Of a stretch of 63,390 bases of DNA, positions 1-63,390 are shown in pieces. Source of the stretch: Acidobacteriota bacterium (GTDB taxonomy: Bacteria > Acidobacteriota > Aminicenantia > JBFLYD01); assembly GCA_040756905.1 (NCBI GenBank), contig JBFLYD010000048.1, positions 1 through 63,390 of the forward strand, read 5' to 3'. How positions within the stretch are numbered: position 1 is the stretch's first letter; each line of letters begins with the position of its first letter. Both the position numbers and the translations under genes were made by a program. Under the pieces are notes generated by a model that did no database searches, was not told where the DNA came from, and was given only the letters and a program-made list of their open reading frames with translations.

Positions 1-95
1 AAATAACAGCTCAAACACCAGCTCAAAAAATTTTTTATCTTCATTTTCATATTATCTATAAAGCAATTTATGTGCCATATTTAAATTTTAATTTA

Positions 96-129
96 AAATA
101 TTGATAATAGATTATTTTTATCAATATTT
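96..129. repeat. AT-rich inverted repeat in a gene-free left edge
   Basis: The first 283 bases hold no gene. They are very AT-rich, and the only structure seen is a perfect 11-bp inverted repeat (96-106 and 119-129, arms AAATATTGATA/TATCAATATTT) around a 12-base loop. It lies downstream of the leftward flavoprotein gene and could act as a weak terminator or a protein-binding site. Neither role is proved. Confidence 0.3.
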
Positions 130-283
130 AAACTAATTAAAATTGCCATTTCTCCAAAAATTTGGATTTTTTAATTTAAAATCCAATATATTGGTTTTTT
201 TATCAATCAAAATCCCTCATTAACTATAAATTTTTAAAAAATACAAAATAAATTGTCTTTATTTTAAAACGAAAATATATTTT

Positions 284-1123
284 TCAAGAACTGAGGAATT
301 TTTTTTTCCTCTTAAAGATTTCTGGCAAATTCTTTCGAAATAAATCTTTTGTTCTGAGAATCCAGTTCTCAAAATGCTCTTCTATGTTCTTTTCTGTCCA
401 TCTGTGATTATTCATACTTTTTCCACTAAAAAGGAACCCCCCTTCTATTTCTTCCGCTTCAGATAAGCATATCGGGCAGCGAAATTTTCTTTCTTCTATT
501 CTTTCGAATATAGTTGAAAAACAAACAGGGCAGTGTTTGGAAATCTGATCAGAGTAACTCTTACGAACTGGATTTAAAGCAAGCTCGCATATTTTTCTTA
601 CAGTTTGTCGGACCCTGGATATTTGGTTATCATCCAATAAAACCTCTCCAGGTCCTGCTCCATAAACAATGAAACTTTCTTCTATCTTGAATCCAAGACC
701 AAGTAAAAATAAATTCATTGAAGGAAGCTGAAAAGAGTTCCAATCTATAGGGCTGGATACTCCTATGCTTGCGGAGGGTCTTAGATATAGTTTCTCATAA
801 TAAGGACGAATCAAAAGGAATCTGTCGATAAGCATTTTAAAATAACCAGGAATGCTCATCACATAAGTTGATGATATAAGAAGCAAAGCATCAGCTTTAA
901 CAATTTTATCCATCAGAGGATAGAAATCATCTTTTAAAGGACAGATTTCATCTTTGAATACACATCTCATACAACCATTACATTGTTCCAGTCGAAGATC
1001 TCTTAGATTGATTATCTCAGCTGTAACTGCTTCATTATTTAATGCCTCTTTTAAGGATAAAGAGGCTAATATATCTGAATTTCCTTTTTTTCGAAATGAT
1101 GCATTGAATATAATAAAATTCAT
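284..1123 (-). CDS. Iron-sulfur flavoprotein / NADPH-dependent FMN reductase family protein with C-terminal zinc ribbon
   Basis: A 279-residue cytoplasmic protein. The N-terminus (IIFNASFRKKGNSD) is the phosphate-binding loop of the flavodoxin-like FMN reductase fold. A cysteine cluster at about residues 49-61 (CNGCMRC then C) matches the compact Cys motif of archaeal-type iron-sulfur flavoproteins. The last third adds two CxxC pairs (CPVC, CPIC, about 200-220), a probable zinc ribbon not usual for the family. Its start codon overlaps the stop of the upstream serine hydrolase (ATGA, 1120-1123), so the two are probably translationally coupled. It probably moves electrons between a nicotinamide or ferredoxin donor and an unknown acceptor; the substrate cannot be read from sequence. 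Confidence 0.75.
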   Translation of the reverse strand: MNFIIFNASFRKKGNSDILASLSLKEALNNEAVTAEIINLRDLRLEQCNGCMRCVFKDEICPLKDDFYPLMDKIVKADALLLISSTYVMSIPGYFKMLIDRFLLIRPYYEKLYLRPSASIGVSSPIDWNSFQLPSMNLFLLGLGFKIEESFIVYGAGPGEVLLDDNQISRVRQTVRKICELALNPVRKSYSDQISKHCPVCFSTIFERIEERKFRCPICLSEAEEIEGGFLFSGKSMNNHRWTEKNIEEHFENWILRTKDLFRKNLPEIFKRKKKFLSS

Positions 1124-2682
1124 AGTTTATCTCCCTCTTTTCTTTCTTGCATTTTCTTTTCAGGCATTCTTGTAAAAATAATTTCTTTTACAGCTGGCTC
1201 CATCTGAATTGATACACTACTTATATTTCCTTTTATGTCAGTGGAGAAAGATGCCAGTTTAGTTGATCCAGTTGAATCATCCGTCAGTTCGAAAATATCA
1301 TAGTGGTAGTGCTTTACAGAAAAAGACATTGAATTAAAAGTTGCTTTTAAATCATCCCCTTCCTTCCTGATAGAGACAACTCCATATCCAGGATGTTCAA
1401 AATCTCCAGCATATTCTTCAAGGGGATGAGATGGCTTTGTATCTGGTTTTCTGTCTTTATCTTTATCTTTTTTTGCTTTTTCAGCTTCCTCTTTTGCTTT
1501 TGCCACTTCATCCTTTATGCGCTTGTTCCAAGGAATCTGGTCAAGCCCAAGGAAACGGTCATAGACATTGCAAGCGATAATCTCGGGAATCGGCGTGCCA
1601 CTCATGTTGGTAAGAATAACCACCCCGATTTTATCCCTGGGCATAAAAGTAACAAGGGCAGTAAAACCATCGATGCCTCCTCCATGGGAAATCATCAAGT
1701 GTCCTCTGTAAGCAGTGATCAGCCAGCCCATTCCATAACTTGCATAAAATAACTCATCATATTTAATAGGTTGCTGTATAACCATTTGAGGAAAATGAAT
1801 CTGAGCGAGATTTGCCTCTGAGATAATCTGGTTTTTACCAAACTTCCCTTTGTTTAGATTGAGCAAAATCCAGTTAGCCATTTCAGTTACATTGGAATTC
1901 ATGGAGCCAGCAGGACCCATGGCATCTATGTTTCTGAATGGAATTTCTTTGACTTCATTTTTTTCTTCCCTGTAAGGAAGAGCAAAGTCAGAGGCTTTTT
2001 GAGATTCATTTACAGAGAAATTGCTGTTTTTCATTCCCAATGGCTCAAGAATTCTTTTTTGAACAAATTCTTCCCAGGTTATGCCAGAGATTTGCTCGAC
2101 TAATAAACCTGCTGCCAGATACATGAGGTTTTGATACTGCCATACCAAACGAAAATCCTTACTTAGCTCCAGATACTGGAGGCGATCGAAAAGTTCTTTC
2201 CGAGTCAATGAAGAACCATACCATACTAAATCATGCCCTGGCAAGCCAGACCTGTGCGTAATTAAATCACAGGGTGTCATCCTCTCAGTTACAATAGGAT
2301 CGAATAGCTTGAAAGTAGGAAGATAATTCCTTACAGGTTTATCCCAGTCAAGTTTTCCTTCATCTACAAGGATTCCTAAAGAGACTGCAGTAAACGCTTT
2401 AGTACAGGACCCTATGGCAAAAAGAGTTTGAGGAGTTACCTTTAGTCCCTTTTTTACATCCCGAAGCCCGAATCCTTCAGATAATATTATCTCTCCGTCT
2501 TTTATGATTGCTATTGCAAGTCCCGGAACTTTCCATTCCTTCATGGTAACATTCACAAATTCACTAAAGCCTTTTAAAATTACCTTTTGTGAACTTTTCT
2601 GAGCATTGAGAGATGTAGGGATGAAAATAAGAAATAAAATAGCAACAAAAATTAAATTAAATTTAAAGAATATTTTTTTCAT
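1120..2682 (-). CDS. Secreted beta-lactamase-family serine hydrolase (class C/EstB type) with C-terminal DUF3471-like domain
   Basis: Start chosen at 2682, where AAGGAGG lies about 9 bases upstream; the longer frame to 2706 adds eight residues before a clean signal peptide (MKKIFFKFNLIFVAILFLIF). The catalytic core has the SxxK motif in GSCTKAFTAVS, a YxN motif in WQYQNLMYLAAG, and an HGG motif in ISHGGGIDGF, as in class C beta-lactamases, D-aminopeptidases and EstB esterases. A charged Lys/Asp linker (about residue 400) leads to a C-terminal beta domain (HPLEEYAGDFEHPGYG) typical of Pab87/DUF3471 peptidases. Likely a periplasmic peptidase or esterase; resistance activity is not implied. Coupled by a 4-base overlap to the downstream flavoprotein. 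Confidence 0.85.
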   Translation of the reverse strand: MKKIFFKFNLIFVAILFLIFIPTSLNAQKSSQKVILKGFSEFVNVTMKEWKVPGLAIAIIKDGEIILSEGFGLRDVKKGLKVTPQTLFAIGSCTKAFTAVSLGILVDEGKLDWDKPVRNYLPTFKLFDPIVTERMTPCDLITHRSGLPGHDLVWYGSSLTRKELFDRLQYLELSKDFRLVWQYQNLMYLAAGLLVEQISGITWEEFVQKRILEPLGMKNSNFSVNESQKASDFALPYREEKNEVKEIPFRNIDAMGPAGSMNSNVTEMANWILLNLNKGKFGKNQIISEANLAQIHFPQMVIQQPIKYDELFYASYGMGWLITAYRGHLMISHGGGIDGFTALVTFMPRDKIGVVILTNMSGTPIPEIIACNVYDRFLGLDQIPWNKRIKDEVAKAKEEAEKAKKDKDKDRKPDTKPSHPLEEYAGDFEHPGYGVVSIRKEGDDLKATFNSMSFSVKHYHYDIFELTDDSTGSTKLASFSTDIKGNISSVSIQMEPAVKEIIFTRMPEKKMQERKEGDKL

Positions 2683-2891
2683 GGCAGAACCCTCCTTCTT
2701 CAACAAATATTAATACAAATGAAGAGCAATTTTTATTCAAATTTAAAAAATAAACTATATCGAAGGAAAAATATCAAGTCAATTCCTTCATTATCATCCC
2801 TAATTTGAGTATACAGCCTTTATGTTATTGACTTTGTTTATTTCGTGTGTTATCCATTGACACTTAGTTAGCCTTAAAAGGAGGTCTTATA

Positions 2892-4727
2892 ATGAAAGGA
2901 TGGACTGGTTACATATTAAGAATTGATCTATCTTCAAAGAAAGTTAAACAAGAATCATTTGATGAAGAATTTGCAAAGAAATGGGTAGGAGGAAGGGGCT
3001 TTGCCATAAAAATTCTATGGGATGAGTTAAAACCAGGAATCGACCCATTAGGACCGGAGAATAAATTCATAGTAGCATTAGGACCCATTGCAGGAGTACC
3101 TGCACCAAACACTGGTAAAACAGTTGTTGCAGCGAAATCTCCTCTCACTGGAGGTTATGGCGATGGGAATCTGGGCTCCTGGGTGACAGAACAGTTAAGG
3201 AAGGCTGGGTATGAAGCCATTATTGTAGAGGGGAAGGCAAATTCTCCAACATATATTTATATTGAAGATGAGAAGGTAGAATTCCTCCCCGCTAATGAGA
3301 TCTGGGGCAAGGGCTCCTACGAAACCATAGAATGGCTCAATAAAAAATATGGTAAAAGAGCAGGAATCCTTACAATAGGGCAGGCTGGGGAAAACAAGGT
3401 CTTGTATTCCATAATTCGAAGCATGGAAGGAAGAGCAGGAGGAAGACCTGGCATGGGAGCTGTAATGGGCTCAAAGAATCTAAAGGCAATTGTGGTGAAG
3501 GGGACAAAAGAAATGCCTGTTTCAGACCCCGGGGGAATGAGAAAACTTGGGTTGGATGATTTGAGAAAAGTAGGAGAGATGGATAAGAAATCTGGATGGT
3601 CTGAACAGGGAACCACAGGGATTTTAGCCTGGGTTAATGAAGTAGCTGCATTACCAGTAAGAAATATGAGGAGGACATCCCATAAAGATGCTTGGAGATT
3701 GGATGGAGAAAGGCTCAATGCTGCCCGAATTGCAACTTATGGATGCCCGAATTGCACTATGCGATGCGGAATTACAATACTGGATACAGATAAGAATAAA
3801 GCAGAAATGGATTATGAAAATATTGGAATGCTGGGAAGCAATCTTGAAATTTTTGACCTCGCTCAGGTAGGTTCTTTAAACTATCTATGCGATGACTTTG
3901 GACTGGACACAATATCAGCAGGAGGAGTTTTAGCTTTTTATGCAGATGCCATTGATCAAGGCGTAGAAAAAAATGACTTCAAATTTGGAGATCCAGAAAA
4001 GGCAAAAGAACTTTTAAAAAAGATAGCCTTGAAAAAAGATGAAGGAGAACTCCTTGCCCTTGGAACAATGAAGATGGCTGAAAAGATAGGAAAAGACTCA
4101 GATGCATATGCTATGCATGTTAAAGGCCTGGAAATTTCCGCTTATAATTGTAAGTTTGTTCCTGGAATGGCTCTTGCCTATGGAACATCTGCTATCGGTG
4201 CTCATCATAAGGAAGCCTGGATTATTCTTTATGAGATAACTGAAACCCAGAGGGAGTCTTATGGAATTGAAAAGGCAAAAAAGGTGATAGATTTACAGAG
4301 AATCCGTGGAGGGCTTTTTGAAGTTATAGTTTCCTGTAGATTTCCATGGGTTGAATTAGGATGGGAACTTAATCATTACCCTGAATACTTCAAAAAGGCT
4401 ACAGGACTTGATTGGACTCTTAACGATTTCTGGAAGGTAAGCGATAGAATATATAACCTCATAAGAGCATTCTGGGTCAGAGAGTTTCCAGACTGGGACA
4501 GGAAAAGAGATTATCCTCCCAAAATCTGGTTCGATCCTGCAAATGCAGACAAAGAAGGGCAAATCGCTGGAAAAATCTTAGAATATGATAAATACAATCA
4601 ATTGCTCGATCTATATTACAAATTAAGAGGCTGGGATAAAAAGGGAATTCCTAAAAAAACGACAATGAGAGAATCTGGTCTGATTGAGGAAAGCGAGGAA
4701 CTCGAGAAATATGTTCAACTGGAATAA
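2892..4727 (+). CDS. Tungsten-type aldehyde:ferredoxin oxidoreductase (AOR family)
   Basis: A 611-residue protein of normal AOR length, preceded by AAAAGGAGG. It would oxidise aldehydes to carboxylates with ferredoxin as acceptor, using a tungsto- or molybdo-bispterin and one [4Fe-4S] cluster. The N-terminal domain shows the pterin-binding signature (WVGGRGFA, GPNTGKT-like region, SPLTGGYGDGNLG). Cluster cysteines are seen as CxxCxxxC at 285-292 (CPNCTMRC), with a later Cys in IVSCRFPWVELG as the probable fourth ligand. HVKGLEISAYN and GTSAIGAHHKEAW are typical AOR C-terminal segments. The gene stands alone, facing a convergent methyltransferase gene. The substrate is undefined: peptide-fermentation aldehydes are the usual role, but benzoyl-CoA reductase-type relatives exist. 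Confidence 0.92.
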   Translation: MKGWTGYILRIDLSSKKVKQESFDEEFAKKWVGGRGFAIKILWDELKPGIDPLGPENKFIVALGPIAGVPAPNTGKTVVAAKSPLTGGYGDGNLGSWVTEQLRKAGYEAIIVEGKANSPTYIYIEDEKVEFLPANEIWGKGSYETIEWLNKKYGKRAGILTIGQAGENKVLYSIIRSMEGRAGGRPGMGAVMGSKNLKAIVVKGTKEMPVSDPGGMRKLGLDDLRKVGEMDKKSGWSEQGTTGILAWVNEVAALPVRNMRRTSHKDAWRLDGERLNAARIATYGCPNCTMRCGITILDTDKNKAEMDYENIGMLGSNLEIFDLAQVGSLNYLCDDFGLDTISAGGVLAFYADAIDQGVEKNDFKFGDPEKAKELLKKIALKKDEGELLALGTMKMAEKIGKDSDAYAMHVKGLEISAYNCKFVPGMALAYGTSAIGAHHKEAWIILYEITETQRESYGIEKAKKVIDLQRIRGGLFEVIVSCRFPWVELGWELNHYPEYFKKATGLDWTLNDFWKVSDRIYNLIRAFWVREFPDWDRKRDYPPKIWFDPANADKEGQIAGKILEYDKYNQLLDLYYKLRGWDKKGIPKKTTMRESGLIEESEELEKYVQLE

Positions 4728-4759
4728 TTTATAAGGTTACCATCAGGAATACTCTAAAC

Positions 4760-5368
4760 TTAAAAATAATTTTCTACATAGCTGATAAATTCAACAATTA
4801 AAGGAATTATAATTATCGCCCATAAACTTCTAAATCCTATATTTTTTCTTGCTTCTTTGATAGAAAATCTCGATGTTTTTAATGCTGATGGAATCAAAAA
4901 AATATTCGGGATAATTCTTGGCGTTGCATAAGCATAAGAATAATATGACTCAGGAAAATGTTTTTTCAAATTTTCCTCTTCATGTAACATTCTTGGATAA
5001 TAAATTGTTAAATACATAATAATAAATATGAAAATTCCGATTTTATCATTTCCAATTGCAAGGAAATAAGAGAAATAAATCAGGAGAGTTCCCAAATAAA
5101 GTGGATGTCTGATAATCCTGTAAGGTCCACTTGTTGTGACCTCTTTATATTTCTTAATATTTCCAGCAGCCCAGATCCGAATCCAGATGCCTGCTAAAAT
5201 TAACAACCATAGATATATGAAAACACCTGAAAAATCAATTTTTAATAAACTTACTGATTTTGTTTTTTCAAAGAGATTGATTATTACAGCAATCAGTGCA
5301 AAAACAAAGCTGAATTCGCCTCTTTTCTTACCTATCCAGCGAAAAAATCTTCCATAAAATATTTTCAA
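4760..5368 (-). CDS. Isoprenylcysteine carboxyl methyltransferase-family membrane protein
   Basis: A 202-residue integral membrane protein with about five hydrophobic segments. The family signature is clear: SGPYRIIRHPLYLG (about 95-108), followed by EEENLKKHFPESYYSYA, the SAM-contacting helix and conserved E/Y/Y of the ICMT/PEMT superfamily. Bacterial members methylate small or lipid-like substrates, and the target here is unknown. It is convergent with the AOR gene, with 32 bases between stops. A 252-base AT-rich gap follows before the next rightward gene. Confidence 0.8.
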   Translation of the reverse strand: MKIFYGRFFRWIGKKRGEFSFVFALIAVIINLFEKTKSVSLLKIDFSGVFIYLWLLILAGIWIRIWAAGNIKKYKEVTTSGPYRIIRHPLYLGTLLIYFSYFLAIGNDKIGIFIFIIMYLTIYYPRMLHEEENLKKHFPESYYSYAYATPRIIPNIFLIPSALKTSRFSIKEARKNIGFRSLWAIIIIPLIVEFISYVENYF

Positions 5369-5620
5369 GTTGTTATCTCGGGTGATTTATTTACATAAAT
5401 AAATTTTTCTCATAAATTCTTTAAAAACATGAATAAGCACTTTTCCATAAATTTTAAATTTAAGATATTATACTTTTTAAGAGAATAATACAACCTTTCA
5501 ATAAGACTTTATATATTGTTTAAACCTTTATCTTTTTTTGATATTATTATCCTATATTCAAATAAATATGAAAGAAAGTTTAAAAGATAGGAAATAAATT
5601 AATATTGAGGAGGAATAATA

Positions 5621-6925
5621 ATGATTCACTCCAGAAGAAATTTTCTAAAACATTTTGCAGGGCTTGGTGGATTAATAACAGCCACAGCAATGTTCTCACC
5701 TGATGTTATAAAAAAAGTGAATGCTGCAACATTAAAATTAAAAGAAAAAACTCCTGAACAGGTCGCTCAGGATGAAGATTTCTGGTTTGAAATTCAACAG
5801 GCATTCACAATAGATAGGAGCATTATAAACCTTAACAACGGCGGCGTCCATCCTTCGCCAAGAATTGTCCAGGAAGCAGTTAAAGAATACATGGATTTTG
5901 GGGAGAAATCACCCACATACACAATGTGGCAGGTTATACAGCCCTTAAAGGAAGTAACGCGCACAAAACTTGCTCAAATGTTCGATTGCTCTCCTGAAGA
6001 AATTGCGATTACCCGTAATTCAACAGAAGCATTGGACATTATTCTCCTTGGGTTCCCTCTGAAACCCGGGGATGAAATTCTTACAACGACTCAGGATTAT
6101 CCCTCTATGCAGAATGCATTAAATCAAAGAGAAAAAAGAGAGGGTATTGTCATAAAGCGAGTCACTTACCCTTCTCCCCCTTCTGACTTAATGGAAATAG
6201 TAGAAGCTATAGAAAAGGGTATTTCTTCAAAAACAAAGCTTATACTTATATGCCATATGGTCAACATAACAGGACAAATTCTTCCTGTTAAAGAAATATG
6301 TAAAATTGCTCATAATAAGGGAATAGAGGTAGTCGTTGATGCAGCTCATACATTTGCTCACATAGATCATAAAGTTTCAGATTTAGAGTGTGACTACTAC
6401 GGAACAAGTCTTCATAAATGGCTTATGGCTCCAAAGGGAACTGGGTTTCTTTATGTTAAAAAGGACAAGATTAAAAAAATATGGCCACTTTTCCCTCCTC
6501 AAGACCCCCTCAGTGATGACATTAGAAAATTCGAGGCTATTGGAACTCATCAGGTTGCTATAGAACTTGGAATCGATGAAGCTATTGCATTTCATAATGG
6601 AATAGGCTCAAAAAGAAAAGAAGCTCGATTTCGCTTCCTGAAAGATTACTGGGCAAAGAGATTGATGGAGATTCCTCAGGTAAAATTCCGTGTTTCTCTT
6701 GACCCAGCTCACTCATGTGGTCTGGCAAATTTTTATGTGGAAGGAATCGATCCTGTTAAACTATCAGAAGTTCTTTTCAATAAACATCATATAGTTGTTA
6801 CACCAATTACTCATGAAGAAGTTCCTGGAATCAGGGTTACTCCGAGCCTTTATACGCGCCTTGAGGAACTTGATTTATTTATCGATGCAGTTACTTATTA
6901 CATTAATAAAGGTCTTCCTTCATAA
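5621..6925 (+). CDS. Tat-exported class V aminotransferase (isopenicillin-N-epimerase/cysteine desulfurase-like)
   Basis: 434 residues after a strong GAGGAGG site. The N-terminus, HSRRNFLKHFAGLGG, matches the twin-arginine consensus SRRxFLK, so the protein should be folded with its PLP and exported. The body is a fold-type I PLP enzyme: NNGGVHPSP at the substrate loop, TRNSTEALD, VDAAHTFAHID (cofactor Asp), and GTSLHKWLMAPKGTGF with the Schiff-base Lys. Family members act as epimerases, C-S lyases or desulfurases; the reaction here is not determinable. No partner gene is adjacent. The Tat signal is unusual for PLP enzymes but recurs in this subfamily. Confidence 0.88.
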   Translation: MIHSRRNFLKHFAGLGGLITATAMFSPDVIKKVNAATLKLKEKTPEQVAQDEDFWFEIQQAFTIDRSIINLNNGGVHPSPRIVQEAVKEYMDFGEKSPTYTMWQVIQPLKEVTRTKLAQMFDCSPEEIAITRNSTEALDIILLGFPLKPGDEILTTTQDYPSMQNALNQREKREGIVIKRVTYPSPPSDLMEIVEAIEKGISSKTKLILICHMVNITGQILPVKEICKIAHNKGIEVVVDAAHTFAHIDHKVSDLECDYYGTSLHKWLMAPKGTGFLYVKKDKIKKIWPLFPPQDPLSDDIRKFEAIGTHQVAIELGIDEAIAFHNGIGSKRKEARFRFLKDYWAKRLMEIPQVKFRVSLDPAHSCGLANFYVEGIDPVKLSEVLFNKHHIVVTPITHEEVPGIRVTPSLYTRLEELDLFIDAVTYYINKGLPS

Positions 6926-6938
6926 AAAAAGAGATTAA

Positions 6939-7111
6939 CCTAATTTGAGCGATTCTTATCGATAATTGCTTTTAAAGGCACTGGATTCCTGCTGGAGTTT
7001 ACCTTCATGAAAATGGGGGCAGGAATGAATTAAACACTCATCAGTTGAAACTGTCATTCCCGCGAAAGCGTAAATCCAGAAGACTTCCTTAATAAAATCG
7101 CTCAATTTAGG
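6939..7111. repeat. 173-bp element with 16-bp terminal inverted repeats
   Basis: CCTAATTTGAGCGATT (6939-6954) is the inverse of AATCGCTCAATTTAGG (7096-7111) with one mismatch. The interior holds partial palindromes of the widespread CATTCCCGCGAAAGCG...ATCCAG family, also seen at 26.58 kb. There is no coding capacity. It looks like a non-autonomous (MITE-like) or REP-like intergenic repeat and fills about half of the 337-base gap between the aminotransferase and adenylyltransferase genes. The rest of that gap shows nothing recognisable. Confidence 0.6.
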
Positions 7112-7262
7112 ATTAAATTAAAGTTTTGGAGTAATTAAAAGTTAAATTAAATTATCTTCCCCCATAAGTTTACCTGCTTACTCAGTTGTCATTTAACTGT
7201 GAATAAATGTAAAATCAATTCTAAGGGTTAGAATAAAAATTAAAATCGCATGGGGTAGAATA

Positions 7263-8294
7263 ATGGAAAAAAAAGATTTATTGAGGTATTCAAGACAGAC
7301 TATTCATGAAAAGATTGGAATTGAGGGGCAAAAAAAACTGAAGAACAGTTTCATCGCAATAATAGGTTGCGGAGGGCTTGGCTCCAATGTGGCAGATCAT
7401 CTGGCAAGGGCAGGAGTCGGAAAGATAAAAATTATCGATAGAGATTTTGTGGAGATTGAAAACTTACAAAGACAGGTTTTATTTGATGAAGACGATGTTA
7501 AAAATAACCTTCCTAAAGCAATCGCTGCAGCAGAAAAAATTAAGAAAATAAATTCAGAAGTTGAAATCGAGCCAGTGGTTACGGATTTTAATTTTACAAA
7601 CGCAGAAAATCTTATCAAAGGAGTGGATTTAGTCATCGATGGGCTTGATAATTTCGAGACTCGGTTCTTGATAAATGAAGCATGTGTAAAAAATAACATT
7701 CCCTGGATATATGGGACATGCGTCAGCTCATATGGTTTCATAATGAACATCATTCCTCATAAAACCCCTTGCCTGAGATGTATTCTTGACCCTGTCTCTC
7801 CAGGTCAATCTTTCACCTGTGAAACAGTAGGGATACTCGGGCCAACAGCTTCAACAATAGCTTCCCTTGAAAGTGTTGAAGCGATTAAATTCCTTCTTGG
7901 GAATTTAGACGCACTAAACAAAAATTTAACTTTTATCGATATATGGACAGATGAATTTGAAAAAATCGATACTTCCAGAATGAAAAAAGAAGACTGTTCT
8001 GTATGTGTTCAAAAAAAATTTGATATTTTGGAGCAGAAAAAATCAGCATCGATTTCTTCCCTCTGCGGAAGGAATGCTGTTCAGATTATCCCATCAACAG
8101 ACAAAATGGTAAATTTGGTAAACATATCAAAAAGGCTGGAAAATCTTGGAAAAGTGTTTGTAAGTGAACATATATTAATATTCAAAATAAATGAATATGA
8201 AATAACTTTGTTTCCAGATGGAAGGGCCATCATCAAAGGAACTGATAACGAATCAGTTGCTAAAAAAATTTATACTCAATATATAGGGATGTAA
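7263..8294 (+). CDS. E1-like adenylyltransferase (ThiF/MoeB/HesA family)
   Basis: 343 residues. RYSRQTIHEKIGIEGQKKL and the ATP-binding loop IIGCGGLGSNVADHLARAGVG (about 33-53) are diagnostic of enzymes that adenylate the C-terminal glycine of ubiquitin-like sulfur carriers. The zinc site is two CxxC pairs, CLRC and CSVC. The cysteine of SFTCETVGILGP is the candidate catalytic thiol. A C-terminal extension of about 80 residues, starting near CGRNAVQI, is found in many ThiF/MoeB proteins. It could serve molybdopterin/tungstopterin assembly, which would suit the nearby AOR, or thiamine or cysteine synthesis. No sulfur-carrier gene is adjacent, so the pathway is inference. Confidence 0.88.
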   Translation: MEKKDLLRYSRQTIHEKIGIEGQKKLKNSFIAIIGCGGLGSNVADHLARAGVGKIKIIDRDFVEIENLQRQVLFDEDDVKNNLPKAIAAAEKIKKINSEVEIEPVVTDFNFTNAENLIKGVDLVIDGLDNFETRFLINEACVKNNIPWIYGTCVSSYGFIMNIIPHKTPCLRCILDPVSPGQSFTCETVGILGPTASTIASLESVEAIKFLLGNLDALNKNLTFIDIWTDEFEKIDTSRMKKEDCSVCVQKKFDILEQKKSASISSLCGRNAVQIIPSTDKMVNLVNISKRLENLGKVFVSEHILIFKINEYEITLFPDGRAIIKGTDNESVAKKIYTQYIGM

Positions 8295-8439
8295 TACTAA
8301 CGCACTAATATTTGTTACATCTTACTCGTTTTCCCCCTCACCCCCGTATCAAGTACGGGGCAGGCTTCAATCCTCTCCCCTGAGGGGAGAGGGAGGGGTG
8401 AGGGGATAGGAATGCATCAGAATTAAATGCGTTTGTATT
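8293..8439. repeat. Palindromic intergenic repeat (GGGGAGAGG family) with outer inverted repeats
   Basis: The core has CCCCCTCACCCCC (from 8333) inverted as GGGGTGAGGGG (to about 8405), and inside it the palindrome CCTCTCCCCTGAGGGGAGAGG. Outer arms AATACTAACGCA (8293-8304) and TGCGTTTGTATT (8428-8439) are inverse with one mismatch. Related GGGGAGAGG palindromes occur at 29.73, 30.12 and 30.84 kb. It lies between convergent genes and could also help terminate them. Confidence 0.65.
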
Positions 8440-8467
8440 AGTTTAATAAATATTTAGATTGTAAAAT

Positions 8468-11380
8468 TTAATCAAACATAAAGAGTGAAGCTGAAGAAGG
8501 AGCTTTAACTTGAATTTTCCCTTCTAATTTTACATCACCTGCTAAAATTTCAACTTTGTAATTACCCGGTTTTACGTAATTCCGAGCCATGGGAAATTCT
8601 TCTCTTGTTTCTTTTCTTTCTTCAAATGTTAGATCCCAGGTGACTATGTTTAAACCTGCGTCATTTGTTCCTTTTAATTCTTTAATTACATTTCCAGTCT
8701 CATCAATTATGGAAATTTTAATCTGTTGAGTTTTTCTTAGATAATAGCATATAACTGCTTCTTCCCCTTTTTCCCACCTGCTTTGAGGTAAGCTTACTGG
8801 CTTTATATCAAAAAGATGAGCTTCTTTTTCCTGAATTTTCTCGTCAAATTTCTGAATATTCTCCACATTCAATACAAAAACGCTTCTTCCATGGGTACCA
8901 ATAACCAATTCATTATCCCTCGGATGAACAATCAGGTCATGAACAGGAGTTGTTGGTAAATTATTGCGGAGCGAATTCCAGGTCTTTCCCCTATCGATTG
9001 ATATATAAATGCCCAAATCAGTTCCCGCATAAAGAATATTTTTGTTCCTCGGGTCTTCTCTTATTACATTAATCGACTCAGAAGGAAGGTTCGAAGCAAT
9101 GGATTTCCATGTTTTTCCAAAATCAGTGGACATGAATAGATATTTTTCAAAATCATCGTCACGATATCCTGTTAATGAAACATAAACTGTTCCTTCTTCA
9201 TATCGAGATGCCACTACTCTGCTAACCCATTTATCAGGAAGCCCTTTGTTAATTTTAGTCCAGGTAACACCGTCGTTCTGAGTAATATAAACATTTCCAT
9301 CATCTGTTCCAACATAAATCAACCCTGGCTTTATTGGTGATTCAGAAATTGTTGTTATAGTTCCGTATGGAACATCACCCTGTCTTTCTGGTCCTGGGTT
9401 AGTTGTTAAATCAGGGCTTATACAAATCCAGCTGTCTCCCCTATTAAGAGATTTAAAAAGTTTATTAGCTCCGTAATAAAGAATAAAGGGATTATGATAA
9501 GAAATTAGAAACGGAGTCTGCCAGTTGTATCGTAAAGGAGGCTCTCCAATTTTTGCTTTTGGCATTATGTTTTTCATAGACCTGTCTTTTTTACTTATTC
9601 GTGAAATGTTACCAAATTGATATTCAGCATATATTGTGGTGGAATCAGTGGGGTCAATTTGCACATAAGCTCCATCTCCTCCATAAATTGTTTTCCATGG
9701 GTCATCTACTCCATATTTAGGAATATGAGTGTTTGGGCCATAGACAACTCCATTATCCTGCAAACCTCCATAAATGCTATATGGAGTATCCATATCAACT
9801 GCTATTGTGTAGAATTGACCTATTGGAAGGTTATTTATTTTCTGCCAGGTTTTACCTCTATCATAGGAAAAGTTTAAGCCTCCATCATTTCCAAGAAGCA
9901 ACCTGTCAGGGTTTTTAGGGTCAATCCATAAAGCATGATGGTCACCATGAACTCCTCTTCCACCAATATTTTTATATCTCTTTCCTCCATCATCTGAAGT
10001 AAGAAGAGGCACACCTAAAATATATATATTATTTTCATTATCAGGCGAAACTCTTATGTTACCAAAATAGTATCCATAAGTGTTGTAAAAGCCGTCGATG
10101 TATTTTTCATTAACCTTTCTCCATGTCTCTCCTTTATCATCAGAACGGTAAACTTCTGCTCCAATTACATTTGTTTCAAATAATCTTCTGTTAGCATCGA
10201 GAAGATATTGAGCAAGGGATTGGGGAGTGAGTTCTCCTTTTTTTACCATTTCTAAAACAATTTCTGCTGTATATTCACGAGGAACGTTATTTTCTCTTAA
10301 AAATGTGGTAAGAACTTTGGGGTCGAGCCTCAGAAATTCTTCTTTTGACATTTTATTCAGCTGGTCTATTGTTATCCCTGAAGTCTGTTCCTTTTTCTTT
10401 TCTTCGGGACGGAGAGCTTGGTTGTCAAGGATAGCATACACAACATTTGGGTTGGAAAAAGATACATCAAGACCAATGCGACCTACATGTTTTCCTACAG
10501 GAAAACCATTGGTTAATTTTTTCCACGTAAGCCCTGCATCAGTTGATTTGTAGACCCCGCTCCCTTCCCCGCTTTCGATAAAATTCCATGCTTTTCTGCT
10601 CCTCTCCCATGCAGCAGCATATAATGTTTTATTATCGACTGGATCCATCACTACATCGATAACTCCAACTTTATCACTTATATAAAGAATCTTATTCCAA
10701 GTTTTTCCACCATCAGTTGTTTTGAACAGTCCTCTTTCTTCGTTATCTGTATAAAGATGACCTATGGCTGCCACATATACTACATCGGGATTTTGTGAGT
10801 CGATAATTATCCTTCCAATGTGATGGGTATCATTCAATCCCATGTTTTGCCATGTTTTTCCACCATCAATGGATTTAAAAATCCCTGTTCCGGCATAAGA
10901 ACTTCTGCTGCTGTTACTTTCACCAGTTCCAACCCAGATTATGTTCGGGTCAGAATCTGATACAGCAATGTCACCGATTGTGAAGGTGGACTCATTTTCA
11001 AAGATAGATTCCCAGGTAGTTCCATTATTCACTGTTTTCCATACATTTCCAGAAGCAACAGCAACATAAATAGTAAAATGATTTCCAGGAGGTACAGCAA
11101 TATCTGTCACTCTTCCGCCCATAAACTGAGGTCCTACGGAACGCCACTTCAGGTTTTTAAAAATCGATTCATTTTTCATGTTCGCATGATGCTCAAAAGA
11201 TTTTAACCGGGCAACAGGGTCAGTGGGTTTTGGTACAACATCTTTCTTTAAAATTCTCTCTCCTTTCTTCTGTTTTTCATCCGGAGCTGGGGAGTTTTTG
11301 CTGTTTCCATAAGAATTCAAAAAATTTAAATTTAATAGAAAAATGCCGAGGAAAAATAAAAGAAAAATAGTTTTTTTCAT
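8468..11380 (-). CDS. Secreted VPS10/sortilin-like BNR-repeat (WD40/YVTN-type) propeller protein
   Basis: 970 residues with a signal peptide (MKKTIFLLFFLGIFLLNLNF) and an AAAGGAGAA ribosome site. At least nine Asp-box/BNR motifs of the form S-x-D-x-G-x-T-W are visible (for example SIDGGKTW, STDAGLTW, SDDKGETW, SIDRGKTW), spread over about residues 90-830 and predicting one or two large beta-propellers. The C-terminal 120 residues (EEFPMARNYVKPGNYKVEI) form an Ig-like/FlgD-like beta domain often fused to such proteins. It is probably cell-surface or periplasmic, binding glycan or protein. Despite the glycosyl-hydrolase label these repeats carry, no hydrolase active site can be assigned. It lies downstream of the TonB receptor on the same strand. 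Confidence 0.85.
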   Translation of the reverse strand: MKKTIFLLFFLGIFLLNLNFLNSYGNSKNSPAPDEKQKKGERILKKDVVPKPTDPVARLKSFEHHANMKNESIFKNLKWRSVGPQFMGGRVTDIAVPPGNHFTIYVAVASGNVWKTVNNGTTWESIFENESTFTIGDIAVSDSDPNIIWVGTGESNSSRSSYAGTGIFKSIDGGKTWQNMGLNDTHHIGRIIIDSQNPDVVYVAAIGHLYTDNEERGLFKTTDGGKTWNKILYISDKVGVIDVVMDPVDNKTLYAAAWERSRKAWNFIESGEGSGVYKSTDAGLTWKKLTNGFPVGKHVGRIGLDVSFSNPNVVYAILDNQALRPEEKKKEQTSGITIDQLNKMSKEEFLRLDPKVLTTFLRENNVPREYTAEIVLEMVKKGELTPQSLAQYLLDANRRLFETNVIGAEVYRSDDKGETWRKVNEKYIDGFYNTYGYYFGNIRVSPDNENNIYILGVPLLTSDDGGKRYKNIGGRGVHGDHHALWIDPKNPDRLLLGNDGGLNFSYDRGKTWQKINNLPIGQFYTIAVDMDTPYSIYGGLQDNGVVYGPNTHIPKYGVDDPWKTIYGGDGAYVQIDPTDSTTIYAEYQFGNISRISKKDRSMKNIMPKAKIGEPPLRYNWQTPFLISYHNPFILYYGANKLFKSLNRGDSWICISPDLTTNPGPERQGDVPYGTITTISESPIKPGLIYVGTDDGNVYITQNDGVTWTKINKGLPDKWVSRVVASRYEEGTVYVSLTGYRDDDFEKYLFMSTDFGKTWKSIASNLPSESINVIREDPRNKNILYAGTDLGIYISIDRGKTWNSLRNNLPTTPVHDLIVHPRDNELVIGTHGRSVFVLNVENIQKFDEKIQEKEAHLFDIKPVSLPQSRWEKGEEAVICYYLRKTQQIKISIIDETGNVIKELKGTNDAGLNIVTWDLTFEERKETREEFPMARNYVKPGNYKVEILAGDVKLEGKIQVKAPSSASLFMFD

Positions 11381-11460
11381 TAAAATTTCTCCTTTCTAAG
11401 TTTTTTACGATAAAATATAGCATCAGGTTTATAAAAACTCAACATATTATTTTAATTAAA

Positions 11461-11512
11461 AATAGAGAGGCCATCCATCCCCTTCGCTCAGAAGATGGAT
11501 GGCCTCTCTATT
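11461..11512 (-). terminator. Rho-independent terminator or repeat hairpin, 19-bp perfect stem
   Basis: AATAGAGAGGCCATCCATC (11461-11479) pairs perfectly with 11494-11512 around a 14-base loop. On the minus strand the stem is followed by a T-rich tail (TTTTTA), placing a terminator just after the leftward TonB receptor gene. The left arm plus loop resembles the sequence at 13.80 kb on the other side of that gene, so the hairpin is probably also a dispersed repeat. Confidence 0.7.
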
Positions 11513-11558
11513 ATCTTTTGATCTCATTTCTTTCTTACTCAGATAAGTTATTGTAGTA

Positions 11559-13748
11559 TTAAAAAATATAATTTAAACTAAAACTAATACTTCTCCCTGG
11601 CTCCTCTCGAGACTCAGGATCAGGTCTTGCCAGATAATTTTTATTGAAAATATTCATTCCATAGAAATAAATCTGAAAGGATGAATTTACATGGTATCCT
11701 GTTTGAAGATTAAACATTAAAAAACCAGGAATAGTTATCTCAGCAGGGCCAGGGTTATCTTTTTTTCTCTGGATAAAACTATTAATTTCAAACCAGAATT
11801 TTCTTTTCCAGAGACGAGTACCTAAAAACAACCTCTCAGGAGGAATGTCATTAAGATATGCTTTTGTAATTCTGCTCTTTCCGTAATATGTAAAAAAATT
11901 GGTGAATATTTTCCATCCTGAGAATGGATAATATTCAAATTCAAATTCAAAACCCCTTATCTGTCCGCTCTCTATGTTCCCATATGTATATATCTTCTCC
12001 TTGCTTCTATATCTTTCAACTAAATCATCGATTTTATAATTGAATACATAAAATCCAGAGAATAAATATTTTTTAATTATTTTTAAACCGGCATCAAAAT
12101 TCAAGCTGACTTCAGGTTTCAGGTCAGGATTACCAATAATAAATCCTCTCCCTGTTATCCCAGTGTAAAATCTCTCGGATAAATCAGGAAGTCTATAAGC
12201 TCTTGATAAATTTGCAAAAACAATAAAATCCTCAAAAAGTTTATAGGAAGCGCCTATAAACCCTGTCCAGGTTTTATCTTTGACAAAATTAGTTTTTATA
12301 AATTCAGAACTCTTTGCCCTCAATCTAAAAAAGTCTCTTCTTAAACCCCCTGTCAGATCAAGATTCTTGATTCCTGTGTAGTCTAATGATAAAAACAAGC
12401 CAAAATCTCTTCTCTTACCATCCTTGATGGAATTTTCTTCTATTTTTTTCAGAGCATATCCATGGGAATCATATCTGGTTTCGATGTTTCGAGCTGATAC
12501 ACCTGTTCTTCCCGAAAGGTCAAGGCCAAAGGTGAGCCTGATATCACTTTTTAAATTTTTTAAATAAAAAATCTGGGAGCCATAATCAACACTCTCTGTT
12601 CTTGCAAAAGATTCTTGTTCTTTATAACTGGATATTTTTTCTTTTTTTGTTTCTAAAAAATTTGGGTTAAAATATAGCTGAAAAGAAATCTTTCCTCCTG
12701 CTATTTTTTCCTCCTTCCAGCTCAAGTTAAATAGATTTTGAGATTCTTGAGGATACCAGGTAGGATTTATTCTGCTATCAACATTAGGCTTTCCTATGTT
12801 AAACCCTCTTCCCAAAAGAAAGTTTAAACCAACATTTCTTTTTTCTCCCCCATGATAAATTTTAAACAAAGAACTTAAACTGGTAAAATGAGACATCGGT
12901 ATCTCTCCAATTGGTGAAAAATAATTCTCTGCATCAATCCCTTGAAAAGAAAGGTAAAATCCAGTTTTATTGAACTGACGGCTTAAAGAAATTCCTGCTT
13001 TTTTCTCCTGATTGTTAAAGCCATACTTGATATTAATTTTTCCATTAATTCGCTCTAATTTTTGCGGCTTCTTTGTCAATATCTGAACCACGCCTCCAAT
13101 CGCATCAGAACCATAAAATACTGATGAAGGACTTCGCAGGACTTCAATTCTTTCAATATCCTCGGGATTTACAAATGAAGCACTCGGACCTGTTCTACGG
13201 TCACTGATTACTCGGGCATTATCTATTAGAAGAAGGATTCTTCGTCGAGCTAAACCTCGAATGCTCGGAACTTTTGAGAATCCCCCGCTTCCGATGCTTG
13301 ACACTCCAGGTATGCTCATAAGTGCCTGTTCAATGTTTGCTGATGATTTCTCTTCAAGAATCTCTGAAGGTAAAACTGTTTCAGCTGCTGGCAATGAGGA
13401 AGATGATTCTGGATATCTCAAGGCAGTAACAATAACTTCTTCAGTCTGGCGTATATAAGGAATTAAGGTTATTAAAATTTCTTTTGAAAAACTTTCTTGC
13501 TTAACTGTCAATTCTTTTTCAAAGTAATCAGGATGAAGTATTTTTAATTTAATCTTTTTGACATCTGGAACAACTAAAATGAACAGACCATTTTGGCCAG
13601 ATATGCAACTATTTTCGTTCTCTAAAATAAAAACCTGGGCTCCTGAAACTGGATTGCCTTCTAAATTAACAATTTTTCCTTTAATCTCTGCTGAAAAACC
13701 TGAAAGACTCAAGAAAAAAAATAAAATTAAATTTATAAAAAATTTCAT
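11559..13748 (-). CDS. TonB-dependent outer membrane receptor with carboxypeptidase-regulatory-like N-domain
   Basis: 729 residues. Signal peptide (1-20), then a CarboxypepD_reg-like beta sandwich (IKGKIVNLEGNPVSGAQVF, about 20-100), a plug domain (about 125-225: SIRGLARRRILLLIDNARV, VNPEDIERIEVLRSPSSVFYGSDAIGGVVQI), and a 22-strand-type barrel ending in the aromatic C-terminus SFSLNYIF. It would import a scarce ligand such as a siderophore, cobalamin or oligomer through the outer membrane using TonB energy; the ligand is unknown. The ribosome site is weak. No iron box was noticed upstream, unlike the second receptor at 15.9 kb. A repeat copy lies on each side. Confidence 0.92.
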   Translation of the reverse strand: MKFFINLILFFFLSLSGFSAEIKGKIVNLEGNPVSGAQVFILENENSCISGQNGLFILVVPDVKKIKLKILHPDYFEKELTVKQESFSKEILITLIPYIRQTEEVIVTALRYPESSSSLPAAETVLPSEILEEKSSANIEQALMSIPGVSSIGSGGFSKVPSIRGLARRRILLLIDNARVISDRRTGPSASFVNPEDIERIEVLRSPSSVFYGSDAIGGVVQILTKKPQKLERINGKINIKYGFNNQEKKAGISLSRQFNKTGFYLSFQGIDAENYFSPIGEIPMSHFTSLSSLFKIYHGGEKRNVGLNFLLGRGFNIGKPNVDSRINPTWYPQESQNLFNLSWKEEKIAGGKISFQLYFNPNFLETKKEKISSYKEQESFARTESVDYGSQIFYLKNLKSDIRLTFGLDLSGRTGVSARNIETRYDSHGYALKKIEENSIKDGKRRDFGLFLSLDYTGIKNLDLTGGLRRDFFRLRAKSSEFIKTNFVKDKTWTGFIGASYKLFEDFIVFANLSRAYRLPDLSERFYTGITGRGFIIGNPDLKPEVSLNFDAGLKIIKKYLFSGFYVFNYKIDDLVERYRSKEKIYTYGNIESGQIRGFEFEFEYYPFSGWKIFTNFFTYYGKSRITKAYLNDIPPERLFLGTRLWKRKFWFEINSFIQRKKDNPGPAEITIPGFLMFNLQTGYHVNSSFQIYFYGMNIFNKNYLARPDPESREEPGRSISFSLNYIF

Positions 13749-13801
13749 AGAAGAATAGATTATTTTATTTATTAATATTCAAATTGTAAATTTATTATAA
13801 T

Positions 13802-13840
13802 AAAGAGGTCAACCACCTCTTTCGCCCAGAAGTTATCCCT
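13802..13840. repeat. Degenerate copy of the 11.46-kb repeat
   Basis: AAAGAGGTCAACCACCTCTTT is a short palindrome, and the run AGAGGTCAACCACC...TTTCGCCCAGAAG aligns with AGAGGCCATCCATC...TTCGCTCAGAAG at 11.465 kb. Only the left arm and loop are kept. The two copies flank the TonB receptor gene. Confidence 0.4.
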
Positions 13841-13892
13841 CATTATAGTTTAAGAGTGATCCTTGCTTTAAATGTTTACCAAAATTTATTTT

Positions 13893-13913
13893 TACTACAA
13901 TATGTAGTATAAT
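13893..13913 (+). promoter_or_regulatory. BlaI/MecI-type operator overlapping a -10 box
   Basis: TACTACAATATGTAGTA (13893-13909) is a palindrome with TACTACA/TGTAGTA half-sites, the kind bound by BlaI/MecI/CopY repressors (known BlaI sites have the form TACTACAT-ATGTAGTA). It runs into TATAAT (13908-13913), so bound repressor would cover the promoter. The same motif precedes the ccm operon and blaI in this window. It lies 27 bases upstream of the beta-lactamase/propeller gene. Confidence 0.75.
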
Positions 13914-13939
13914 GTTAAAATCTTCGAGGATTAAAACAT

Positions 13940-15604
13940 ATGGAAAAGGATATTTTTAGAAAAAACATGAAATTACTTTTTACAACTTTATTCGTTATCA
14001 TATCTTTCTCATCAAGCCTTTATGGAAAAGAGTTAAAAACCTTAGAAAAGAACATAAACAAAATATTGAATTCTGTAAATGCTCGACCTGGCTTCGCTCT
14101 CATCCATATTGAATCTAATGATAAAATTTTAATCAGAGAAAACGAATTATTCACCCTTGCCAGTGTTCGAAAAGTGCCTAATATGGTAGCTGTTGGAAAA
14201 GCAATAATGGATGAAAAAATATCCTGGAATGACAGAATATCTCTTACAGATGACGTTAAAGTTGAAGGCGCCAGTGGCATAATACAGGAACTTCCTTCAG
14301 GCATTGATCCAACCATCAAATATTTGACTGAAATAATGATTTCAGTAAGTGATGGAACTGCCACTGAGATGATTTTCCAGAAATTAGGAATGGATTGGAT
14401 AAATCCCTTTCTAAAATCCATCGGATTACAGAATACAAACATTGATCTTTCAACCGCAAAATATTTTGCCCATCCAATTCGCGAAGCTATCGTAATAAAA
14501 TCTTTAAATAATCAAACAACAGAAGAAATAATGGTTACTGATATTCCCTATCAAGCAGAAAATCTAACTCTATCTCCGGATAAAAGCAGGATAGCATTTG
14601 TTCAATCCTATGATATATGGATAAAAGACTTAAAAACGAACACTATGACACAGATAACAAATGACAATTTCAGGCAAAAGGAACCCTGCTGGTCACCAGA
14701 TGGGAAAAAATTAGCGTTCTCCAGCAATATAAATGGAAATTATGACATCTGGATCTGGGATGAAAAAGATAACTCTCTTCATCAACTAACGATCTCCATG
14801 GCAGATGAAACTGAACCTGCATGGTCTCCTGATGGAAAAAAAATAGCATATTCATGGAGATACAGGAACCTTGTTAATTTGAGATACGCAGATTTAAAAG
14901 AAAAAAAAGAATATCTATTAACAGATTTCAACATAGGTGGGAATCTGCCTATCTGGTCACCTGATGGAGAAAAAATAGTATTTCAAAGTAAAAATAATAT
15001 TTGGATTTTAGATTTAAATAGAAAAAAAATAAAAAAATTGACAGCTTATGAAGGTAATAACTGGAATCCAGGCTTCTCTTCAGACGGAGATTCAGTCATT
15101 TTTGAATCGGATATGGACAAGAATTTTGATTTGTGGGAGATATCTCTTCGAGGTGGTATTATGAAAAAATTGACAGATGATATCTGGATAGAGAAAAACC
15201 CAATACTTCTCAAAGATGAAAATAAACTGATTTACACCAGGATTGAAAGAGCAGATTTAAATTTAAAACACAATACAAGCACTCCATACGATATTGCTCT
15301 TCTTTTAAAAAAAATATATGAGAAAACAATTCTTACTCCTGAAATTTGTGAGAAATTTGTCGAAATACTTTCTAAAACTTCAAGAGCTTCTTATACTCCT
15401 CGTTTTATTCCGAGTAACGTTAAATTTATTTGGAAAGGTGGTTCATTACCAAGAGTAAGAACATTTGCGGGTATTCTATATTTTGGAGAGAACTCCCATT
15501 GCGCTGTTTCCATATTTTTTAATGATATTCACGGAGATGAAGCAGCTTCAAGTGCAATCGGAGAAATACTAAAAACTATCTGTGATTTTTACACCCAAAA
15601 ATAA
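13940..15604 (+). CDS. Exported class A beta-lactamase-fold protein with a PD40/TolB-like propeller inserted at the omega-loop position
   Basis: 554 residues; start at 13940 has CGAGGA nine bases upstream. Signal peptide about 10-29. Residues 40-185 follow the first half of class A serine beta-lactamases: SVRK at 75-78 (SxxK) and SDG at 137-139 (in place of SDN). Then five WSPDG-type PD40 blades occupy about 205-435 (for example WSPDGKKLAF, WSPDGEKIVF). The lactamase fold resumes at NTSTPYDIALLLKKIY (about 445), with KGGS at 499-502 as the KTG-box equivalent and GILYFG/CAVSIFFND strands. The insertion replaces the omega loop that normally carries the deacylating Glu166. It is probably a penicillin-binding sensor or a changed hydrolase rather than a resistance enzyme. 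A BlaI-type operator precedes it. Confidence 0.75.
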   Translation: MEKDIFRKNMKLLFTTLFVIISFSSSLYGKELKTLEKNINKILNSVNARPGFALIHIESNDKILIRENELFTLASVRKVPNMVAVGKAIMDEKISWNDRISLTDDVKVEGASGIIQELPSGIDPTIKYLTEIMISVSDGTATEMIFQKLGMDWINPFLKSIGLQNTNIDLSTAKYFAHPIREAIVIKSLNNQTTEEIMVTDIPYQAENLTLSPDKSRIAFVQSYDIWIKDLKTNTMTQITNDNFRQKEPCWSPDGKKLAFSSNINGNYDIWIWDEKDNSLHQLTISMADETEPAWSPDGKKIAYSWRYRNLVNLRYADLKEKKEYLLTDFNIGGNLPIWSPDGEKIVFQSKNNIWILDLNRKKIKKLTAYEGNNWNPGFSSDGDSVIFESDMDKNFDLWEISLRGGIMKKLTDDIWIEKNPILLKDENKLIYTRIERADLNLKHNTSTPYDIALLLKKIYEKTILTPEICEKFVEILSKTSRASYTPRFIPSNVKFIWKGGSLPRVRTFAGILYFGENSHCAVSIFFNDIHGDEAASSAIGEILKTICDFYTQK

Positions 15605-15638
15605 GTATATTATAACTCGTAATTCACCAGTAAGCCTT

Positions 15639-15773
15639 TAACCCGAATTACGCAAGGTTCTTTGCAGATTACCGTAGGGCAATGCTTTAGCCTTGCTTTG
15701 ATTCACTAAAGATGCAGGGCTAAAGCCCTGCCCTACAAGGGCTTTGACATAGGTTTGCATAATTCGGGTTTAA
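15639..15773. repeat. About 135-bp repeat with terminal inverted repeats and nested GTAGGGC palindromes
   Basis: TTAACCCGAATTACGCAA (from about 15638) is inverted near the right end as TTGCATAATTCGGGTTTAA (15755-15773) with few mismatches. The inside holds GTAGGGCAATGCTTTAGCC and the opposing GGGCTAAAGCCCTGCCCTAC, a common intergenic palindrome type. It is non-coding, probably a MITE-like element, and occupies half the gap before the iron-regulated receptor gene. Confidence 0.6.
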
Positions 15774-15785
15774 TAAAATTTTTAC

Positions 15786-15858
15786 TTGACAGGAAAAATA
15801 ATTTTAATTTAAAATTGAGACTCATTCTCAATTAAAATAATTTTGAGAATGAAATCAA
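15786..15858 (+). promoter_or_regulatory. Promoter with two Fur-like iron boxes
   Basis: TTGACA at 15786-15791 is a -35 candidate. TGAGACTCATTCTCA (15816-15830, within a longer ATTGAG...CTCAAT palindrome) and TGAGAATGAAATCA (15844-15857) fit the 7-1-7 Fur pattern TGATAAT-N-ATTATCA with G or C substitutions. The second box ends 16 bases before the start of the downstream TonB receptor, a position suited to iron-dependent repression. The regulator itself is not in the window, and a DtxR-type protein is possible. Confidence 0.6.
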
Positions 15859-15873
15859 TATAAGGAGAAATTA

Positions 15874-17706
15874 ATGAAATCATTAAATCTTTTCATCCTG
15901 TTTTTAATTCTTTCTCTTCCGGTATCAGAATTATCTTCAGAAGAACATCTTCCACCAAATTCTATAGTAATAACTTCAGAGGATCTTGAAAAAAATCTGA
16001 CAGGATATGATCTTTATGACATTCTCTCTCTTCTAAGAACAAGAACTGGTATCACTTTTAAGACTTCTTCTGATATTGGAGCTGAGGATTGGATTTTATT
16101 GCGGGGTCTTTCAAGGGATAGTTCGCGCAATGTCCTGATTTTAATCGATGGTATGCCCCTCAACAATTCCTATTCTGATGCCAATGAAATTGAGCACTTA
16201 CCTCCCCTATCCTTTATCGACAGAATAATTGTATATCTTCCTCCTGTTCCTGCGAGATTTGGAGGTTATACTTCAGTAATAGAAATTTACACAAAAAATA
16301 TTTTTGATTCTGAAATATCTGCTGGCTATGGAGAATTAAAAAGTTTGTTTCTCTCTGGAAATATTGGCGGAAATTTTAAAGATATTAATTATCAAGGTGG
16401 AATTGATTATTTAAAGACAGATAATCTTACAGGCGTAAGACGTACTCCACCGAAAGAAAAAGAATTTTACGGAGATCGTAGCTACTGGAAACTGGAGCCT
16501 GCTGGAAAAATTTTCTGGAAGCTCCCGGGTAACTCTTCCTTAGCTTTATATTTTCAATATTTAAAAAGTAAAAAATTTTTCTCGGATATAATTTTCAGGA
16601 AAGAAAAAGAGAAAAGAGAAAGAGATCTATTGGAACTTAATCTAAATTTTTCTTTTGAACCCTGGAAAGAATCAGATTTAAAAATGGCATTTTTCATGGC
16701 AAGAGAAAAAGATTTTTTGAATTTAATGATGCATCCTGATGTAAGAGATCAATACAGATTCAGAGAAGGAGCAAAAATTGATTTTTCCTTTGATTTTCCA
16801 TTGAAACAGCGTATTTCTTTAGGAGGAATTTTTTTATCTTCCTATGCAAGAGAAAACCTCGGAACACCACTAAAGTTTGACTATACAAATATCTACGGCT
16901 TATACATAGAGGATATATTCTCTTGGGGAAAATTTTTTTCAATTGCAGTGGGTCTCCGGTATGACTATCATACAAAGGCAAATTCTCAATGGAATCCATA
17001 TTTTTCGATATCTTTAAGTCCTTTTAGAGGAAATAATCTTTATTTTATATGGGGAAATTCAACTCGCTGGCCCTCTATTTCAGAATTTAACGAAGAAGAC
17101 CCTCAATCAGGATTGGAAAGTGAAAGATTAAAAGGTTTTGAGATTGGAATGCGTCAGAAACTAATTGATGAAAAACTTTCAATGAGACTCTCTTCTTTCT
17201 CAATTCAATTGGATCGGGAAACAGAACTTTTCTTTGACATTAAAAGAAGACCGCCTGGAATTTACTGGAGGAATAACCCTGAAAAATTGAAATCCGATGG
17301 ATTGGAAGCTGAAATTATTTTCTCTCCATTTAAGGAGATAGATGGATTTATTAACTACACCTACAATTCAGCGGAAAGGAAAGACAAACCGGCAAACTTC
17401 AGCGGACCAAAAAATTTAGCCAATTTTGGATTAAATTTCAGAAAGAAAATTCTAAATACTGAATACTTTAATGCAAGGATAATTCTAAACTATGGAGGAA
17501 AAGCAAAAGGAATTCAAGCTACAGGAGGAAAACCAACTGTGTTAGACGACTGGTTAAATATGGATATCGCTTTTTCTTTTAAGGCTAAATATATAGAAAT
17601 TTTCATGAAAGGCAGTAACATTTTCGATAAAATTTATGAGACCTTTGATGGACGTCCAATGTTTCGAAGAGTAATTGTAGGAGGAATAAAACTCAATTTT
17701 ATTTAA
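15874..17706 (+). CDS. TonB-dependent outer membrane receptor, probably iron-regulated
   Basis: 610 residues preceded by AAGGAGAAA. Signal peptide (MKSLNLFILFLILSLPVSEL). The plug domain starts early, with no N-terminal regulatory domain (LTGYDLYDILSLLRTRTGI, ILLRGLSRDSSRNVLILIDG, VPARFGGYTSVIEIYTKN). A beta-barrel with many aromatic girdle residues follows and ends IVGGIKLNFI. At 610 residues it is compact for the family. Fur-like boxes lie directly upstream, and a small Cys/His protein and a di-haem cytochrome c follow on the same strand after 120 bases. This points to uptake of iron, haem or another metal complex coupled to periplasmic redox proteins. Confidence 0.9.
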   Translation: MKSLNLFILFLILSLPVSELSSEEHLPPNSIVITSEDLEKNLTGYDLYDILSLLRTRTGITFKTSSDIGAEDWILLRGLSRDSSRNVLILIDGMPLNNSYSDANEIEHLPPLSFIDRIIVYLPPVPARFGGYTSVIEIYTKNIFDSEISAGYGELKSLFLSGNIGGNFKDINYQGGIDYLKTDNLTGVRRTPPKEKEFYGDRSYWKLEPAGKIFWKLPGNSSLALYFQYLKSKKFFSDIIFRKEKEKRERDLLELNLNFSFEPWKESDLKMAFFMAREKDFLNLMMHPDVRDQYRFREGAKIDFSFDFPLKQRISLGGIFLSSYARENLGTPLKFDYTNIYGLYIEDIFSWGKFFSIAVGLRYDYHTKANSQWNPYFSISLSPFRGNNLYFIWGNSTRWPSISEFNEEDPQSGLESERLKGFEIGMRQKLIDEKLSMRLSSFSIQLDRETELFFDIKRRPPGIYWRNNPEKLKSDGLEAEIIFSPFKEIDGFINYTYNSAERKDKPANFSGPKNLANFGLNFRKKILNTEYFNARIILNYGGKAKGIQATGGKPTVLDDWLNMDIAFSFKAKYIEIFMKGSNIFDKIYETFDGRPMFRRVIVGGIKLNFI

Positions 17707-17826
17707 GTATTTAATCATTTTTTATCAGGAGATTCTTTTAATATGATTGTGACTTCATGTTTGACAAAAATAAGACAGAAAAATAAAATAAATTTTTTTT
17801 ATATGAATAAATTAAAAGGAGGGAAC

Positions 17827-18201
17827 ATGAAAAAAGTGTTAACATTTTTTGTATCAAGTATTTTTCTAATTTGTTTAGCTGTCGTTTCCCAGGAAAGAAG
17901 CCAGGAGATAACAGTAAAAGGAGAATTAATTGATGTCTCCTGTTACTTTGATCACGAAGCAAAGGGCGCTCCTCATAAAAAATGCGCACTGGCTTGCACT
18001 CAGAAAGGTTTTCCCATGGGAGTTCTCACTGAGAAAGGAGAGGTCTACCTTCTATTTCCAGATCACAAAAATGAGGATCCCTATGAAAAAGCAAAGGGTA
18101 TGGCTGCTGAGTTCGTAGAAGCAAAAGGAAAACTTATTAAAAAAGCCGGAATCCCTTCGATTGTTTTATCTTCTATTGAGAAAGTTTCAAAATCTCAATG
18201 A
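17827..18201 (+). CDS. Small secreted Cys/His-motif protein upstream of a cytochrome c
   Basis: The start at 17827 follows AAAGGAGGGAAC; the frame opens earlier (17743), but only this start gives a signal peptide (MKKVLTFFVSSIFLICLAVV). The product is 124 residues. The mature part is a small beta domain (ITVKGELIDVSCYFDHEAKG) with a conserved-looking CYFDHEAKGAPHKKCALAC cluster of three cysteines and two histidines, a plausible metal or haem site, followed by VLTEKGEVYLLFPDH. Proteins of this pattern occur beside c-type cytochromes in other environmental bacteria, but I know of no assigned function. Its stop overlaps the next start (ATGA), so it is coupled to the di-haem cytochrome. Confidence 0.7.
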   Translation: MKKVLTFFVSSIFLICLAVVSQERSQEITVKGELIDVSCYFDHEAKGAPHKKCALACTQKGFPMGVLTEKGEVYLLFPDHKNEDPYEKAKGMAAEFVEAKGKLIKKAGIPSIVLSSIEKVSKSQ

Positions 18202-18998
18202 AGAATAGAGAAAAAATAACTATAATTATTTTAAGCTCCGCTCTTTTCCTCGTGAGCGGAGCTTTTCTTTTTTATGTATTTATTACCCATTGGAGAGCTA
18301 AGGGAGTCTCATCAGTCGAAAGGGGCAAAGAAATTGCCAGTAGATTTGGATGTTTCAGCTGCCATGGTCCAGAAGGAATAAGAGGAATAAAAAATCCAGG
18401 AAATCCAGAAGGCTCAGTGCCATCCTGGGATGGAGGAACATATATGATGTATGTAGAGAATGAAAAAGAGATAAAAGAATGGATTTTAAATGGAGCTCCT
18501 GAAAGATTAAAGAAAAGCGAAACATTTAATAACAGAAGGAAAAAAAGTCTTATAAAAATGCCTTCCTACAAAGGAGTGATTTCATCCAAAGAATTAAATG
18601 ACCTTGTCTCTTTTTTTAAAGCAACGGCATGGGCTAAAAAACCTGAAGATCCATTGGCAGAAAAAGGAAGAGAATTAGCCTATAACCACGGATGTTTTGG
18701 ATGTCATGGTCCAGAAGGTAGAGGATCTCTTCCTAATCCTGAATCTTTCAAAGGTTATATCCCTGCATGGGACAGTAAAGACTTCTCCGAATTAGTTGGG
18801 AATGATAAAGAATTGGAAGAATGGATATTAAAAGGCAGCACTGAAAGACTTCAAAAGAATCCTGCGAGTGCCTATTTTCTGAAAAGACAGGTAATAAAAA
18901 TGCCATCCTATGAAAACATAATTTCTAAGGAAGAATTAGAGGCAATTAAAGCATACATAAATTGGATCAGACAAAATCCCAATTTACCCAAATTTTAA
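18198..18998 (+). CDS. Membrane-anchored di-haem cytochrome c
   Basis: 266 residues: an N-terminal transmembrane anchor (ITIIILSSALFLVSGAFLFYVF) and two tandem cytochrome c domains, each with CxxCH (CFSCHGPEG near residue 51 and CFGCHGPEG near 168). Methionines in IKMPSYKG and IKMPSYEN are the candidate distal ligands. The halves are clear repeats (EIKEWILNGAPERL / ELEEWILKGSTERL), so the gene arose by internal duplication. It is periplasmic and faces the ccm operon that would mature it. It probably transfers electrons for the small upstream partner or a respiratory enzyme encoded elsewhere. Confidence 0.9.
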   Translation: MKNREKITIIILSSALFLVSGAFLFYVFITHWRAKGVSSVERGKEIASRFGCFSCHGPEGIRGIKNPGNPEGSVPSWDGGTYMMYVENEKEIKEWILNGAPERLKKSETFNNRRKKSLIKMPSYKGVISSKELNDLVSFFKATAWAKKPEDPLAEKGRELAYNHGCFGCHGPEGRGSLPNPESFKGYIPAWDSKDFSELVGNDKELEEWILKGSTERLQKNPASAYFLKRQVIKMPSYENIISKEELEAIKAYINWIRQNPNLPKF

Positions 18999-19098
18999 AG
19001 CTCTGCTATATTCTTTTTATGGTTAGATTTTAAAGGAGGCAATTCATCGCTATGCATTGCTCATTTCGATATGTTAAAATAAGAAGTTGAACAAAAAA

Positions 19099-19332
19099 AT
19101 GAAAAAATTGGTCTATCATATCGGGAGATTAAGTGAAGAAGAACAGCTAAAATTAAACCTTCAAGACGGTCTTTCTCGTAGCGTTGAAGAGCGGATTAGA
19201 TTAGGTTTCATTTATATGAAACTACCTTTAATTGATGATGTCCCATATAGAATATTCAATACAATGGAAGAATATCGAAAATGGGCAAATGAAAATTTAC
19301 CAAAGTGGCTGGGCTACTATACTGATGATTGA
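19099..19332 (+). CDS. Small hypothetical protein paired with a nucleotidyltransferase
   Basis: 77 residues from the ATG at 19099, which has AAGAAG at suitable spacing; a TTG at 19087 would add four. No domain is recognised with confidence. It is soluble and charged, with a helical N-half (LSEEEQLKLNLQDGLSRSVEERIRLGFIYMKL). It overlaps the following nucleotidyltransferase by eight bases. Such a two-gene pair resembles nucleotidyltransferase-based toxin-antitoxin or abortive-infection pairs, in which the small upstream protein is the partner. That role is inference from arrangement only. Confidence 0.6.
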   Translation: MKKLVYHIGRLSEEEQLKLNLQDGLSRSVEERIRLGFIYMKLPLIDDVPYRIFNTMEEYRKWANENLPKWLGYYTDD

Positions 19333-19786
19333 TAAAATTATAGAATTAGTCGAGATTTTCAATAAGCATAATGTTAAATATCTTTTTATCGGAAAAGGGG
19401 CAGCCACTCTTTATGGCTATCCTGGAACGACTCAAGATATAGTCATATTTCCTAAAAACTCAGAGGAGAATTGTTCGAACCTTATAAGAGCATTAAAAGA
19501 ACTGGAATTTGATGTAGATGATAAGCTTGAAGAGGCTATAAGAGAAGGGAAAGATTTCATCCAAATTAGATTCGGCCCCTTTCCTCTTGATATAGTTTTT
19601 GCCCCGAATGGAATAGAGTCATTTGATGAGGCACAAAAAAGAAGTGAGATTATCGATGGTAGATTCCCATGTGCTTCAATTGATGATATTATTGCCAGTA
19701 AAAGAGCCGCAAAAAGGCAGAGAGATAAAGAAGAGCTCCCTCGCTTAGAAGCTTTTCGAGATGAATTGAAAAGAAGGAAAAACTAA
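19325..19786 (+). CDS. Nucleotidyltransferase-like protein (DUF6036/AbiEii-related)
   Basis: The start at 19325 overlaps the preceding stop; the upstream frame extension is not real. 153 residues: IIELVEIFNKHNVKYLFIGKGAATLYGYPGTTQDI is the N-terminal lobe of the MNT/AbiEii nucleotidyltransferase superfamily. The usual GG/GS is GKG, and the metal motif TxDxD is reduced to TTQDIVIF, so one carboxylate position looks altered. RFGPFPLDIVFA supplies a later Asp, and ASIDDIIASKRAAKRQRDKEEL is the typical C-terminal helix. It probably acts on nucleic acid or protein as part of a toxin-antitoxin-like pair; activity is uncertain given the degenerate motif. Confidence 0.65.
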   Translation: MIDKIIELVEIFNKHNVKYLFIGKGAATLYGYPGTTQDIVIFPKNSEENCSNLIRALKELEFDVDDKLEEAIREGKDFIQIRFGPFPLDIVFAPNGIESFDEAQKRSEIIDGRFPCASIDDIIASKRAAKRQRDKEELPRLEAFRDELKRRKN

Positions 19787-19839
19787 AGGGCAAACCCTGC
19801 CCAGGATCTTCATGCCCTAACCCTAAAAAAATCACTACC

Positions 19840-19866
19840 TTGACATTCTACATTATGTAGTATAAT
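19840..19866 (+). promoter_or_regulatory. Promoter of the ccm operon with an embedded BlaI-type operator
   Basis: TTGACA (19840-19845) and TATAAT (19861-19866) are separated by 15 bases that are almost wholly the palindrome TTCTACATTATGTAGTA (19846-19862). Half-sites TCTACA/TGTAGT with three central bases match the sites at 13.89 and 38.21 kb. The arrangement is the same as in the blaI promoter. The ccmE start is 80 bases downstream. Confidence 0.75.
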
Positions 19867-19945
19867 ATAAGATCTCTTATAGAAAAGTAAATCCAATGCT
19901 TAAAAATATTACCTGAACTTAAATAAAAATAAAGGAATATAAAAT

Positions 19946-20338
19946 ATGAAGAGAAGGAAACTTAAATTTATTATTGGAGGAATTATAGTGTTAGTTGCTC
20001 TTAGTTATCTTATTTATACTGGTATTCGAGAGACAGGTATTTATTATCTTACTGTGTCTGAGTTAAAAGTTAGAAGTAATACAATTTATAACCAAAATTT
20101 TCGAGTGGGAGGAGAAGTAATTCCTGGTTCAATATCCTGGAATTCAAGATCATTGGAATTAAGTTTCAAGATTACAGATGGCAAGGAAAATCTAAAAGTA
20201 ATTTATAAAGGAATAATTCCTGATATATTCAAAGCAGGTAGCGAGGTAGTGATAGAAGGAGTTTATACAGAGGAGGGAATCTTTCATGCAAACACTCTTT
20301 TAACTAAATGTCCTTCAAAATATAAAGCAAAATTATGA
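19946..20338 (+). CDS. ccmE: Cytochrome c maturation haem chaperone CcmE, CxxxY (Cys) type
   Basis: 130 residues with an N-terminal membrane anchor and a small OB-fold domain (LKVRSNTIYNQNFRVGGEV, LSFKITDGKENLKVIYKG). CcmE binds haem covalently at the membrane surface and hands it to CcmF/CcmH. Classical CcmE uses His in a HxxxY motif. Here the motif reads LLTKCPSKY, a Cys in CxxxY, the variant known from some sulfate reducers and archaea. It is the first gene of an operon whose members overlap by 4 bases (ATGA). Confidence 0.88.
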   Translation: MKRRKLKFIIGGIIVLVALSYLIYTGIRETGIYYLTVSELKVRSNTIYNQNFRVGGEVIPGSISWNSRSLELSFKITDGKENLKVIYKGIIPDIFKAGSEVVIEGVYTEEGIFHANTLLTKCPSKYKAKL

Positions 20339-22314
20339 CTCAAATCGGATATCTCTCTTTAATTACTGCACTCATTGTATCTGCCTATGCAAGTATTTTC
20401 TCTTTTGTTGGAAAAAAGAGGGAAAAAGAGGAAATAATTGTCAGTGCTGAAAATGCAGCATTAGCTTCCTTTATCCTTCTCACTCTTAGCTCCATTTCTC
20501 TCATCTATGCATTTATCAATTATGATTTTAAACTGGAATATGTGGCCAGTTATTCAAGTAGAACTTTACCACTCTTTTACAGAATCCCAGCTTTTTGGGC
20601 TGGTCAGAAAGGCTCTCTCCTTCTTTGGGTTTGGTTATTGAGTATTTTTACAGCTATAGTTATGATTCAAAACAAGAAACAGAACAGGCAATTAATGCCT
20701 TATGTTATCTCAATATTAATGTTTTTAGAATTTTTTTTTCTGTCCATTATTGTGTTTATTTCCAATCCCTTTGAGAAACTTTCTTTTACTCCCCCTGATG
20801 GCCAGGGGCTAAACCCTTTACTTCAGAACCCTGGCATGCTTTTTCATCCACCCGCTCTCTACATTGGATATGTTGGTTTTGCCATTCCCTTTGCTTTCGC
20901 TATAGCTGCTCTTATCACTGGAAAGCTCGATGATATCTGGATCAGAACTACTCGCAGATGGACAATTTTTTCTTGGTACTTTTTAGGCATTGGAAATCTT
21001 TTAGGAGCCCAGTGGGCTTATGTGGAATTGGGCTGGGGAGGTTACTGGGCGTGGGACCCGGTTGAGAATGCATCATTTATGCCATGGCTAACAGGTACTG
21101 CTTTTCTCCATTCGGTAATGATCCAGGAAAAGAGAGATATGCTTAAAATCTGGAATATGATTCTTATCATTATTACTTTTGTTCTAACCATCTTTGGCAC
21201 TTTCATCGTTCGTAGTGGTGTCCTATCTTCTGTTCACACATTTGCTCAATCACCTATTTTAGGCTCAATTTTCTTAGGACTCATCGTAACAATTCTCATT
21301 TTTGCCTTTGGTCTTCTCTTCAATCGCCAAAAAATATTAAAGAGTAAAAATGAATTAGAATCTATTCTTTCCAGAGAAAGTAGCTTTTTGTTTAATAATT
21401 TAATTCTTATTGGAGCGGCTTTTGCTATCCTCTGGGGAACGATATTTCCCCTCATCTCCGAGGCTGTTCGAAAAGTTAAAATTACAGTTGGACCCCCATT
21501 TTTCAATCGTGTTACTATTCCTATATTCCTTGTACTTCTTTTTATCACTGGTCTCTGTCCTCTTATTGCCTGGAGAAGGACGACCCTTAAAAATCTAAAA
21601 AAATTTTTTCTTTACCCTACTATAATTGCACTTACAGGTATATCAATTATTATACTCTTAGGTATTCACCATTTATATGCATCAGTATCATTCACTCTAT
21701 CCATTTTCGTAGTGACTACAATAATTTTAGAATTCTACCGAGGGGTAAGGGTGCGTCACGATATGAAAAAAGAAAATTATCTTAAAGCTTTCTTCAATCT
21801 CATTGAACGAAACAAGAGAAGATATGGCGGCTACATTGTTCATTTAGCTATGGTTCTCATTTTTATAGGAGTTACAGGGTCAGCTTTTAAAGTAGAGAAA
21901 GAAGCCTCTTTAAAAAAGGGGGACTCCATTCGCATCAAGGAATATACGTTAAAGTATGAAGATTTTTCCAGTTATCCTACAGCTAATAAATATATATTAT
22001 CAACAACTCTTTCGATTTGGAAAAATAATAAAAAATTTGGCTTTCTAACGCCAGAAAAATATTTATATAAAAATGAAGAACAGGCTCATACTGAAGTAGA
22101 TATCCTCTCAAACTTGAAAGAAGATCTTTATGTAATATTAGCTGGATTTACAGAAGATGGGACAGCGAGTTTCAAGTTTTTCATCGAACCACTAATTGCT
22201 TGGATTTGGATTGGAGGAATTGTGCTTACAATAGGAACAATTATTATAATCCTACCGGATAAAAGAGAAAAAAGATACCTCCAAGAAAAATATCGTCAGG
22301 CTATAATTACATGA
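20335..22314 (+). CDS. ccmF: Haem lyase CcmF
   Basis: 659 residues, about 15 membrane spans, normal length. The tryptophan-rich WWD domain is GGYWAWDPVENASFMPWL (about residue 235). Conserved haem-ligand histidines are seen in NPGMLFHPPALYIGYVG and SSVHTFAQSPILG. With CcmH it attaches haem to apocytochrome CxxCH motifs on the periplasmic side. The start overlaps ccmE by 4 bases. Confidence 0.95.
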   Translation: MTQIGYLSLITALIVSAYASIFSFVGKKREKEEIIVSAENAALASFILLTLSSISLIYAFINYDFKLEYVASYSSRTLPLFYRIPAFWAGQKGSLLLWVWLLSIFTAIVMIQNKKQNRQLMPYVISILMFLEFFFLSIIVFISNPFEKLSFTPPDGQGLNPLLQNPGMLFHPPALYIGYVGFAIPFAFAIAALITGKLDDIWIRTTRRWTIFSWYFLGIGNLLGAQWAYVELGWGGYWAWDPVENASFMPWLTGTAFLHSVMIQEKRDMLKIWNMILIIITFVLTIFGTFIVRSGVLSSVHTFAQSPILGSIFLGLIVTILIFAFGLLFNRQKILKSKNELESILSRESSFLFNNLILIGAAFAILWGTIFPLISEAVRKVKITVGPPFFNRVTIPIFLVLLFITGLCPLIAWRRTTLKNLKKFFLYPTIIALTGISIIILLGIHHLYASVSFTLSIFVVTTIILEFYRGVRVRHDMKKENYLKAFFNLIERNKRRYGGYIVHLAMVLIFIGVTGSAFKVEKEASLKKGDSIRIKEYTLKYEDFSSYPTANKYILSTTLSIWKNNKKFGFLTPEKYLYKNEEQAHTEVDILSNLKEDLYVILAGFTEDGTASFKFFIEPLIAWIWIGGIVLTIGTIIIILPDKREKRYLQEKYRQAIIT

Positions 22315-22775
22315 ACTTAAAATTATATACTATATACTTGCTTATAATTACTTCTTTCTTTGCCCCTCTCTATTCAATCACAGTAAATGAAATAGCTAAG
22401 GAACTCATTTGTCCCTGCGGCTGTAATAAGATGTTGAATGTTTGCGAAATGGCATCAGCTAAAGAAATGAAAGATATAATTAGCCAGATGATTACCCAAG
22501 GGAAGTCAAAAAATGAAGTCATCAAATATTTCGTTGGAATATATGGAGAGAGAATTCTTTCTACTCCCACAAAAAGAGGATTTAATCTCACCGCCTGGAT
22601 CACGCCTTTTTTAATCATAGCTCTTGGTGGAATCATCATCTATTTAACGATTGTCATCTGGGTTCTCAGATGGAGGGAAAGAGCCAGAATTCAAAAAAAG
22701 GAAATTAAAGAGGAAGAAGTCGAAAGTCTGTACGGAGAAAAACTAAAGAAGGAGCTTAGAGAATTTGACCGATAA
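22311..22775 (+). CDS. ccmH: Cytochrome c maturation thiol protein CcmH (CycL type)
   Basis: 154 residues: signal anchor, a short CcmH domain (EIAKELICPCGCNKMLNVCEMASA), then a transmembrane helix (ITPFLIIALGGIIIYLTIVIWVL). The usual LRCxxCQN motif is CPCGC here, giving a cluster of Cys residues rather than a single redox pair. It reduces or holds apocytochrome cysteines for CcmF. It is short compared with CcmH fused to a TPR domain, since the CcmI-like part is separate downstream. Confidence 0.88.
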   Translation: MNLKLYTIYLLIITSFFAPLYSITVNEIAKELICPCGCNKMLNVCEMASAKEMKDIISQMITQGKSKNEVIKYFVGIYGERILSTPTKRGFNLTAWITPFLIIALGGIIIYLTIVIWVLRWRERARIQKKEIKEEEVESLYGEKLKKELREFDR

Positions 22776-22778
22776 GTC

Positions 22779-23120
22779 ATGACAATAATAATTTTAGCAA
22801 TCAATTTAGTCGTTTTTCTTTTTATCAGTTATCCTATAATTATAAAGAAATATAAGCATGAAATTTACCATAAAATTGATGAACGATTAAAAGAACTCCT
22901 TTCACAAAAAGTATCACTCTATGAAACAATTAAAGACCTGGAATTTGATTATAAAATGGGCAAACTTTCAAGAGAGGACTATGAAGAATTAGAAAAATAT
23001 TATCGCCTCAAGGCTCTTTCTTTCCTTAAAGATATCGATCGATTAGGAAAACAAGATATTGAAAATCAAATCGAAAAGGAAGTCCTGGCTTTAAGGCAGA
23101 AGAAAAAGAGGAATATATGA
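22779..23120 (+). CDS. CcmI-like small membrane protein
   Basis: 113 residues: one N-terminal membrane segment (TIIILAINLVVFLFISYPIII) followed by a charged helical region. KDLEFDYKMGKLSREDYEELEKYYR strongly resembles the start of CcmI (helix after the first span), but the TPR half is missing. It probably assists the presentation of apocytochrome to CcmF/CcmH. It lies three bases after ccmH and overlaps the next gene by 4. Confidence 0.65.
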   Translation: MTIIILAINLVVFLFISYPIIIKKYKHEIYHKIDERLKELLSQKVSLYETIKDLEFDYKMGKLSREDYEELEKYYRLKALSFLKDIDRLGKQDIENQIEKEVLALRQKKKRNI

Positions 23121-24259
23121 AAATAAAATCATTAATTTTTTTTAGCTATTTAGCTATTTTTTTAATGACTTTAACTAATGTTCAAGCAGAGAACAACTCT
23201 TCAGGAATAATTGAAGGAAAAATTATTAATAAAACTAAAGGTAAAGAAGTTGTTCCCTTCATTGAGATAATCTTACAGCAATACAGTAAACAAACGCCAT
23301 CTGAAAAACAAATAACAAGAACAGATAAGAATGGAAAATTTCATTTTAAGAATTTATCCACTGACTCTCAGCATAGTTATTCCCTCAATCTAAATTTTCA
23401 AGGAGCAGAATATTACAGTGATATTATAATTTTCGAGAAAGGAGAAACCTTAAAAACTCTTGAAATTCCTGTTTATGACTCAACGGTAAATGTGAAAAAT
23501 ATAAAAGTAAAAGCTGGCCATTACATTTTTGATATTGAAAAAGGAAAATTATCAATCACAGAAGTATTTATATTCCAGAATCCTGAGAATAAGACATATG
23601 TCGGAGAAAAGGTTGGGATGAAAGGTAAAAATATGACTTTACGCTTCACTCTACCAAAAGGATTTGAAGTTCTAAATTTCCAGAGTGGGCTAATGTCATG
23701 TTGCGTGGAAAATCTTGAGGATGGGTTTTATGACACAATGCCTCTATACCCAGGGCAAAGAGAAATCGCTTTCTCTTACAAGATATCTTATAATTCATCC
23801 CGATATATTTTCTCTCCAAAGATAAACTATCCTGTTGAGAATCTCAATTTTTTGATTCTGGATACTGGGATAAAAGTAGAAAGCAAAGATTTGCACAAAG
23901 AAGACTCGTTAGAAATACAAGGAAAGAGATATTTCCGATTATCAGGAAGAGAAATTGAGCCAAATGCTGAAATAAAGATCAGCATGGATAATCTACCCTA
24001 CAACCAGAGTTCTTTAAAGTTCTTTGCCCTTGGAGTTTTATTTATTCTAATCGTCTCGGGATTTATTTATCCATTCATAAAAAGAAAAAAGTCATTATCC
24101 CCTGAACAAGAGCTAAAGAATAAAAGAAAGCAACTTCTTTCAGGGATAGCTAATTTAGATGATCAATATGAAGCAGGCAATATTTCTGAGGAAATTTATT
24201 TAAAAGCTCGCTCAGAAATGAAACAAAAATTGATTGATATATTTTCCAAACAGAAATAG
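23117..24259 (+). CDS. Membrane-anchored beta-domain protein within the ccm operon
   Basis: 380 residues. Signal peptide; a carboxypeptidase-regulatory/transthyretin-like domain (IIEGKIINKTKGKEVVPFIEIIL, about 33-140); a second beta-rich part to about 300; a transmembrane helix (FFALGVLFILIVSGFIYPFI); and a cytoplasmic tail with a SHOCT-like helical hairpin (LLSGIANLDDQYEAGNISEEIYLKARSEM). It is not a standard Ccm protein. Its location between ccmI-like and ccmA, with tight spacing, argues for a role in cytochrome assembly or delivery of apoprotein in this lineage. The exact function is unknown. Confidence 0.65.
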   Translation: MKIKSLIFFSYLAIFLMTLTNVQAENNSSGIIEGKIINKTKGKEVVPFIEIILQQYSKQTPSEKQITRTDKNGKFHFKNLSTDSQHSYSLNLNFQGAEYYSDIIIFEKGETLKTLEIPVYDSTVNVKNIKVKAGHYIFDIEKGKLSITEVFIFQNPENKTYVGEKVGMKGKNMTLRFTLPKGFEVLNFQSGLMSCCVENLEDGFYDTMPLYPGQREIAFSYKISYNSSRYIFSPKINYPVENLNFLILDTGIKVESKDLHKEDSLEIQGKRYFRLSGREIEPNAEIKISMDNLPYNQSSLKFFALGVLFILIVSGFIYPFIKRKKSLSPEQELKNKRKQLLSGIANLDDQYEAGNISEEIYLKARSEMKQKLIDIFSKQK

Positions 24260-24279
24260 AAAAAATAGGCAACCGAGAA

Positions 24280-24984
24280 GTGATTGAAATCCAAAGCGTA
24301 TCTAAATTTTTTGGAACCCATCAAGCCCTTAATGAAATCAACCTTTCAATAATAGATGGCGAATTTGTAACAATCTTTGGACCAAATGGAGCAGGAAAGA
24401 CTACTTTAATACGGATTATCTCAGGTTTAACCCAGCCATCTAAAGGAAAAATTCAATTCACAGAGCTCGGCTCTAACAAGAACTTTATTAAGGTCTTGCG
24501 AAATATTGGTTTTGTTTCTCATAAGCCGTTTCTTTACGAAAATTTAACAATTGAAGAGAACTTGAGATTCTATGGAAAGATGTATGAGCTGGAGAATCTG
24601 GAGAAAAAAGTTAACGAAATCATTTCCAAATTTGGACTTACTCTAAGGAGAAGAGACCTTGTTCGTGTGCTATCTCGGGGAATGGAACAACGACTCTCTT
24701 TAGCAAGAGCAATTATTCATGAACCCAAAATTCTCCTTCTCGATGAACCTTACACTGGTCTTGACCAAGAGGCTGTCAATACATTTAGAAGATTTCTAAA
24801 TGATTTTCATAATGAAGGTAAAACTATTGTCATGACAACTCATGATTTTACCCATGGATTAAAAAATTGCACTCATGTTATAGTCCTCTCAAAAGGAAGC
24901 ATAGTTTATGATGAACAAATAAGTAAAATCAATTTAGAAGATTTCGAAAAAATTTATTTTAAACATATAAGACCGCAAGAATGA
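24280..24984 (+). CDS. ccmA: Haem-exporter ABC ATPase CcmA
   Basis: 234 residues from a GTG start. Walker A is GPNGAGKTTLIRI (about 37-49), the signature is LSRGMEQRLSLARA, Walker B is ILLLDEPYTGLD, and the switch His is in MTTHDF. It powers the CcmAB(CD) complex, which releases holo-CcmE from CcmC. It is followed by ccmB with a 4-base overlap. Confidence 0.92.
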   Translation: MIEIQSVSKFFGTHQALNEINLSIIDGEFVTIFGPNGAGKTTLIRIISGLTQPSKGKIQFTELGSNKNFIKVLRNIGFVSHKPFLYENLTIEENLRFYGKMYELENLEKKVNEIISKFGLTLRRRDLVRVLSRGMEQRLSLARAIIHEPKILLLDEPYTGLDQEAVNTFRRFLNDFHNEGKTIVMTTHDFTHGLKNCTHVIVLSKGSIVYDEQISKINLEDFEKIYFKHIRPQE

Positions 24985-25661
24985 TATCTGATATGAAAAA
25001 GGTCTATTGGATTATTCATAAAGATATTATTTCTGAAATCCGTTCAAAAGAAATATTTTCTTCAATGATTATATTTTCCCTTTTAGTTGTTGTTACATTT
25101 AGTATCGCTTTTCAGTTTGATACAGAAAAATCTGGAGATTTCGCTTCGGGTATTCTCTGGATTGTTTTCATATTTAGCGGTATTTTAGGTCTTAACCGTT
25201 CTTTTCTTGTTGAAAAAGATAAGGGCTGTCTTGAAGGCCTCTTACTATGTCCCATTGATAATAGCGTAATATATTTTGGTAAAATGATTTCCAATAATAT
25301 CTTTGTCCTGTTTATGGAACTTCTAATTCTTCCAATATTTTCAATTTTCTTCAATATCAACCTCTTTTCTTATATCCTTCCTTTAAGTTTGACTATCTTT
25401 TTAGGTACAATCGGCTTTATTGCAATAGGAACAATACTCTCGGCAATGACTATAAATACCAGAACCAGAGAGATGCTACTTCCTGTTATTCTCTTGCCAG
25501 TAGCGATTCCTGTCATAATTTCTTCAGTTAAAGCCACGGGTGTTTTATTGGAAGGTGGAAGTCTATCTAATATTGATAAATGGATAAAAATTCTATTAGC
25601 TTTTGATATCATTTTTATTGTGGTTTCTTTTCTGACTTTTGACTATGTGGTGGAAGAATGA
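24981..25661 (+). CDS. ccmB: Haem-exporter membrane subunit CcmB
   Basis: 226 residues with six predicted spans. DIISEIRSKEIFSSMIIFSLLVV, the region FSGILGLNRSFLVEKDKGCLEGLLLCP and TRTREMLLPVILLPVAIPVI are typical CcmB segments. It pairs with CcmA. A second Met (MKKVYW, 24993) is an alternative start. Overlaps of 4 bases at each end mark a single transcript. Confidence 0.92.
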   Translation: MISDMKKVYWIIHKDIISEIRSKEIFSSMIIFSLLVVVTFSIAFQFDTEKSGDFASGILWIVFIFSGILGLNRSFLVEKDKGCLEGLLLCPIDNSVIYFGKMISNNIFVLFMELLILPIFSIFFNINLFSYILPLSLTIFLGTIGFIAIGTILSAMTINTRTREMLLPVILLPVAIPVIISSVKATGVLLEGGSLSNIDKWIKILLAFDIIFIVVSFLTFDYVVEE

Positions 25662-26344
25662 AAAACACTGAGAAACTTCTCTATTTACTCGCATTTATCT
25701 TTATGATTATTAATCTCTATTTAATATTCCTTTATGCCCCTCCTGAAAAAGTGATGGGAGATATACAGAGGATTTTCTATTTTCATCTTTCATGTGCCTT
25801 TATTGCTTTTCTATCCTTTTTGATAGTTTTTATCTCCAGTATTCTCTACCTCTGGAAAAGAAATTATCTCTGGGATACCTTAGCTTATTGTTCAACAGAA
25901 ATTGGGGTTATTTTTACAAGTTTAATGCTTCTTACTGGTTCTATCTGGGCTCGACCAATCTGGGGTGCATGGTGGACGTGGGATCCCAGGCTTACCACAG
26001 CTCTCGTTCTCTGGTTTCTCTATATGGCCTATCTCCTTCTCCGTTCCCAGTTAAAACCAGGTCATGATAGAGCCAGATTTTGTGCTGTCTATGGAATTAT
26101 AGCTTTTATCGATGTTCCTTTTGTTTTCATGTCGATTCACTGGTGGCGCTCTATTCACCCCGTGATATTCAAGGGTGTAGATGCCCAAATTGATCCATCA
26201 ATGATCAAAACTCTTATTTTCTCTCTTTTGACTTTTTTAATTTTTTACTGGATCTTATTGACTCTCAGATTTAAGATAGAAAATCTAAGAAATCAGATAG
26301 AAATACTAAAACAAAACACTAAAATATGGAGGAATACTTTATGA
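25658..26344 (+). CDS. ccmC: Haem-handling protein CcmC
   Basis: 228 residues, six spans. The WWD motif is GAWWTWDPRLTTALVLWF (about residue 105). Flanking histidines are in FYFHLSCAFIAF and SIHWWRSIHP. CcmC loads haem onto CcmE. DVPFVFMSIHWWR is a highly typical stretch. It overlaps ccmB and ccmD by 4 bases each. Confidence 0.94.
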   Translation: MKNTEKLLYLLAFIFMIINLYLIFLYAPPEKVMGDIQRIFYFHLSCAFIAFLSFLIVFISSILYLWKRNYLWDTLAYCSTEIGVIFTSLMLLTGSIWARPIWGAWWTWDPRLTTALVLWFLYMAYLLLRSQLKPGHDRARFCAVYGIIAFIDVPFVFMSIHWWRSIHPVIFKGVDAQIDPSMIKTLIFSLLTFLIFYWILLTLRFKIENLRNQIEILKQNTKIWRNTL

Positions 26345-26475
26345 AATATTTGATTTATTTATTTGCAGGCTACACTATTGTCTGGCTTGTACTTTTTCTT
26401 TATCTTATCATTCTTAATAATAAAGTTGGTAAATTAGCAGAGGATATAAACAAGATTTATAAGACCTTCGAATAA
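26341..26475 (+). CDS. ccmD: CcmD-like 44-residue membrane peptide
   Basis: A short reading frame starting with an ATGA overlap on ccmC. It encodes a single hydrophobic helix (YTIVWLVLFLYLIILNN) and a charged cytoplasmic tail (KVGKLAEDINKIY). Size, topology and position after ccmC are those of CcmD, which stabilises the CcmABC-CcmE complex. It closes the operon. Confidence 0.82.
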   Translation: MKYLIYLFAGYTIVWLVLFLYLIILNNKVGKLAEDINKIYKTFE

Positions 26476-26550
26476 GAATAAAATCTTTATTAATTTTCAG
26501 AAAATAAAATAATGACTTAAAATTGTCATTAACAACTATTGAAGACTGTA

Positions 26551-26667
26551 ATATAATGTCCTATGCTGATAGTGTTTTTGTCATTCCTGCAGAAGCAGGA
26601 ATCCAGAGGAAAGGAGCTGGATTCCCATTTTCACGGGAATGACGGAACGATCGGACATTTGTATAAT
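26551..26667. repeat. Palindromic intergenic repeat (CATTCCTG/CAGGAATCCAG family)
   Basis: GTCATTCCTGCAGAAGCAGG followed by AATCCAG (from 26580) opposes CTGGATTCCCATTTTCACGG and GAATGAC (to 26643). Outer AATGTCC and GGACATT form a wider inverted pair. A related piece is inside the 6.9-kb element. The 386-base gap between ccmD and copA otherwise holds only the terminator at 26.83 kb and AT-rich sequence. Confidence 0.6.
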
Positions 26668-26822
26668 TTTTTTAATTAAAGCTTACTTTAATTAACAGCT
26701 TCTTATAAAAAATAGCCATTTTAATGAACCACCTGAACTATATTTATTTTAATGGGGATATAACCCCCCCCTCTCTAAATACTGTAAAATCAGCTTGATT
26801 GCCAGGTCTCAAATTTAAAAAG

Positions 26823-26846
26823 ATCTTTACCAGTTCAGGTAAAGAT
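26823..26846 (-). terminator. Hairpin terminator after copA
   Basis: ATCTTTACC (26823-26831) pairs perfectly with GGTAAAGAT (26838-26846) over a six-base loop. T-runs follow on both strands, so it can act in both directions between the convergent ccm and copA transcripts. Confidence 0.7.
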
Positions 26847-26861
26847 TTTATTTTTATCCCA

Positions 26862-29516
26862 TTACAAAGAAAATTTGGGTTCATATCTTCTCATAGAAAG
26901 AGAATTTGTAACAACAAAAACAGAGCTAAAAGCCATTGCAGCTCCCGCTATTATAGGATTTAGTAAAATTCCAAAAAATGGATAAAGAATTCCTGCAGCT
27001 ATGGGAATTCCAAGAAGATTATAAAAGAAAGCCCAAAATAAATTTTGCTTGATTTTTTTCATCGTGTAAGAGCTCAAATCCATCGCTGTTAAAACATCTC
27101 TTAAATCATCCTTTATCATTACAATATCTCCTGCTTCGATTGCAATGTCAGTCCCTGAGCCAATAGCAATACCAAGATCAGCCTGAGTTAAAGCTGGTGC
27201 ATCATTAATTCCATCCCCAACCATTGCAACTTTTTTCCCTTCTGCCTGTAACTTCTTTATCTCTGAGGCTTTATCCTGGGGAAGCACCTCTGAGAGAACA
27301 AGTTCGATTCCCAATTTTTTCCCAATGGCTTTGCCTGTTCTTCGGTTATCCCCTGTAATCATCCAAACTTCTTTTCCTTTTTTCTTTAATTCTTTAATAG
27401 TCTCTGTAGAATAATTTTTTAACGTATCAGCTACTCCTATCAAGCCTACAGACTTATCATCAACTCCAAGTATCATAACAGTTTTTCCCTGATGTTCAAG
27501 ATTGCGGATGCTATCTTCGATGAAATCAATTTTTATGTTGAATTTGTCGAATAATTTTCGGTTTCCGAGGACAATTTTTTTATTGTCATATTCTGCTATT
27601 ACCCCCATCCCAGGTATTGCTTGAAAATTTGAGGGTTCTGGAATTTTTATTCCTTCCTTTTTGGCTTCATTCACGATTGCCTCAGCAAGAGGATGCTCAG
27701 ATTTTTTCTCTGGGATAGAGGCTAATTTCAAAATCTCTTTTTTATCCATACCGTTAACCGGAATTGCATCTGTGAGCTCTGGTTTTCCTTTAGTTAATGT
27801 GCCAGTTTTATCAAATATAATTGTGGTGATCTTGTAAACTTTCTGAAGGCTCTCAGCACTTTTAATCAAAATTCCATTCTTTGCACCAATACCTGTTCCA
27901 ACCATAACCGCTGTAGGAGTTGCCAATCCAAGGGCACATGGACATGCAATTATCAAAACCGCTATTGCAATCGTAAGGGAGAACACAAAACTTTTTCCAA
28001 CAAGAATCCATATGAAAAATGAAAAAACAGCAATTAGAACAACTGCAGGAACAAAATAAGCTGAAATTTTATCAGCGAGTCTCTGTATTGGAGCCTTGCT
28101 TCCCTGAGCCTCTTCAACCAGTTTTATTATCTGGGATAAAACTGTATCCTTCCCGATTTTCAATGCTTTAAATTTAAATGAACCTGTCTTATTTATTGTT
28201 CCTCCGATAACTTTACTTCCTGAAGATTTCTCCACTGGAATACTTTCTCCTGTTATCATCGATTCATCCACGCTTGAGTAACCTTCAATTACCTCCCCAT
28301 CCACAGGAATCTTTTCCCCAGGCTTTACAATCACAACGTCCCCGATTTTAACCTCTTCCACTGGAACTTCTATTTCTTCGTTATTTCTTACAACAACAGC
28401 AGTCCTGGGCTTTAATCCCATCAATTTTTTTATTGCTTCTGAATTTCTTCCTTTTGCAATCGATTCAAGCCATTTTCCCAGTAAGATGAATGTGATAAGA
28501 ATTCCTGCTATTTCATAATAAAGATTTTCCATTCCATATTTTTTAGATCCTGCCCCCATCAAAATAGAAACATACAGACTGTACAGGTAAGCTGCTCCAA
28601 CCCCAAGGGCAACAAGAGTGTCCATTGTGGCTGATTTTGATTTGATAACAGCCATCGTTCCTTTTGTAAAAAATTCATAACCTGCTATAAAAATAGGTGT
28701 AGTTAGAATAAATTGAATCAAGGCAATGTTTTTTAGCACAAAAGAAGGAATTGGAAGACCTATGTGAGGTCCCATTGCAAAATAAGCTAAGGGGATTGAT
28801 AAAATAAGAGATACAATAAATTTAATTTTTAAACTCGTTATTTCCTTCTCTCGAATTTCCTTCTCTCTGTCAATACTTAAAGTTTCTTCCTCAACCGGAG
28901 TATATCCTGCGGATTTTATGGCATTTTTTATTTTTGTAATGCTTATTTTGTTGGGGTCGTATATGATTTTTGCCTTCTCGTTGATGAATAACTCTTTCGA
29001 TATGATTCCATCCAGATTATCTAAGACACCTTTAACAGTTCCTAAACAATGGAGGTTATCCATTCCTATGATTTTTAAATTCAGAATCTCTTTCTTTTTC
29101 TCTTCTTTTATTACTTTATATCCTGTAATTTCTATTGCATTTTCTAATTGGGATAATTCCGTAGTCTCTGGATTGAATTCAATAAAAGCTTTTTCAGAAG
29201 CAAAATTGACCCTGGCATCCAGAACACCTTTTACTTTTTTTAGTGAATTTTCTATTGTTATTGCACAGGAAGCACAATGCATCCCACTTATAGAAATAGA
29301 TGTTTTTTCAATTTTATCGTATTTTAATTCCATCCCTTTCTCAATTTCAACCTTGTGTTTTTCTTTCTCTCTTATTTTAACTTTTTTTTCCTGTTCTTCT
29401 TCAAGAAATTTCTCTAAACAAAATTTACTGCAGAAATAATATGTCCTCCCTTCTCTTTCAGTCTTTAATTCAGTTTCTTCGTTAACAGTCATCCCACAGA
29501 TTGGGTCAATTGGCAT
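26862..29516 (-). CDS. copA: Cu(+)-exporting P1B-type ATPase with N-terminal YHS domain
   Basis: 884 residues. Order: a YHS metal domain (1-40, DPICGMTV...YYFCSKFC), a canonical HMA domain with GMHCASC (78-84), a second degenerate HMA domain with a single Cys (GMDNLHCLG, 151-159), then the transport core with the intramembrane [16 protein letters not shown] actuator loop, DKTGTLTKG phosphorylation site, SEHPLAEAI and [10 protein letters not shown]. The CPC motif and the final Met/Ser-rich helix indicate Cu(I)/Ag(I) export from the cytoplasm. It ends a leftward copper island with CusABC and BlaI. No BlaI-type operator was seen directly upstream. Confidence 0.95.
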
Positions 29517-29633
29517 TTTATTTTATCCTTTTATTTCTTTATTTTATTTTTTCTTTTGAAGAACCCTGCCATTCCTGAATCAAGTTCAGGACAGGAAATA
29601 GCAGGGATTCTTCGACGGCAAGGTATTTTGTCA

Positions 29634-30017
29634 TTAATATTGCTCGCCTTGACCCGCCCCTGAAGGGACGGGATTGCGGCGAGCCTTCCGTTCAACATAT
29701 TTTTCCGGGTCTTTATCAAATATTATCATCCTCTCCCTATTGGGGAGAGGATCGAGGCGAGGGGGAAGATTGCTTTTCTTTTTTATAGTCTTTTGAATAA
29801 CTTCATAAACCCCTTCAATATTATTCAATATAGCTTCATTACTAAATCTTAATATTTGCACTCCTATCTTGGATAATTCTTTTGTTCTTAATTCATCTTG
29901 TTGTCTACTCTCATCTTCATAATGTTGCCCACCATCAGCTTCAATACCAAGCTTATATTCCGGAGAATAGAAATCTAATATATATTTGCCAATAGAAAAT
30001 TGTCTTCTGAACTTCAC
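29634..30017 (-). CDS. DUF559 (Vsr/PD-(D/E)XK-related) endonuclease-like protein with disrupted 5' end
   Basis: The first usable start is GTG at 30017, giving 127 residues, but the family homology continues upstream in the same frame to about 30110 (LRKDQTDAEKKLWAVLRNRQ) without any ATG, GTG or TTG before a stop at 30129-30131. The core KFRRQFSIGKYILDFYSPEYKLGIEADGGQH...LRTKELSKIGVQILRF is intact. The C-terminal 45 residues are encoded by a GGGGAGAGG palindrome and a second palindrome, and another copy of the GGGGAGAGG repeat sits at the missing start. The gene is probably 5'-truncated or uses a rare start. The role of the family is unproven; the fold suggests DNA nicking. Confidence 0.65.
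   Translation of the reverse strand: MKFRRQFSIGKYILDFYSPEYKLGIEADGGQHYEDESRQQDELRTKELSKIGVQILRFSNEAILNNIEGVYEVIQKTIKKKSNLPPRLDPLPNRERMIIFDKDPEKYVERKARRNPVPSGAGQGEQY
29728..29766. repeat. GGGGAGAGG palindrome inside the DUF559 reading frame
   Basis: ATCCTCTCCCTATTGGGGAG then AGGAT, followed by CGAGGCGAGGGGG. This copy is translated as the DUF559 C-terminal tail (LPPRLDPLPNRER). Confidence 0.6.
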
Positions 30018-30119
30018 CCCGTCTAATTGACGATTTCGAAGTACTGCCCAAAGTTTCTTTTCAGCATCTGTCTGATCTTTCCGAAGTTTTCTACATATCT
30101 CAATTCTTTTTCTTTTCGT

Positions 30120-30166
30120 TTCTCCCCCTCACCCTACCCTCTCCCCATAAAGGAGAGGATGAAAGA
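30120..30166. repeat. GGGGAGAGG palindrome at the broken 5' end of the DUF559 gene
   Basis: CCCCCTCACCCTACCCTCTCCCCATAAAGGAGAGG at 30124-30158, split by a loop; same family as those at 8.34 and 30.84 kb. It contains the stop that closes the upstream frame of the DUF559 gene. Confidence 0.6.
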
Positions 30167-30222
30167 TATCACCTTCTGATTTTTAAAAAAATTCACAATT
30201 CAAGACCTGACCCCAAATTTTT

Positions 30223-30744
30223 TTAGTGTTTGTGCTCTTCTTTCTTTACTTCCTTCCCTTTCTCATGCTTCATCATCATTGGGCATCCCATTCCTTTTCC
30301 CTCTTTATGCATCTCCTGAATTTTCTTCACAACCTCTGGATTGTCAGATGTGATTTTTATTTGCACTCCATCTGGCAGATTTGTGGTTTCTACCTTTACA
30401 TCTTTCATCATTTCTTTGCAGCATCCTTCTTTCTTTTCATGTTCATGCTTTTCCATATGCATCATCTTCATCCCAGGGCATTCCATCCCTTTCTTGGATT
30501 CTTCTTTTTTAATATATTTCTCTGGATTTTTATCGAACTTATCTTTGCAATCTTGGGAACAGAAATAATAAGTTTCACCTTTATATTCTGACTTGAACTT
30601 TGCTTCTTCTTTTGCAAGCTTCATTCCACATACTGGATCTTTGACCTCTTCTTTTGCCCTCAAATAAACTGGCATTGAAATGATTGCCAGTGCAACAAAA
30701 ACTGCAATGAAGAATAACCAGAAATTCTTACTTAAATGTTTCAT
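30223..30744 (-). CDS. Exported YHS-domain metal-binding protein
   Basis: 173 residues with AAAAAGGAGG before the start. Signal/anchor ([21 protein letters not shown]), then a YHS domain ([17 protein letters not shown]...[12 protein letters not shown], about 37-75) and a Met/His/Cys-rich region ([34 protein letters not shown]) ending HKH. It is a likely periplasmic Cu(I)/Ag(I) chaperone or sponge serving the CusCBA pump encoded upstream and CopA downstream. The 250-base gap after cusA includes a repeat and a hairpin. Confidence 0.8.
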
Positions 30745-30841
30745 TTTAAAATCCTCCTTTTTACATTAGTTTATATTATAAAAAATAAAATTTTGTGGCG
30801 ACTAATACAAACACAAAAAGTTTTATTACATTCTCAGTATG

Positions 30842-30894
30842 ACCCCTCACCTTTTTCCTCTCCCCTATGAGGGGAGAGGGGTGGGTGAGGGGTG
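30842..30894. repeat. GGGGAGAGG palindrome between cusA and the YHS gene
   Basis: CCCCTCACC...CCTCTCCCCTATGAGGGGAG...GGGTGAGGGG. The flanking left sequence (CTAATACAAACACA at about 30797) resembles the outer arm of the 8.3-kb copy, so both belong to the same larger element. Confidence 0.6.
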
Positions 30895-30911
30895 ACTGTG
30901 GAACAGAAATT

Positions 30912-30934
30912 ATTACATCTGCTATAGATGTAAT
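30912..30934. terminator. Hairpin downstream of cusA
   Basis: ATTACATCT and AGATGTAAT pair perfectly (9 bp) around GCTAT. A T-rich tail follows on the plus strand; on the minus strand, where the cus operon reads, the tail is short, so efficient termination is uncertain. Confidence 0.35.
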
Positions 30935-30993
30935 TTTTATGGTCACTCTTGCTGCCCAAATCTCTAACTTATTGTAAAACTTTACTTGTTTTC

Positions 30994-33900
30994 TCATTTT
31001 TCCATATGTTTTACCTCTGAATGCCATTTCCATAGTAAAAATATTGCAGGATACACTAATAATTCCATGACAAATGAGGTGAATATTCCACCAACCATTG
31101 GAGCAGCTATTCTTTTCATAACATCAGCTCCTGTTTCATGAGTCTGAGACCACATAATGGGAAGTAATCCCATAAAGAGTGCCATAGCTGTCATCATCTT
31201 TGGCCTTACTCTTTTCACAGCTCCATGAACTATTGCTTCTTTTAAATTCTCCATCGTCTTCATTAAACCCTTCTTTTTCATATCATTATAAGAAAGGTCA
31301 AGATAAAGAAGCATTATAACTCCTGTTTCCGCATCAACTCCAAGAAGAGCAATTATCCCAGCCCAGATTCCAATGCTTATATTGTAACCGAGTAAATACA
31401 TTAACCACACTGCTCCAACTAAAGAGAAAGGAACTGCCAACATAACTATAAAGGTTTTTGTAAATGAACCAGTGTTCAAATAAAGAAGCAAAATTATGAT
31501 AAAAATGGTTAAAGGCACAACTAACATAAGCCTTTGTTTTACTCTCATCATGTATTCATATTGGCCGGAAAAAACAAGAGTATATCCTTCTGGTAATTTT
31601 AGATTATCCCTTAATATCTGCTTTACCTCATTAACATAACCACCAATATCCCTCCCTGCCATATCTATATAAACATATCCTGCAAGTCTTGCATTTTCAT
31701 CCCTTATCATAGACGGTCCGAGTCTGACCTCTATGTTTGCAAGTTGGGTAATAGGAACCTGAGCTCCTGAAGAAGTTGGAACATATATTTTCCTCAATTT
31801 TTCTATGTCGTCCCTTAACTCTCTCGGATATCTCAGATTAACCGGGTATCTCTCCCTCCCTTCGATTGTCTGGGTGATATTCTCTCCTCCTACAGCAGCC
31901 ATTACTACCATTTCCACATCCTCAATCGATAAACCATATCTTGCAATTTCTTCTCGGTTCAACTTGAAATCTACAAAATAACCACCTGATGTCCTTTCTG
32001 AAATCACACTCTGTGTTCCTTCCAGTCCTGAAACGAGCTTTTCAATTTCAATTCCAATCTGTTCAATCTTTTTCAGGTCATCGCCATAAATCTTTATTCC
32101 AACTGGGGTTCTCACTCCTGTTGTCAGCATATCAATTCTTGCTTTAATCGGCATCGTCCATGCGTTAACGACTCCTGGCAATCTTAGTGCTTTATCGATT
32201 CCCTTTTCTCCGTATATCAATTCCTCCCATGAAATCCTGTCTGGCCAGAATACTCTGAATGGGCCTTGAAGAAACTCAGGAATAATCTTTGAATACCATC
32301 TTTCTTTTTTTCTCCATTCATTCTGGGGTTTTAAAATTACTGTAGTTTCCATCATTGAAAATGGTGCAGGGTCAGTAGAAGTTACAGCCCTTCCTGCTTT
32401 TCCAAAAACTCTTTCTACCTCTGGAAACGACCTCAACAGTTTATCCTGAATTTGAAGAAGCCGTGTTGCTTCTGTGACAGAAATTCCCGGAAGTGTTGTT
32501 GGCATGTATAAAATTGAACCTTCATTTAAAGGAGGCATAAATTCTGAACCGAGTTTAAAATATACAGGGATTGTGGTTAAAACAATCAAAATAGCAAGAA
32601 TAATAATTTTGAGTGGTCTTTTTAAAATAAAATTAATTGAAGGTTCATAAATTCTAAATAAAAATTTACTAACAGGGTGCTTCTCTTCTGAGCGAATCTT
32701 TCCTCTTATAAAAAGGCCCATCAGCGCAGGAGCAACTGTTATAGCAACAATAGCAGCAAAAGCCATTGCAAAATTTTTTGTAAATGCAAGAGGTTTAAAA
32801 AGCCTTCCTTCAAAGGCTTCGAGGGTAAATATCGGCATAAACGAAATTGCAATCACAAGAAGACTGAAGAATATTGGCCTTCCAACTTCCTTTGCAGCAG
32901 ATATTAATGTTTCAAACTTAGAGATTCCAGATGATTCATCATAATGTTCAAGCCTTTTATGGGCATTCTCTACAAGAATAATCGATGCATCGACCATTGC
33001 TCCAATTGCAATTGCAATTCCTCCAAGAGACATGATGTTTGACGTAAGTTTCATGTAATACATGGGAATAAACGAAAGCAATGCTGCAAATATAAGAGTA
33101 ACAATCGGAATTAATGCAGACCTTATATGCCAGAGAAAAGTAAGTATTACTAAACATACAACTAAAATTTCCTCAAAAAGTTTTGTTTTTAGAGTGTTAA
33201 TAGAGCGTTGAATCAAATCAGACCTATCATAAGTTGTAATTACCTCAACACCCTCTGGAAGTTTAATTTCTTTCAATTTCTGTTTAACTCTTTTAATAAC
33301 ATCCAGGGCATTTTCTCCATACCTCATAACAACAATTCCACCCACAACTTCTCCCTTGCCATCCAGTTCAGCCACACCTCTTCTTATATCTGGCCCTAAA
33401 ACAACATTTGCCACACTCTTTATTCTTACAGGAACTCCATTGGCATCATTCTTTAAAACTGTCTCTTCTAAATCTTTTATTGATTTTACATAACCCCTTC
33501 CTGTAACCATATATTCAGTGCCAGAAATTTCAATCAACCTTGCACCAATGTCATTGTTCGCTTTTCTTATTGCCATGATAACTTCATGAAGAGGAATGTT
33601 GTAAGATAAAAGAGATTCAGGGTTAACAACAACCTGATACTGCCTTACAAATCCTCCAACGGATGCAACTTCTGCAACTCCCCTAACAGATTGAAGTGAA
33701 TATCTAAGATGCCAGTCCTGAAAGGCTCTTAAATCTTCGATAGAATGTTTCCCTGATTTATCAACAAGAGCATACTGAAATACCCATCCAATTCCAGTGG
33801 CATCAGGTCCTAACTCAACTCTGACATCTGGTGGAAGGACTGGAATTACTTTGCTTAAATATTCAAGAACTCTCGTTCTTGCCCAATAGACATCTGTTCC

Positions 33901-34194
33901 ATCTTCAAAAATTATGTACACATAAGAAAAACCATAATCTGAAAATGCCCGGATATCTATTACTTTTGGTGCACCGAGGAGGGAAGTAACTATTGGATAA
34001 GTTACCTGGTCTTCAATTATATCAGGAGGTCTGTCCCACCTTGAAAAGACTATTACCTGGGTATCAGAAAGGTCAGGAATAGCATCGAGAGGGATGCTTT
34101 TGATACACCAGATAGAATAAAATACAGCAAAGACAACTCCAATGAATATGAAAAATCTATTTTTTGCTGACCATTCAATAATTTTTTCTATCAT
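30994..34194 (-). CDS. cusA: CusA-type heavy-metal RND efflux transporter (Cu/Ag)
   Basis: 1066 residues, the normal length for HME-RND pumps. Twelve spans with two large periplasmic loops. IPLDAIPDLSDTQVIVFSRW at the N-terminus, GAMVDASIILVENAHKR in TM4, and AWTMPIKARIDMLTTGVRTP (about residue 680) are signature segments; the methionines in the last one belong to the Cu(I)/Ag(I) relay of CusA. It drives proton-coupled export of monovalent copper or silver from periplasm to exterior with CusB and CusC. Spacing of 16 bases from cusB supports one operon. Confidence 0.94.
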   Translation of the reverse strand: MIEKIIEWSAKNRFFIFIGVVFAVFYSIWCIKSIPLDAIPDLSDTQVIVFSRWDRPPDIIEDQVTYPIVTSLLGAPKVIDIRAFSDYGFSYVYIIFEDGTDVYWARTRVLEYLSKVIPVLPPDVRVELGPDATGIGWVFQYALVDKSGKHSIEDLRAFQDWHLRYSLQSVRGVAEVASVGGFVRQYQVVVNPESLLSYNIPLHEVIMAIRKANNDIGARLIEISGTEYMVTGRGYVKSIKDLEETVLKNDANGVPVRIKSVANVVLGPDIRRGVAELDGKGEVVGGIVVMRYGENALDVIKRVKQKLKEIKLPEGVEVITTYDRSDLIQRSINTLKTKLFEEILVVCLVILTFLWHIRSALIPIVTLIFAALLSFIPMYYMKLTSNIMSLGGIAIAIGAMVDASIILVENAHKRLEHYDESSGISKFETLISAAKEVGRPIFFSLLVIAISFMPIFTLEAFEGRLFKPLAFTKNFAMAFAAIVAITVAPALMGLFIRGKIRSEEKHPVSKFLFRIYEPSINFILKRPLKIIILAILIVLTTIPVYFKLGSEFMPPLNEGSILYMPTTLPGISVTEATRLLQIQDKLLRSFPEVERVFGKAGRAVTSTDPAPFSMMETTVILKPQNEWRKKERWYSKIIPEFLQGPFRVFWPDRISWEELIYGEKGIDKALRLPGVVNAWTMPIKARIDMLTTGVRTPVGIKIYGDDLKKIEQIGIEIEKLVSGLEGTQSVISERTSGGYFVDFKLNREEIARYGLSIEDVEMVVMAAVGGENITQTIEGRERYPVNLRYPRELRDDIEKLRKIYVPTSSGAQVPITQLANIEVRLGPSMIRDENARLAGYVYIDMAGRDIGGYVNEVKQILRDNLKLPEGYTLVFSGQYEYMMRVKQRLMLVVPLTIFIIILLLYLNTGSFTKTFIVMLAVPFSLVGAVWLMYLLGYNISIGIWAGIIALLGVDAETGVIMLLYLDLSYNDMKKKGLMKTMENLKEAIVHGAVKRVRPKMMTAMALFMGLLPIMWSQTHETGADVMKRIAAPMVGGIFTSFVMELLVYPAIFLLWKWHSEVKHMEK

Positions 34195-34210
34195 TTAAAA
34201 TCCTCTCTAT

Positions 34211-35521
34211 TCAATGTTCATGGGGCTTTTTTATCGCTGATTTTAATTTGCTTTCAGAATCGATAAGGAAATTTGCTGAGGTAACAACTTTTTCTCCCTC
34301 TTTAACTCCTTCAATAACTTCATAATAATCATCAATTTTCGAGCCTAATTTTACTTCCCTTGGCTCAAAATATCCCTCTCCCCGGTCGATAAAAATTAAT
34401 TTTCTTTTTCCTGAATCGAGCACTGCACTCTCGGGGATTGTAAGCTTTTCTCCTAAATTTAGCTTTAAATTAATATTTCCATACATATCTGGCTTTAGTT
34501 TAAAATCTTTGTTTGGAAATTCAATTCTTACCTTCACAGTTCTTGTCTCGGTTTCTAAGTACGGGTAGATATAAGTTATTTTTCCTATAAATTGCTCCCC
34601 AGGAAAATAAGGAAGCTCAACTGTTGCGTTCTGTCCTATTGAAACAAAAGGTAACTCATACTCATAGATATCTGCTAAAACCCAGATGTTCGAGATGTCA
34701 GCGATCCTGTATAAATTCTCTCCAGGCATTACATATTTTCCCTGAAGAATATTTTTCTCTACGACAAACCCAGTGAAAGGAGCATAAAATTCCATGGTTT
34801 TTAGAGGTCTTCTGGATTTTTCAAGCTCTTTAATTTGCTCTTCAGTTATATCCCAATAAATTAACCTTCTTCTGGCTGAATCAAGGAGAGTATCTGTGCT
34901 GCTCGTTACTTCATTGTAAACCTTACCCTCAAAATATCCTTTAGCCTTTAAGGCTAATAGATATTCTTCCTGGGCAGATACAAGTTCTGGGCTGTAGATT
35001 GAAAAAAGGGGCTGTCCTTTTTTAACAAGCTTACCTGTATAGTCCACATATAATTTTTCTATCCATCCTGGAAATTTTGTATTTATATAGGTTAGTTTTG
35101 TCTCATCATAGGTAAATCTTGCTACTGTTCTAATAATTTTTTCTAAATTTCTGTATTCTGCTTTTCCAAATGTAACTCCTATCAATTGCTGTTTTTCAGG
35201 ACTTATCCTTACAGTTCCTTCAGGCATCTCCATCTTCTCATGCTCTTCTTCCTCTATGGGAACCAGAGTCATCCCACAGATAGGACATTCGCCCGGTTTA
35301 TCAGATATGTAGTTGGGATGCATCGGACAGTGGTAAAGGGTTTTCTTTTCAGCCTGTTTTTTATCTCCTGAATGTTTATGCTCAGCATGTTCCATAGAAG
35401 TTTCTTTTGATTTAATTTTTTCAGTCTGTTCGGTTTTTTTACAGGAAGTTGAAAATACAATGAACAAAAACAGAAGAGAAAAGATTATGCTTAATTTCGC
35501 TATTTTATACGTTTTTCCCAT
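34211..35521 (-). CDS. cusB: CusB-type periplasmic adaptor with heavy-metal-binding domain
   Basis: 436 residues. Lipoprotein signal with lipobox (VFSTSC, Cys at about 27), a His-rich linker (HAEHKHSGDKKQ), a heavy-metal-binding domain (YHCPMHPNYISDKPGECPIC), then membrane-fusion domains: a barrel-sandwich (FPGWIEKLYVDYTGKLVKKGQ), a helical hairpin (about 185-235), a beta-barrel and a membrane-proximal domain. It links CusA to the outer membrane channel and probably passes metal to the pump. The separate CusF-like metal role may be filled by its HMBD and the YHS protein. Confidence 0.92.
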   Translation of the reverse strand: MGKTYKIAKLSIIFSLLFLFIVFSTSCKKTEQTEKIKSKETSMEHAEHKHSGDKKQAEKKTLYHCPMHPNYISDKPGECPICGMTLVPIEEEEHEKMEMPEGTVRISPEKQQLIGVTFGKAEYRNLEKIIRTVARFTYDETKLTYINTKFPGWIEKLYVDYTGKLVKKGQPLFSIYSPELVSAQEEYLLALKAKGYFEGKVYNEVTSSTDTLLDSARRRLIYWDITEEQIKELEKSRRPLKTMEFYAPFTGFVVEKNILQGKYVMPGENLYRIADISNIWVLADIYEYELPFVSIGQNATVELPYFPGEQFIGKITYIYPYLETETRTVKVRIEFPNKDFKLKPDMYGNINLKLNLGEKLTIPESAVLDSGKRKLIFIDRGEGYFEPREVKLGSKIDDYYEVIEGVKEGEKVVTSANFLIDSESKLKSAIKKPHEH

Positions 35522-35534
35522 AATCAGCTCCTTA

Positions 35535-36785
35535 TTATTTAATGATTTCTAATGAGGTTAATTCTTCAATTTTTGCAGTGGAAATCCATAGATTGCTTAA
35601 CTCCTTGAAATAATCCATTTCATATGTAAATAAATTATTTATGTCAGAAAGAAGGGTTAAAAAATCAACTCTATCTACCTGATAATTGGCAAGGGAGGAT
35701 TCAAGAGTTAAAGTAGCCTGAGGAATGATCCTATCCTTGTAAAGTTCAATCAAATTCTCAGATGTTTTTGCCATGATAAAATTATCGTTTAACATAAAAT
35801 ATATTTCATTTTTCATGGAAGTATAACTATTTTTTGAACTGCTGAGCTTTGAAAGAGATTCACTTAAAAGGTTTGCCTGTTTTTTCTTATAATAAAGAGG
35901 AACCTCTATTCCAACCATTATTTCATACATGTCTTTAAAAGGCCCTTTAAAATCCTTGCCTCCCTGTACCATAAAATTTGGATAAAATTCTTTTTTTGCC
36001 AGCTCAACCTCATTAAAATTTTCATCAATTATTAACTCGGCTTCCCTTAAAACAGGGGATTTTTTCATAGCTTCTTCATATAGCTTGTTTAATTCAATTT
36101 TAAGCTCATAAAATTGAATTTCCTCAGGTATACCCACAGGTCTTTCGGGAGGGAAATCAAGAACTGAATTGATATTTGCTCTAACAATTCTAATCATTTC
36201 TCTTATTGGAATTATCATTTCTTCAATTTTAGAGATTTCAACCTGAGCTTTGAATACATCTGACTGAATACCTTTACCCACTGCATATTTTACCTCTGCA
36301 AGTTTAAGACCTTTTTCTAAAATCTCTTTTTTCTTTGTCAATATCTCAATAGCTTTATTGTAGTAAAATAGCCTTGAATATAATTCTTTTATTTCTTTAA
36401 TAAGAGAAAGTGTTTCAGCTTTCAGACTTTCTTCAGTTTGAAGGGCTCTCTTTGTTGCAATTTCGCCTTTCAATTGAAGTTTTCCTGGAAATGGAACTAT
36501 CTGGAAAAATGAAAATCCAATTCCACTCATCATCTCTTCTCCAACTGAAAATCTATCAATGCCAATGTTTTTTACATTAAAACCAATAACAGGGTCAGGA
36601 AGAGTTTTTTCAGGAGTTACTCTAAATTTCTTCGCTTCCACTAAATTTTTAATCGATTTAATCTTAGGGTTTCTCTCAAGAGCCAAGCTAATTAATTCAT
36701 CTAAACTTAAGGTTTTTTCCTGGTTGTAGACATTAATGGACAATATTCCTGTAATTATAAAGGCTAAAACTAAAATTTTTTTCAT
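35535..36785 (-). CDS. cusC: CusC/TolC-type outer membrane efflux protein
   Basis: 416 residues with a signal peptide (MKKILVLAFIITGILSINVY). Two OEP repeats rich in coiled coil (SLDELISLALERNPKIKSI, about 25-210; NKLYEEAMKKSPVLREAELI, about 220-410) are the TolC-family pattern, including the DSP-like turn and YQVDRVDFLTLLSDINNLF near the end. It would form the trimeric exit duct of the pump. Short gaps (13 and 14 bases) join it to cusB and to the M56 gene. Confidence 0.88.
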   Translation of the reverse strand: MKKILVLAFIITGILSINVYNQEKTLSLDELISLALERNPKIKSIKNLVEAKKFRVTPEKTLPDPVIGFNVKNIGIDRFSVGEEMMSGIGFSFFQIVPFPGKLQLKGEIATKRALQTEESLKAETLSLIKEIKELYSRLFYYNKAIEILTKKKEILEKGLKLAEVKYAVGKGIQSDVFKAQVEISKIEEMIIPIREMIRIVRANINSVLDFPPERPVGIPEEIQFYELKIELNKLYEEAMKKSPVLREAELIIDENFNEVELAKKEFYPNFMVQGGKDFKGPFKDMYEIMVGIEVPLYYKKKQANLLSESLSKLSSSKNSYTSMKNEIYFMLNDNFIMAKTSENLIELYKDRIIPQATLTLESSLANYQVDRVDFLTLLSDINNLFTYEMDYFKELSNLWISTAKIEELTSLEIIK

Positions 36786-36799
36786 TTATTCCTCCTGAA

Positions 36800-37777
36800 T
36801 TATCTGTGACAAAAATACTGAACTGTGTTTGAATTTTTCATTTCACAGCAGAAGCATTTATATGAAAGGTCAGCCTGATGGTTAACTTCTCTATGAAATG
36901 TTTTTTCATAGGGAAAGATTGAAAGGATGAGAAAAAAATAAATGAAAATGCTTAAAATCAATTTTTTGACAGGAAATTTTTTTCTATAATTTTTATTTTC
37001 TATGTTCAACAATCTTTCAAGTCTTTCATTTATAAACTCATCTTTATAGAAATTTATAAAATTTCTTACAGAATCGATGTTATTCTTTTTTATCTTTAAA
37101 AGAGAAGATGCAAGATTCAATGAAGGGCCAGAAAAATTCAGAGCATAATCATCTGCCATAAACTCAGAGCATCTTTTGAAAATTGAAAATATATTCTTTG
37201 ACACTGGAAGGAAAGAAAATAAGCTTGAGAAAAAATACAAAATTATGCTTTTTAAAGGATCTTTTCTTTTCAGATGACTTTTTTCATGTAAAAGGACGGC
37301 TTTAATTTCCTCTTCATTTAAAGATTCAATAAGGCCTGTTGAAACATATATTTTTGGAAAAATTAAACCAGAGGTAAATGCAATGTTAAAATCGTTTTTA
37401 AAAGAAATAATTCTATTCTCTTTTATCGACAAATCTTTAATTATCCTTTTAATCTTTGAAGGGAAATCTGTTTTTTCTAAAGATTTAGAATAGGCATAGG
37501 CTTTAAAAAATTTATAAAGAGTTTTTATTAACGAATAAACAAAAAGAGTTAGCAGGAAGAAAATCAGAATATATTTCAGGGTAAGAAATAACTTTAAGTT
37601 AGTTGATATTATTTCAAAACATCTTCTTATACACTTTTCATAAAATAAATTTAAAATGTTCTGATGGGGATATGAAAAATTTAAGTAGATTATCAAGAGT
37701 ACGATTGAAAAAAGAAATGTAAATGAAAAAATTAAAAAATTGTTTATTTTGTTAAATTTTCTTATATCTCCGCTCAT
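36800..37777 (-). CDS. BlaR1-like M56 membrane metallopeptidase with Cys-rich tail and no penicillin-sensor domain
   Basis: 325 residues. Membrane spans at the N-terminus, then a gluzincin peptidase domain with LLHEKSHLKRKD (HExxH) and the third ligand in SEFMADDYAL. A final span (LILSIFIYFFLILSIF) leads to a short extracytoplasmic tail with H-x3-H and CxCC plus CH (HREVNHQ, CFCCEM, YFCHR). BlaR1/MecR1 carry a penicillin-binding domain of about 250 residues there, and it is absent. By analogy it senses a signal outside and cleaves BlaI to open the operon. Placed before cusCBA, the signal is more likely a metal. Its start overlaps the blaI stop (ATGA). Confidence 0.82.
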   Translation of the reverse strand: MSGDIRKFNKINNFLIFSFTFLFSIVLLIIYLNFSYPHQNILNLFYEKCIRRCFEIISTNLKLFLTLKYILIFFLLTLFVYSLIKTLYKFFKAYAYSKSLEKTDFPSKIKRIIKDLSIKENRIISFKNDFNIAFTSGLIFPKIYVSTGLIESLNEEEIKAVLLHEKSHLKRKDPLKSIILYFFSSLFSFLPVSKNIFSIFKRCSEFMADDYALNFSGPSLNLASSLLKIKKNNIDSVRNFINFYKDEFINERLERLLNIENKNYRKKFPVKKLILSIFIYFFLILSIFPYEKTFHREVNHQADLSYKCFCCEMKNSNTVQYFCHR

Positions 37778-38190
37778 TGATTTTCAGCCTTTCTTTTTTC
37801 TTCAATTAATTTAAAAAATTTATTAATTTCAGATTCATTCATCTCCGATAATATATCCGCAAATGTTGAAATTGCCTGACTTGGAGCAATATCAAAAATG
37901 CCCTTTATAATGTTCGAAGTAACAAAACGCTCAAATTCTTCTTTTTTCATCGATGGATAATAAAGATAAATATTATCGACCTTTTTTCTGTCCACAATTC
38001 CCTTTTTAACCATCCTGTCCAGAACAGTTAATACTGTTGTGTAAGCAATCTCTTTGTTTTTTGATATTTTCTGATAGATTTCCCTCCCGCAAATTCCATC
38101 TCTTTCCCAGAGGGTTTCAAGAATGGATTTCTCAAGCTTTCCAAGTATTTTCTCCATTCCCTGCTTTGATGATTTAAATAATATTTTCAT
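37774..38190 (-). CDS. blaI: BlaI/MecI/CopY-family transcriptional repressor
   Basis: 138 residues. The winged helix is LGKLEKSILETLWERDGICGREIYQKISKNKEIAYTTVLTVLDRMVKKGIVDRKKVDN, with the recognition helix AYTTVLTVLDRM typical of BlaI. The C-terminal dimer helices (ADILSEMNESEINKFFKLIEE) are short, without the Cys cluster of CopY, so metal sensing would reside in the M56 partner. It is autoregulated through the operator just upstream and probably also controls the ccm operon and the beta-lactamase/propeller gene. Confidence 0.92.
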   Translation of the reverse strand: MKILFKSSKQGMEKILGKLEKSILETLWERDGICGREIYQKISKNKEIAYTTVLTVLDRMVKKGIVDRKKVDNIYLYYPSMKKEEFERFVTSNIIKGIFDIAPSQAISTFADILSEMNESEINKFFKLIEEKRKAENQ

Positions 38191-38203
38191 CGTAATTTTT
38201 AAA

Positions 38204-38230
38204 TATATACTACAATATGTAGAATGTCAA
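38204..38230 (-). promoter_or_regulatory. blaI promoter with BlaI-type operator
   Basis: On the minus strand TTGACA (38230-38225), 15 bases, then TATATA (38209-38204). Between and overlapping them lies TTCTACATATTGTAGTA (38224-38208). The layout and half-sites are the same as at the ccm promoter. It lies 14 bases upstream of the blaI start. Confidence 0.8.
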
Positions 38231-38353
38231 GAAAAATTTTTTTCTTCTATTCCAGATTTCACTTTTTAATATGAACCAGGAAGAAATTCTAATCGAACTC
38301 AGGTAAATCCAAAAGGCCTGCAAAATATATAAGTTAATTCACGCAGTTTTATT

Positions 38354-39202
38354 TTATAAAATAAAATGGTAAAATTTATGGCTATTCCCACCAAATGCCC
38401 ATAAATTTCTTCCCTTAACATCTATCATTGTAATACTATCCTGAACACCAATATAGCGTGCTGAGATATTTCCATTTTTATCCATACGGTAAATTATCAT
38501 CCTTTCTGATAAATTAACCAATAAAAATAAATCTCCATTCTCTGAGATTTCAATATCTTTCCAATATGATAAACTAAAGGACATATAAGGTGGAGCATCT
38601 CTGTTAGCTTTTATCCAGTTTGAGAAGATTTGTTTAAATTCAGGTAGATCAAGGTTTTTCTCCAAGATAAGGTCACCATTTGAGGAGAACTTCTTCACAA
38701 TGGGTAGAGCAGAGTGAATGCAATACACTGACCCATCTAAATCAGCAACTGGAAAAACTTGATTTTTATACCTATCTGGGATTTCTCCTTTCTTTATAAG
38801 CTTAGTTTCAAAATTGTAAACGCTGAACTTCTCACCAAAGATTTTTCCATATCTTACCAATTCTTTGCCTTCTAATGTACGATGGAGTATAAGACTATCT
38901 GATAAATATCCTTCTGTATTATAGTAATAAGTTCCACTCTTTGTAAACCATATTCTGCTACTTATTGATAGAATTGCTGGTGCAGGATATATCTTTATGC
39001 ATTCTCCAAAGAAAGTGAGAATCTGAATTCTAGAATTTCCCCTCTCTAATACTATTAAAAGGCTTTTCAATAACTCGCAAACCATTGAAAAGTAAAGATC
39101 TGCGAGCTGTCCCAGATTTTTCTTACCGAAACTTCCGAAAAAAGACTTGCTAAAAATTTTCCTTCTCTGTCCTTGCTCTTTACTATGCTTTAATGTTCTC
39201 AT
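38354..39202 (-). CDS. Six-bladed beta-propeller protein lacking its N-terminus
   Basis: 282 residues. LIVLERGNSRIQILTFFGE, TKLIKKGEIPDRYKNQVFPVADLDGSVY and DIEISENGDLFLLV are blade motifs of the 6-bladed propeller family that is intact at 40.17-41.18 kb. No signal peptide or first blade is present; the first 35 residues are basic and unlike the family (MRTLKHSKEQGQRRKIF). The gene is probably a 5'-truncated or decaying member of the secreted-peptide cluster. A 280-base non-coding gap precedes it, with nothing recognisable. Confidence 0.55.
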   Translation of the reverse strand: MRTLKHSKEQGQRRKIFSKSFFGSFGKKNLGQLADLYFSMVCELLKSLLIVLERGNSRIQILTFFGECIKIYPAPAILSISSRIWFTKSGTYYYNTEGYLSDSLILHRTLEGKELVRYGKIFGEKFSVYNFETKLIKKGEIPDRYKNQVFPVADLDGSVYCIHSALPIVKKFSSNGDLILEKNLDLPEFKQIFSNWIKANRDAPPYMSFSLSYWKDIEISENGDLFLLVNLSERMIIYRMDKNGNISARYIGVQDSITMIDVKGRNLWAFGGNSHKFYHFIL

Positions 39203-39482
39203 TTCTTAAAACAACCTCAAAAAAGCCTTCCTTTATTGAACAGCCTCAATTTTATATCAATCTTCATATCAAAGTGGGAAGTGTCTGAAAATATTGGATT
39301 TGAGATTTTTCTTCTCTAAAAAGTGCAATATTTTCTTACAGGAAAAAAGGTTAAATTCTCAAATTCTCAAGAACTTTGTAATAAAAAATTTAGTGCAAGA
39401 GATTCTTGGATTTGAATTATACCTTTAAGTTACCTGCGATTCCCTGACCAGAGATATCTTTTAAGACCTCCATTGCCTTGCT

Positions 39483-40100
39483 TCAGGGGTGTATCTCTGT
39501 GATTCTGGTTAATAACTCTAAGATTCTATCAGGGAATCCTCTTTGTTGATAAAGATCTTTTGAGGGACCCTCAACATGAATTATTTTCTGGGTGTTTATA
39601 AATATTTTAAAAGGTGTGTAAAGGCCAATTTTCAACATTGATTTTATTGAGAGAATTCTATCCTTTAAATGCCCATTCTCGTCGTAAAGTATGGTAAATG
39701 ATAAGCCATACTCTTTATAAAACCTTAAAATCTTCTCTTTTTCTTTCTCAGCGGTAATTCCGATTAATTTAACTTCTTTTTCTGTAAATTTCTGGGAAGC
39801 TTTACCCCAAAACTCAGCTTCATAAAGACAGATGGGACAATCCTCTAATGTAAAGAAAATAAGTATATTTAATTTTGCATTCAAATCTTTGTTAGAGAGA
39901 GACTCTTTTCCATCAGAGTTTCTCAATCTAAATTGTGGTAAATTAATTTCATAGGTTCTCTTCTTAAGGAATGAATAGAAAAATAAATCGCCTTTAATCA
40001 ATAATCCTCTTGTTAATATAATGCTCCATATTATGAGGTTTGATGCAATTAAAAAAATTGAAACAATTATGAGTAAATTTTTAGTTAGTTTTATTTCCAT
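39483..40100 (-). CDS. Membrane-anchored thioredoxin-like/redoxin protein (TlpA-type)
   Basis: 205 residues: an N-terminal anchor (LLIIVSIFLIASNLIIWSIIL) then an AhpC/TSA-redoxin fold (INLPQFRLRNSDGKESLSN, LNILIFFTLEDCPICLYEAEFW with a CxxC at about 95-98, and the LYDENGHLKDRI and TPFKIFIN strand with cis-Pro). It probably acts on thiols in the periplasm. It sits between two propeller genes in the operon of the Cys-rich secreted peptide, so oxidation, reduction or isomerisation of that peptide is a reasonable inference. Confidence 0.8.
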   Translation of the reverse strand: MEIKLTKNLLIIVSIFLIASNLIIWSIILTRGLLIKGDLFFYSFLKKRTYEINLPQFRLRNSDGKESLSNKDLNAKLNILIFFTLEDCPICLYEAEFWGKASQKFTEKEVKLIGITAEKEKEKILRFYKEYGLSFTILYDENGHLKDRILSIKSMLKIGLYTPFKIFINTQKIIHVEGPSKDLYQQRGFPDRILELLTRITEIHP

Positions 40101-40168
40101 CTTGCATCAAATTCTATGTTTTTCTCTCTCTAGATTTTTAGGGAAAATCGTCAATATTCTGTCAGTCA

Positions 40169-41182
40169 TTATTTAAAAGATTTTAACCTATCCACTTTAA
40201 TAGAAAATTTCAATAGTTTATAAATTGTCTCAGAGCCTTTTTCTTCTTCCTTTAAAAAATATAATTTATCATCATCGCTACAGACCAATCGACCATCAGG
40301 ATTTAAACCACCTACAATAAAATTACCTTCAAGATCATAAATATCTAAAATATATTGTTCTGGATTGGGTTTATATAGATTTACTATCAAAAATTTATTT
40401 ACAATCTTAATATCTACGATATGTACCCAGCTTTCAATCCACTTTGTCAGCGCTGCTCGAGAATAAAACTCTTTAAATGGTTTATCAGGAGGAGGGGTAT
40501 AATAGAAATTTCTTTTTGAAAAAAATTTCAAAAAATTGCCTTCATGGGTAAATTTATAAATAGTGTAATCCATTTCTTGGATTGTATAGATATTATCATG
40601 CGAATCAATATCAAAGAAAACTCCATCTGAAATAAGATGATTTTTTAAAGCAAAATCAGAAATGGGGAGAAAAGATTTGAGTTTTTTTCCTTTATTATCA
40701 TATAAATGAATACAAGAACTCTTCCTTTCCCCTTCTATCAACGGAGCTGAGATGACAATATATCCTTTGGAGGAGAGTTTTATGAAGCGTCCGTCCTGGA
40801 TTTTAAAAGAATATCTGTATTTTCCATCTTTTTGGAAGACTTGCAAATCCCTCCTTCTTGGGTCGACGACGTAGATTTCATCTCCTTTTATACATATGCC
40901 ACTTGGGAACAAGAATTCACCTGGGCCTTGTCCTTTTCGACCTAAAGAAAACAGAAAATTGCCATATTTGTCGATTTTTTTAATGTCAAATTTTCTCGAA
41001 TCAGCTATCCAAATATTTTTTTCTCTATCCACTGCACAATCGTGAATTGACCCTAAAAAAATAGATGGAGATAAAGTTATCATTTCTTTTAATTGAAAAA
41101 CATCTTTAAAAGAGGAATAACTAAACGCAGTCCCACTTAAAATGCAAAAGACTATTTGAAATAGTATGATTCTCTTCTTCAT
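40169..41182 (-). CDS. Secreted six-bladed beta-propeller protein
   Basis: 337 residues with a signal peptide (MKKRIILFQIVFCILSGTAFS). Repeated NHL-like blades: HDCAVDREKNIWIADSRKF, IKKIDKYGNFLFSLGRKGQG, PGEFLFPSGICIKGDEIYVV, DSHDNIYTIQEMDYTIYKF. It matches the 6-bladed propeller family that in Bacteroidota accompanies small secreted peptides and thioredoxin-like proteins. It lies 57 bases downstream of the peptide gene and is presumably the binding partner or receptor-like scaffold in the envelope. No enzymatic residues are evident. Confidence 0.82.
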   Translation of the reverse strand: MKKRIILFQIVFCILSGTAFSYSSFKDVFQLKEMITLSPSIFLGSIHDCAVDREKNIWIADSRKFDIKKIDKYGNFLFSLGRKGQGPGEFLFPSGICIKGDEIYVVDPRRRDLQVFQKDGKYRYSFKIQDGRFIKLSSKGYIVISAPLIEGERKSSCIHLYDNKGKKLKSFLPISDFALKNHLISDGVFFDIDSHDNIYTIQEMDYTIYKFTHEGNFLKFFSKRNFYYTPPPDKPFKEFYSRAALTKWIESWVHIVDIKIVNKFLIVNLYKPNPEQYILDIYDLEGNFIVGGLNPDGRLVCSDDDKLYFLKEEEKGSETIYKLLKFSIKVDRLKSFK

Positions 41183-41239
41183 ATGATTAATCTCTTTTTT
41201 TCTTAAAAATTATACTATACTTTTTTCTCTTTTCCAACC

Positions 41240-41434
41240 TCAATCACAGCAACAATTGCTGGGGCTACCTAAGCAATAGAAAAAGTTATCAACCGGGTCA
41301 TATACTAAATGACAGATACCGCCAGGACATTTTACTGCTGAGACTTGCGTAGAAATGGCAAGAAGAATACCTATCACCAGAGAGAATGCAAATATCAGTA
41401 GTAAGAAAGAAAAAATAAGCTTCTTCACTTTCAT
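41240..41434 (-). CDS. Small secreted six-cysteine peptide
   Basis: 64 residues with AAAGGAGATAA before the start. A long signal peptide (LIFSFLLLIFAFSLVIGILL) ends at a plausible VSA cleavage site. The mature part of about 31 residues has six Cys: KCPGGICHLVY, YCLGSPSN and a terminal CCCD. The spacing suits three disulfides or a thiolate metal site. No known family was recognised; the arrangement recalls Bacteroidota NVEALA-type peptides, which also precede 6-bladed propellers, but the NVEAL motif is absent. First gene of a leftward operon behind a sigma-54-type promoter. Confidence 0.75.
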   Translation of the reverse strand: MKVKKLIFSFLLLIFAFSLVIGILLAISTQVSAVKCPGGICHLVYDPVDNFFYCLGSPSNCCCD

Positions 41435-41474
41435 TTTTATCTCCTTTCTCTTTTTTATTCATCATTCAAAAATA

Positions 41475-41490
41475 AGCAAATCATATACCA
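41475..41490 (-). promoter_or_regulatory. Sigma-54 (RpoN) promoter of the peptide operon
   Basis: Minus strand TGGTATA-TGAT-TTGCT fits the full -24/-12 consensus TGGYAYR-N4-TTGCW. The GC of the -12 element is about 40 bases upstream of the peptide start, leaving a leader of about 30 bases with a ribosome site. Enhancer-like repeats lie 125-230 bases further upstream. Confidence 0.72.
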
Positions 41491-41615
41491 AATTCATTTA
41501 TTATATTTATCAATAACTTAGAATTTATTAAAAATTCGAAATTATAACATTCTGACACAAATTTTTAAGTATGGCTTAAATCTTTTATTTACAGTTCTTT
41601 TCAGATGTAAAATTA

Positions 41616-41706
41616 TGACAAAATGATACATATTTTTTATAATCTCTGAAATATTGATTTTATTAGGTTTATATAGCTATAAAAGTGACAAAATGTTACA
41701 CATTTT
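41616..41706. repeat. Pair of 21-bp direct repeats, possible enhancer sites
   Basis: TGACAAAATGATACATATTTT (from 41616) and TGACAAAATGTTACACATTTT (41686-41706) differ at three positions and are exactly 70 bases (about seven helical turns) apart. They lie upstream of the sigma-54 promoter at distances normal for activator sites. The 542-base gap between the peptide and Lrp genes otherwise holds only the promoter and the relic below. Confidence 0.5.
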
Positions 41707-41719
41707 AAGAGACTAATTT

Positions 41720-41800
41720 TTATTCAATAGTATTAGAGAGATTAATATTGTATACTTTTATCTTCCTGTAAAGAGTTCTTCTACTTATCCCAATATATCA
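41720..41800 (-). pseudogene. Relic of an NtrC-family activator DNA-binding domain
   Basis: The minus-strand frame reads YIGISRRTLYRKIKVYN before a stop at 41720-41722. LGISRRTLYRKIKEYNI is the typical Fis-type helix-turn-helix end of NtrC-like sigma-54 activators. Stops interrupt the frame immediately upstream and no AAA+ domain remains. It appears to be the decayed 3' end of such a gene, next to a sigma-54 promoter. Confidence 0.5.
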
Positions 41801-41976
41801 TCAAATGTGTATTCTGCTGATTTTTCTTCTGAGTTTGAGAAATCTTTTTCCCTCTTCATAACTCACTTCCAGTTTATTTGTTGTTTTTATGTTAATAAAT
41901 TTTAAATTAAAATTCAATTCGATTTCTATTTTTCCTTCTTTATCCTTAGATGTATCAGTGAATGAGCCTTTCCATA

Positions 41977-42420
41977 TCAAATTATAAGTCTTCGTTCGTC
42001 TTTTACTACATTAAGGACAATATGAGTAACTGTTCTATCAACGTATCTCTGAGAAAGGACATTCTTTATAAATTTATTTAAATCTCCTCTACCTTCAAAA
42101 TGGGCTACGACTATTGAATCCCATTCACCTGTAACATCAAAAACTGCACATACATGGGGGTCTTCTGCTATTTTTTCTTGAGTCTCGATTAGTTTCCCAT
42201 GGGAAATTCTTATAGCGATAACAGCAATTAAATTATACCCAAAGTATTCAGGATCTATTACTGGAATATACCCTTTTATTGCACCCAATTTTTCAAGTTT
42301 TTTTATCTTGTTTATAACTACTGGAGCAGATGTTCCCAATTCTTTTGCTATTTCTCTAAAACTTTTCCTTGCATTCTGGTTAAGAGCTCTAACAATTTTT
42401 CTCTCCAACTCATCAGCCAT
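41977..42420 (-). CDS. Lrp/AsnC-family transcriptional regulator
   Basis: 147 residues after AAAAGGAGGAG. N-terminal helix-turn-helix (LERKIVRALNQNARKSFREIAKELGTSAPVVINKIKKLEKLGAI, 5-48) and a C-terminal RAM domain (LIAVIAIRISHGKLIETQEKIAEDPHVCAVFDVTGEWDSIVVAHF) that would bind an amino acid. It is divergent from the glutamate synthase cluster with a 145-base shared promoter region. Lrp is a known regulator of glutamate synthase in enterobacteria, so local control of that cluster is likely. Confidence 0.88.
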   Translation of the reverse strand: MADELERKIVRALNQNARKSFREIAKELGTSAPVVINKIKKLEKLGAIKGYIPVIDPEYFGYNLIAVIAIRISHGKLIETQEKIAEDPHVCAVFDVTGEWDSIVVAHFEGRGDLNKFIKNVLSQRYVDRTVTHIVLNVVKDERRLII

Positions 42421-42565
42421 TTCTCCTCCTTTTATTTGTAAGAATTTTTATCTATATTTAATATAATTGTAAATAATTTAAAAAAAATTATTGACAATTG
42501 AAAGTAATATATTTTAAAATATTTACTTATGAAAATATTGTTTTTTAAACTCAAATTTCAAAAAA

Positions 42566-44367
42566 ATGATATTTGATTCTAACCTTGAAGTCAAATTATA
42601 CAAAAAAGAATCAGTTGAACTTCCTGATTTTATAAAAGATAAATTTCCAAAAATAAAATTTGTGTATCAACCTGAAAATATTGACGATATAAAATGGATA
42701 TTTTCATATTCCAGAAAAAATAAACTCTCGATAATTCCTCGCGGAGCAGCAACTTCAGGAATGGGAGGCATTATCCCCCTTAGAAAATCTATAATGGCTG
42801 ACCTTACGCATTTAAATAAAATCTTAGATTTAGATGAAAAAAATAAAACAATTTATTTTGAAGCAGGTTTGAGATGGTGGGAGTTAAAGCTTTTCTTGAA
42901 GAAATTCTCTCTTGACCTTTACACTTACCCAACAAGTTTGTTTTCAACAGTTGGTGGCTGGTTATCGACAGGAGGTTATGGAATTAATAGCTTTAAGTAT
43001 GGCCATATATCAAACCTTGTTGAATCAATCGAAGTTATAACACCTGATAATTCAATGGTAATCGGCAGTAAGGATCCAAAATTTAAGTATTTCATTGGAA
43101 CTGAAGGTCAAATGGGAATAATAACCAGGGTGAAGCTTAAAATTCGAGAAACTAACTTAGCTAAACCATATCTTGTTCTTTTCGAAACTATCTCACAGGC
43201 TGTAGAGTTTTTATCTGATGTTTTTAAATCGACAAAAATCGTCCCATCCCATGTATCCTATTTTGATAGATATAGATTAGAGCATAAAAATTTATTTCTG
43301 AACGGAAAAGTTTCATTCCCTCAATTGGAAGGCGTTCTTGTGTTGTGTTTGAAGGTAACTCACAAGATGAAGCGTTCCTGAATCTGGTAAAGAATAAAGA
43401 AGGAATTTTAGCTGAAGATTATCTAACATCATTTTTATGGAACGAAAGATTTTTTCCATTTTCTATAAAACATTTCTACCCATCTATCCTTGGCTGTGAA
43501 AACATTCTCCCAATCAAGAATCTCAATCAATATATGAAAAATACCAGAGAGTTTTCTGAAAATTATGGCGTTCAATTATCAACAGAGGCAACGCTAATAA
43601 ACAACAGAGAAGCTGTTTTATTTACAATTTTCCCTTCTGAATCAAAGAAATTAACCCATTTTCTTCATCTTCTTTTAACATATTCTCTAAACCGAATTGC
43701 ATTAAGCTCCGGAGGAAAACCTTATGGAATCGGGACATGGAACCTGCCTTTACTGAATAAAAAATTTTCTGAAGAAGAAATAAGGAAATACAGAAGTTTC
43801 AAAAAGGAAGTTGATCCCATGAATTTAATAAACTACGGCAAATCCTTTTCAGTCGACAAGAAAATTACATATCTTTTAAAGTCAGCATATTTATTGAGTT
43901 ATCCATTTTCAATTCCTAATACTTTTACTAAATATCTTTCTAAAAATCATAATCATAACTCCAGGAAGGCTAAAAATTCATTCTCTGAAACAGATGCCTG
44001 CGCGAACTGTGGAGCCTGTACTATAATATGCCCTGCATATTTAAAAGATAGAAACGAAATAGTAACAGCAAAAGGAAAACTTTTCCTGTTAAAACAGTTA
44101 CTCAATGGGAATTTCGTTCCAAAACAAATTGCTGAGAATGTATTCCTGTGTTTACACTGTAAACTATGCGAAAATGTATGCCAGAGTAAGTTAAAATTGT
44201 CCCCTTTATGGGATAAGCTCGAGTCCATTGTAGAAAATAAATTCGGACGCCCTGAAGAGAAAATAGATGAATTTGTAAAACAAATTGAATCCAGTCAGGA
44301 GTATATTCGACTCCTCGATCTGCTGAGTATTCCGGAAAATAACCGAAAGGAAATGCATAATGTATAA
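42566..44367 (+). pseudogene. FAD-linked oxidase (GlcD-like) fused to a 4Fe-4S (GlcF-like) domain, split by a frameshift
   Basis: Two overlapping frames (42566-43381 and 43345-44367) make one protein. The first half has the PCMH FAD-binding fold (IIPRGAATSGMGGIIPLRKS, YPTSLFSTVGGWLSTGGYGI, GTEGQMGIITRVKL). The second continues FEGNSQDEAFLNLV, ends the oxidase with NYGKSF, and adds two clusters (CANCGACTIICPAY, CLHCKLCENVCQ). The frame changes near 43347, within CTTGTGTTGTGTTTG, consistent with a 2-base insertion or 1-base loss. No slippery heptamer was seen, so a mutation or sequencing error is likelier than programmed shifting. It leads the glutamate synthase cluster and may supply electrons. 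No clear ribosome site at 42566. Confidence 0.75.
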
Positions 44368-45751
44368 AAAATATCACATAGAAACCTCTCCAGTAAAATT
44401 ACCCTCAAACCAGATTGGTAAGTTCCAGATAATACGAGATGCGAAATGTCTAAATTGTGGTCGATGCATTAATTTCTGCATTTACAATGTCCATAAACGT
44501 GACTTGAATGATCCTCGCAAGATGTCTGAGCCAATTAGCTATCTCTGTAAGAACTGCTTTTCCTGCATTCAAAACTGTCCTCAGCAGGCTCTTAAAATGA
44601 TTAACAATAGTGAATATGAAAATTTAGGAAATTCTTACTGGACTCCGCAGAAAATCTTTACAATCTGGAATGAAGCAGAAGAGGGAAAGATTCCTGTATA
44701 CGGTGCAGGTTATCGAGGTCCATTCAAAGGCTCGGGCTTTGATTCTATATGGACAGATATGTCAGAAATAGTTCGACCTACAAGGGATGGAATTCATGGA
44801 AGAGAATACATCGCTACAGCAGTTGATATCGGAAGAAAATTAGCCTGGCTCACTTATTTTGAAAAATTAAACTTGCCAAATTTCTATGAAATACAGGTTC
44901 CGATGATATTTGATACAAATCCATTGGGACTTAATTCGAAAAATATCATTTTTTCAATTATAAAAGCTGCTGAAGAGATTGAAACTTTTGCGTATTTAGA
45001 CATCGAGAATTACTCTGACGAACTAAAACCTTATCTTAAATCAATAGCTTTGCGATGCTCCCTTGAAAAGATATTTACTATTGATTCAGACCTCTGGAAA
45101 GAGGTTAACTTTATAGAAATAGTTTTGCCTTCAGAATTTTCTATTACAGAACTTGAATTGGCTCTAAGTAAATTGAAAAACAAAAATCAAGGTTCTTTAA
45201 TTTCTCTTGGAATTACCAATCCTTTTATCTCTGATGAAATTGTTAAACAATTCCTGAATGCAAGGGCAGATGTATTGAGTTTTTATGCAGATAATCATGG
45301 AAAAAGCTTTGAGGGTAACATATTTATTTCAGAAGTAATAAGAAAATTACACCTTGAATTCATTAAGAATCGTGTGCGTGATGAAATTACAATAATAGGA
45401 AAGGGTGGGATTGCAGCTGCTGAACATGTTCCAAAATTAATAATCTGTGGAGCAGACGCAGTGGTTCTTGACCTTTCTTTACTGGTTTCAATCGGATGTC
45501 GAGTGTGTAAAGATTGTAATATAGAAAAATGTCCGATAGAAATAAAAAAGTTTGATTCAGAAATGGCCAGACAGCGTATCATAAACATGATATGTGCCTG
45601 GAGGGATCAGCTTCTCGAAATATTGAGCGCAATGGGAATAAGAGATGTGAGAAGACTACGGGGTGAGGTCGGAAGGGCTATGTTTTATGAAGAAATTGAA
45701 AGAGAATCTTTTGAGTTTATATTTAACGAAAAGGCTCATATAAATGAATAA
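44360..45751 (+). CDS. Glutamate synthase-related FMN-domain paralogue with N-terminal ferredoxin domain
   Basis: 463 residues. N-terminal double 4Fe-4S set (CLNCGRCINFC about 31-41, CKNCFSCIQNC about 65-75), WTPQKIFTIWNEAEEGKIP as in the next gene, then a TIM-barrel-like domain ending with GKGGIAAAEHVPKLIICGADAVVLD and CRVCKDCNIEKCP. It aligns end to end with the 490-residue neighbour but has lost the central segment (PWYGAGMSFGSIS, KPGLGGHLLG). It is likely a diverged, structural or electron-transfer subunit rather than a second active synthase. It overlaps both neighbours by 8 bases. Confidence 0.72.
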   Translation: MYKKYHIETSPVKLPSNQIGKFQIIRDAKCLNCGRCINFCIYNVHKRDLNDPRKMSEPISYLCKNCFSCIQNCPQQALKMINNSEYENLGNSYWTPQKIFTIWNEAEEGKIPVYGAGYRGPFKGSGFDSIWTDMSEIVRPTRDGIHGREYIATAVDIGRKLAWLTYFEKLNLPNFYEIQVPMIFDTNPLGLNSKNIIFSIIKAAEEIETFAYLDIENYSDELKPYLKSIALRCSLEKIFTIDSDLWKEVNFIEIVLPSEFSITELELALSKLKNKNQGSLISLGITNPFISDEIVKQFLNARADVLSFYADNHGKSFEGNIFISEVIRKLHLEFIKNRVRDEITIIGKGGIAAAEHVPKLIICGADAVVLDLSLLVSIGCRVCKDCNIEKCPIEIKKFDSEMARQRIINMICAWRDQLLEILSAMGIRDVRRLRGEVGRAMFYEEIERESFEFIFNEKAHINE

Positions 45752-47216
45752 TATTGAGATAAGGTACTGTCCATCAACTTTCCGCAATGAAATTAGTAAA
45801 TTTCGAGTTTCTTTGAGTGATGAGTGTTTTCATTGTGGACTATGTGTTGAGATATGTCCTTATGGTGTGTTTGAAAGAGTGGATGGTTTAAATTTTATTT
45901 CAACTCCAAGGTCTTTTAATTGCGTCGGTCCAGATTGTAAGAAAAAACCATTTTATTGCATTAAAAAATGTCCTGTGGAGGCGATAAACATTGAATTAGA
46001 CCCTCAATGGAAAACTCTCGGAGATTTTCGATGGACCCCTGATTTAATAATTACTACATGGCAGCAAGCAGAAACAGGAGAAATACCCAACGGGAATTTT
46101 GAATATAAATTTGGTGCATCTGAAGGAGGCTTTGACAAATTTGATTTTATTAATAATAACCACAGCTCAATAATCTGGGAAGAGGTTGATAAAATAAATA
46201 CATCAATCAGTTTAAATCGGCGTTCAGAAGGCAATAGCATAAGCATTCCAATTCCCTGGTATGGCGCAGGCATGTCATTCGGTTCAATAAGTCTTCCAAC
46301 AATGTTAGCCCGAGCAATGGCAGCAAAAGCCTGGGAAACTTTTACATCGACTGGAGAAGGAGGATATCCTGATGAACTCATACCTTACATGGACCATGTC
46401 ATTACCCAGATAGCAACTGGATTGTTTGGGGTGAGAGAAGAAACTATAAAAAGAGCACGAATCCTCGAATTCAAATATGCTCAGGGTGCAAAACCAGGTC
46501 TGGGAGGACATCTCCTCGGCGACAAAAACACCCCTGCAGTCGCAAAAATGAGAGAGGCTGTTCCCTGGACTTCTCTATTCTCTCCCTTTCCTTTCCATAG
46601 TGTCTATTCAGTCGAAGACCACAAAAAGCACATTGACTGGGTAAAACAGATAAATCCTGAAGCTTTAATTTCGGTTAAGGTTTCAACGCCTTCAGATGTG
46701 GATATGGTAGCAGTTGGAAGTTATTATGCAGGAGCTAATATTATTCATCTGGATGGAGGTTACGGAGGAACTGGTGCTGCTCCTGAAATTGCCAAAAAAA
46801 ATATTGCTATGCCCATAGAGTATGCCATTACAAAGGTTCATAAATTTCTCCTTGGAGAGGGTGTCCGAGATGAAATAGTACTTATGGCAAGCGGAGGAAT
46901 TAGAAATGCCTATGACATAGCAAAAGCTATTGCCCTCGGTGCAGATGGAGCAATAATAGGAACAGCAGAACTTGTTGTCCTTGGATGTGTGAGGTGTGGT
47001 AATTGTGAAAGCGGAAGAGGATGTCCCCGTGGTATTGCAACAACTGACCCTGAGCTTGATAAACAAATCAGCCCCTCCTGGGGAGCTCAACGCATAATAA
47101 ATCTTTATGCAGTATGGCAAAAACAATTGAAACTGATTCTCTACCAGCTTGGGTTAAAAGACATAAATGAATTGAGAGGTCGAACTGATTTCTTGAGGTA
47201 TGCAGATGAAAAATAA
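45744..47216 (+). CDS. Glutamate synthase large-subunit synthase domain (archaeal-type, with 4Fe-4S domain)
   Basis: 490 residues. N-terminal ferredoxin-like CHCGLCVEICPYG and a second Cys set (CVGPDCKKKPFYCIKKCP). The FMN barrel is intact: IPIPWYGAGMSFGSISLPT, STGEGGYPDEL, GAKPGLGGHLLGDKNTPAVA, HLDGGYGGTGAAPEIA, and LGADGAIIGTAELVVLGC followed by the 3Fe-4S-type CVRCGNCESGRGCP. It converts 2-oxoglutarate plus ammonia, channelled from the amidotransferase subunit, to glutamate with reduced ferredoxin or flavin. The gene is equivalent to the middle of bacterial GltB, encoded separately. Confidence 0.9.
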   Translation: MNNIEIRYCPSTFRNEISKFRVSLSDECFHCGLCVEICPYGVFERVDGLNFISTPRSFNCVGPDCKKKPFYCIKKCPVEAINIELDPQWKTLGDFRWTPDLIITTWQQAETGEIPNGNFEYKFGASEGGFDKFDFINNNHSSIIWEEVDKINTSISLNRRSEGNSISIPIPWYGAGMSFGSISLPTMLARAMAAKAWETFTSTGEGGYPDELIPYMDHVITQIATGLFGVREETIKRARILEFKYAQGAKPGLGGHLLGDKNTPAVAKMREAVPWTSLFSPFPFHSVYSVEDHKKHIDWVKQINPEALISVKVSTPSDVDMVAVGSYYAGANIIHLDGGYGGTGAAPEIAKKNIAMPIEYAITKVHKFLLGEGVRDEIVLMASGGIRNAYDIAKAIALGADGAIIGTAELVVLGCVRCGNCESGRGCPRGIATTDPELDKQISPSWGAQRIINLYAVWQKQLKLILYQLGLKDINELRGRTDFLRYADEK

Positions 47217-49641
47217 CGACTCGATTAAATTAATTGAATCCCGAAAAGACCTTTCTCCTCCCTATAACAGAATTAAAAAATCAGAAGGAGAGGGAGGTTG
47301 CGGTGTTGTTGGGTTAGCATGCAATGAAAAAATTTCAGGAAAACACATAATGCAGGCTCTAATTCAGATGCACAACAGAGGAAACAGTAAAGGCGGAGGT
47401 GTTGCAGCTTTTGGACTTGATGCAAATCAACTCGGTGTTAATCAAGAAATCCTTGAAGAAGATTACTTAATTCAGATAGCCTATCTTGACTCAAGTTCCA
47501 GAAAACAGGTTGAAGATGAATTCATATTTTCCTTTCTTAATGTTCATACCTATTATCAGCTTCCAACTTTGGATGATTATCGAAAAATCGATGGCTTGGA
47601 AATTGAACCTCCTGGGGTATGGAGGTATTTCTGTCGAGTTAAAGAAGAGATACTCAATCTATTTATTATTGAAAATAATTTAACTGGCCTGGATAGGAGA
47701 AAGGTTGAAGATGAATTTATCTATCAAAACACTTACAAGTTAAATAAAAAATTTTATGCTTCCCTTGGAGAAAAAAGGGCCTTTGTTTTGTCCCATGGTC
47801 GAAATATGATTATTCTGAAAATTGTGGGATATGCAGAACAAGTCATAAAATACTATAAATTAGAGAATCTTAAAGCTCATATATGGATTGGTCATCAGCG
47901 ATATCCTACCAAAGGAAAAGTCTGGCATCCAGGAGGTGCCCATCCATTTATTGGAATGGATGAAGCTCTCGTTCATAATGGAGATTTTGCAAATTACTAT
48001 TCAATAACTGAATACCTCAGTCAGAGAAACATCTATCCTCTTTTCCTGACTGATACAGAAGTCTCAGTGCTACTTTTTGACCTACTAAACAGAATTTATG
48101 AATACCCTCTCGAATACTTAATTGAGGCTATGGCACCCACTACTGAAAGGGATTTTTATATGCTGCCAGAAGAGAAAAGAGAGATATATCGAACAATTCA
48201 AGCATCCCATATACATAGCTCTCCTGATGGTCCCTGGTTTTTTATAATCGGTAGAGCAAATATCAACCAAAAGAGTTTTCAACTCCTCGGGATTACAGAT
48301 ACATCAATGCTCAGACCCCAGGTCTTCGCCCTTCAGGAGAATGGCGTAAATATCGGTCTTATAGCAAGCGAAAAGCAAGCAATAGATGCAACATTACGAA
48401 GCTTGCATTCCGAAGATGGAAGGTTTTTGCCATACGCTGATCTATACTGGAATGCAAGAGGCGGAAGTTATACGGATGGCGGAGCATTTATCTTTACTGT
48501 AAAAGAAAATAACTTAATTGTAACAGATAAATTTGGAAAGATAATCTCAACAAGGAAAGAAAACGATTGTCCATCAATTGAATTAATAAGTGAAAGATCT
48601 AAAGAAGATAGAGATGTCTCGGAAAAAATAATGGAGTTAACTCAAACCATTGACTACAGATGGAGAATACCAATAAGAGAAAGAGTATATGTCTTATCCC
48701 AAACTGAAAAATATCTAAACGAGATATTCTTATCATTACCCTTCGAAGAGAAAATTGCAGGTTTTTATCACTATGTAGATTGGAATAGAAAAGATTCGTT
48801 GACACCGTCAAAAAACAAGCAAGAAATTCTTGTTATTAATTGTGAGAATTTCCCATCTGAGGGAACCCAATCAATCTCCAGATTTATTGTAAGAGCTCAT
48901 CAGATGGGCTGGAAAAATTTGATAACTTTTAACTGGAGGGGTCAGAGATTTTGTGGTTGCGGATTGGGTCCAAGATCAAATGATGTTCGAATTGATGTTT
49001 TTGGCAGTTCAGGTGATTATTTAGCTTCAGGTCTTGATGGGGCGGAAATTTTTGTGCATGAAAATGCCCAGGATCAGGTTGCACAGATCTTAAAAAGTGG
49101 AAAAGTCGTAATTTATGGAGATGTTGGCCAGACTTTTATGTATGGAGCTAAGGGTGGTGAAGTATATGTTCTTGGAAATGCTGCAGGAAGACCCTTAATA
49201 AATGCTGTAGGCAGCCCAAGAGTTGTCATAAATGGAACATGCCTTGATTATCTGGCAGAATCATTTATGGCTGGCAATCCCTTTGAAGGAGGAGGGTTTG
49301 TTATTCTAAATGGGCTAAAATTCAATGAAAAAGGAGAAATAAATGAATTGGAAACTCCTTACCCTGGAGGAAATCTATTCTCCCTTGCATCAGGGGGAGC
49401 CATTTACATTAGAGATCCTCTATTTAAAGTTGATGAAGGACAGCTAAACGGAGGAAAATTTACCGAGACGACTGAAAAGGATTGGGAGCTTATTCTTCCC
49501 TACTTAAAGGAGAATGAAAGACTATTTAATATTTCCATAAAACGTTTATTAACCGTGGATGATAAAGTTTTAACATTCAATAAGGTTTATCGAAAGGTAG
49601 AAGCAATTGAGTTAAAAGTTCTGTCAAAATCTGGGCGCTAA
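47200..49641 (+). CDS. Glutamate synthase amidotransferase domain fused to the GXGXG domain
   Basis: 813 residues. An N-terminal class II glutaminase with the nucleophile in EGGCGVVGLACN (Cys near residue 32, so either a propeptide is removed or the start is internal), GNSKGGGVAAFGLD, IGHQRYPTKGKVWHPGGAHPF and VHNGDFANYYS. From about residue 560 comes the GltB C-terminal right-handed beta-helix with repeated G-x-x-G turns (VVIYGDVGQTFMYGAKGGEVYVLG). This joins the first and last GltB domains and omits the FMN barrel encoded upstream. The ATG at 47206 has better ribosome-site spacing (GAGGT) than 47200. Confidence 0.88.
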   Translation: MQMKNNDSIKLIESRKDLSPPYNRIKKSEGEGGCGVVGLACNEKISGKHIMQALIQMHNRGNSKGGGVAAFGLDANQLGVNQEILEEDYLIQIAYLDSSSRKQVEDEFIFSFLNVHTYYQLPTLDDYRKIDGLEIEPPGVWRYFCRVKEEILNLFIIENNLTGLDRRKVEDEFIYQNTYKLNKKFYASLGEKRAFVLSHGRNMIILKIVGYAEQVIKYYKLENLKAHIWIGHQRYPTKGKVWHPGGAHPFIGMDEALVHNGDFANYYSITEYLSQRNIYPLFLTDTEVSVLLFDLLNRIYEYPLEYLIEAMAPTTERDFYMLPEEKREIYRTIQASHIHSSPDGPWFFIIGRANINQKSFQLLGITDTSMLRPQVFALQENGVNIGLIASEKQAIDATLRSLHSEDGRFLPYADLYWNARGGSYTDGGAFIFTVKENNLIVTDKFGKIISTRKENDCPSIELISERSKEDRDVSEKIMELTQTIDYRWRIPIRERVYVLSQTEKYLNEIFLSLPFEEKIAGFYHYVDWNRKDSLTPSKNKQEILVINCENFPSEGTQSISRFIVRAHQMGWKNLITFNWRGQRFCGCGLGPRSNDVRIDVFGSSGDYLASGLDGAEIFVHENAQDQVAQILKSGKVVIYGDVGQTFMYGAKGGEVYVLGNAAGRPLINAVGSPRVVINGTCLDYLAESFMAGNPFEGGGFVILNGLKFNEKGEINELETPYPGGNLFSLASGGAIYIRDPLFKVDEGQLNGGKFTETTEKDWELILPYLKENERLFNISIKRLLTVDDKVLTFNKVYRKVEAIELKVLSKSGR

Positions 49642-50205
49642 AGGCTTACATATTATTTCAAATACTTTCATATCAAAAAAAGTTTGAGAATTTGAAGGAA
49701 GAACTACAATAGCTGTATCAGCTCCCCTGTCAGTTCCTCCAATAGCTATTGCCTTTTCATCTGTTCTTATCAGTCCTGCATCAGCTGTCATCAATGTTAT
49801 CTCACATGCTACTTTAAAACCCTCTCCTAAAATTCTTAATGCATTTGCAATTATTTCCTCTGTTTCATATGTTCCAAATTTTTTTCTAACTGCTCTTCCC
49901 ACTCCACCGAATGCATGCTGGCAAGTTAAGATTTTTGCTCCTTCTTTTAAAATTTTCTTTCTATTCTCTTCAGTCATTTCCTGGTAATCAGGTTTTGCAA
50001 AGCCTGTTGAATGGGAAACAACTATAAGATTATATCCTTTAAAAATTTTAGAAGCTAAAACTCCTGTTTTTCCAGTTGTTGATGCAACAAGAATATTTTT
50101 TAATTTTAGCTCTGCTGCCCTTCTCTTTGATAGCTCCAGTGTCCTTTCTGTATTTTGAGGCCCGGGGTCTTTAAAATAATATATACTTGCAATAAAATCA
50201 TCCAT
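49624..50205 (-). CDS. Pyruvate kinase C-terminal-domain-like protein
   Basis: 193 residues forming only the alpha/beta domain found at the C-terminus of pyruvate kinases: NTERTLELSKRRAAELKLKNILVASTTGKTGVLASKIF, then LIVVSHSTGFAKPDYQEMTEENR, and AIAIGGTDRGADTAIVVLPSNS. The catalytic TIM barrel is absent, so it is not a pyruvate kinase. Stand-alone copies are frequent in anaerobic bacteria and archaea, with unknown ligand or role. The 3' end overlaps the convergent glutamate synthase gene by 18 bases. It is transcribed with the membrane pyrophosphatase from the right. Confidence 0.82.
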   Translation of the reverse strand: MDDFIASIYYFKDPGPQNTERTLELSKRRAAELKLKNILVASTTGKTGVLASKIFKGYNLIVVSHSTGFAKPDYQEMTEENRKKILKEGAKILTCQHAFGGVGRAVRKKFGTYETEEIIANALRILGEGFKVACEITLMTADAGLIRTDEKAIAIGGTDRGADTAIVVLPSNSQTFFDMKVFEIICKPLAPRF

Positions 50206-50296
50206 TCCATCCCCCTTTTATAAAATTTGGTAATGAAATAACTGACGATATTATAATATATTCAATAGCTGCTATTACTCAATTAAATTAAAAAAC

Positions 50297-52504
50297 TTAT
50301 TTCAACCCTAAAAATTTTCCGATAATTGGCTCATATTTTACTGTAAGACCTGCTACAACAACGCTCACCATGCTCATTAACTTTATCAATATATTCAAAG
50401 AAGGCCCTGATGTATCCTTGAATGGGTCTCCAACAGTATCTCCAATTACTCCTGCTTTATGAGCATAAGAGCCTTTTCCACCTAAATTTCCTTCTTCAAT
50501 GTATTTTTTTGCATTATCCCATGCTCCTCCAGCATTAGCCATCATTATTGCAACAACAAAACCAGTTGTGAGAGCACCTGCAAGCAGTCCCATAACTCCG
50601 GGGACGCCAAGGAACAAACCCATTAAAATAGGAACAAAAATGGCCATAAGGGAAGGCAAAATCATTTCTCTTTGAGCTCCTCTTGTTGAAATTGTTACAC
50701 ATGATTCATAATCTGCCGTAGCCTTTCCTTCCATCAATCCTACAATTTCTCTGAATTGTCTTCTTACCTCTTCCACTATTTTATTTGCAGCTCTTCCAAC
50801 TGCTCTCATCGTTAATGCACAGAAGAAAAATGTCATCATTGCTCCGATAAACAACCCAACTAAAACTTTCGGGTTCAAAAGAGATACATTGTACTTTTCG
50901 ATGAAATAATTAATATCTGCATGTCTTACATTTTCAAGAGTATCGTTAATGGGCCCAACTATTATCTGTTGAGCTCCCCTAACAGCACGGATTATTCCTA
51001 CTTTAACCTCTTCAACATAGGCAGCCAAAAGGGCTAAAGCGGTAAGGGCTGCTGAGCCTATAGCAAAGCCTTTTCCTGTTGCTGCTGTTGTATTTCCAAG
51101 GGCATCTAACGCATCAGTTTTTTTCCTAACCTCTGGGTTGAGGTTACTCATCTGGGCATTTCCACCTGCATTGTCTGCAATTGGACCATATGCATCAGTG
51201 GCAAGTGTAATACCTAAAGTGGATAGCATCCCAACCGCAGCTATTCCTACCCCATACAATCCTATACCTACATCCTTAAAACCTCCACTGAATGCAAAAC
51301 TCAATAACACTCCAATTCCTGTGAAAAAAACAGGAATTCCGGTTGACATCATGCCAACAGACATCCCTGCAATTATAACTGTTGCAGGTCCTGTCTGAGC
51401 CTGATAGGCAATACCTTTTGTTGGTTTGTATTGATGAGATGTGTAATATTCCGTTGATTTACCAATGATTATGCCAGCTATTAGTCCAGATGCAATTGCT
51501 CCCCAGATTCCTACATAATCTGGAAGTAAAAATTTCACCATCACAAATGTCAATATAAATATCAGTACTGAACTTAAGTTAATCCCTCTTGCCAGAGCTT
51601 TTAAAAGCTCCTTTTGAGAGGCTTCCTCTTTTGTTCTGACTGCAAAAATTCCAAGTATTGAAAGTACAATTCCAATTCCTGCTGTTATCATTGGAAGAAT
51701 TACTGCGTTTTTCTGAAAAGGAGTTCCGTTGAAAGCAGCTGCTCCAAGAGCTGCAGTAGCAAGAATTGACCCACAGTATGACTCATACAAATCAGCTCCC
51801 ATTCCAGCTACATCTCCAACATTATCTCCAACATTATCAGCAATCACTGCAGGATTTCTTGGGTCATCCTCAGGAATTCCTGCCTCAACTTTGCCAACTA
51901 AATCAGCTCCCACATCAGCTGCTTTTGTGAATATTCCTCCTCCTACCCTTGCAAAAAGCGCCTGGGAAGACGCACCCATTCCGAATGTAAGCATTATAGT
52001 GGTAATTTCTGTGAGACGCATTTCGCCCATGAATTTCCTTAAAATAATAAACCATAAAGAAATATCCAAAAGACCCAATCCAACCACAACCAATCCCATA
52101 ACAGCTCCTGAACGGAAGGCAATTTTTAATGCTCTGTTCAGAGAAGACTTGGCAGCTTCAGTAGTCCTGTTTGATGCACTTGTTGCAGTCATCAAACCTA
52201 AAAATCCAGACAATCCGCTGAAGAACCCTCCTGTTAAAAATGAAAAAGGAGTCCATTTACTCTGGACATTAAATACAAAAGCAAGTAGAAATAAAAATAA
52301 AAAAGCAAAAATAAAAAACATACCTACTACTTTGTACTGTTGTTTTATGTAAGCTACTGCTCCCCTTTTTACATAGGAAGCAATACTTTTCATTCTTTCG
52401 TCTCCTTCAGGAGCTCGTTTCATCGCTCTGAAGAAAAGATACGCAAAAGTTAAAGCTAACGCAGAACCTACAGGGGCTAACCAGAACAGAACTTCAATTC
52501 CCAT
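50297..52504 (-). CDS. hppA: Membrane-bound ion-pumping pyrophosphatase
   Basis: 735 residues, 15-16 spans, with a strong AGGAGGAG site. The pyrophosphate site is [20 protein letters not shown] and [20 protein letters not shown], with a second acidic set in [18 protein letters not shown] and the C-terminal [33 protein letters not shown] has Ala where K(+)-independent enzymes have Lys, so this is predicted to be a K(+)-dependent type. It couples PPi hydrolysis to H(+) or Na(+) export, saving energy in an anaerobe. The pumped ion cannot be settled by eye. Confidence 0.94.
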
Positions 52505-52846
52505 CTAACTCTCCTCCTATTTAAAACATCTTGTAAGGTAAAGTTGAAACAATATCAAAAAATTGGCATTTAGTCAAATTCCCTGGGAGAGATCCATTGT
52601 CAAAGCAGAATAGAACAGTAAGATGAATACCATCACTTTCGCAAATAGACGAATAAGGCTTTTCCCAAAAAGCCAAAGCCGAGCATAGACAACCAGCTCG
52701 ATATAGCAATCAGAAATAGGCGTCGGAAGGGTTGATTGCCGGCTTATGATGCTTGATTGAGTTATTCTCCATGGGTGGTAATTTCACTTTCCTACTTTCA
52801 TCCCAGAGCAAATGTAAAGTTATGCAAAGACGGGACATTATTATCC
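52505..52846. other. Gene-free 342-base interval
   Basis: Between the pyrophosphatase start and the NAD-binding protein stop. No convincing reading frame, RNA or repeat was seen. It should contain the hppA promoter at its left end. Confidence 0.4.
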
Positions 52847-53800
52847 CTACAATCTCTCATATGGCTCTATTCTGTTTCTTCTCCGAGCCAGCTCACTCTG
52901 ATACTTTATTCCTAAAATTGACGAATTCTCTCTTGCCCACTCAGTCAACTTAGTTTCTCCAACTGGTGGAGAATTTGTATACAGTAAATCAGCCTTCAAC
53001 CCTTCTATTTCCTCATGTGTTATAATTACGTCTCCGACTATTTTTCCAATAACCCATCCAAAAAGATAACCAATCGTGTTGGGGATAGAAATGATAGGCC
53101 TTTCTTTACCGATAATTCTACCTATCTCTTTAACTAATTCACGATATGTAAAGGTCTCAGGTCCAATAGCATTGATAATTTTATTTTCTCTTCTCTTTCC
53201 CTCCTCCACAGCCAGTTTTGCCAGATCATCCACATATATTGGCTGTAACCGATATTTTCCATCGCCAAACACGCCAAATACAGGAAATCTCCTGAGAATC
53301 CATGCAATATTATTTATCAGAATATCTTCTTTCCCAAACAATACAGCTGGTCTAAGTATAGCATACAAAAGACCAGATTCAATTAGAGCTTTTTCTAATC
53401 TTGCCTTTTCTCTAAAATATTCAAGATGGGATGTCTCTGAGGGGTTTGTAATACTGACATGAACTACACGCCTAATGCCAGCTTTCTTTGCAGCAGCAAA
53501 TAACCTTATAGTATTCTCAACAGCAATGGAATGTTTAAAACTAACTTTATTATCTGAAAAATTAAACCTAACCCAATATGTGTTGTATAAAACAGATGCC
53601 TCTCGTAATGATTCAACGAGCTTTTCAAAATTTCCAAAATTGAAAGGAAATGCTTTTACTCTATCTCCAAAAGGATTCGACCGATTGTAAGAATTTGTCA
53701 AAGTCCTTACTTCATAACCCTCATCTAACAATCGTTTGGCTATGTATTTCCCTGAATAGCCATATGCTCCAGTGACAACATGAATTTCATTATTCATCAA
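52847..53800 (-). CDS. NAD(P)-binding epimerase/NmrA-like protein (complex I NDUFA9-like)
   Basis: 317 residues. Extended Rossmann fold with TGAYGYSGKYIAKRLLDEGYEV (TGxxGxxG) at the N-terminus, RRVVHVSITNPSETSHLEYFREKARLEKAL and LRPAVLFGKEDILINNIAWILRRFP, as in atypical SDR proteins of the NDUFA9/NmrA group. The YxxxK of true epimerases is only approximated (YFREK). Members bind NAD(P)H and act as reductases or assembly factors for quinone-linked enzymes. It follows the radical SAM and UbiA genes on the same strand, so a role in isoprenoid-quinone or tetrapyrrole-lipid modification is a weak inference. Confidence 0.8.
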   Translation of the reverse strand: MMNNEIHVVTGAYGYSGKYIAKRLLDEGYEVRTLTNSYNRSNPFGDRVKAFPFNFGNFEKLVESLREASVLYNTYWVRFNFSDNKVSFKHSIAVENTIRLFAAAKKAGIRRVVHVSITNPSETSHLEYFREKARLEKALIESGLLYAILRPAVLFGKEDILINNIAWILRRFPVFGVFGDGKYRLQPIYVDDLAKLAVEEGKRRENKIINAIGPETFTYRELVKEIGRIIGKERPIISIPNTIGYLFGWVIGKIVGDVIITHEEIEGLKADLLYTNSPPVGETKLTEWARENSSILGIKYQSELARRRNRIEPYERL

Positions 53801-53887
53801 AATAATAGTTTTGATTTCATTATTTTTACTATTAACTGTTCTGCCTTTTCTTTAAAAGAGGGATGACTCGAAGCTCTCAATGCTAAA

Positions 53888-54055
53888 TCAAGAGCCTTCT
53901 CTTTCATACTGAGTTTTCTTCTCCTGCTCTGTATCTTTGGGAATGACTTCTATCTTTTCTTTGAGTGCACAGAAGGAAAGGAGTAATATGCAGAGGATAA
54001 TAACATTTGAATGTATTTTATTTATGTGAAATTGCGATAGAAAATATTCCCTCAT
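53888..54055 (-). CDS. Possible small membrane or secreted protein (low confidence)
   Basis: A 55-residue frame starting at the Met 13 bases beyond the radical SAM stop: basic N-terminus, a hydrophobic stretch (NVIILCILLLSFCAL) and a charged tail (KEKIEVIPKDTEQEKKTQYE). The ribosome site is weak and the lipobox imperfect (Phe before Cys). It could be a small lipoprotein in the operon or chance. Confidence 0.25.
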   Translation of the reverse strand: MREYFLSQFHINKIHSNVIILCILLLSFCALKEKIEVIPKDTEQEKKTQYEREGS

Positions 54056-54068
54056 GACATTCTTAAAT

Positions 54069-55292
54069 TTATATTTTCTCACCGTTTCCATGGATGAAAC
54101 AGGAAGAATCCTCAGATAAATAGTCACCCTTCAAGGCCCATGCCCGACCACGACATCCTCCGCATATATCAATAAACTGACAAATACTACACTTGCCTTT
54201 GAGAGCCTCTTTCCTATATCTCAGATTTTGAAAAACTTCAGAATTCTGCCAAATCTCTGAAAATGAATTCTTTCTGACATTTCCGGCTGAAACCTCTACA
54301 AATGGACAGGGCCAAACCTCACCATTTGCTTTAACATAAACCAGACCTCTACCTGCGGTGCAACCATGGAAAAATATCTGAGCAAGGTTCAACCCTAAGT
54401 TGTTTTTCCCATTCTTTTTCAAAATATAAGGCCAATACTGAGGAGCTGCCACCGGTTCAATAATTGTGGTGCTTGTAATCTGTTTTTCTTTGATTAGATT
54501 TACAAGACTCTCATTCTCTTTCATTCTCAAACGGGCTTCACCAACACTTTTTCCTCTTCCCACAGGGACCAATTGATAGATGAGTATTATGTCCGCTCCT
54601 AAATCGTTAACAAATTCTACTGTGTCTTCCAATTGATTGGCGTTATATTCCATTACTGTAAAATTAATTTGTATAGCAAGCCTGGCTTTTTTGGCATTTT
54701 TAATACCATTTATTGCTAAATCAAATGCATCTAAACTATTTCTGATAAAATTATGAACCTTTGAATTGGATGCATCGATACTGATAGCAAGTCCTGTGGC
54801 ACCCTTTTCTTTTAACATAAAGGCAATTTCTTCAGTGATTAGAGTCCCATTAGTGGCAATAACAAATTTCAATCCTAAATTCTTTCCATATTCAAGAATT
54901 TCGAAGATATCCCTTCTAATCAGAGGTTCACCTCCTGTAAGAACTAACATTCGGAATTCTCTGATAGAAACTATTTCTTCCAACAATTGTAATCCTTCCT
55001 CTGTAGTCAACTCATCAGGAAGAGGTTTTCCCGATGAAGCATGACAGTGAATGCATTTTAAATTACAGGCTAAAGTTATCTCCCAGACTGGATGTGCAGG
55101 AAAGCCTATGCATCCCATTCCATAAGCACCTGAAGCTACAGGTAATGTCTTTATCCCGCTTTTTAAAAGCCAATGAGGTAGTTTCCGCCATTTAATAAGT
55201 GTTCCATAATAAAAAAGGCTCCCCAATTGCCTTAAAACTAAAGAAGGGGGCCAGAAAAAGGGCAAAACCTTTTTTTGAGACGCTCTATTCAT
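54069..55292 (-). CDS. Radical SAM/SPASM domain protein (AhbD/NirJ/PqqE-like)
   Basis: 407 residues. An N-terminal extension of about 75 residues, then the radical SAM cluster CNLKCIHCHASSG (CxxxCxxC), the SAM-binding VLTGGEPLIRRDI, and a SPASM domain with seven to eight Cys (CTAGRGLVYVKANGEVWPCPF, CSICQFIDICGGCRGRA, DSSC) for auxiliary 4Fe-4S clusters. This architecture is shared by AhbD/NirJ haem-synthesis enzymes and peptide-maturing enzymes. With no precursor peptide gene close by and a UbiA gene immediately upstream, a tetrapyrrole or quinone-type substrate seems likelier, but this is open. The start is two bases after the UbiA stop. Confidence 0.85.
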   Translation of the reverse strand: MNRASQKKVLPFFWPPSLVLRQLGSLFYYGTLIKWRKLPHWLLKSGIKTLPVASGAYGMGCIGFPAHPVWEITLACNLKCIHCHASSGKPLPDELTTEEGLQLLEEIVSIREFRMLVLTGGEPLIRRDIFEILEYGKNLGLKFVIATNGTLITEEIAFMLKEKGATGLAISIDASNSKVHNFIRNSLDAFDLAINGIKNAKKARLAIQINFTVMEYNANQLEDTVEFVNDLGADIILIYQLVPVGRGKSVGEARLRMKENESLVNLIKEKQITSTTIIEPVAAPQYWPYILKKNGKNNLGLNLAQIFFHGCTAGRGLVYVKANGEVWPCPFVEVSAGNVRKNSFSEIWQNSEVFQNLRYRKEALKGKCSICQFIDICGGCRGRAWALKGDYLSEDSSCFIHGNGEKI

Positions 55293-55294
55293 TT

Positions 55295-56209
55295 CTACAA
55301 AGAGATGGCTAAAATAAGGCTTATTGTAGTTCCCAGGTTAACAATTAAGGTCTTAGCACATATCCCTTCCAGTTTCTTTGGGTCATTGTAGGCGCCTCTG
55401 AGAACCTGGAGAGTCGTTAGGAGGGACAAAAGAAATATTGGAGAAAAGAAAAATAATGCCTTAATAGGGATTCCAGCCCTAATCGAAAGAAGATAGGAGA
55501 TCCAGTCCGTTATACTTATCGAAGTATAAAGCTTGCTCATCCTCTCCCTGCCAAAACGAACTACAAGGTTTCTCTTTCCAACCCTCTGGTCTGCTGGATA
55601 ATCTGGAAATTCATTTATCAAAATCACATTGAAAATGGTAAAAGCAATTGGAAGGGATGTCCAATGAACTAAGGGTGATAATTTCCCGGTCTGAATGTAA
55701 TAAGATGCAGCTACAACAAGCCAGCCATAGGAGAAGCCAATCCAGATTTCACCAACCCCTCGGTAAGCCCACTGGATTGGTGAAATGGAATAAAAGAACC
55801 CGGCAAACATTCCCAGGGCTCCCAAAGGTATGGTATAAATTCCAGTCCTGCAGTAAAACTGTAATAGAAGACCAACTCCAGCGGCTAAAAGAAGAGAAAG
55901 GATAGAGGCGAAAAAAGCATGCTTTTTAGGAATGATGCCTGTTTGGAGAACCTGGGTTCCTCCAGAGAATTGATTTCTTTCCAGTTTTGCTGAGAGGATA
56001 TCGGTCTCATAATCAAAATATTCTCCTGAATAATAAGTAGCAAGCATAATAAGAACAACAGCCAGCGTTCCCAAACCTAAAATAAGCCAGTTCAAATGAC
56101 CGGTTTCATACCATGCAAGAAGTCCACCCAAGATGAAAGGGAGAATTCCCACGCTATGGAATGGTGGCCTTGAAAGAGAAAACCAGGCAGCAACTTTGTT
56201 TGTGATCAT
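55295..56209 (-). CDS. UbiA-family prenyltransferase (MenA-like)
   Basis: 304 residues with about eight spans and a strong AAAGGAGGAAA site. The two Asp-rich motifs are GEYFDYETDILSAKLERN (NDxxDxxxD type, about 65-80) and NEFPDYPADQRVGKRNLVV (DxxxD, about 195-213). These coordinate Mg-diphosphate for transfer of a polyprenyl chain to an aromatic or tetrapyrrole acceptor in the membrane. MenA (dihydroxynaphthoate to demethylmenaquinone) is the nearest impression; other acceptors are possible. It is the first gene of a leftward set with the radical SAM and NAD-binding proteins. Confidence 0.85.
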   Translation of the reverse strand: MITNKVAAWFSLSRPPFHSVGILPFILGGLLAWYETGHLNWLILGLGTLAVVLIMLATYYSGEYFDYETDILSAKLERNQFSGGTQVLQTGIIPKKHAFFASILSLLLAAGVGLLLQFYCRTGIYTIPLGALGMFAGFFYSISPIQWAYRGVGEIWIGFSYGWLVVAASYYIQTGKLSPLVHWTSLPIAFTIFNVILINEFPDYPADQRVGKRNLVVRFGRERMSKLYTSISITDWISYLLSIRAGIPIKALFFFSPIFLLSLLTTLQVLRGAYNDPKKLEGICAKTLIVNLGTTISLILAISL

Positions 56210-56462
56210 TCATTTCCTCCTTTTAATCTTTCAATTTTAATCCAAAACATTCTCATTTTTCAATTTCAGAACTTGATTCATCTTTTTATTATCATCACTC
56301 CTATTTTACTCTTAAAATCTTGGTGATTCTTGAGAACATATCACCTTCAAACTCACTTATTTGCCAAAAAGGCCAGTTTGTTTCGAGAGCTACCCTCTGC
56401 CTGTCGGAACCCTTTTTTCCAGTGCTCTTTCTCAGGGACATAAATGCAATAGATATAAACAA

Positions 56463-56559
56463 TCTTGCAAATTCAGATATCTAAGAATCAATGAAATATA
56501 TTTTTTTATTTTGGTAAGTTTTAATAGAAGAGTATATTAAATCCCTTTCTATAACTTGT
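56463..56559 (-). pseudogene. Fragment of a PIN-domain toxin gene
   Basis: CTTGCAAATTCAGATATC and the next 80 bases closely match 59558-59656 inside the vapC gene at 59.5 kb, with scattered substitutions and indels that break the frame. It is a decayed partial copy in the 485-base gap between UbiA and ChaN-like genes; the rest of that gap holds nothing recognisable. Confidence 0.65.
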
Positions 56560-56694
56560 CAAATTAACGCATTAAAATTATAATATATCTTGGTAATTTT
56601 ACGATTTTGTATAGATTTATTAAAAAAATTCTTTCTCTTATCTTTTACTTTATAAACTCTATATCTTTTAGAACAGTATTTTCCTGTGCAATGT

Positions 56695-57942
56695 TTAGTA
56701 TCCTTTCCTGTCGACATCATGAATGGAATGAACAGTTCGGGAAATATCTTCTTCCAAGATCTTCAAGAAGTCAGCGATATTCTTGAGCTGTGCAGCTCGA
56801 TCAGGGGTCATCCTTTCCTTCACTTCTTCTAGTTCCGCTTCGGTGGTTACCCAATCTTTGATCGGGCTTACCGGTTCGGCCTCTTTAAAGGAACAAGGCA
56901 CGATGTAACCGTCACAAAAATCTTTCAGTTTAATAGGTCCCCAGTAGTCAAAGGAGTAATAGCTATAATTGTCCTCAAGTACTCCAAACGGGGAAATGCG
57001 GGTATCAAATGCGAATGGTCGTTTATGTCTCTCATACACCTTATCTATTACACTGCTGAACGGATAATAGAACCTCAAGAAGAATTTCTGGCCTGAAGGG
57101 ATTACTTCTGCTAACAGAGCCCAACGTCCCATCACAGGCATATGCAAGACAATTAAATACAGGCGATCCGGGTATTTATCATACAAGAAATTTCCCCCGC
57201 GTCGGTCTTCGCCGCTCAGAAACCGGAAGAAAAAGGTTGGCTGCCGATACTTACTAAAAGCATGATGGAGGCCAGAATACCACAATGCCTTTTTCCCCTT
57301 GAGGAGGGCTTCCCGTTCGATGATGTCAGCCATTTTTTTGTCATAGAAGTAGCGTTTGTTCTCTTGCATTCTCACACGAGGGTCAGGCGATCTTAATTTC
57401 CGCTCATTATAATCTGAGCCAAGTTGAAGGAAACGTATCTTTTCTTTGCCCGCAGGAATCTTCTTGTTCAGTTCCCAGATGACCCGATAAATGTCGAGGT
57501 ATTCTTGAAAATTCCAAAAGTACGAATAACGCCGCATCAAGCTAATCGCTTTTTTTTCATCGAACTCCGCTGCATTAACTAAGGAATCCACCTCGCTTTG
57601 GAAATCTGAGGCGCCAAATTCCCATCCCACGACCGTAACACCATTTTTTTCATAGAGATAAGGAATGAGAGATTTGACAAATTTCACATCTTGCCTCCGA
57701 CGGTGCATTTCTCCCACAAGCACTACATCGTATCTTTCAAATTTTTTGCTGACAAACTGAAGGGGATCTGAAATGTGAGCATCGAGGTAATCAAGGTATA
57801 CTTGTAACTCGGCGCCTGAAAGTGTCTTATACTTTGATGCAAAGGGTGTGTTGTAGATGATATAACTCACAACCAGCAGCGCAATCACACCCAAACCGAC
57901 ACCTATTGACTTGAAGATAATCTTAATAAGTTTCCAAAGCAT
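56695..57942 (-). CDS. ChaN/TIKI-like putative haem-binding lipoprotein-fold protein
   Basis: Start at 57942, with TGGAGGAAAG directly upstream and a membrane anchor following (IIFKSIGVGLGVIALLVVSYII); a longer frame to 58032 adds a repeat-derived leader. 415 residues. YDVVLVGEMHRRRQDVKFVKSLIPYL has the GExH motif of the ChaN/TIKI/erythromycin-esterase superfamily, with WEFGASDFQSEVD and the later WYSGLHHAFSKY His pair. Relatives bind haem or hydrolyse esters and peptides; the activity here is unknown. Base composition is richer in G+C than neighbours and a 46-bp inverted repeat lies at its 5' end, which suggests transfer. Confidence 0.6.
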   Translation of the reverse strand: MLWKLIKIIFKSIGVGLGVIALLVVSYIIYNTPFASKYKTLSGAELQVYLDYLDAHISDPLQFVSKKFERYDVVLVGEMHRRRQDVKFVKSLIPYLYEKNGVTVVGWEFGASDFQSEVDSLVNAAEFDEKKAISLMRRYSYFWNFQEYLDIYRVIWELNKKIPAGKEKIRFLQLGSDYNERKLRSPDPRVRMQENKRYFYDKKMADIIEREALLKGKKALWYSGLHHAFSKYRQPTFFFRFLSGEDRRGGNFLYDKYPDRLYLIVLHMPVMGRWALLAEVIPSGQKFFLRFYYPFSSVIDKVYERHKRPFAFDTRISPFGVLEDNYSYYSFDYWGPIKLKDFCDGYIVPCSFKEAEPVSPIKDWVTTEAELEEVKERMTPDRAAQLKNIADFLKILEEDISRTVHSIHDVDRKGY

Positions 57943-57983
57943 TGGCTTTCCTCCATAGGTTATGGCAAGTCTCCCATAACGGC

Positions 57984-58029
57984 AGATTGTGTGAAAACCC
58001 CATTTTTTGGACATTTGCGAGTTGTAACC
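57984..58029 (-). repeat. 46-bp repeat, inverted copy of 60314-60358
   Basis: GGTTACAACTCGCAAAT...GGTTTTCACACAATCT on the minus strand, about 43 of 46 positions shared with the plus-strand copy at 60.31 kb. The latter abuts an attC-like site. The pair brackets the CDF transporter and vapBC genes. Confidence 0.7.
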
Positions 58030-58038
58030 CAATGTAGT

Positions 58039-58944
58039 TCATAGGTCAAACTGAATTGTAGTATGCTCAATATCATACTTTTCATTCAACAATTTATTTA
58101 TTCTATTAAGAATTTCTGTTGATTTTCTATGGTTCACAGTATCAATCGCTATATGCGCCGTAAAAGAATACATGTTTGAGGTAATCTCCCAGATATGCAT
58201 ATCGCGAATATCTCTAATCTCAGGGATTTCTTTTTTAAGTTCAGCACTCACATCATCTATGTTAATTCCCTTTGGCGCAAGTTCTAATAAAACACGGATA
58301 GAGTCTTTAAAAAGCCCCCACCCCCAAACAAAAATCAGCAAAGAAATACCAATAGCCAATGAGGGATCGATAATGTACCAATTACTAAAATAAATGACAA
58401 TTGCCCCGAACACAATAACGATAGAGGAAACCGTGTCAGCTAACACATGAAGAAAAGCTCCTTTAATGTTAAGGTCATCCCTGGCACTTCCCTGTAAGAT
58501 TAACACGCTTATTACATTTACGATAAGACCGACTACTGCTACGAGGAACATTTGAAGCCCTAAGACAGGTTCAGGATGAATGAGTCGATTAACTCCCTCA
58601 TAAAGGAGGTAAGCTGTCACAGCAAAAAGGAAGAGGCTGTTAAAAAGTGCCGCGAGGATTTCTACCCGATAAAACCCGTATGTCCTATGATGACAAGGTT
58701 CTTTGGAGGCAATAATAATTGCCACAAAACTAATCCCTAAAGCAAAAAAATGGGTAAACATGTGACCTGCATCACTAATTAAAGCTAAACTACGCGTTAG
58801 AATGCCACCTATTACCTCAACAATCATTACAATTCCAGTAATAGTCATTGTAAGCTTTAGCTTCTTCCTCTCAACGCTTCGATATTCATGTAGATGGGCG
58901 AAAGAATACTTAATTTTAGGTGTATGAGTGTGCTTCACTGTCAT
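58039..58944 (-). CDS. CDF-family metal cation efflux transporter (CzcD/ZitB-like)
   Basis: 301 residues, six spans and a cytoplasmic dimer domain. His-rich N-terminus (KHTHTPKIKYSFAHLHEY). TM2 has SDAGHMFTHFFALG, that is HxxxH where Zn transporters have HxxxD; TM5 keeps HVLADTVSS (HxxxD). The C-terminal domain (IPEIRDIRDMHIWEITSNMYSFTAHIAI) is normal. It exports Zn(2+) or a similar divalent ion by proton exchange. The changed TM2 ligand may alter metal choice. It extends the metal-handling content of the window but is not linked to the cus operon. Confidence 0.88.
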   Translation of the reverse strand: MTVKHTHTPKIKYSFAHLHEYRSVERKKLKLTMTITGIVMIVEVIGGILTRSLALISDAGHMFTHFFALGISFVAIIIASKEPCHHRTYGFYRVEILAALFNSLFLFAVTAYLLYEGVNRLIHPEPVLGLQMFLVAVVGLIVNVISVLILQGSARDDLNIKGAFLHVLADTVSSIVIVFGAIVIYFSNWYIIDPSLAIGISLLIFVWGWGLFKDSIRVLLELAPKGINIDDVSAELKKEIPEIRDIRDMHIWEITSNMYSFTAHIAIDTVNHRKSTEILNRINKLLNEKYDIEHTTIQFDL

Positions 58945-58962
58945 AAATAAAATAACTCCATG

Positions 58963-59178
58963 CTATTCCTTTTTCTCTATCTTTATTCCTTTCAAGATTT
59001 TTCCGATCCCAAGCAATACTGGAAGTTCCTCTTTTATCTCTATTTTTGATTTTCTGAGTAATGCCTCAAGGCCAGATTTTATAAATTTTGAATAGTATTC
59101 ACCTTCATATAGTTTCACAAAGTGGCAAACTAAGAATCTACCAACCTTGTTCTTAGGCAAAGCATAATCAACGATCAT
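58963..59178 (-). pseudogene. C-terminal fragment, possibly of a SAM-dependent methyltransferase
   Basis: 71 residues (DYALPKNKVGRFLVCHFVKLYEGEYY...ELPVLLGIGKILKGIKI). The sequence looks like the last strand and helix of a class I methyltransferase, without the SAM-binding part. A ribosome site and ATG just upstream (near 59206) are in a different frame. It is likely a remnant. The following 298 bases to 59476 hold no gene that I can support. Confidence 0.4.
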
Positions 59179-59476
59179 TATCGTTCCTTATTCTTTGCAT
59201 TTTTTCCTCCAAATTATTTATGAACCGTAGTGAGCATTTTTTCTATGGCCACGCAGAGGGTTTTTCTTCAGCAAGATAAACAAGATAATTCCTTATGTCA
59301 TCATAAGTTATATCCCGAGGACTTTTATCTGAAAAGTTTAAGAAATCTCTGCTGAGAGTTATTTCCGCCACAATTAAGAAAAATGCTATCAGAGCACCTT
59401 TCCCTTGTCAATAAATTTTAACGAGCCCTGTTAATGGAAAGTGATAATATCAGGGATAAGTGCAAAGTGAGCAAAA

Positions 59477-59896
59477 CTATAATGTTTCTATGTTAAGCCA
59501 ATCAATCTTTTTAAAATGATTCGTATCAAATGTTAAAATTGTTTCAATTCTTTTCTCTCTTGCAAATTCAGATATCCAAGAATCAACAAAATCTATTTTT
59601 TTATTTTCATAAGTTTTTATAGAAGAATATATCAAATCCTTTTCCACAACTTGTATTCCTGGAGTATTCAGTATAGATATTATCATCTCCATGATTTCCT
59701 CTCTTTCAATTTTATAATAACTTTCAAGAACCCAAACTAATTCTGCTATTATAATGGAGGGAATTATAATAATAATTTCTTTCTTTTCAGCTTTTTCTAA
59801 AAGAAATTGAACCTTTTCAGCTTTTTCGGCATCATCATTTGTCAGAAATCTTAATAAAAGATTTGTGTCAATAATTACCTTTCTCTTCTTGGACAC
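59477..59896 (-). CDS. vapC: PIN-domain ribonuclease toxin (VapC)
   Basis: 139 residues. PIN acidic residues: D10 (IIDTNLLLRFL), E52 (IAELVWVLE), D102/D105 (KIDFVDSWI) and D124 (LTFDTNHF). VapC toxins cleave RNA with Mg(2+). It overlaps the antitoxin gene by 29 bases. A decayed copy of its middle lies at 56.5 kb. Confidence 0.9.
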   Translation of the reverse strand: MSKKRKVIIDTNLLLRFLTNDDAEKAEKVQFLLEKAEKKEIIIIIPSIIIAELVWVLESYYKIEREEIMEMIISILNTPGIQVVEKDLIYSSIKTYENKKIDFVDSWISEFAREKRIETILTFDTNHFKKIDWLNIETL

Positions 59897-60134
59897 TAAT
59901 TATCCTTTTTCTTAAATATTCTTTAGCTTCTTTTCTTATTTTTTCTGATGAAAACTTCTTTTCTTTAGATCTCAATACCCCTCTGAAATCTTTTAACGTT
60001 TTTTGGGGTTTAATTATAATCTTATCTTCTTGTTCTTCAAATATAATTAACATACCTTCTTTAAGATGAAGTGAATCTCTTATTTTTTTTGGAAGTGTAA
60101 TTTGGCCTTTCGAAGTAATTTTTGATATCTGCAT
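59868..60134 (-). CDS. vapB: AbrB/MazE-type antitoxin (VapB)
   Basis: 88 residues. SpoVT-AbrB swapped-hairpin DNA-binding domain (ISKITSKGQITLPKKIRDSLHLKEGMLIIFEEQEDKIII, 3-41), then a toxin-wrapping tail (LRSKEKKFSSEKIRKEAKEYLRKR). It neutralises the overlapping VapC and probably represses the pair's promoter in the 145 bases upstream. Confidence 0.9.
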   Translation of the reverse strand: MQISKITSKGQITLPKKIRDSLHLKEGMLIIFEEQEDKIIIKPQKTLKDFRGVLRSKEKKFSSEKIRKEAKEYLRKRIISVQEEKGNY

Positions 60135-60313
60135 TTATAATCTCTCCTTACATTTTTATATAACCATAAAATTTAGATTTGTCAAATTTTTCTTACTTTA
60201 TTAAAATTTCTTACAAATTTTTAAATTATTTTCCTCTGCATAAAAAATTCAACTATCTTGACTTAAACTGTCAATTTCGCCTAACATATGCGATTAAGAG
60301 AAGTTTCTCCGTA

Positions 60314-60358
60314 GGTTACAACTCGCAAATTTCAAAAAATGTGGTTTTCACACAATCT
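60314..60358 (+). repeat. 45-bp repeat, inverted copy of 57984-58029
   Basis: GGTTACAACTCGCAAATTTC...CACACAATCT ends at the outer simple site of the attC-like element at 60.36 kb. A stray GCCTAAC (60279-60285) lies just left, as in a partial attC. Confidence 0.7.
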
Positions 60359-60436
60359 AACGTGCCTGGTATATCTGAAGTTTGCCTGAAGGGCAAATTT
60401 AGGCGAACAAAGTGAGCCAGATATACCATGTTAGGC
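60355..60436 (-). other. attC-like integron recombination site 1
   Basis: Minus strand: R'' GCCTAAC (60436-60430), a long imperfect stem (GGTATATCTG paired with CAGATATACC), and R' GTTAGAT (60361-60355). It starts 16 bases after the mCpol stop, the normal place for attC at the 3' end of a cassette. 82 bases. Confidence 0.75.
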
Positions 60437-60452
60437 GACGTTGCTTTAAATT

Positions 60453-60827
60453 TTAACAAATTATTTCTAGTTGATCGTTTTCACTATATTTCACAATGGT
60501 ATTCTTACCTCTGGATTTAGCATATTTAAGAGCAACATAGGTTTTTTCTAATGTATTACCAATTCCTACTGAAAAGGTGCAAACTTTATTTGTCTTAGCT
60601 AAATAATTGGATAATTTCCGAATATCAATTGATCCACCCTTGCATAGGATGCTATCACCAGCCGAAAAGATTACTTCGAAATCAATGCTCCGTAAATAAG
60701 CCGTAATTTCCTGAACAGTATTTGTTATTTGTTCACTTAGTTCTGCAACATCCTGTTCTTTATTCTCAATAAGAAATTTTTCGATGTGTCTCCCTACATC
60801 ATCACCATCTAAAGCGATATATATCAT
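60453..60827 (-). CDS. Minimal CRISPR polymerase-like nucleotide cyclase (mCpol)
   Basis: 124 residues, a single palm domain related to the GGDEF/Cas10 polymerase core. IYIALDGDDVGRHIE carries D7, D9 and D10 as candidate metal ligands; FEVIFSAGDSILCKG has G57-D58 at the second metal position; FSVGIGNTLEKTYVALKYAKSRGKN is the strand-helix with the nucleotide-binding Lys/Arg found in mCpol and Cas10. It would synthesise a cyclic di- or oligonucleotide. The start overlaps the CARF-HEPN stop (ATGA), so both proteins come from one message. No CRISPR array or cas gene is in the window. Confidence 0.78.
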   Translation of the reverse strand: MIYIALDGDDVGRHIEKFLIENKEQDVAELSEQITNTVQEITAYLRSIDFEVIFSAGDSILCKGGSIDIRKLSNYLAKTNKVCTFSVGIGNTLEKTYVALKYAKSRGKNTIVKYSENDQLEIIC

Positions 60828-61828
60828 TTTAAGACTCCAGAATCTCTTATTAAAGTTAATAAATAGAAAGTAGCATTTAAAATCATTCTTGCTTCCTCTT
60901 GTCCTCTAAGAAAAGGATATGGATGAGAACTTAAATTTCTATAAACCCTAACAAAATCAATTATTTTGTCTATATTTTGAAGTAACTTTAATTCTTCTTC
61001 GTAATCATCAAGGTTTTTATTTCTTTTTCCTCTGATTGGATCACAAAAATTTGAGCGTAACCATGAAATAGAGTCATTAAAATCTGGAGGGGATTTGGCG
61101 GTTATTTTCCCCTTAGCAAGTTGTTTGATTTTAGGGCAGGTTTCTAAGGAAAATGATTCAACTATTTGCCCTAAAGCCCCTATTGTTTCAGGATATTTCC
61201 CTAAAAAATAGTTATCAATTGCAGAATTTATCCCAAACTCAAAGTTATTTTTCAAAAAACTTTCTCGAAAACGAACACCTCTAAATGCTCTGATAGCTGC
61301 TTCAGCTTTATCTTTATAGTAGATGATTTCAAAATAGGCATGTTTTCCTATCGATTCTAAACTTTCAAGAGGTGAGATCACATCAATTATATAATCATCT
61401 TTATTTAGATTTTCAGGTAATTCATATTGCTTGTCAGATGGAATAAACAAGAAGAAGAGGTTTCTAATTTTAGAAAGGCTTGCTGAGGCATATAGAATGT
61501 TTGAAATATATTTTGTGCCATTTGTCAAATCTACAACTATTTGTTCTTTGTCATAAATTCTAAGTTGCTCACTTAGTAATCTTGGTATTTCTTGGTGTAA
61601 ATCTTCTTTTTTAATGAATCTTGATTCTATCTTCACATCGCTTTTAATATATTTCCTCACGATTTCGTTTCTTTGACCCTCTAGAGAATTGCTATCCCTA
61701 TCATAGAGGAATCCTTCAGAATCAATAAAATAAACCTTTTCTATCTGTTGATTATAGTGTAAATGTGCAAAATAAATAACACTTCGAATTGTTCTTAAAT
61801 TCGGGTTTCCTGAAATAATTAATTCCAT
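60824..61828 (-). CDS. CARF-HEPN effector protein (Csm6-like)
   Basis: Start at 61828, preceded by AGAAGAGGTG; the frame to 61861 enters the attC region. 334 residues. N-terminal CARF-type Rossmann domain (about 1-160): MELIISGNPNLRTIRSVIYF, then IVVDLTNGTKYISNILYASA (D100-LTNGTK, the ligand loop after strand 4). A C-terminal helical HEPN domain has RVYRNLSSHPYP, with R297-N298-x3-H302 as the RNase motif. By family knowledge, CARF binds cyclic nucleotides and HEPN cuts RNA when activated. Paired with mCpol, it is the predicted effector of a growth-arrest or anti-phage response. Whether the ligand activates or restrains it is open. Confidence 0.75.
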   Translation of the reverse strand: MELIISGNPNLRTIRSVIYFAHLHYNQQIEKVYFIDSEGFLYDRDSNSLEGQRNEIVRKYIKSDVKIESRFIKKEDLHQEIPRLLSEQLRIYDKEQIVVDLTNGTKYISNILYASASLSKIRNLFFLFIPSDKQYELPENLNKDDYIIDVISPLESLESIGKHAYFEIIYYKDKAEAAIRAFRGVRFRESFLKNNFEFGINSAIDNYFLGKYPETIGALGQIVESFSLETCPKIKQLAKGKITAKSPPDFNDSISWLRSNFCDPIRGKRNKNLDDYEEELKLLQNIDKIIDFVRVYRNLSSHPYPFLRGQEEARMILNATFYLLTLIRDSGVLK

Positions 61829-61865
61829 ATTACACACCTCTTCTAAAAAATGTGATAGCAATGTC

Positions 61866-61932
61866 GCCTAACGGTTGCGGCACAGACGAAGCCCATCAGG
61901 TTTTGAGTTTTCCGTTTGTGCCATTGTTAGGC
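61866..61932 (-). other. attC-like integron recombination site 2
   Basis: Minus strand: R'' GCCTAAC (61932-61926), stem GGCACAAACG against CGTCTGTGCC, R' GTTAGGC (61872-61866). 67 bases, seven bases after the stop of the HEPN-like gene. Same orientation as sites 1 and 3. Confidence 0.82.
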
Positions 61933-61938
61933 GAAGCA

Positions 61939-62436
61939 TCACCCAATTACAGGTACTCCTACAATATATGGTCTAAGACCGTGAGGATGCCTCGTCATAA
62001 ACTTACTGTAATTTTTCTTATACAAATCAGTGTTTTCAACTTCTTTTAACCACTTTTTAACACCCTCAACAATATCATTGCAAAATATACGAACGTCGAT
62101 ATTCAAGGCATCATTTAAAATGTTGCAATGGGAAACATTTGTAGTAGCTGTTGGCTCAACAAATAATACTCTCGAATAATTGCTCTTTGGGTGTTGGGAA
62201 CTTCCCTGATGCAACAGTGAACATCTAAAATAGTAACAATCTTCTCCATCTAAAAAACTATGGTATTTTCCAGCAACATATTTATTGAACCATTGCACAT
62301 ATTTATCTTTATTGGCCTCTCCATTTTCGGAATATATTGCCCCGCAAATATCTGGAATTGCTAGTGTGACAAAAAGCGAAAGGTAGTATAGATTATTATC
62401 AAGCCCTTTTTTGATTTGCTCCAAAAGATTTTTCAT
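61939..62436 (-). CDS. HEPN-like cassette protein
   Basis: 165 residues, helical N-half (LLEQIKKGLDNNLYYLSLFVTLAIPDICGAI). YYFRCSLLHQGSS contains R71-x4-H76, the arrangement of the HEPN catalytic motif, followed by a region with little similarity that I can place (YSRVLFVEPTATTNVSHCNI). It is a single-gene integron cassette of about 600 bases between attC sites 3 and 2. It could be a toxin-like or defence RNase; the assignment rests on one motif and the helical context. Confidence 0.55.
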   Translation of the reverse strand: MKNLLEQIKKGLDNNLYYLSLFVTLAIPDICGAIYSENGEANKDKYVQWFNKYVAGKYHSFLDGEDCYYFRCSLLHQGSSQHPKSNYSRVLFVEPTATTNVSHCNILNDALNIDVRIFCNDIVEGVKKWLKEVENTDLYKKNYSKFMTRHPHGLRPYIVGVPVIG

Positions 62437-62468
62437 CTTTTCCTCCGAATCTCATGGGTTGATGTTTC

Positions 62469-62556
62469 GCCTAACGGTCGCGGACATGCGAAGTGCGAGA
62501 CGTAGCCGAGCATTTGGGTGAGGGCGTCAGCCCGAACCGCATGTCCGCTGTTATAT
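62469..62556 (-). other. attC-like integron recombination site 3
   Basis: Minus strand: R'' ATATAAC (62556-62550), a 10-bp perfect stem (CGGACATGCG with CGCATGTCCG), and R' GTTAGGC (62475-62469). 88 bases, about 75 bases after the stop of the nuclease gene. A reading frame across it is an artefact. Confidence 0.78.
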
Positions 62557-62578
62557 GACCGAGCCAAAGGCGAGGCAA

Positions 62579-62595
62579 GGAAACCGAAGGTTTCC
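62579..62595 (-). terminator. Short hairpin downstream of the nuclease gene
   Basis: GGAAACC-GAA-GGTTTCC is a perfect 7-bp stem just 3' of the nuclease stop, inside a looser GAGCCAA/TTGGC pairing. There is no strong T-tail, so it may be part of an extended attC fold. Confidence 0.35.
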
Positions 62596-62629
62596 GCAGA
62601 GTTCGGCTTGGCGGTAATCTCGTCAATCA

Positions 62630-63264
62630 TTATCTTATCCCACCTTCCGCTATTAATGCTTCATCTGTATACATTTGTTTATTGGTAGAATTAAACTCAT
62701 GCTTTATCTGTCCAATTAAATTATCAGTGCTAAAAATTTTCCAATATACCGGAATGAATGCTCTTTTGCCTTCCCGCTCGGCTCTTTCGATTTTAAAACT
62801 GACGACTAAATGTCGTGCGTCATAAATAACCTTAAAATCAGTTGGCCTTTCTGCTGGCGAGAAATAAAATGATCTCTGTGTTGTCTGGTAATTTCTTTCG
62901 TTGTAAGTTTTGCACTCTATATAATTTGGTCTTCCGTTTCTATCTTTAAGGAAAATATCTGGATAACCCACGGCCTTTTTCTTTCCTTCTCTTGTTTCGG
63001 GTCTATCCGCATTAAGGCCGATTTGATTTAGGGCCTCGAGCATAAACGGCTCAATATGATTCCCGACTTCGTTTTCTCTTCTCGTGAATATTCCTTTCTT
63101 ATTGGCGTTTTTTGTTGCAATTTTTGTCGCCGCAATTAAGTCTTCAAGTAGTTGTTTGTCGTCGGGATTATTTTTATCAAACGGAATTACATCACAACCG
63201 GACATCGCTTTTATAGCAATCTTGAAAGGAATATTTTTGAGTGGCTTAAGAAATTGAGAAATGG
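62630..63264 (-). pseudogene. PD-(D/E)XK restriction-like endonuclease, 5' end lost to an insertion sequence
   Basis: About 211 residues of native sequence remain. The active site is seen in GYPDIFLKDRNG...YIECKTYNER (PD then ExK), typical of type II restriction and related nucleases; GNHIEPFMLEALNQIGLNADRPE lies before it. The frame continues to 63340, but its first 25 residues (MGGHFQSESVAGLNRNRWPL) are translated from IS21-like terminal repeats, so the true N-terminus and start are gone. No methyltransferase gene is visible. It lies in the same cassette array, followed by attC site 3. Confidence 0.65.
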
Positions 63265-63390
63265 TGTATATTCCGATCCAAAGTGGCCATCGATTCCGAT
63301 TCAAACCGGCCACTGATTCTGATTGAAAGTGGCCACCCATTCCGATTTATTCCGGCCACTTTTTCGATGAAATCAGAATTTGAAAAAGTT
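63265..63390. mobile_element. End of an IS21-family-like insertion sequence
   Basis: From TGTATATTCCG (63265) four tandem repeats of ATTCCGATnnAAAGTGGCCA type start at 63270, 63293, 63316 and 63339, an exact 23-base period. Multiple terminal repeats beginning TG are the mark of IS21-family ends. istA/istB would lie beyond the window. The insertion cuts the nuclease gene. Confidence 0.65.

Follow-up and report, generated by a model that had tools for sequence, protein, structure and literature searches.

The DNA analysed here, referred to as the window, is a stretch of 63,390 nucleotides from an Acidobacteriota bacterium (contig JBFLYD010000048.1 of assembly GCA_040756905.1), and the features under discussion are collected in Table 1. 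The reading frame at positions 13940–15604 of the forward strand is intact from ATG to TAA and comprises 554 codons. It is preceded by a GAGG ribosome site, and the protein begins with what reads as a signal-peptide-like N-terminus. Pfam recognised two stretches of the protein as PF13354 (Beta-lactamase2; 1.1e-39, the first stretch covering residues 53–172), with a score of 136.4 bits against a curated cut-off of 22, and between these two a PD40 domain (7.5e-32) with four stretches above threshold. In a class-wide PF13354 search the two parts were matched to profile positions 3–121 and 116–213 of 214. Nested inverted repeats with arms of 19 and 23 nt, which resemble MITE or REP elements, lie between the chimeric gene and the next gene (15637–15773), and a Fur-box-like palindrome, TTGAGACTCATTCTCAA, is located at about 15817–15845 before a TonB-receptor gene at 15874. 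No Rfam family was found near the chimeric gene.

Table 1. Positions of the chimeric gene, its parts, and the associated regulatory and efflux features in the window.
Feature	Position	Strand	Remarks
BlaI-family operator TACTACAATATGTAGTA, perfect 7-bp arms	13893–13909		31 bp before the ATG of the chimeric gene
Chimeric gene, 554 aa	13940–15604	+	Sec-type signal region, then a PF13354 domain of serine-hydrolase fold interrupted by a PD40 propeller
N-terminal half of lactamase/PBP-A fold, residues ~31–173	14030–14458	+	S75-x-x-K78, S137-D-G139
Inserted PD40/TolB-like beta-propeller, residues ~174–440	14459–15259	+	five full blades, sixth apparently from both ends
C-terminal half of lactamase fold, residues ~441–554	15260–15601	+	NTSTP helix start, K499-G-G
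Operator, 1 mismatch	19846–19862		promoter of ccmE-led cytochrome c maturation operon
Heavy-metal efflux genes	26862–36785	-	downstream of the repressor/M56 pair
M56 membrane protease, 325 aa	36800–37777	-	directly after the repressor; Cys/His-rich C-terminal tail CFCCEM..FCHR
BlaI/CopY-family repressor (PF03965)	37774–38190	-	sole PF03965 gene found in the genome
Operator, 1 mismatch	38208–38224		promoter of the blaI-type repressor gene

The position of the propeller within the serine-hydrolase domain was obtained from alignments to solved structures. Residues 69–169 and 444–546 of the chimera align to the neighbouring chain stretches 46–145 and 159–262 of 4EWF, and once the insert is removed a single unbroken alignment is obtained to 4EWF (6.3e-19) and likewise to PBP-A (about 5e-18). 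The omega loop is therefore the site of the insertion, far beyond what chance could produce. According to the alignment the boundaries of the insert are located at about 173/174 after NTNIDLSTA and at about 440/441 before NLKHNTSTP, each within 5 residues. The PF13354 domain is thereby interrupted by about 267 residues, a continuous domain being usual for the family although not strictly defining. An earlier note, made from the letters of this DNA, had described SVRK and SDG in the first half, KGGS in the last, and five PD40 blades between IGLQNTN and NTSTPYD. All of these were recovered, with SVRK at 75–78, SDG at 137–139, KGGS from 499, and five full blades and a partial sixth readable between IGLQNTN at 161 and NTSTPYD at 445. 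The insertion of about 230 residues proposed there is indeed a nested domain but was underestimated in length, and the proposed replacement of the omega loop was correct as to the site and not as to the replacement: since the front part of the loop (NTNIDLSTA) is retained, the propeller is inserted within it.

A protein of this kind could also result from an assembly artefact joining two unrelated genes, and the chimera was indeed seen only once, in a draft genome made up of 69 contigs, and in none of the other genomes searched. An artefact would have to explain why both junctions are in frame and fall in precisely the same loop, and why the C-terminal part continues the N-terminal part of one domain. 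In addition, GC content and codon usage of the N-terminal part, the insert, and the C-terminal part are host-like, all agreeing with the neighbouring genes (wrong frames score lower), and a repeat check at both junctions found no long repeats bridging them. Mis-assembly appears unlikely because the same loop would have to be hit twice in frame, and overall the artefact is considered highly improbable. The nested architecture is real and the protein is a singleton, the function of which we infer.

The search for homologues with the same insertion which the earlier note had suggested yielded none. Across 142 class genomes no second protein turned up whose omega loop holds a propeller, nor did a second chimera in 396 genomes sampled from the phylum, in the genome contig collection by a single-sequence scan, or in viral contigs. 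None of the best 80 loci from an alignment scan of the genome contigs had a propeller inside, and no match among 72,556 plasmid records covered 80% of the chimera; these searches detect close copies and could miss a distant chimera. As the protein is a singleton, no conservation argues for a function of the fusion itself. In the tree, the lactamase domain of the chimera has a very long branch (2.12 changes per column) and no supported position; relatives from Candidatus Aminicenantes (L069) and Candidatus Saccharicenans (L113) cluster with genes from the same class, which makes an Aminicenantia-type bacterium the probable host. Omega loops of 63–66 residues occur in some relatives, and judged from these sequences the loop seems to accept insertions. 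One locus that resembled a second chimera (L068) was rejected, the S9 peptidase there being encoded separately, next to a PF13354 gene. L107 (3987–5102, forward strand) is a Luteimonas PF13354 protein with an insertion of only about 72 residues near the omega loop. In a further protein of 753 amino acids (L050 in G051, 1384–3645, reverse strand), N-terminal parts recognised by eye as ChaN-like and as a probable PDZ domain are joined to a long-omega-loop PF13354 domain.

The AlphaFold2 model of the chimera was built with 45 lactamase-type relatives, and the confidence of the two halves comes from these relatives, all of which are without the insert. The pLDDT was 88–98 over residues 31–170 and mostly 82–98 over 441–554, with one block of 73. 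Foldseek matched the modelled lactamase domain to LRA-5 (target-normalised TM 0.87–0.90), PBP-A (0.83–0.89), and 4EWF (0.83–0.86). As each of these matches extends over more than 520 alignment columns, the fold involves both halves. It is predicted with very high confidence that the halves form one alpha/beta fold, which answers positively the question raised earlier whether they pair around the propeller. The propeller and lactamase parts were modelled separately, because in a joint alignment MAFFT placed the propeller rows on the lactamase halves. In the full model the propeller blocks had pLDDT values of 34–77 (below 50 for residues 177–184 and 196–232); modelled alone with six sequences the propeller yielded a pLDDT of 75, and its model is of moderate confidence only. 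By fold E-value its nearest match is TolB, with Foldseek values down to 6e-14 and a TM of about 0.58; it also matches S9-peptidase propellers, at TM values mostly of 0.63–0.70, and over both groups the TM ranges from 0.5 to 0.7. From the model it is plausible that a sixth blade is formed by strands of both ends; the two ends would then lie close to each other, as required of a nested domain. When the full model was compared with viral structures, only low-scoring matches of propeller type were obtained.

Of the catalytic residues, S75, K78, S137, and K499 are retained in the chimera, S75-V-R-K78 corresponding to the class A motif S70-x-x-K73. The other class A features, SDN (130–132), Glu166, and K234-T/S-G, are all absent. 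In the 46-row alignment SDN is found in 45 of 45 relatives and SDG in the chimera alone, and where all 45 relatives carry KTG, KPG, or KSG, only the chimera has KGG (499–501). The residue at the direct offset to L158 of PBP-A is T172, and the chimera contains no ExxLN. The canonical ExxLN omega loop is, however, also missing from each of the 45 nearest homologues aligned, where typical loops are RLRRKMMDLKAAAEGRENVSTP, and omega loops lacking the glutamate have been described for PBP-A (PMC11189452) and LRA-5 (PMC12777564). The idea of the earlier note that the insertion removed the deacylation glutamate is thus not borne out. Because the nearest relatives in general share this absence, no insertion is needed to explain it, and the main step of the argument for acyl trapping falls.

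Such acyl trapping would make the chimera a sensor of beta-lactams or muropeptides, in which the serine is acylated without deacylation and this state is passed on by the propeller. The four retained residues together with the absent Glu166 equivalent fit this explanation, and PBP-A forms a penicillin acyl-enzyme (2J8Y). Glu166 being missing from all aligned relatives, its absence is not a trait of the insertion, however, and the equivalents of N132 and T235 have been lost too. The departures from an otherwise invariant SDN and from KTG, KPG, or KSG make efficient acylation doubtful, and no signalling output is known; the proposed sensor found no positive evidence. The same SDG and KGG changes speak against a genuine, perhaps slow, DD-peptidase with a propeller selecting the substrate, as propellers gate S9 peptidases, and peptidoglycan genes are absent next to the chimera. 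In spite of a DD-peptidase, PBP-A, being among the closest solved relatives (PMC11189452), and of the alignment of the propeller with those of S9 peptidases, this explanation is regarded as improbable. The strongest rival of the lid or docking function proposed below is an inactive scaffold, in which a dead PBP-like domain would be an anchor or a grip on peptidoglycan and the propeller would serve TolB-like protein-protein binding in the periplasm. The motifs SDG and KGG, unique among the 46 aligned sequences, the very long branch of the lactamase domain, and the closeness of the propeller to TolB are in line with a scaffold. The presence of all four catalytic serine and lysine residues is not, and a scaffold is seen as possible but on the unlikely side.

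The BlaI-type operator which the earlier note had assigned to the chimeric gene was found as a perfect palindrome, shared with the blaI and ccmE promoters. TACTACAATATGTAGTA at 13893–13909 is its sole perfect copy in the 2.56-Mb genome, and the only one-mismatch copies genome-wide, those at 19846 and 38208, are both within the window. The pattern TWCTACANNNTGTAGWA was seen three times versus 0.13 expected per genome from base composition, and two-mismatch sites were fewer than in a reversed-pattern control. The same palindrome occurs before blaI genes in three genomes from other genera of the class (G002, G011, and G051), and in G002 additionally before an efflux gene. At the ccmE and blaI sites, and likewise in these three genomes, the operator fills the 17-bp spacer from TTGACA to the -10 box. 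This arrangement, TTGACA-TTCTACANNNTGTAGWA-TATAAT, with the operator exactly occupying the promoter spacer, is seen in several genera of the class (36800–38224 of the window; L169, L172, L183, L185). Unlike these other sites, the promoter of the chimeric gene has the operator without a good -35 box, and the palindrome there could also serve the divergent TonB-receptor gene. From its sequence, regulation of the chimera by the operator is likely, with weaker evidence than at the other sites because of the missing -35 box.

The M56 protein encoded next to the repressor has M56/M48 matches only and no penicillin-sensor domain. The M56 partners in G002 and G051 likewise end in Cys/His-rich tails, the one in G011 less so. 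The efflux genes downstream of the pair encode an outer-membrane efflux protein, a CusB-like protein with a heavy-metal-binding domain, a CusA-like RND pump, a YHS-type protein, and a copper-type P-ATPase, with a small unrelated open reading frame (29634–30017) within the stretch. A sensor-less M56 protein with a Cys-rich tail and efflux neighbours points to a metal-efflux regulon rather than to induction by beta-lactams, and the chimera probably belongs to this heavy-metal regulon. The protein itself is poor in cysteine, histidine, and methionine and is therefore not obviously a metal binder. A BlaI/M56 pair in another genome (L180 in G022, 2485–7819), with two TonB C-terminal domains on the M56 protein, is located about 2 kb away from a PBP-A-like gene with a long omega loop.

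Since the M56 partner itself lacks a sensor domain, it is conceivable that sensing falls to a separate soluble protein, which would suit acyl trapping. The Cys-rich tail and the metal-efflux neighbours do not, and acyl trapping is altogether considered unlikely. In a related proposal the propeller would be a sensing or gating element and the chimera the separate periplasmic sensor of the sensor-less BlaI/M56 pair, linking the state of the cell wall to metal efflux and cytochrome c maturation; to this we attach a very low probability.

The explanation tentatively preferred here, with a probability somewhat short of even, is a PBP-A-like domain of weak or no turnover to which the propeller serves as lid or docking module, the protein being expressed with the heavy-metal response. 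A secreted PBP-A-like serine-hydrolase domain, a class A fold without the glutamate, would have received a TolB/S9-type propeller as a nested domain in its omega loop. As this loop is one wall of the active-site mouth, a role as lid or docking module appears most likely, and the propeller may control the access of an envelope ligand, such as a peptidoglycan stem peptide or a protein partner, to the serine pocket. The changes to SDG and KGG hint at little or no turnover, and the domain would then probably be a slow enzyme of the DD-peptidase type or a peptidoglycan-binding protein of low activity. The BlaI/M56 pair would derepress the chimera together with heavy-metal efflux, likely of copper or silver as suggested by the neighbours and the tails, and with cytochrome c maturation, and the job of the chimera would probably be envelope maintenance under metal stress.

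To our knowledge, large insertions at the class A omega loop are known mainly from engineering. A case in nature in which this loop, the one defining beta-lactamase chemistry, has taken up an entire propeller would demonstrate that it can accommodate very large modules and may make use of them. Expansions of about 40 residues in other family members suggest that the omega loop is an insertion hot spot in PBP-A-like proteins without Glu166. The locus also illustrates that an operator of the BlaI type can precede a lactamase-like gene without implying antibiotic resistance.

Among known systems, PBP-A (Thermosynechococcus Tll2115; PDB 2J7V, 2J8Y) shares the class A-like fold, the SxxK motif, and the omega loop without glutamate, which is short and ends in NTTSP. 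Unlike the chimera it has no propeller and an intact SDN, and it is an active DD-peptidase (PMC11189452). LRA-5 (PDB 8EO5), a class A 'precursor' without Glu166, is alike in fold but has intact SDN and KTG and an ordinary omega loop; with valine at position 166 it shows negligible lactamase activity (PMC12777564). The long-omega-loop PF13354 subfamily of the same class (L047–L051, L069) is of the same family, with omega loops of about 66 residues. It differs from the chimera in that the extra length amounts to only about 40 residues and includes no propeller, and in that SDN and KTG are intact, and the tree gives no secure placement of the chimera with it. TolB and the S9-peptidase propellers share the PD40 repeats with the inserted propeller and match its model in Foldseek, but we know of none that is nested within a penicillin-binding fold. 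The regulation resembles that by BlaI-BlaR1 and CopY in the PF03965 repressor, the M56 protease (as in BlaR1), and the TACA..TGTA palindrome. It differs from BlaI-BlaR1 in the M56 protein without penicillin sensor and in the metal-efflux context, and from CopY in the centre of the operator, which is 3 bp here as compared to 2 bp in CopY sites (PMC7253601).
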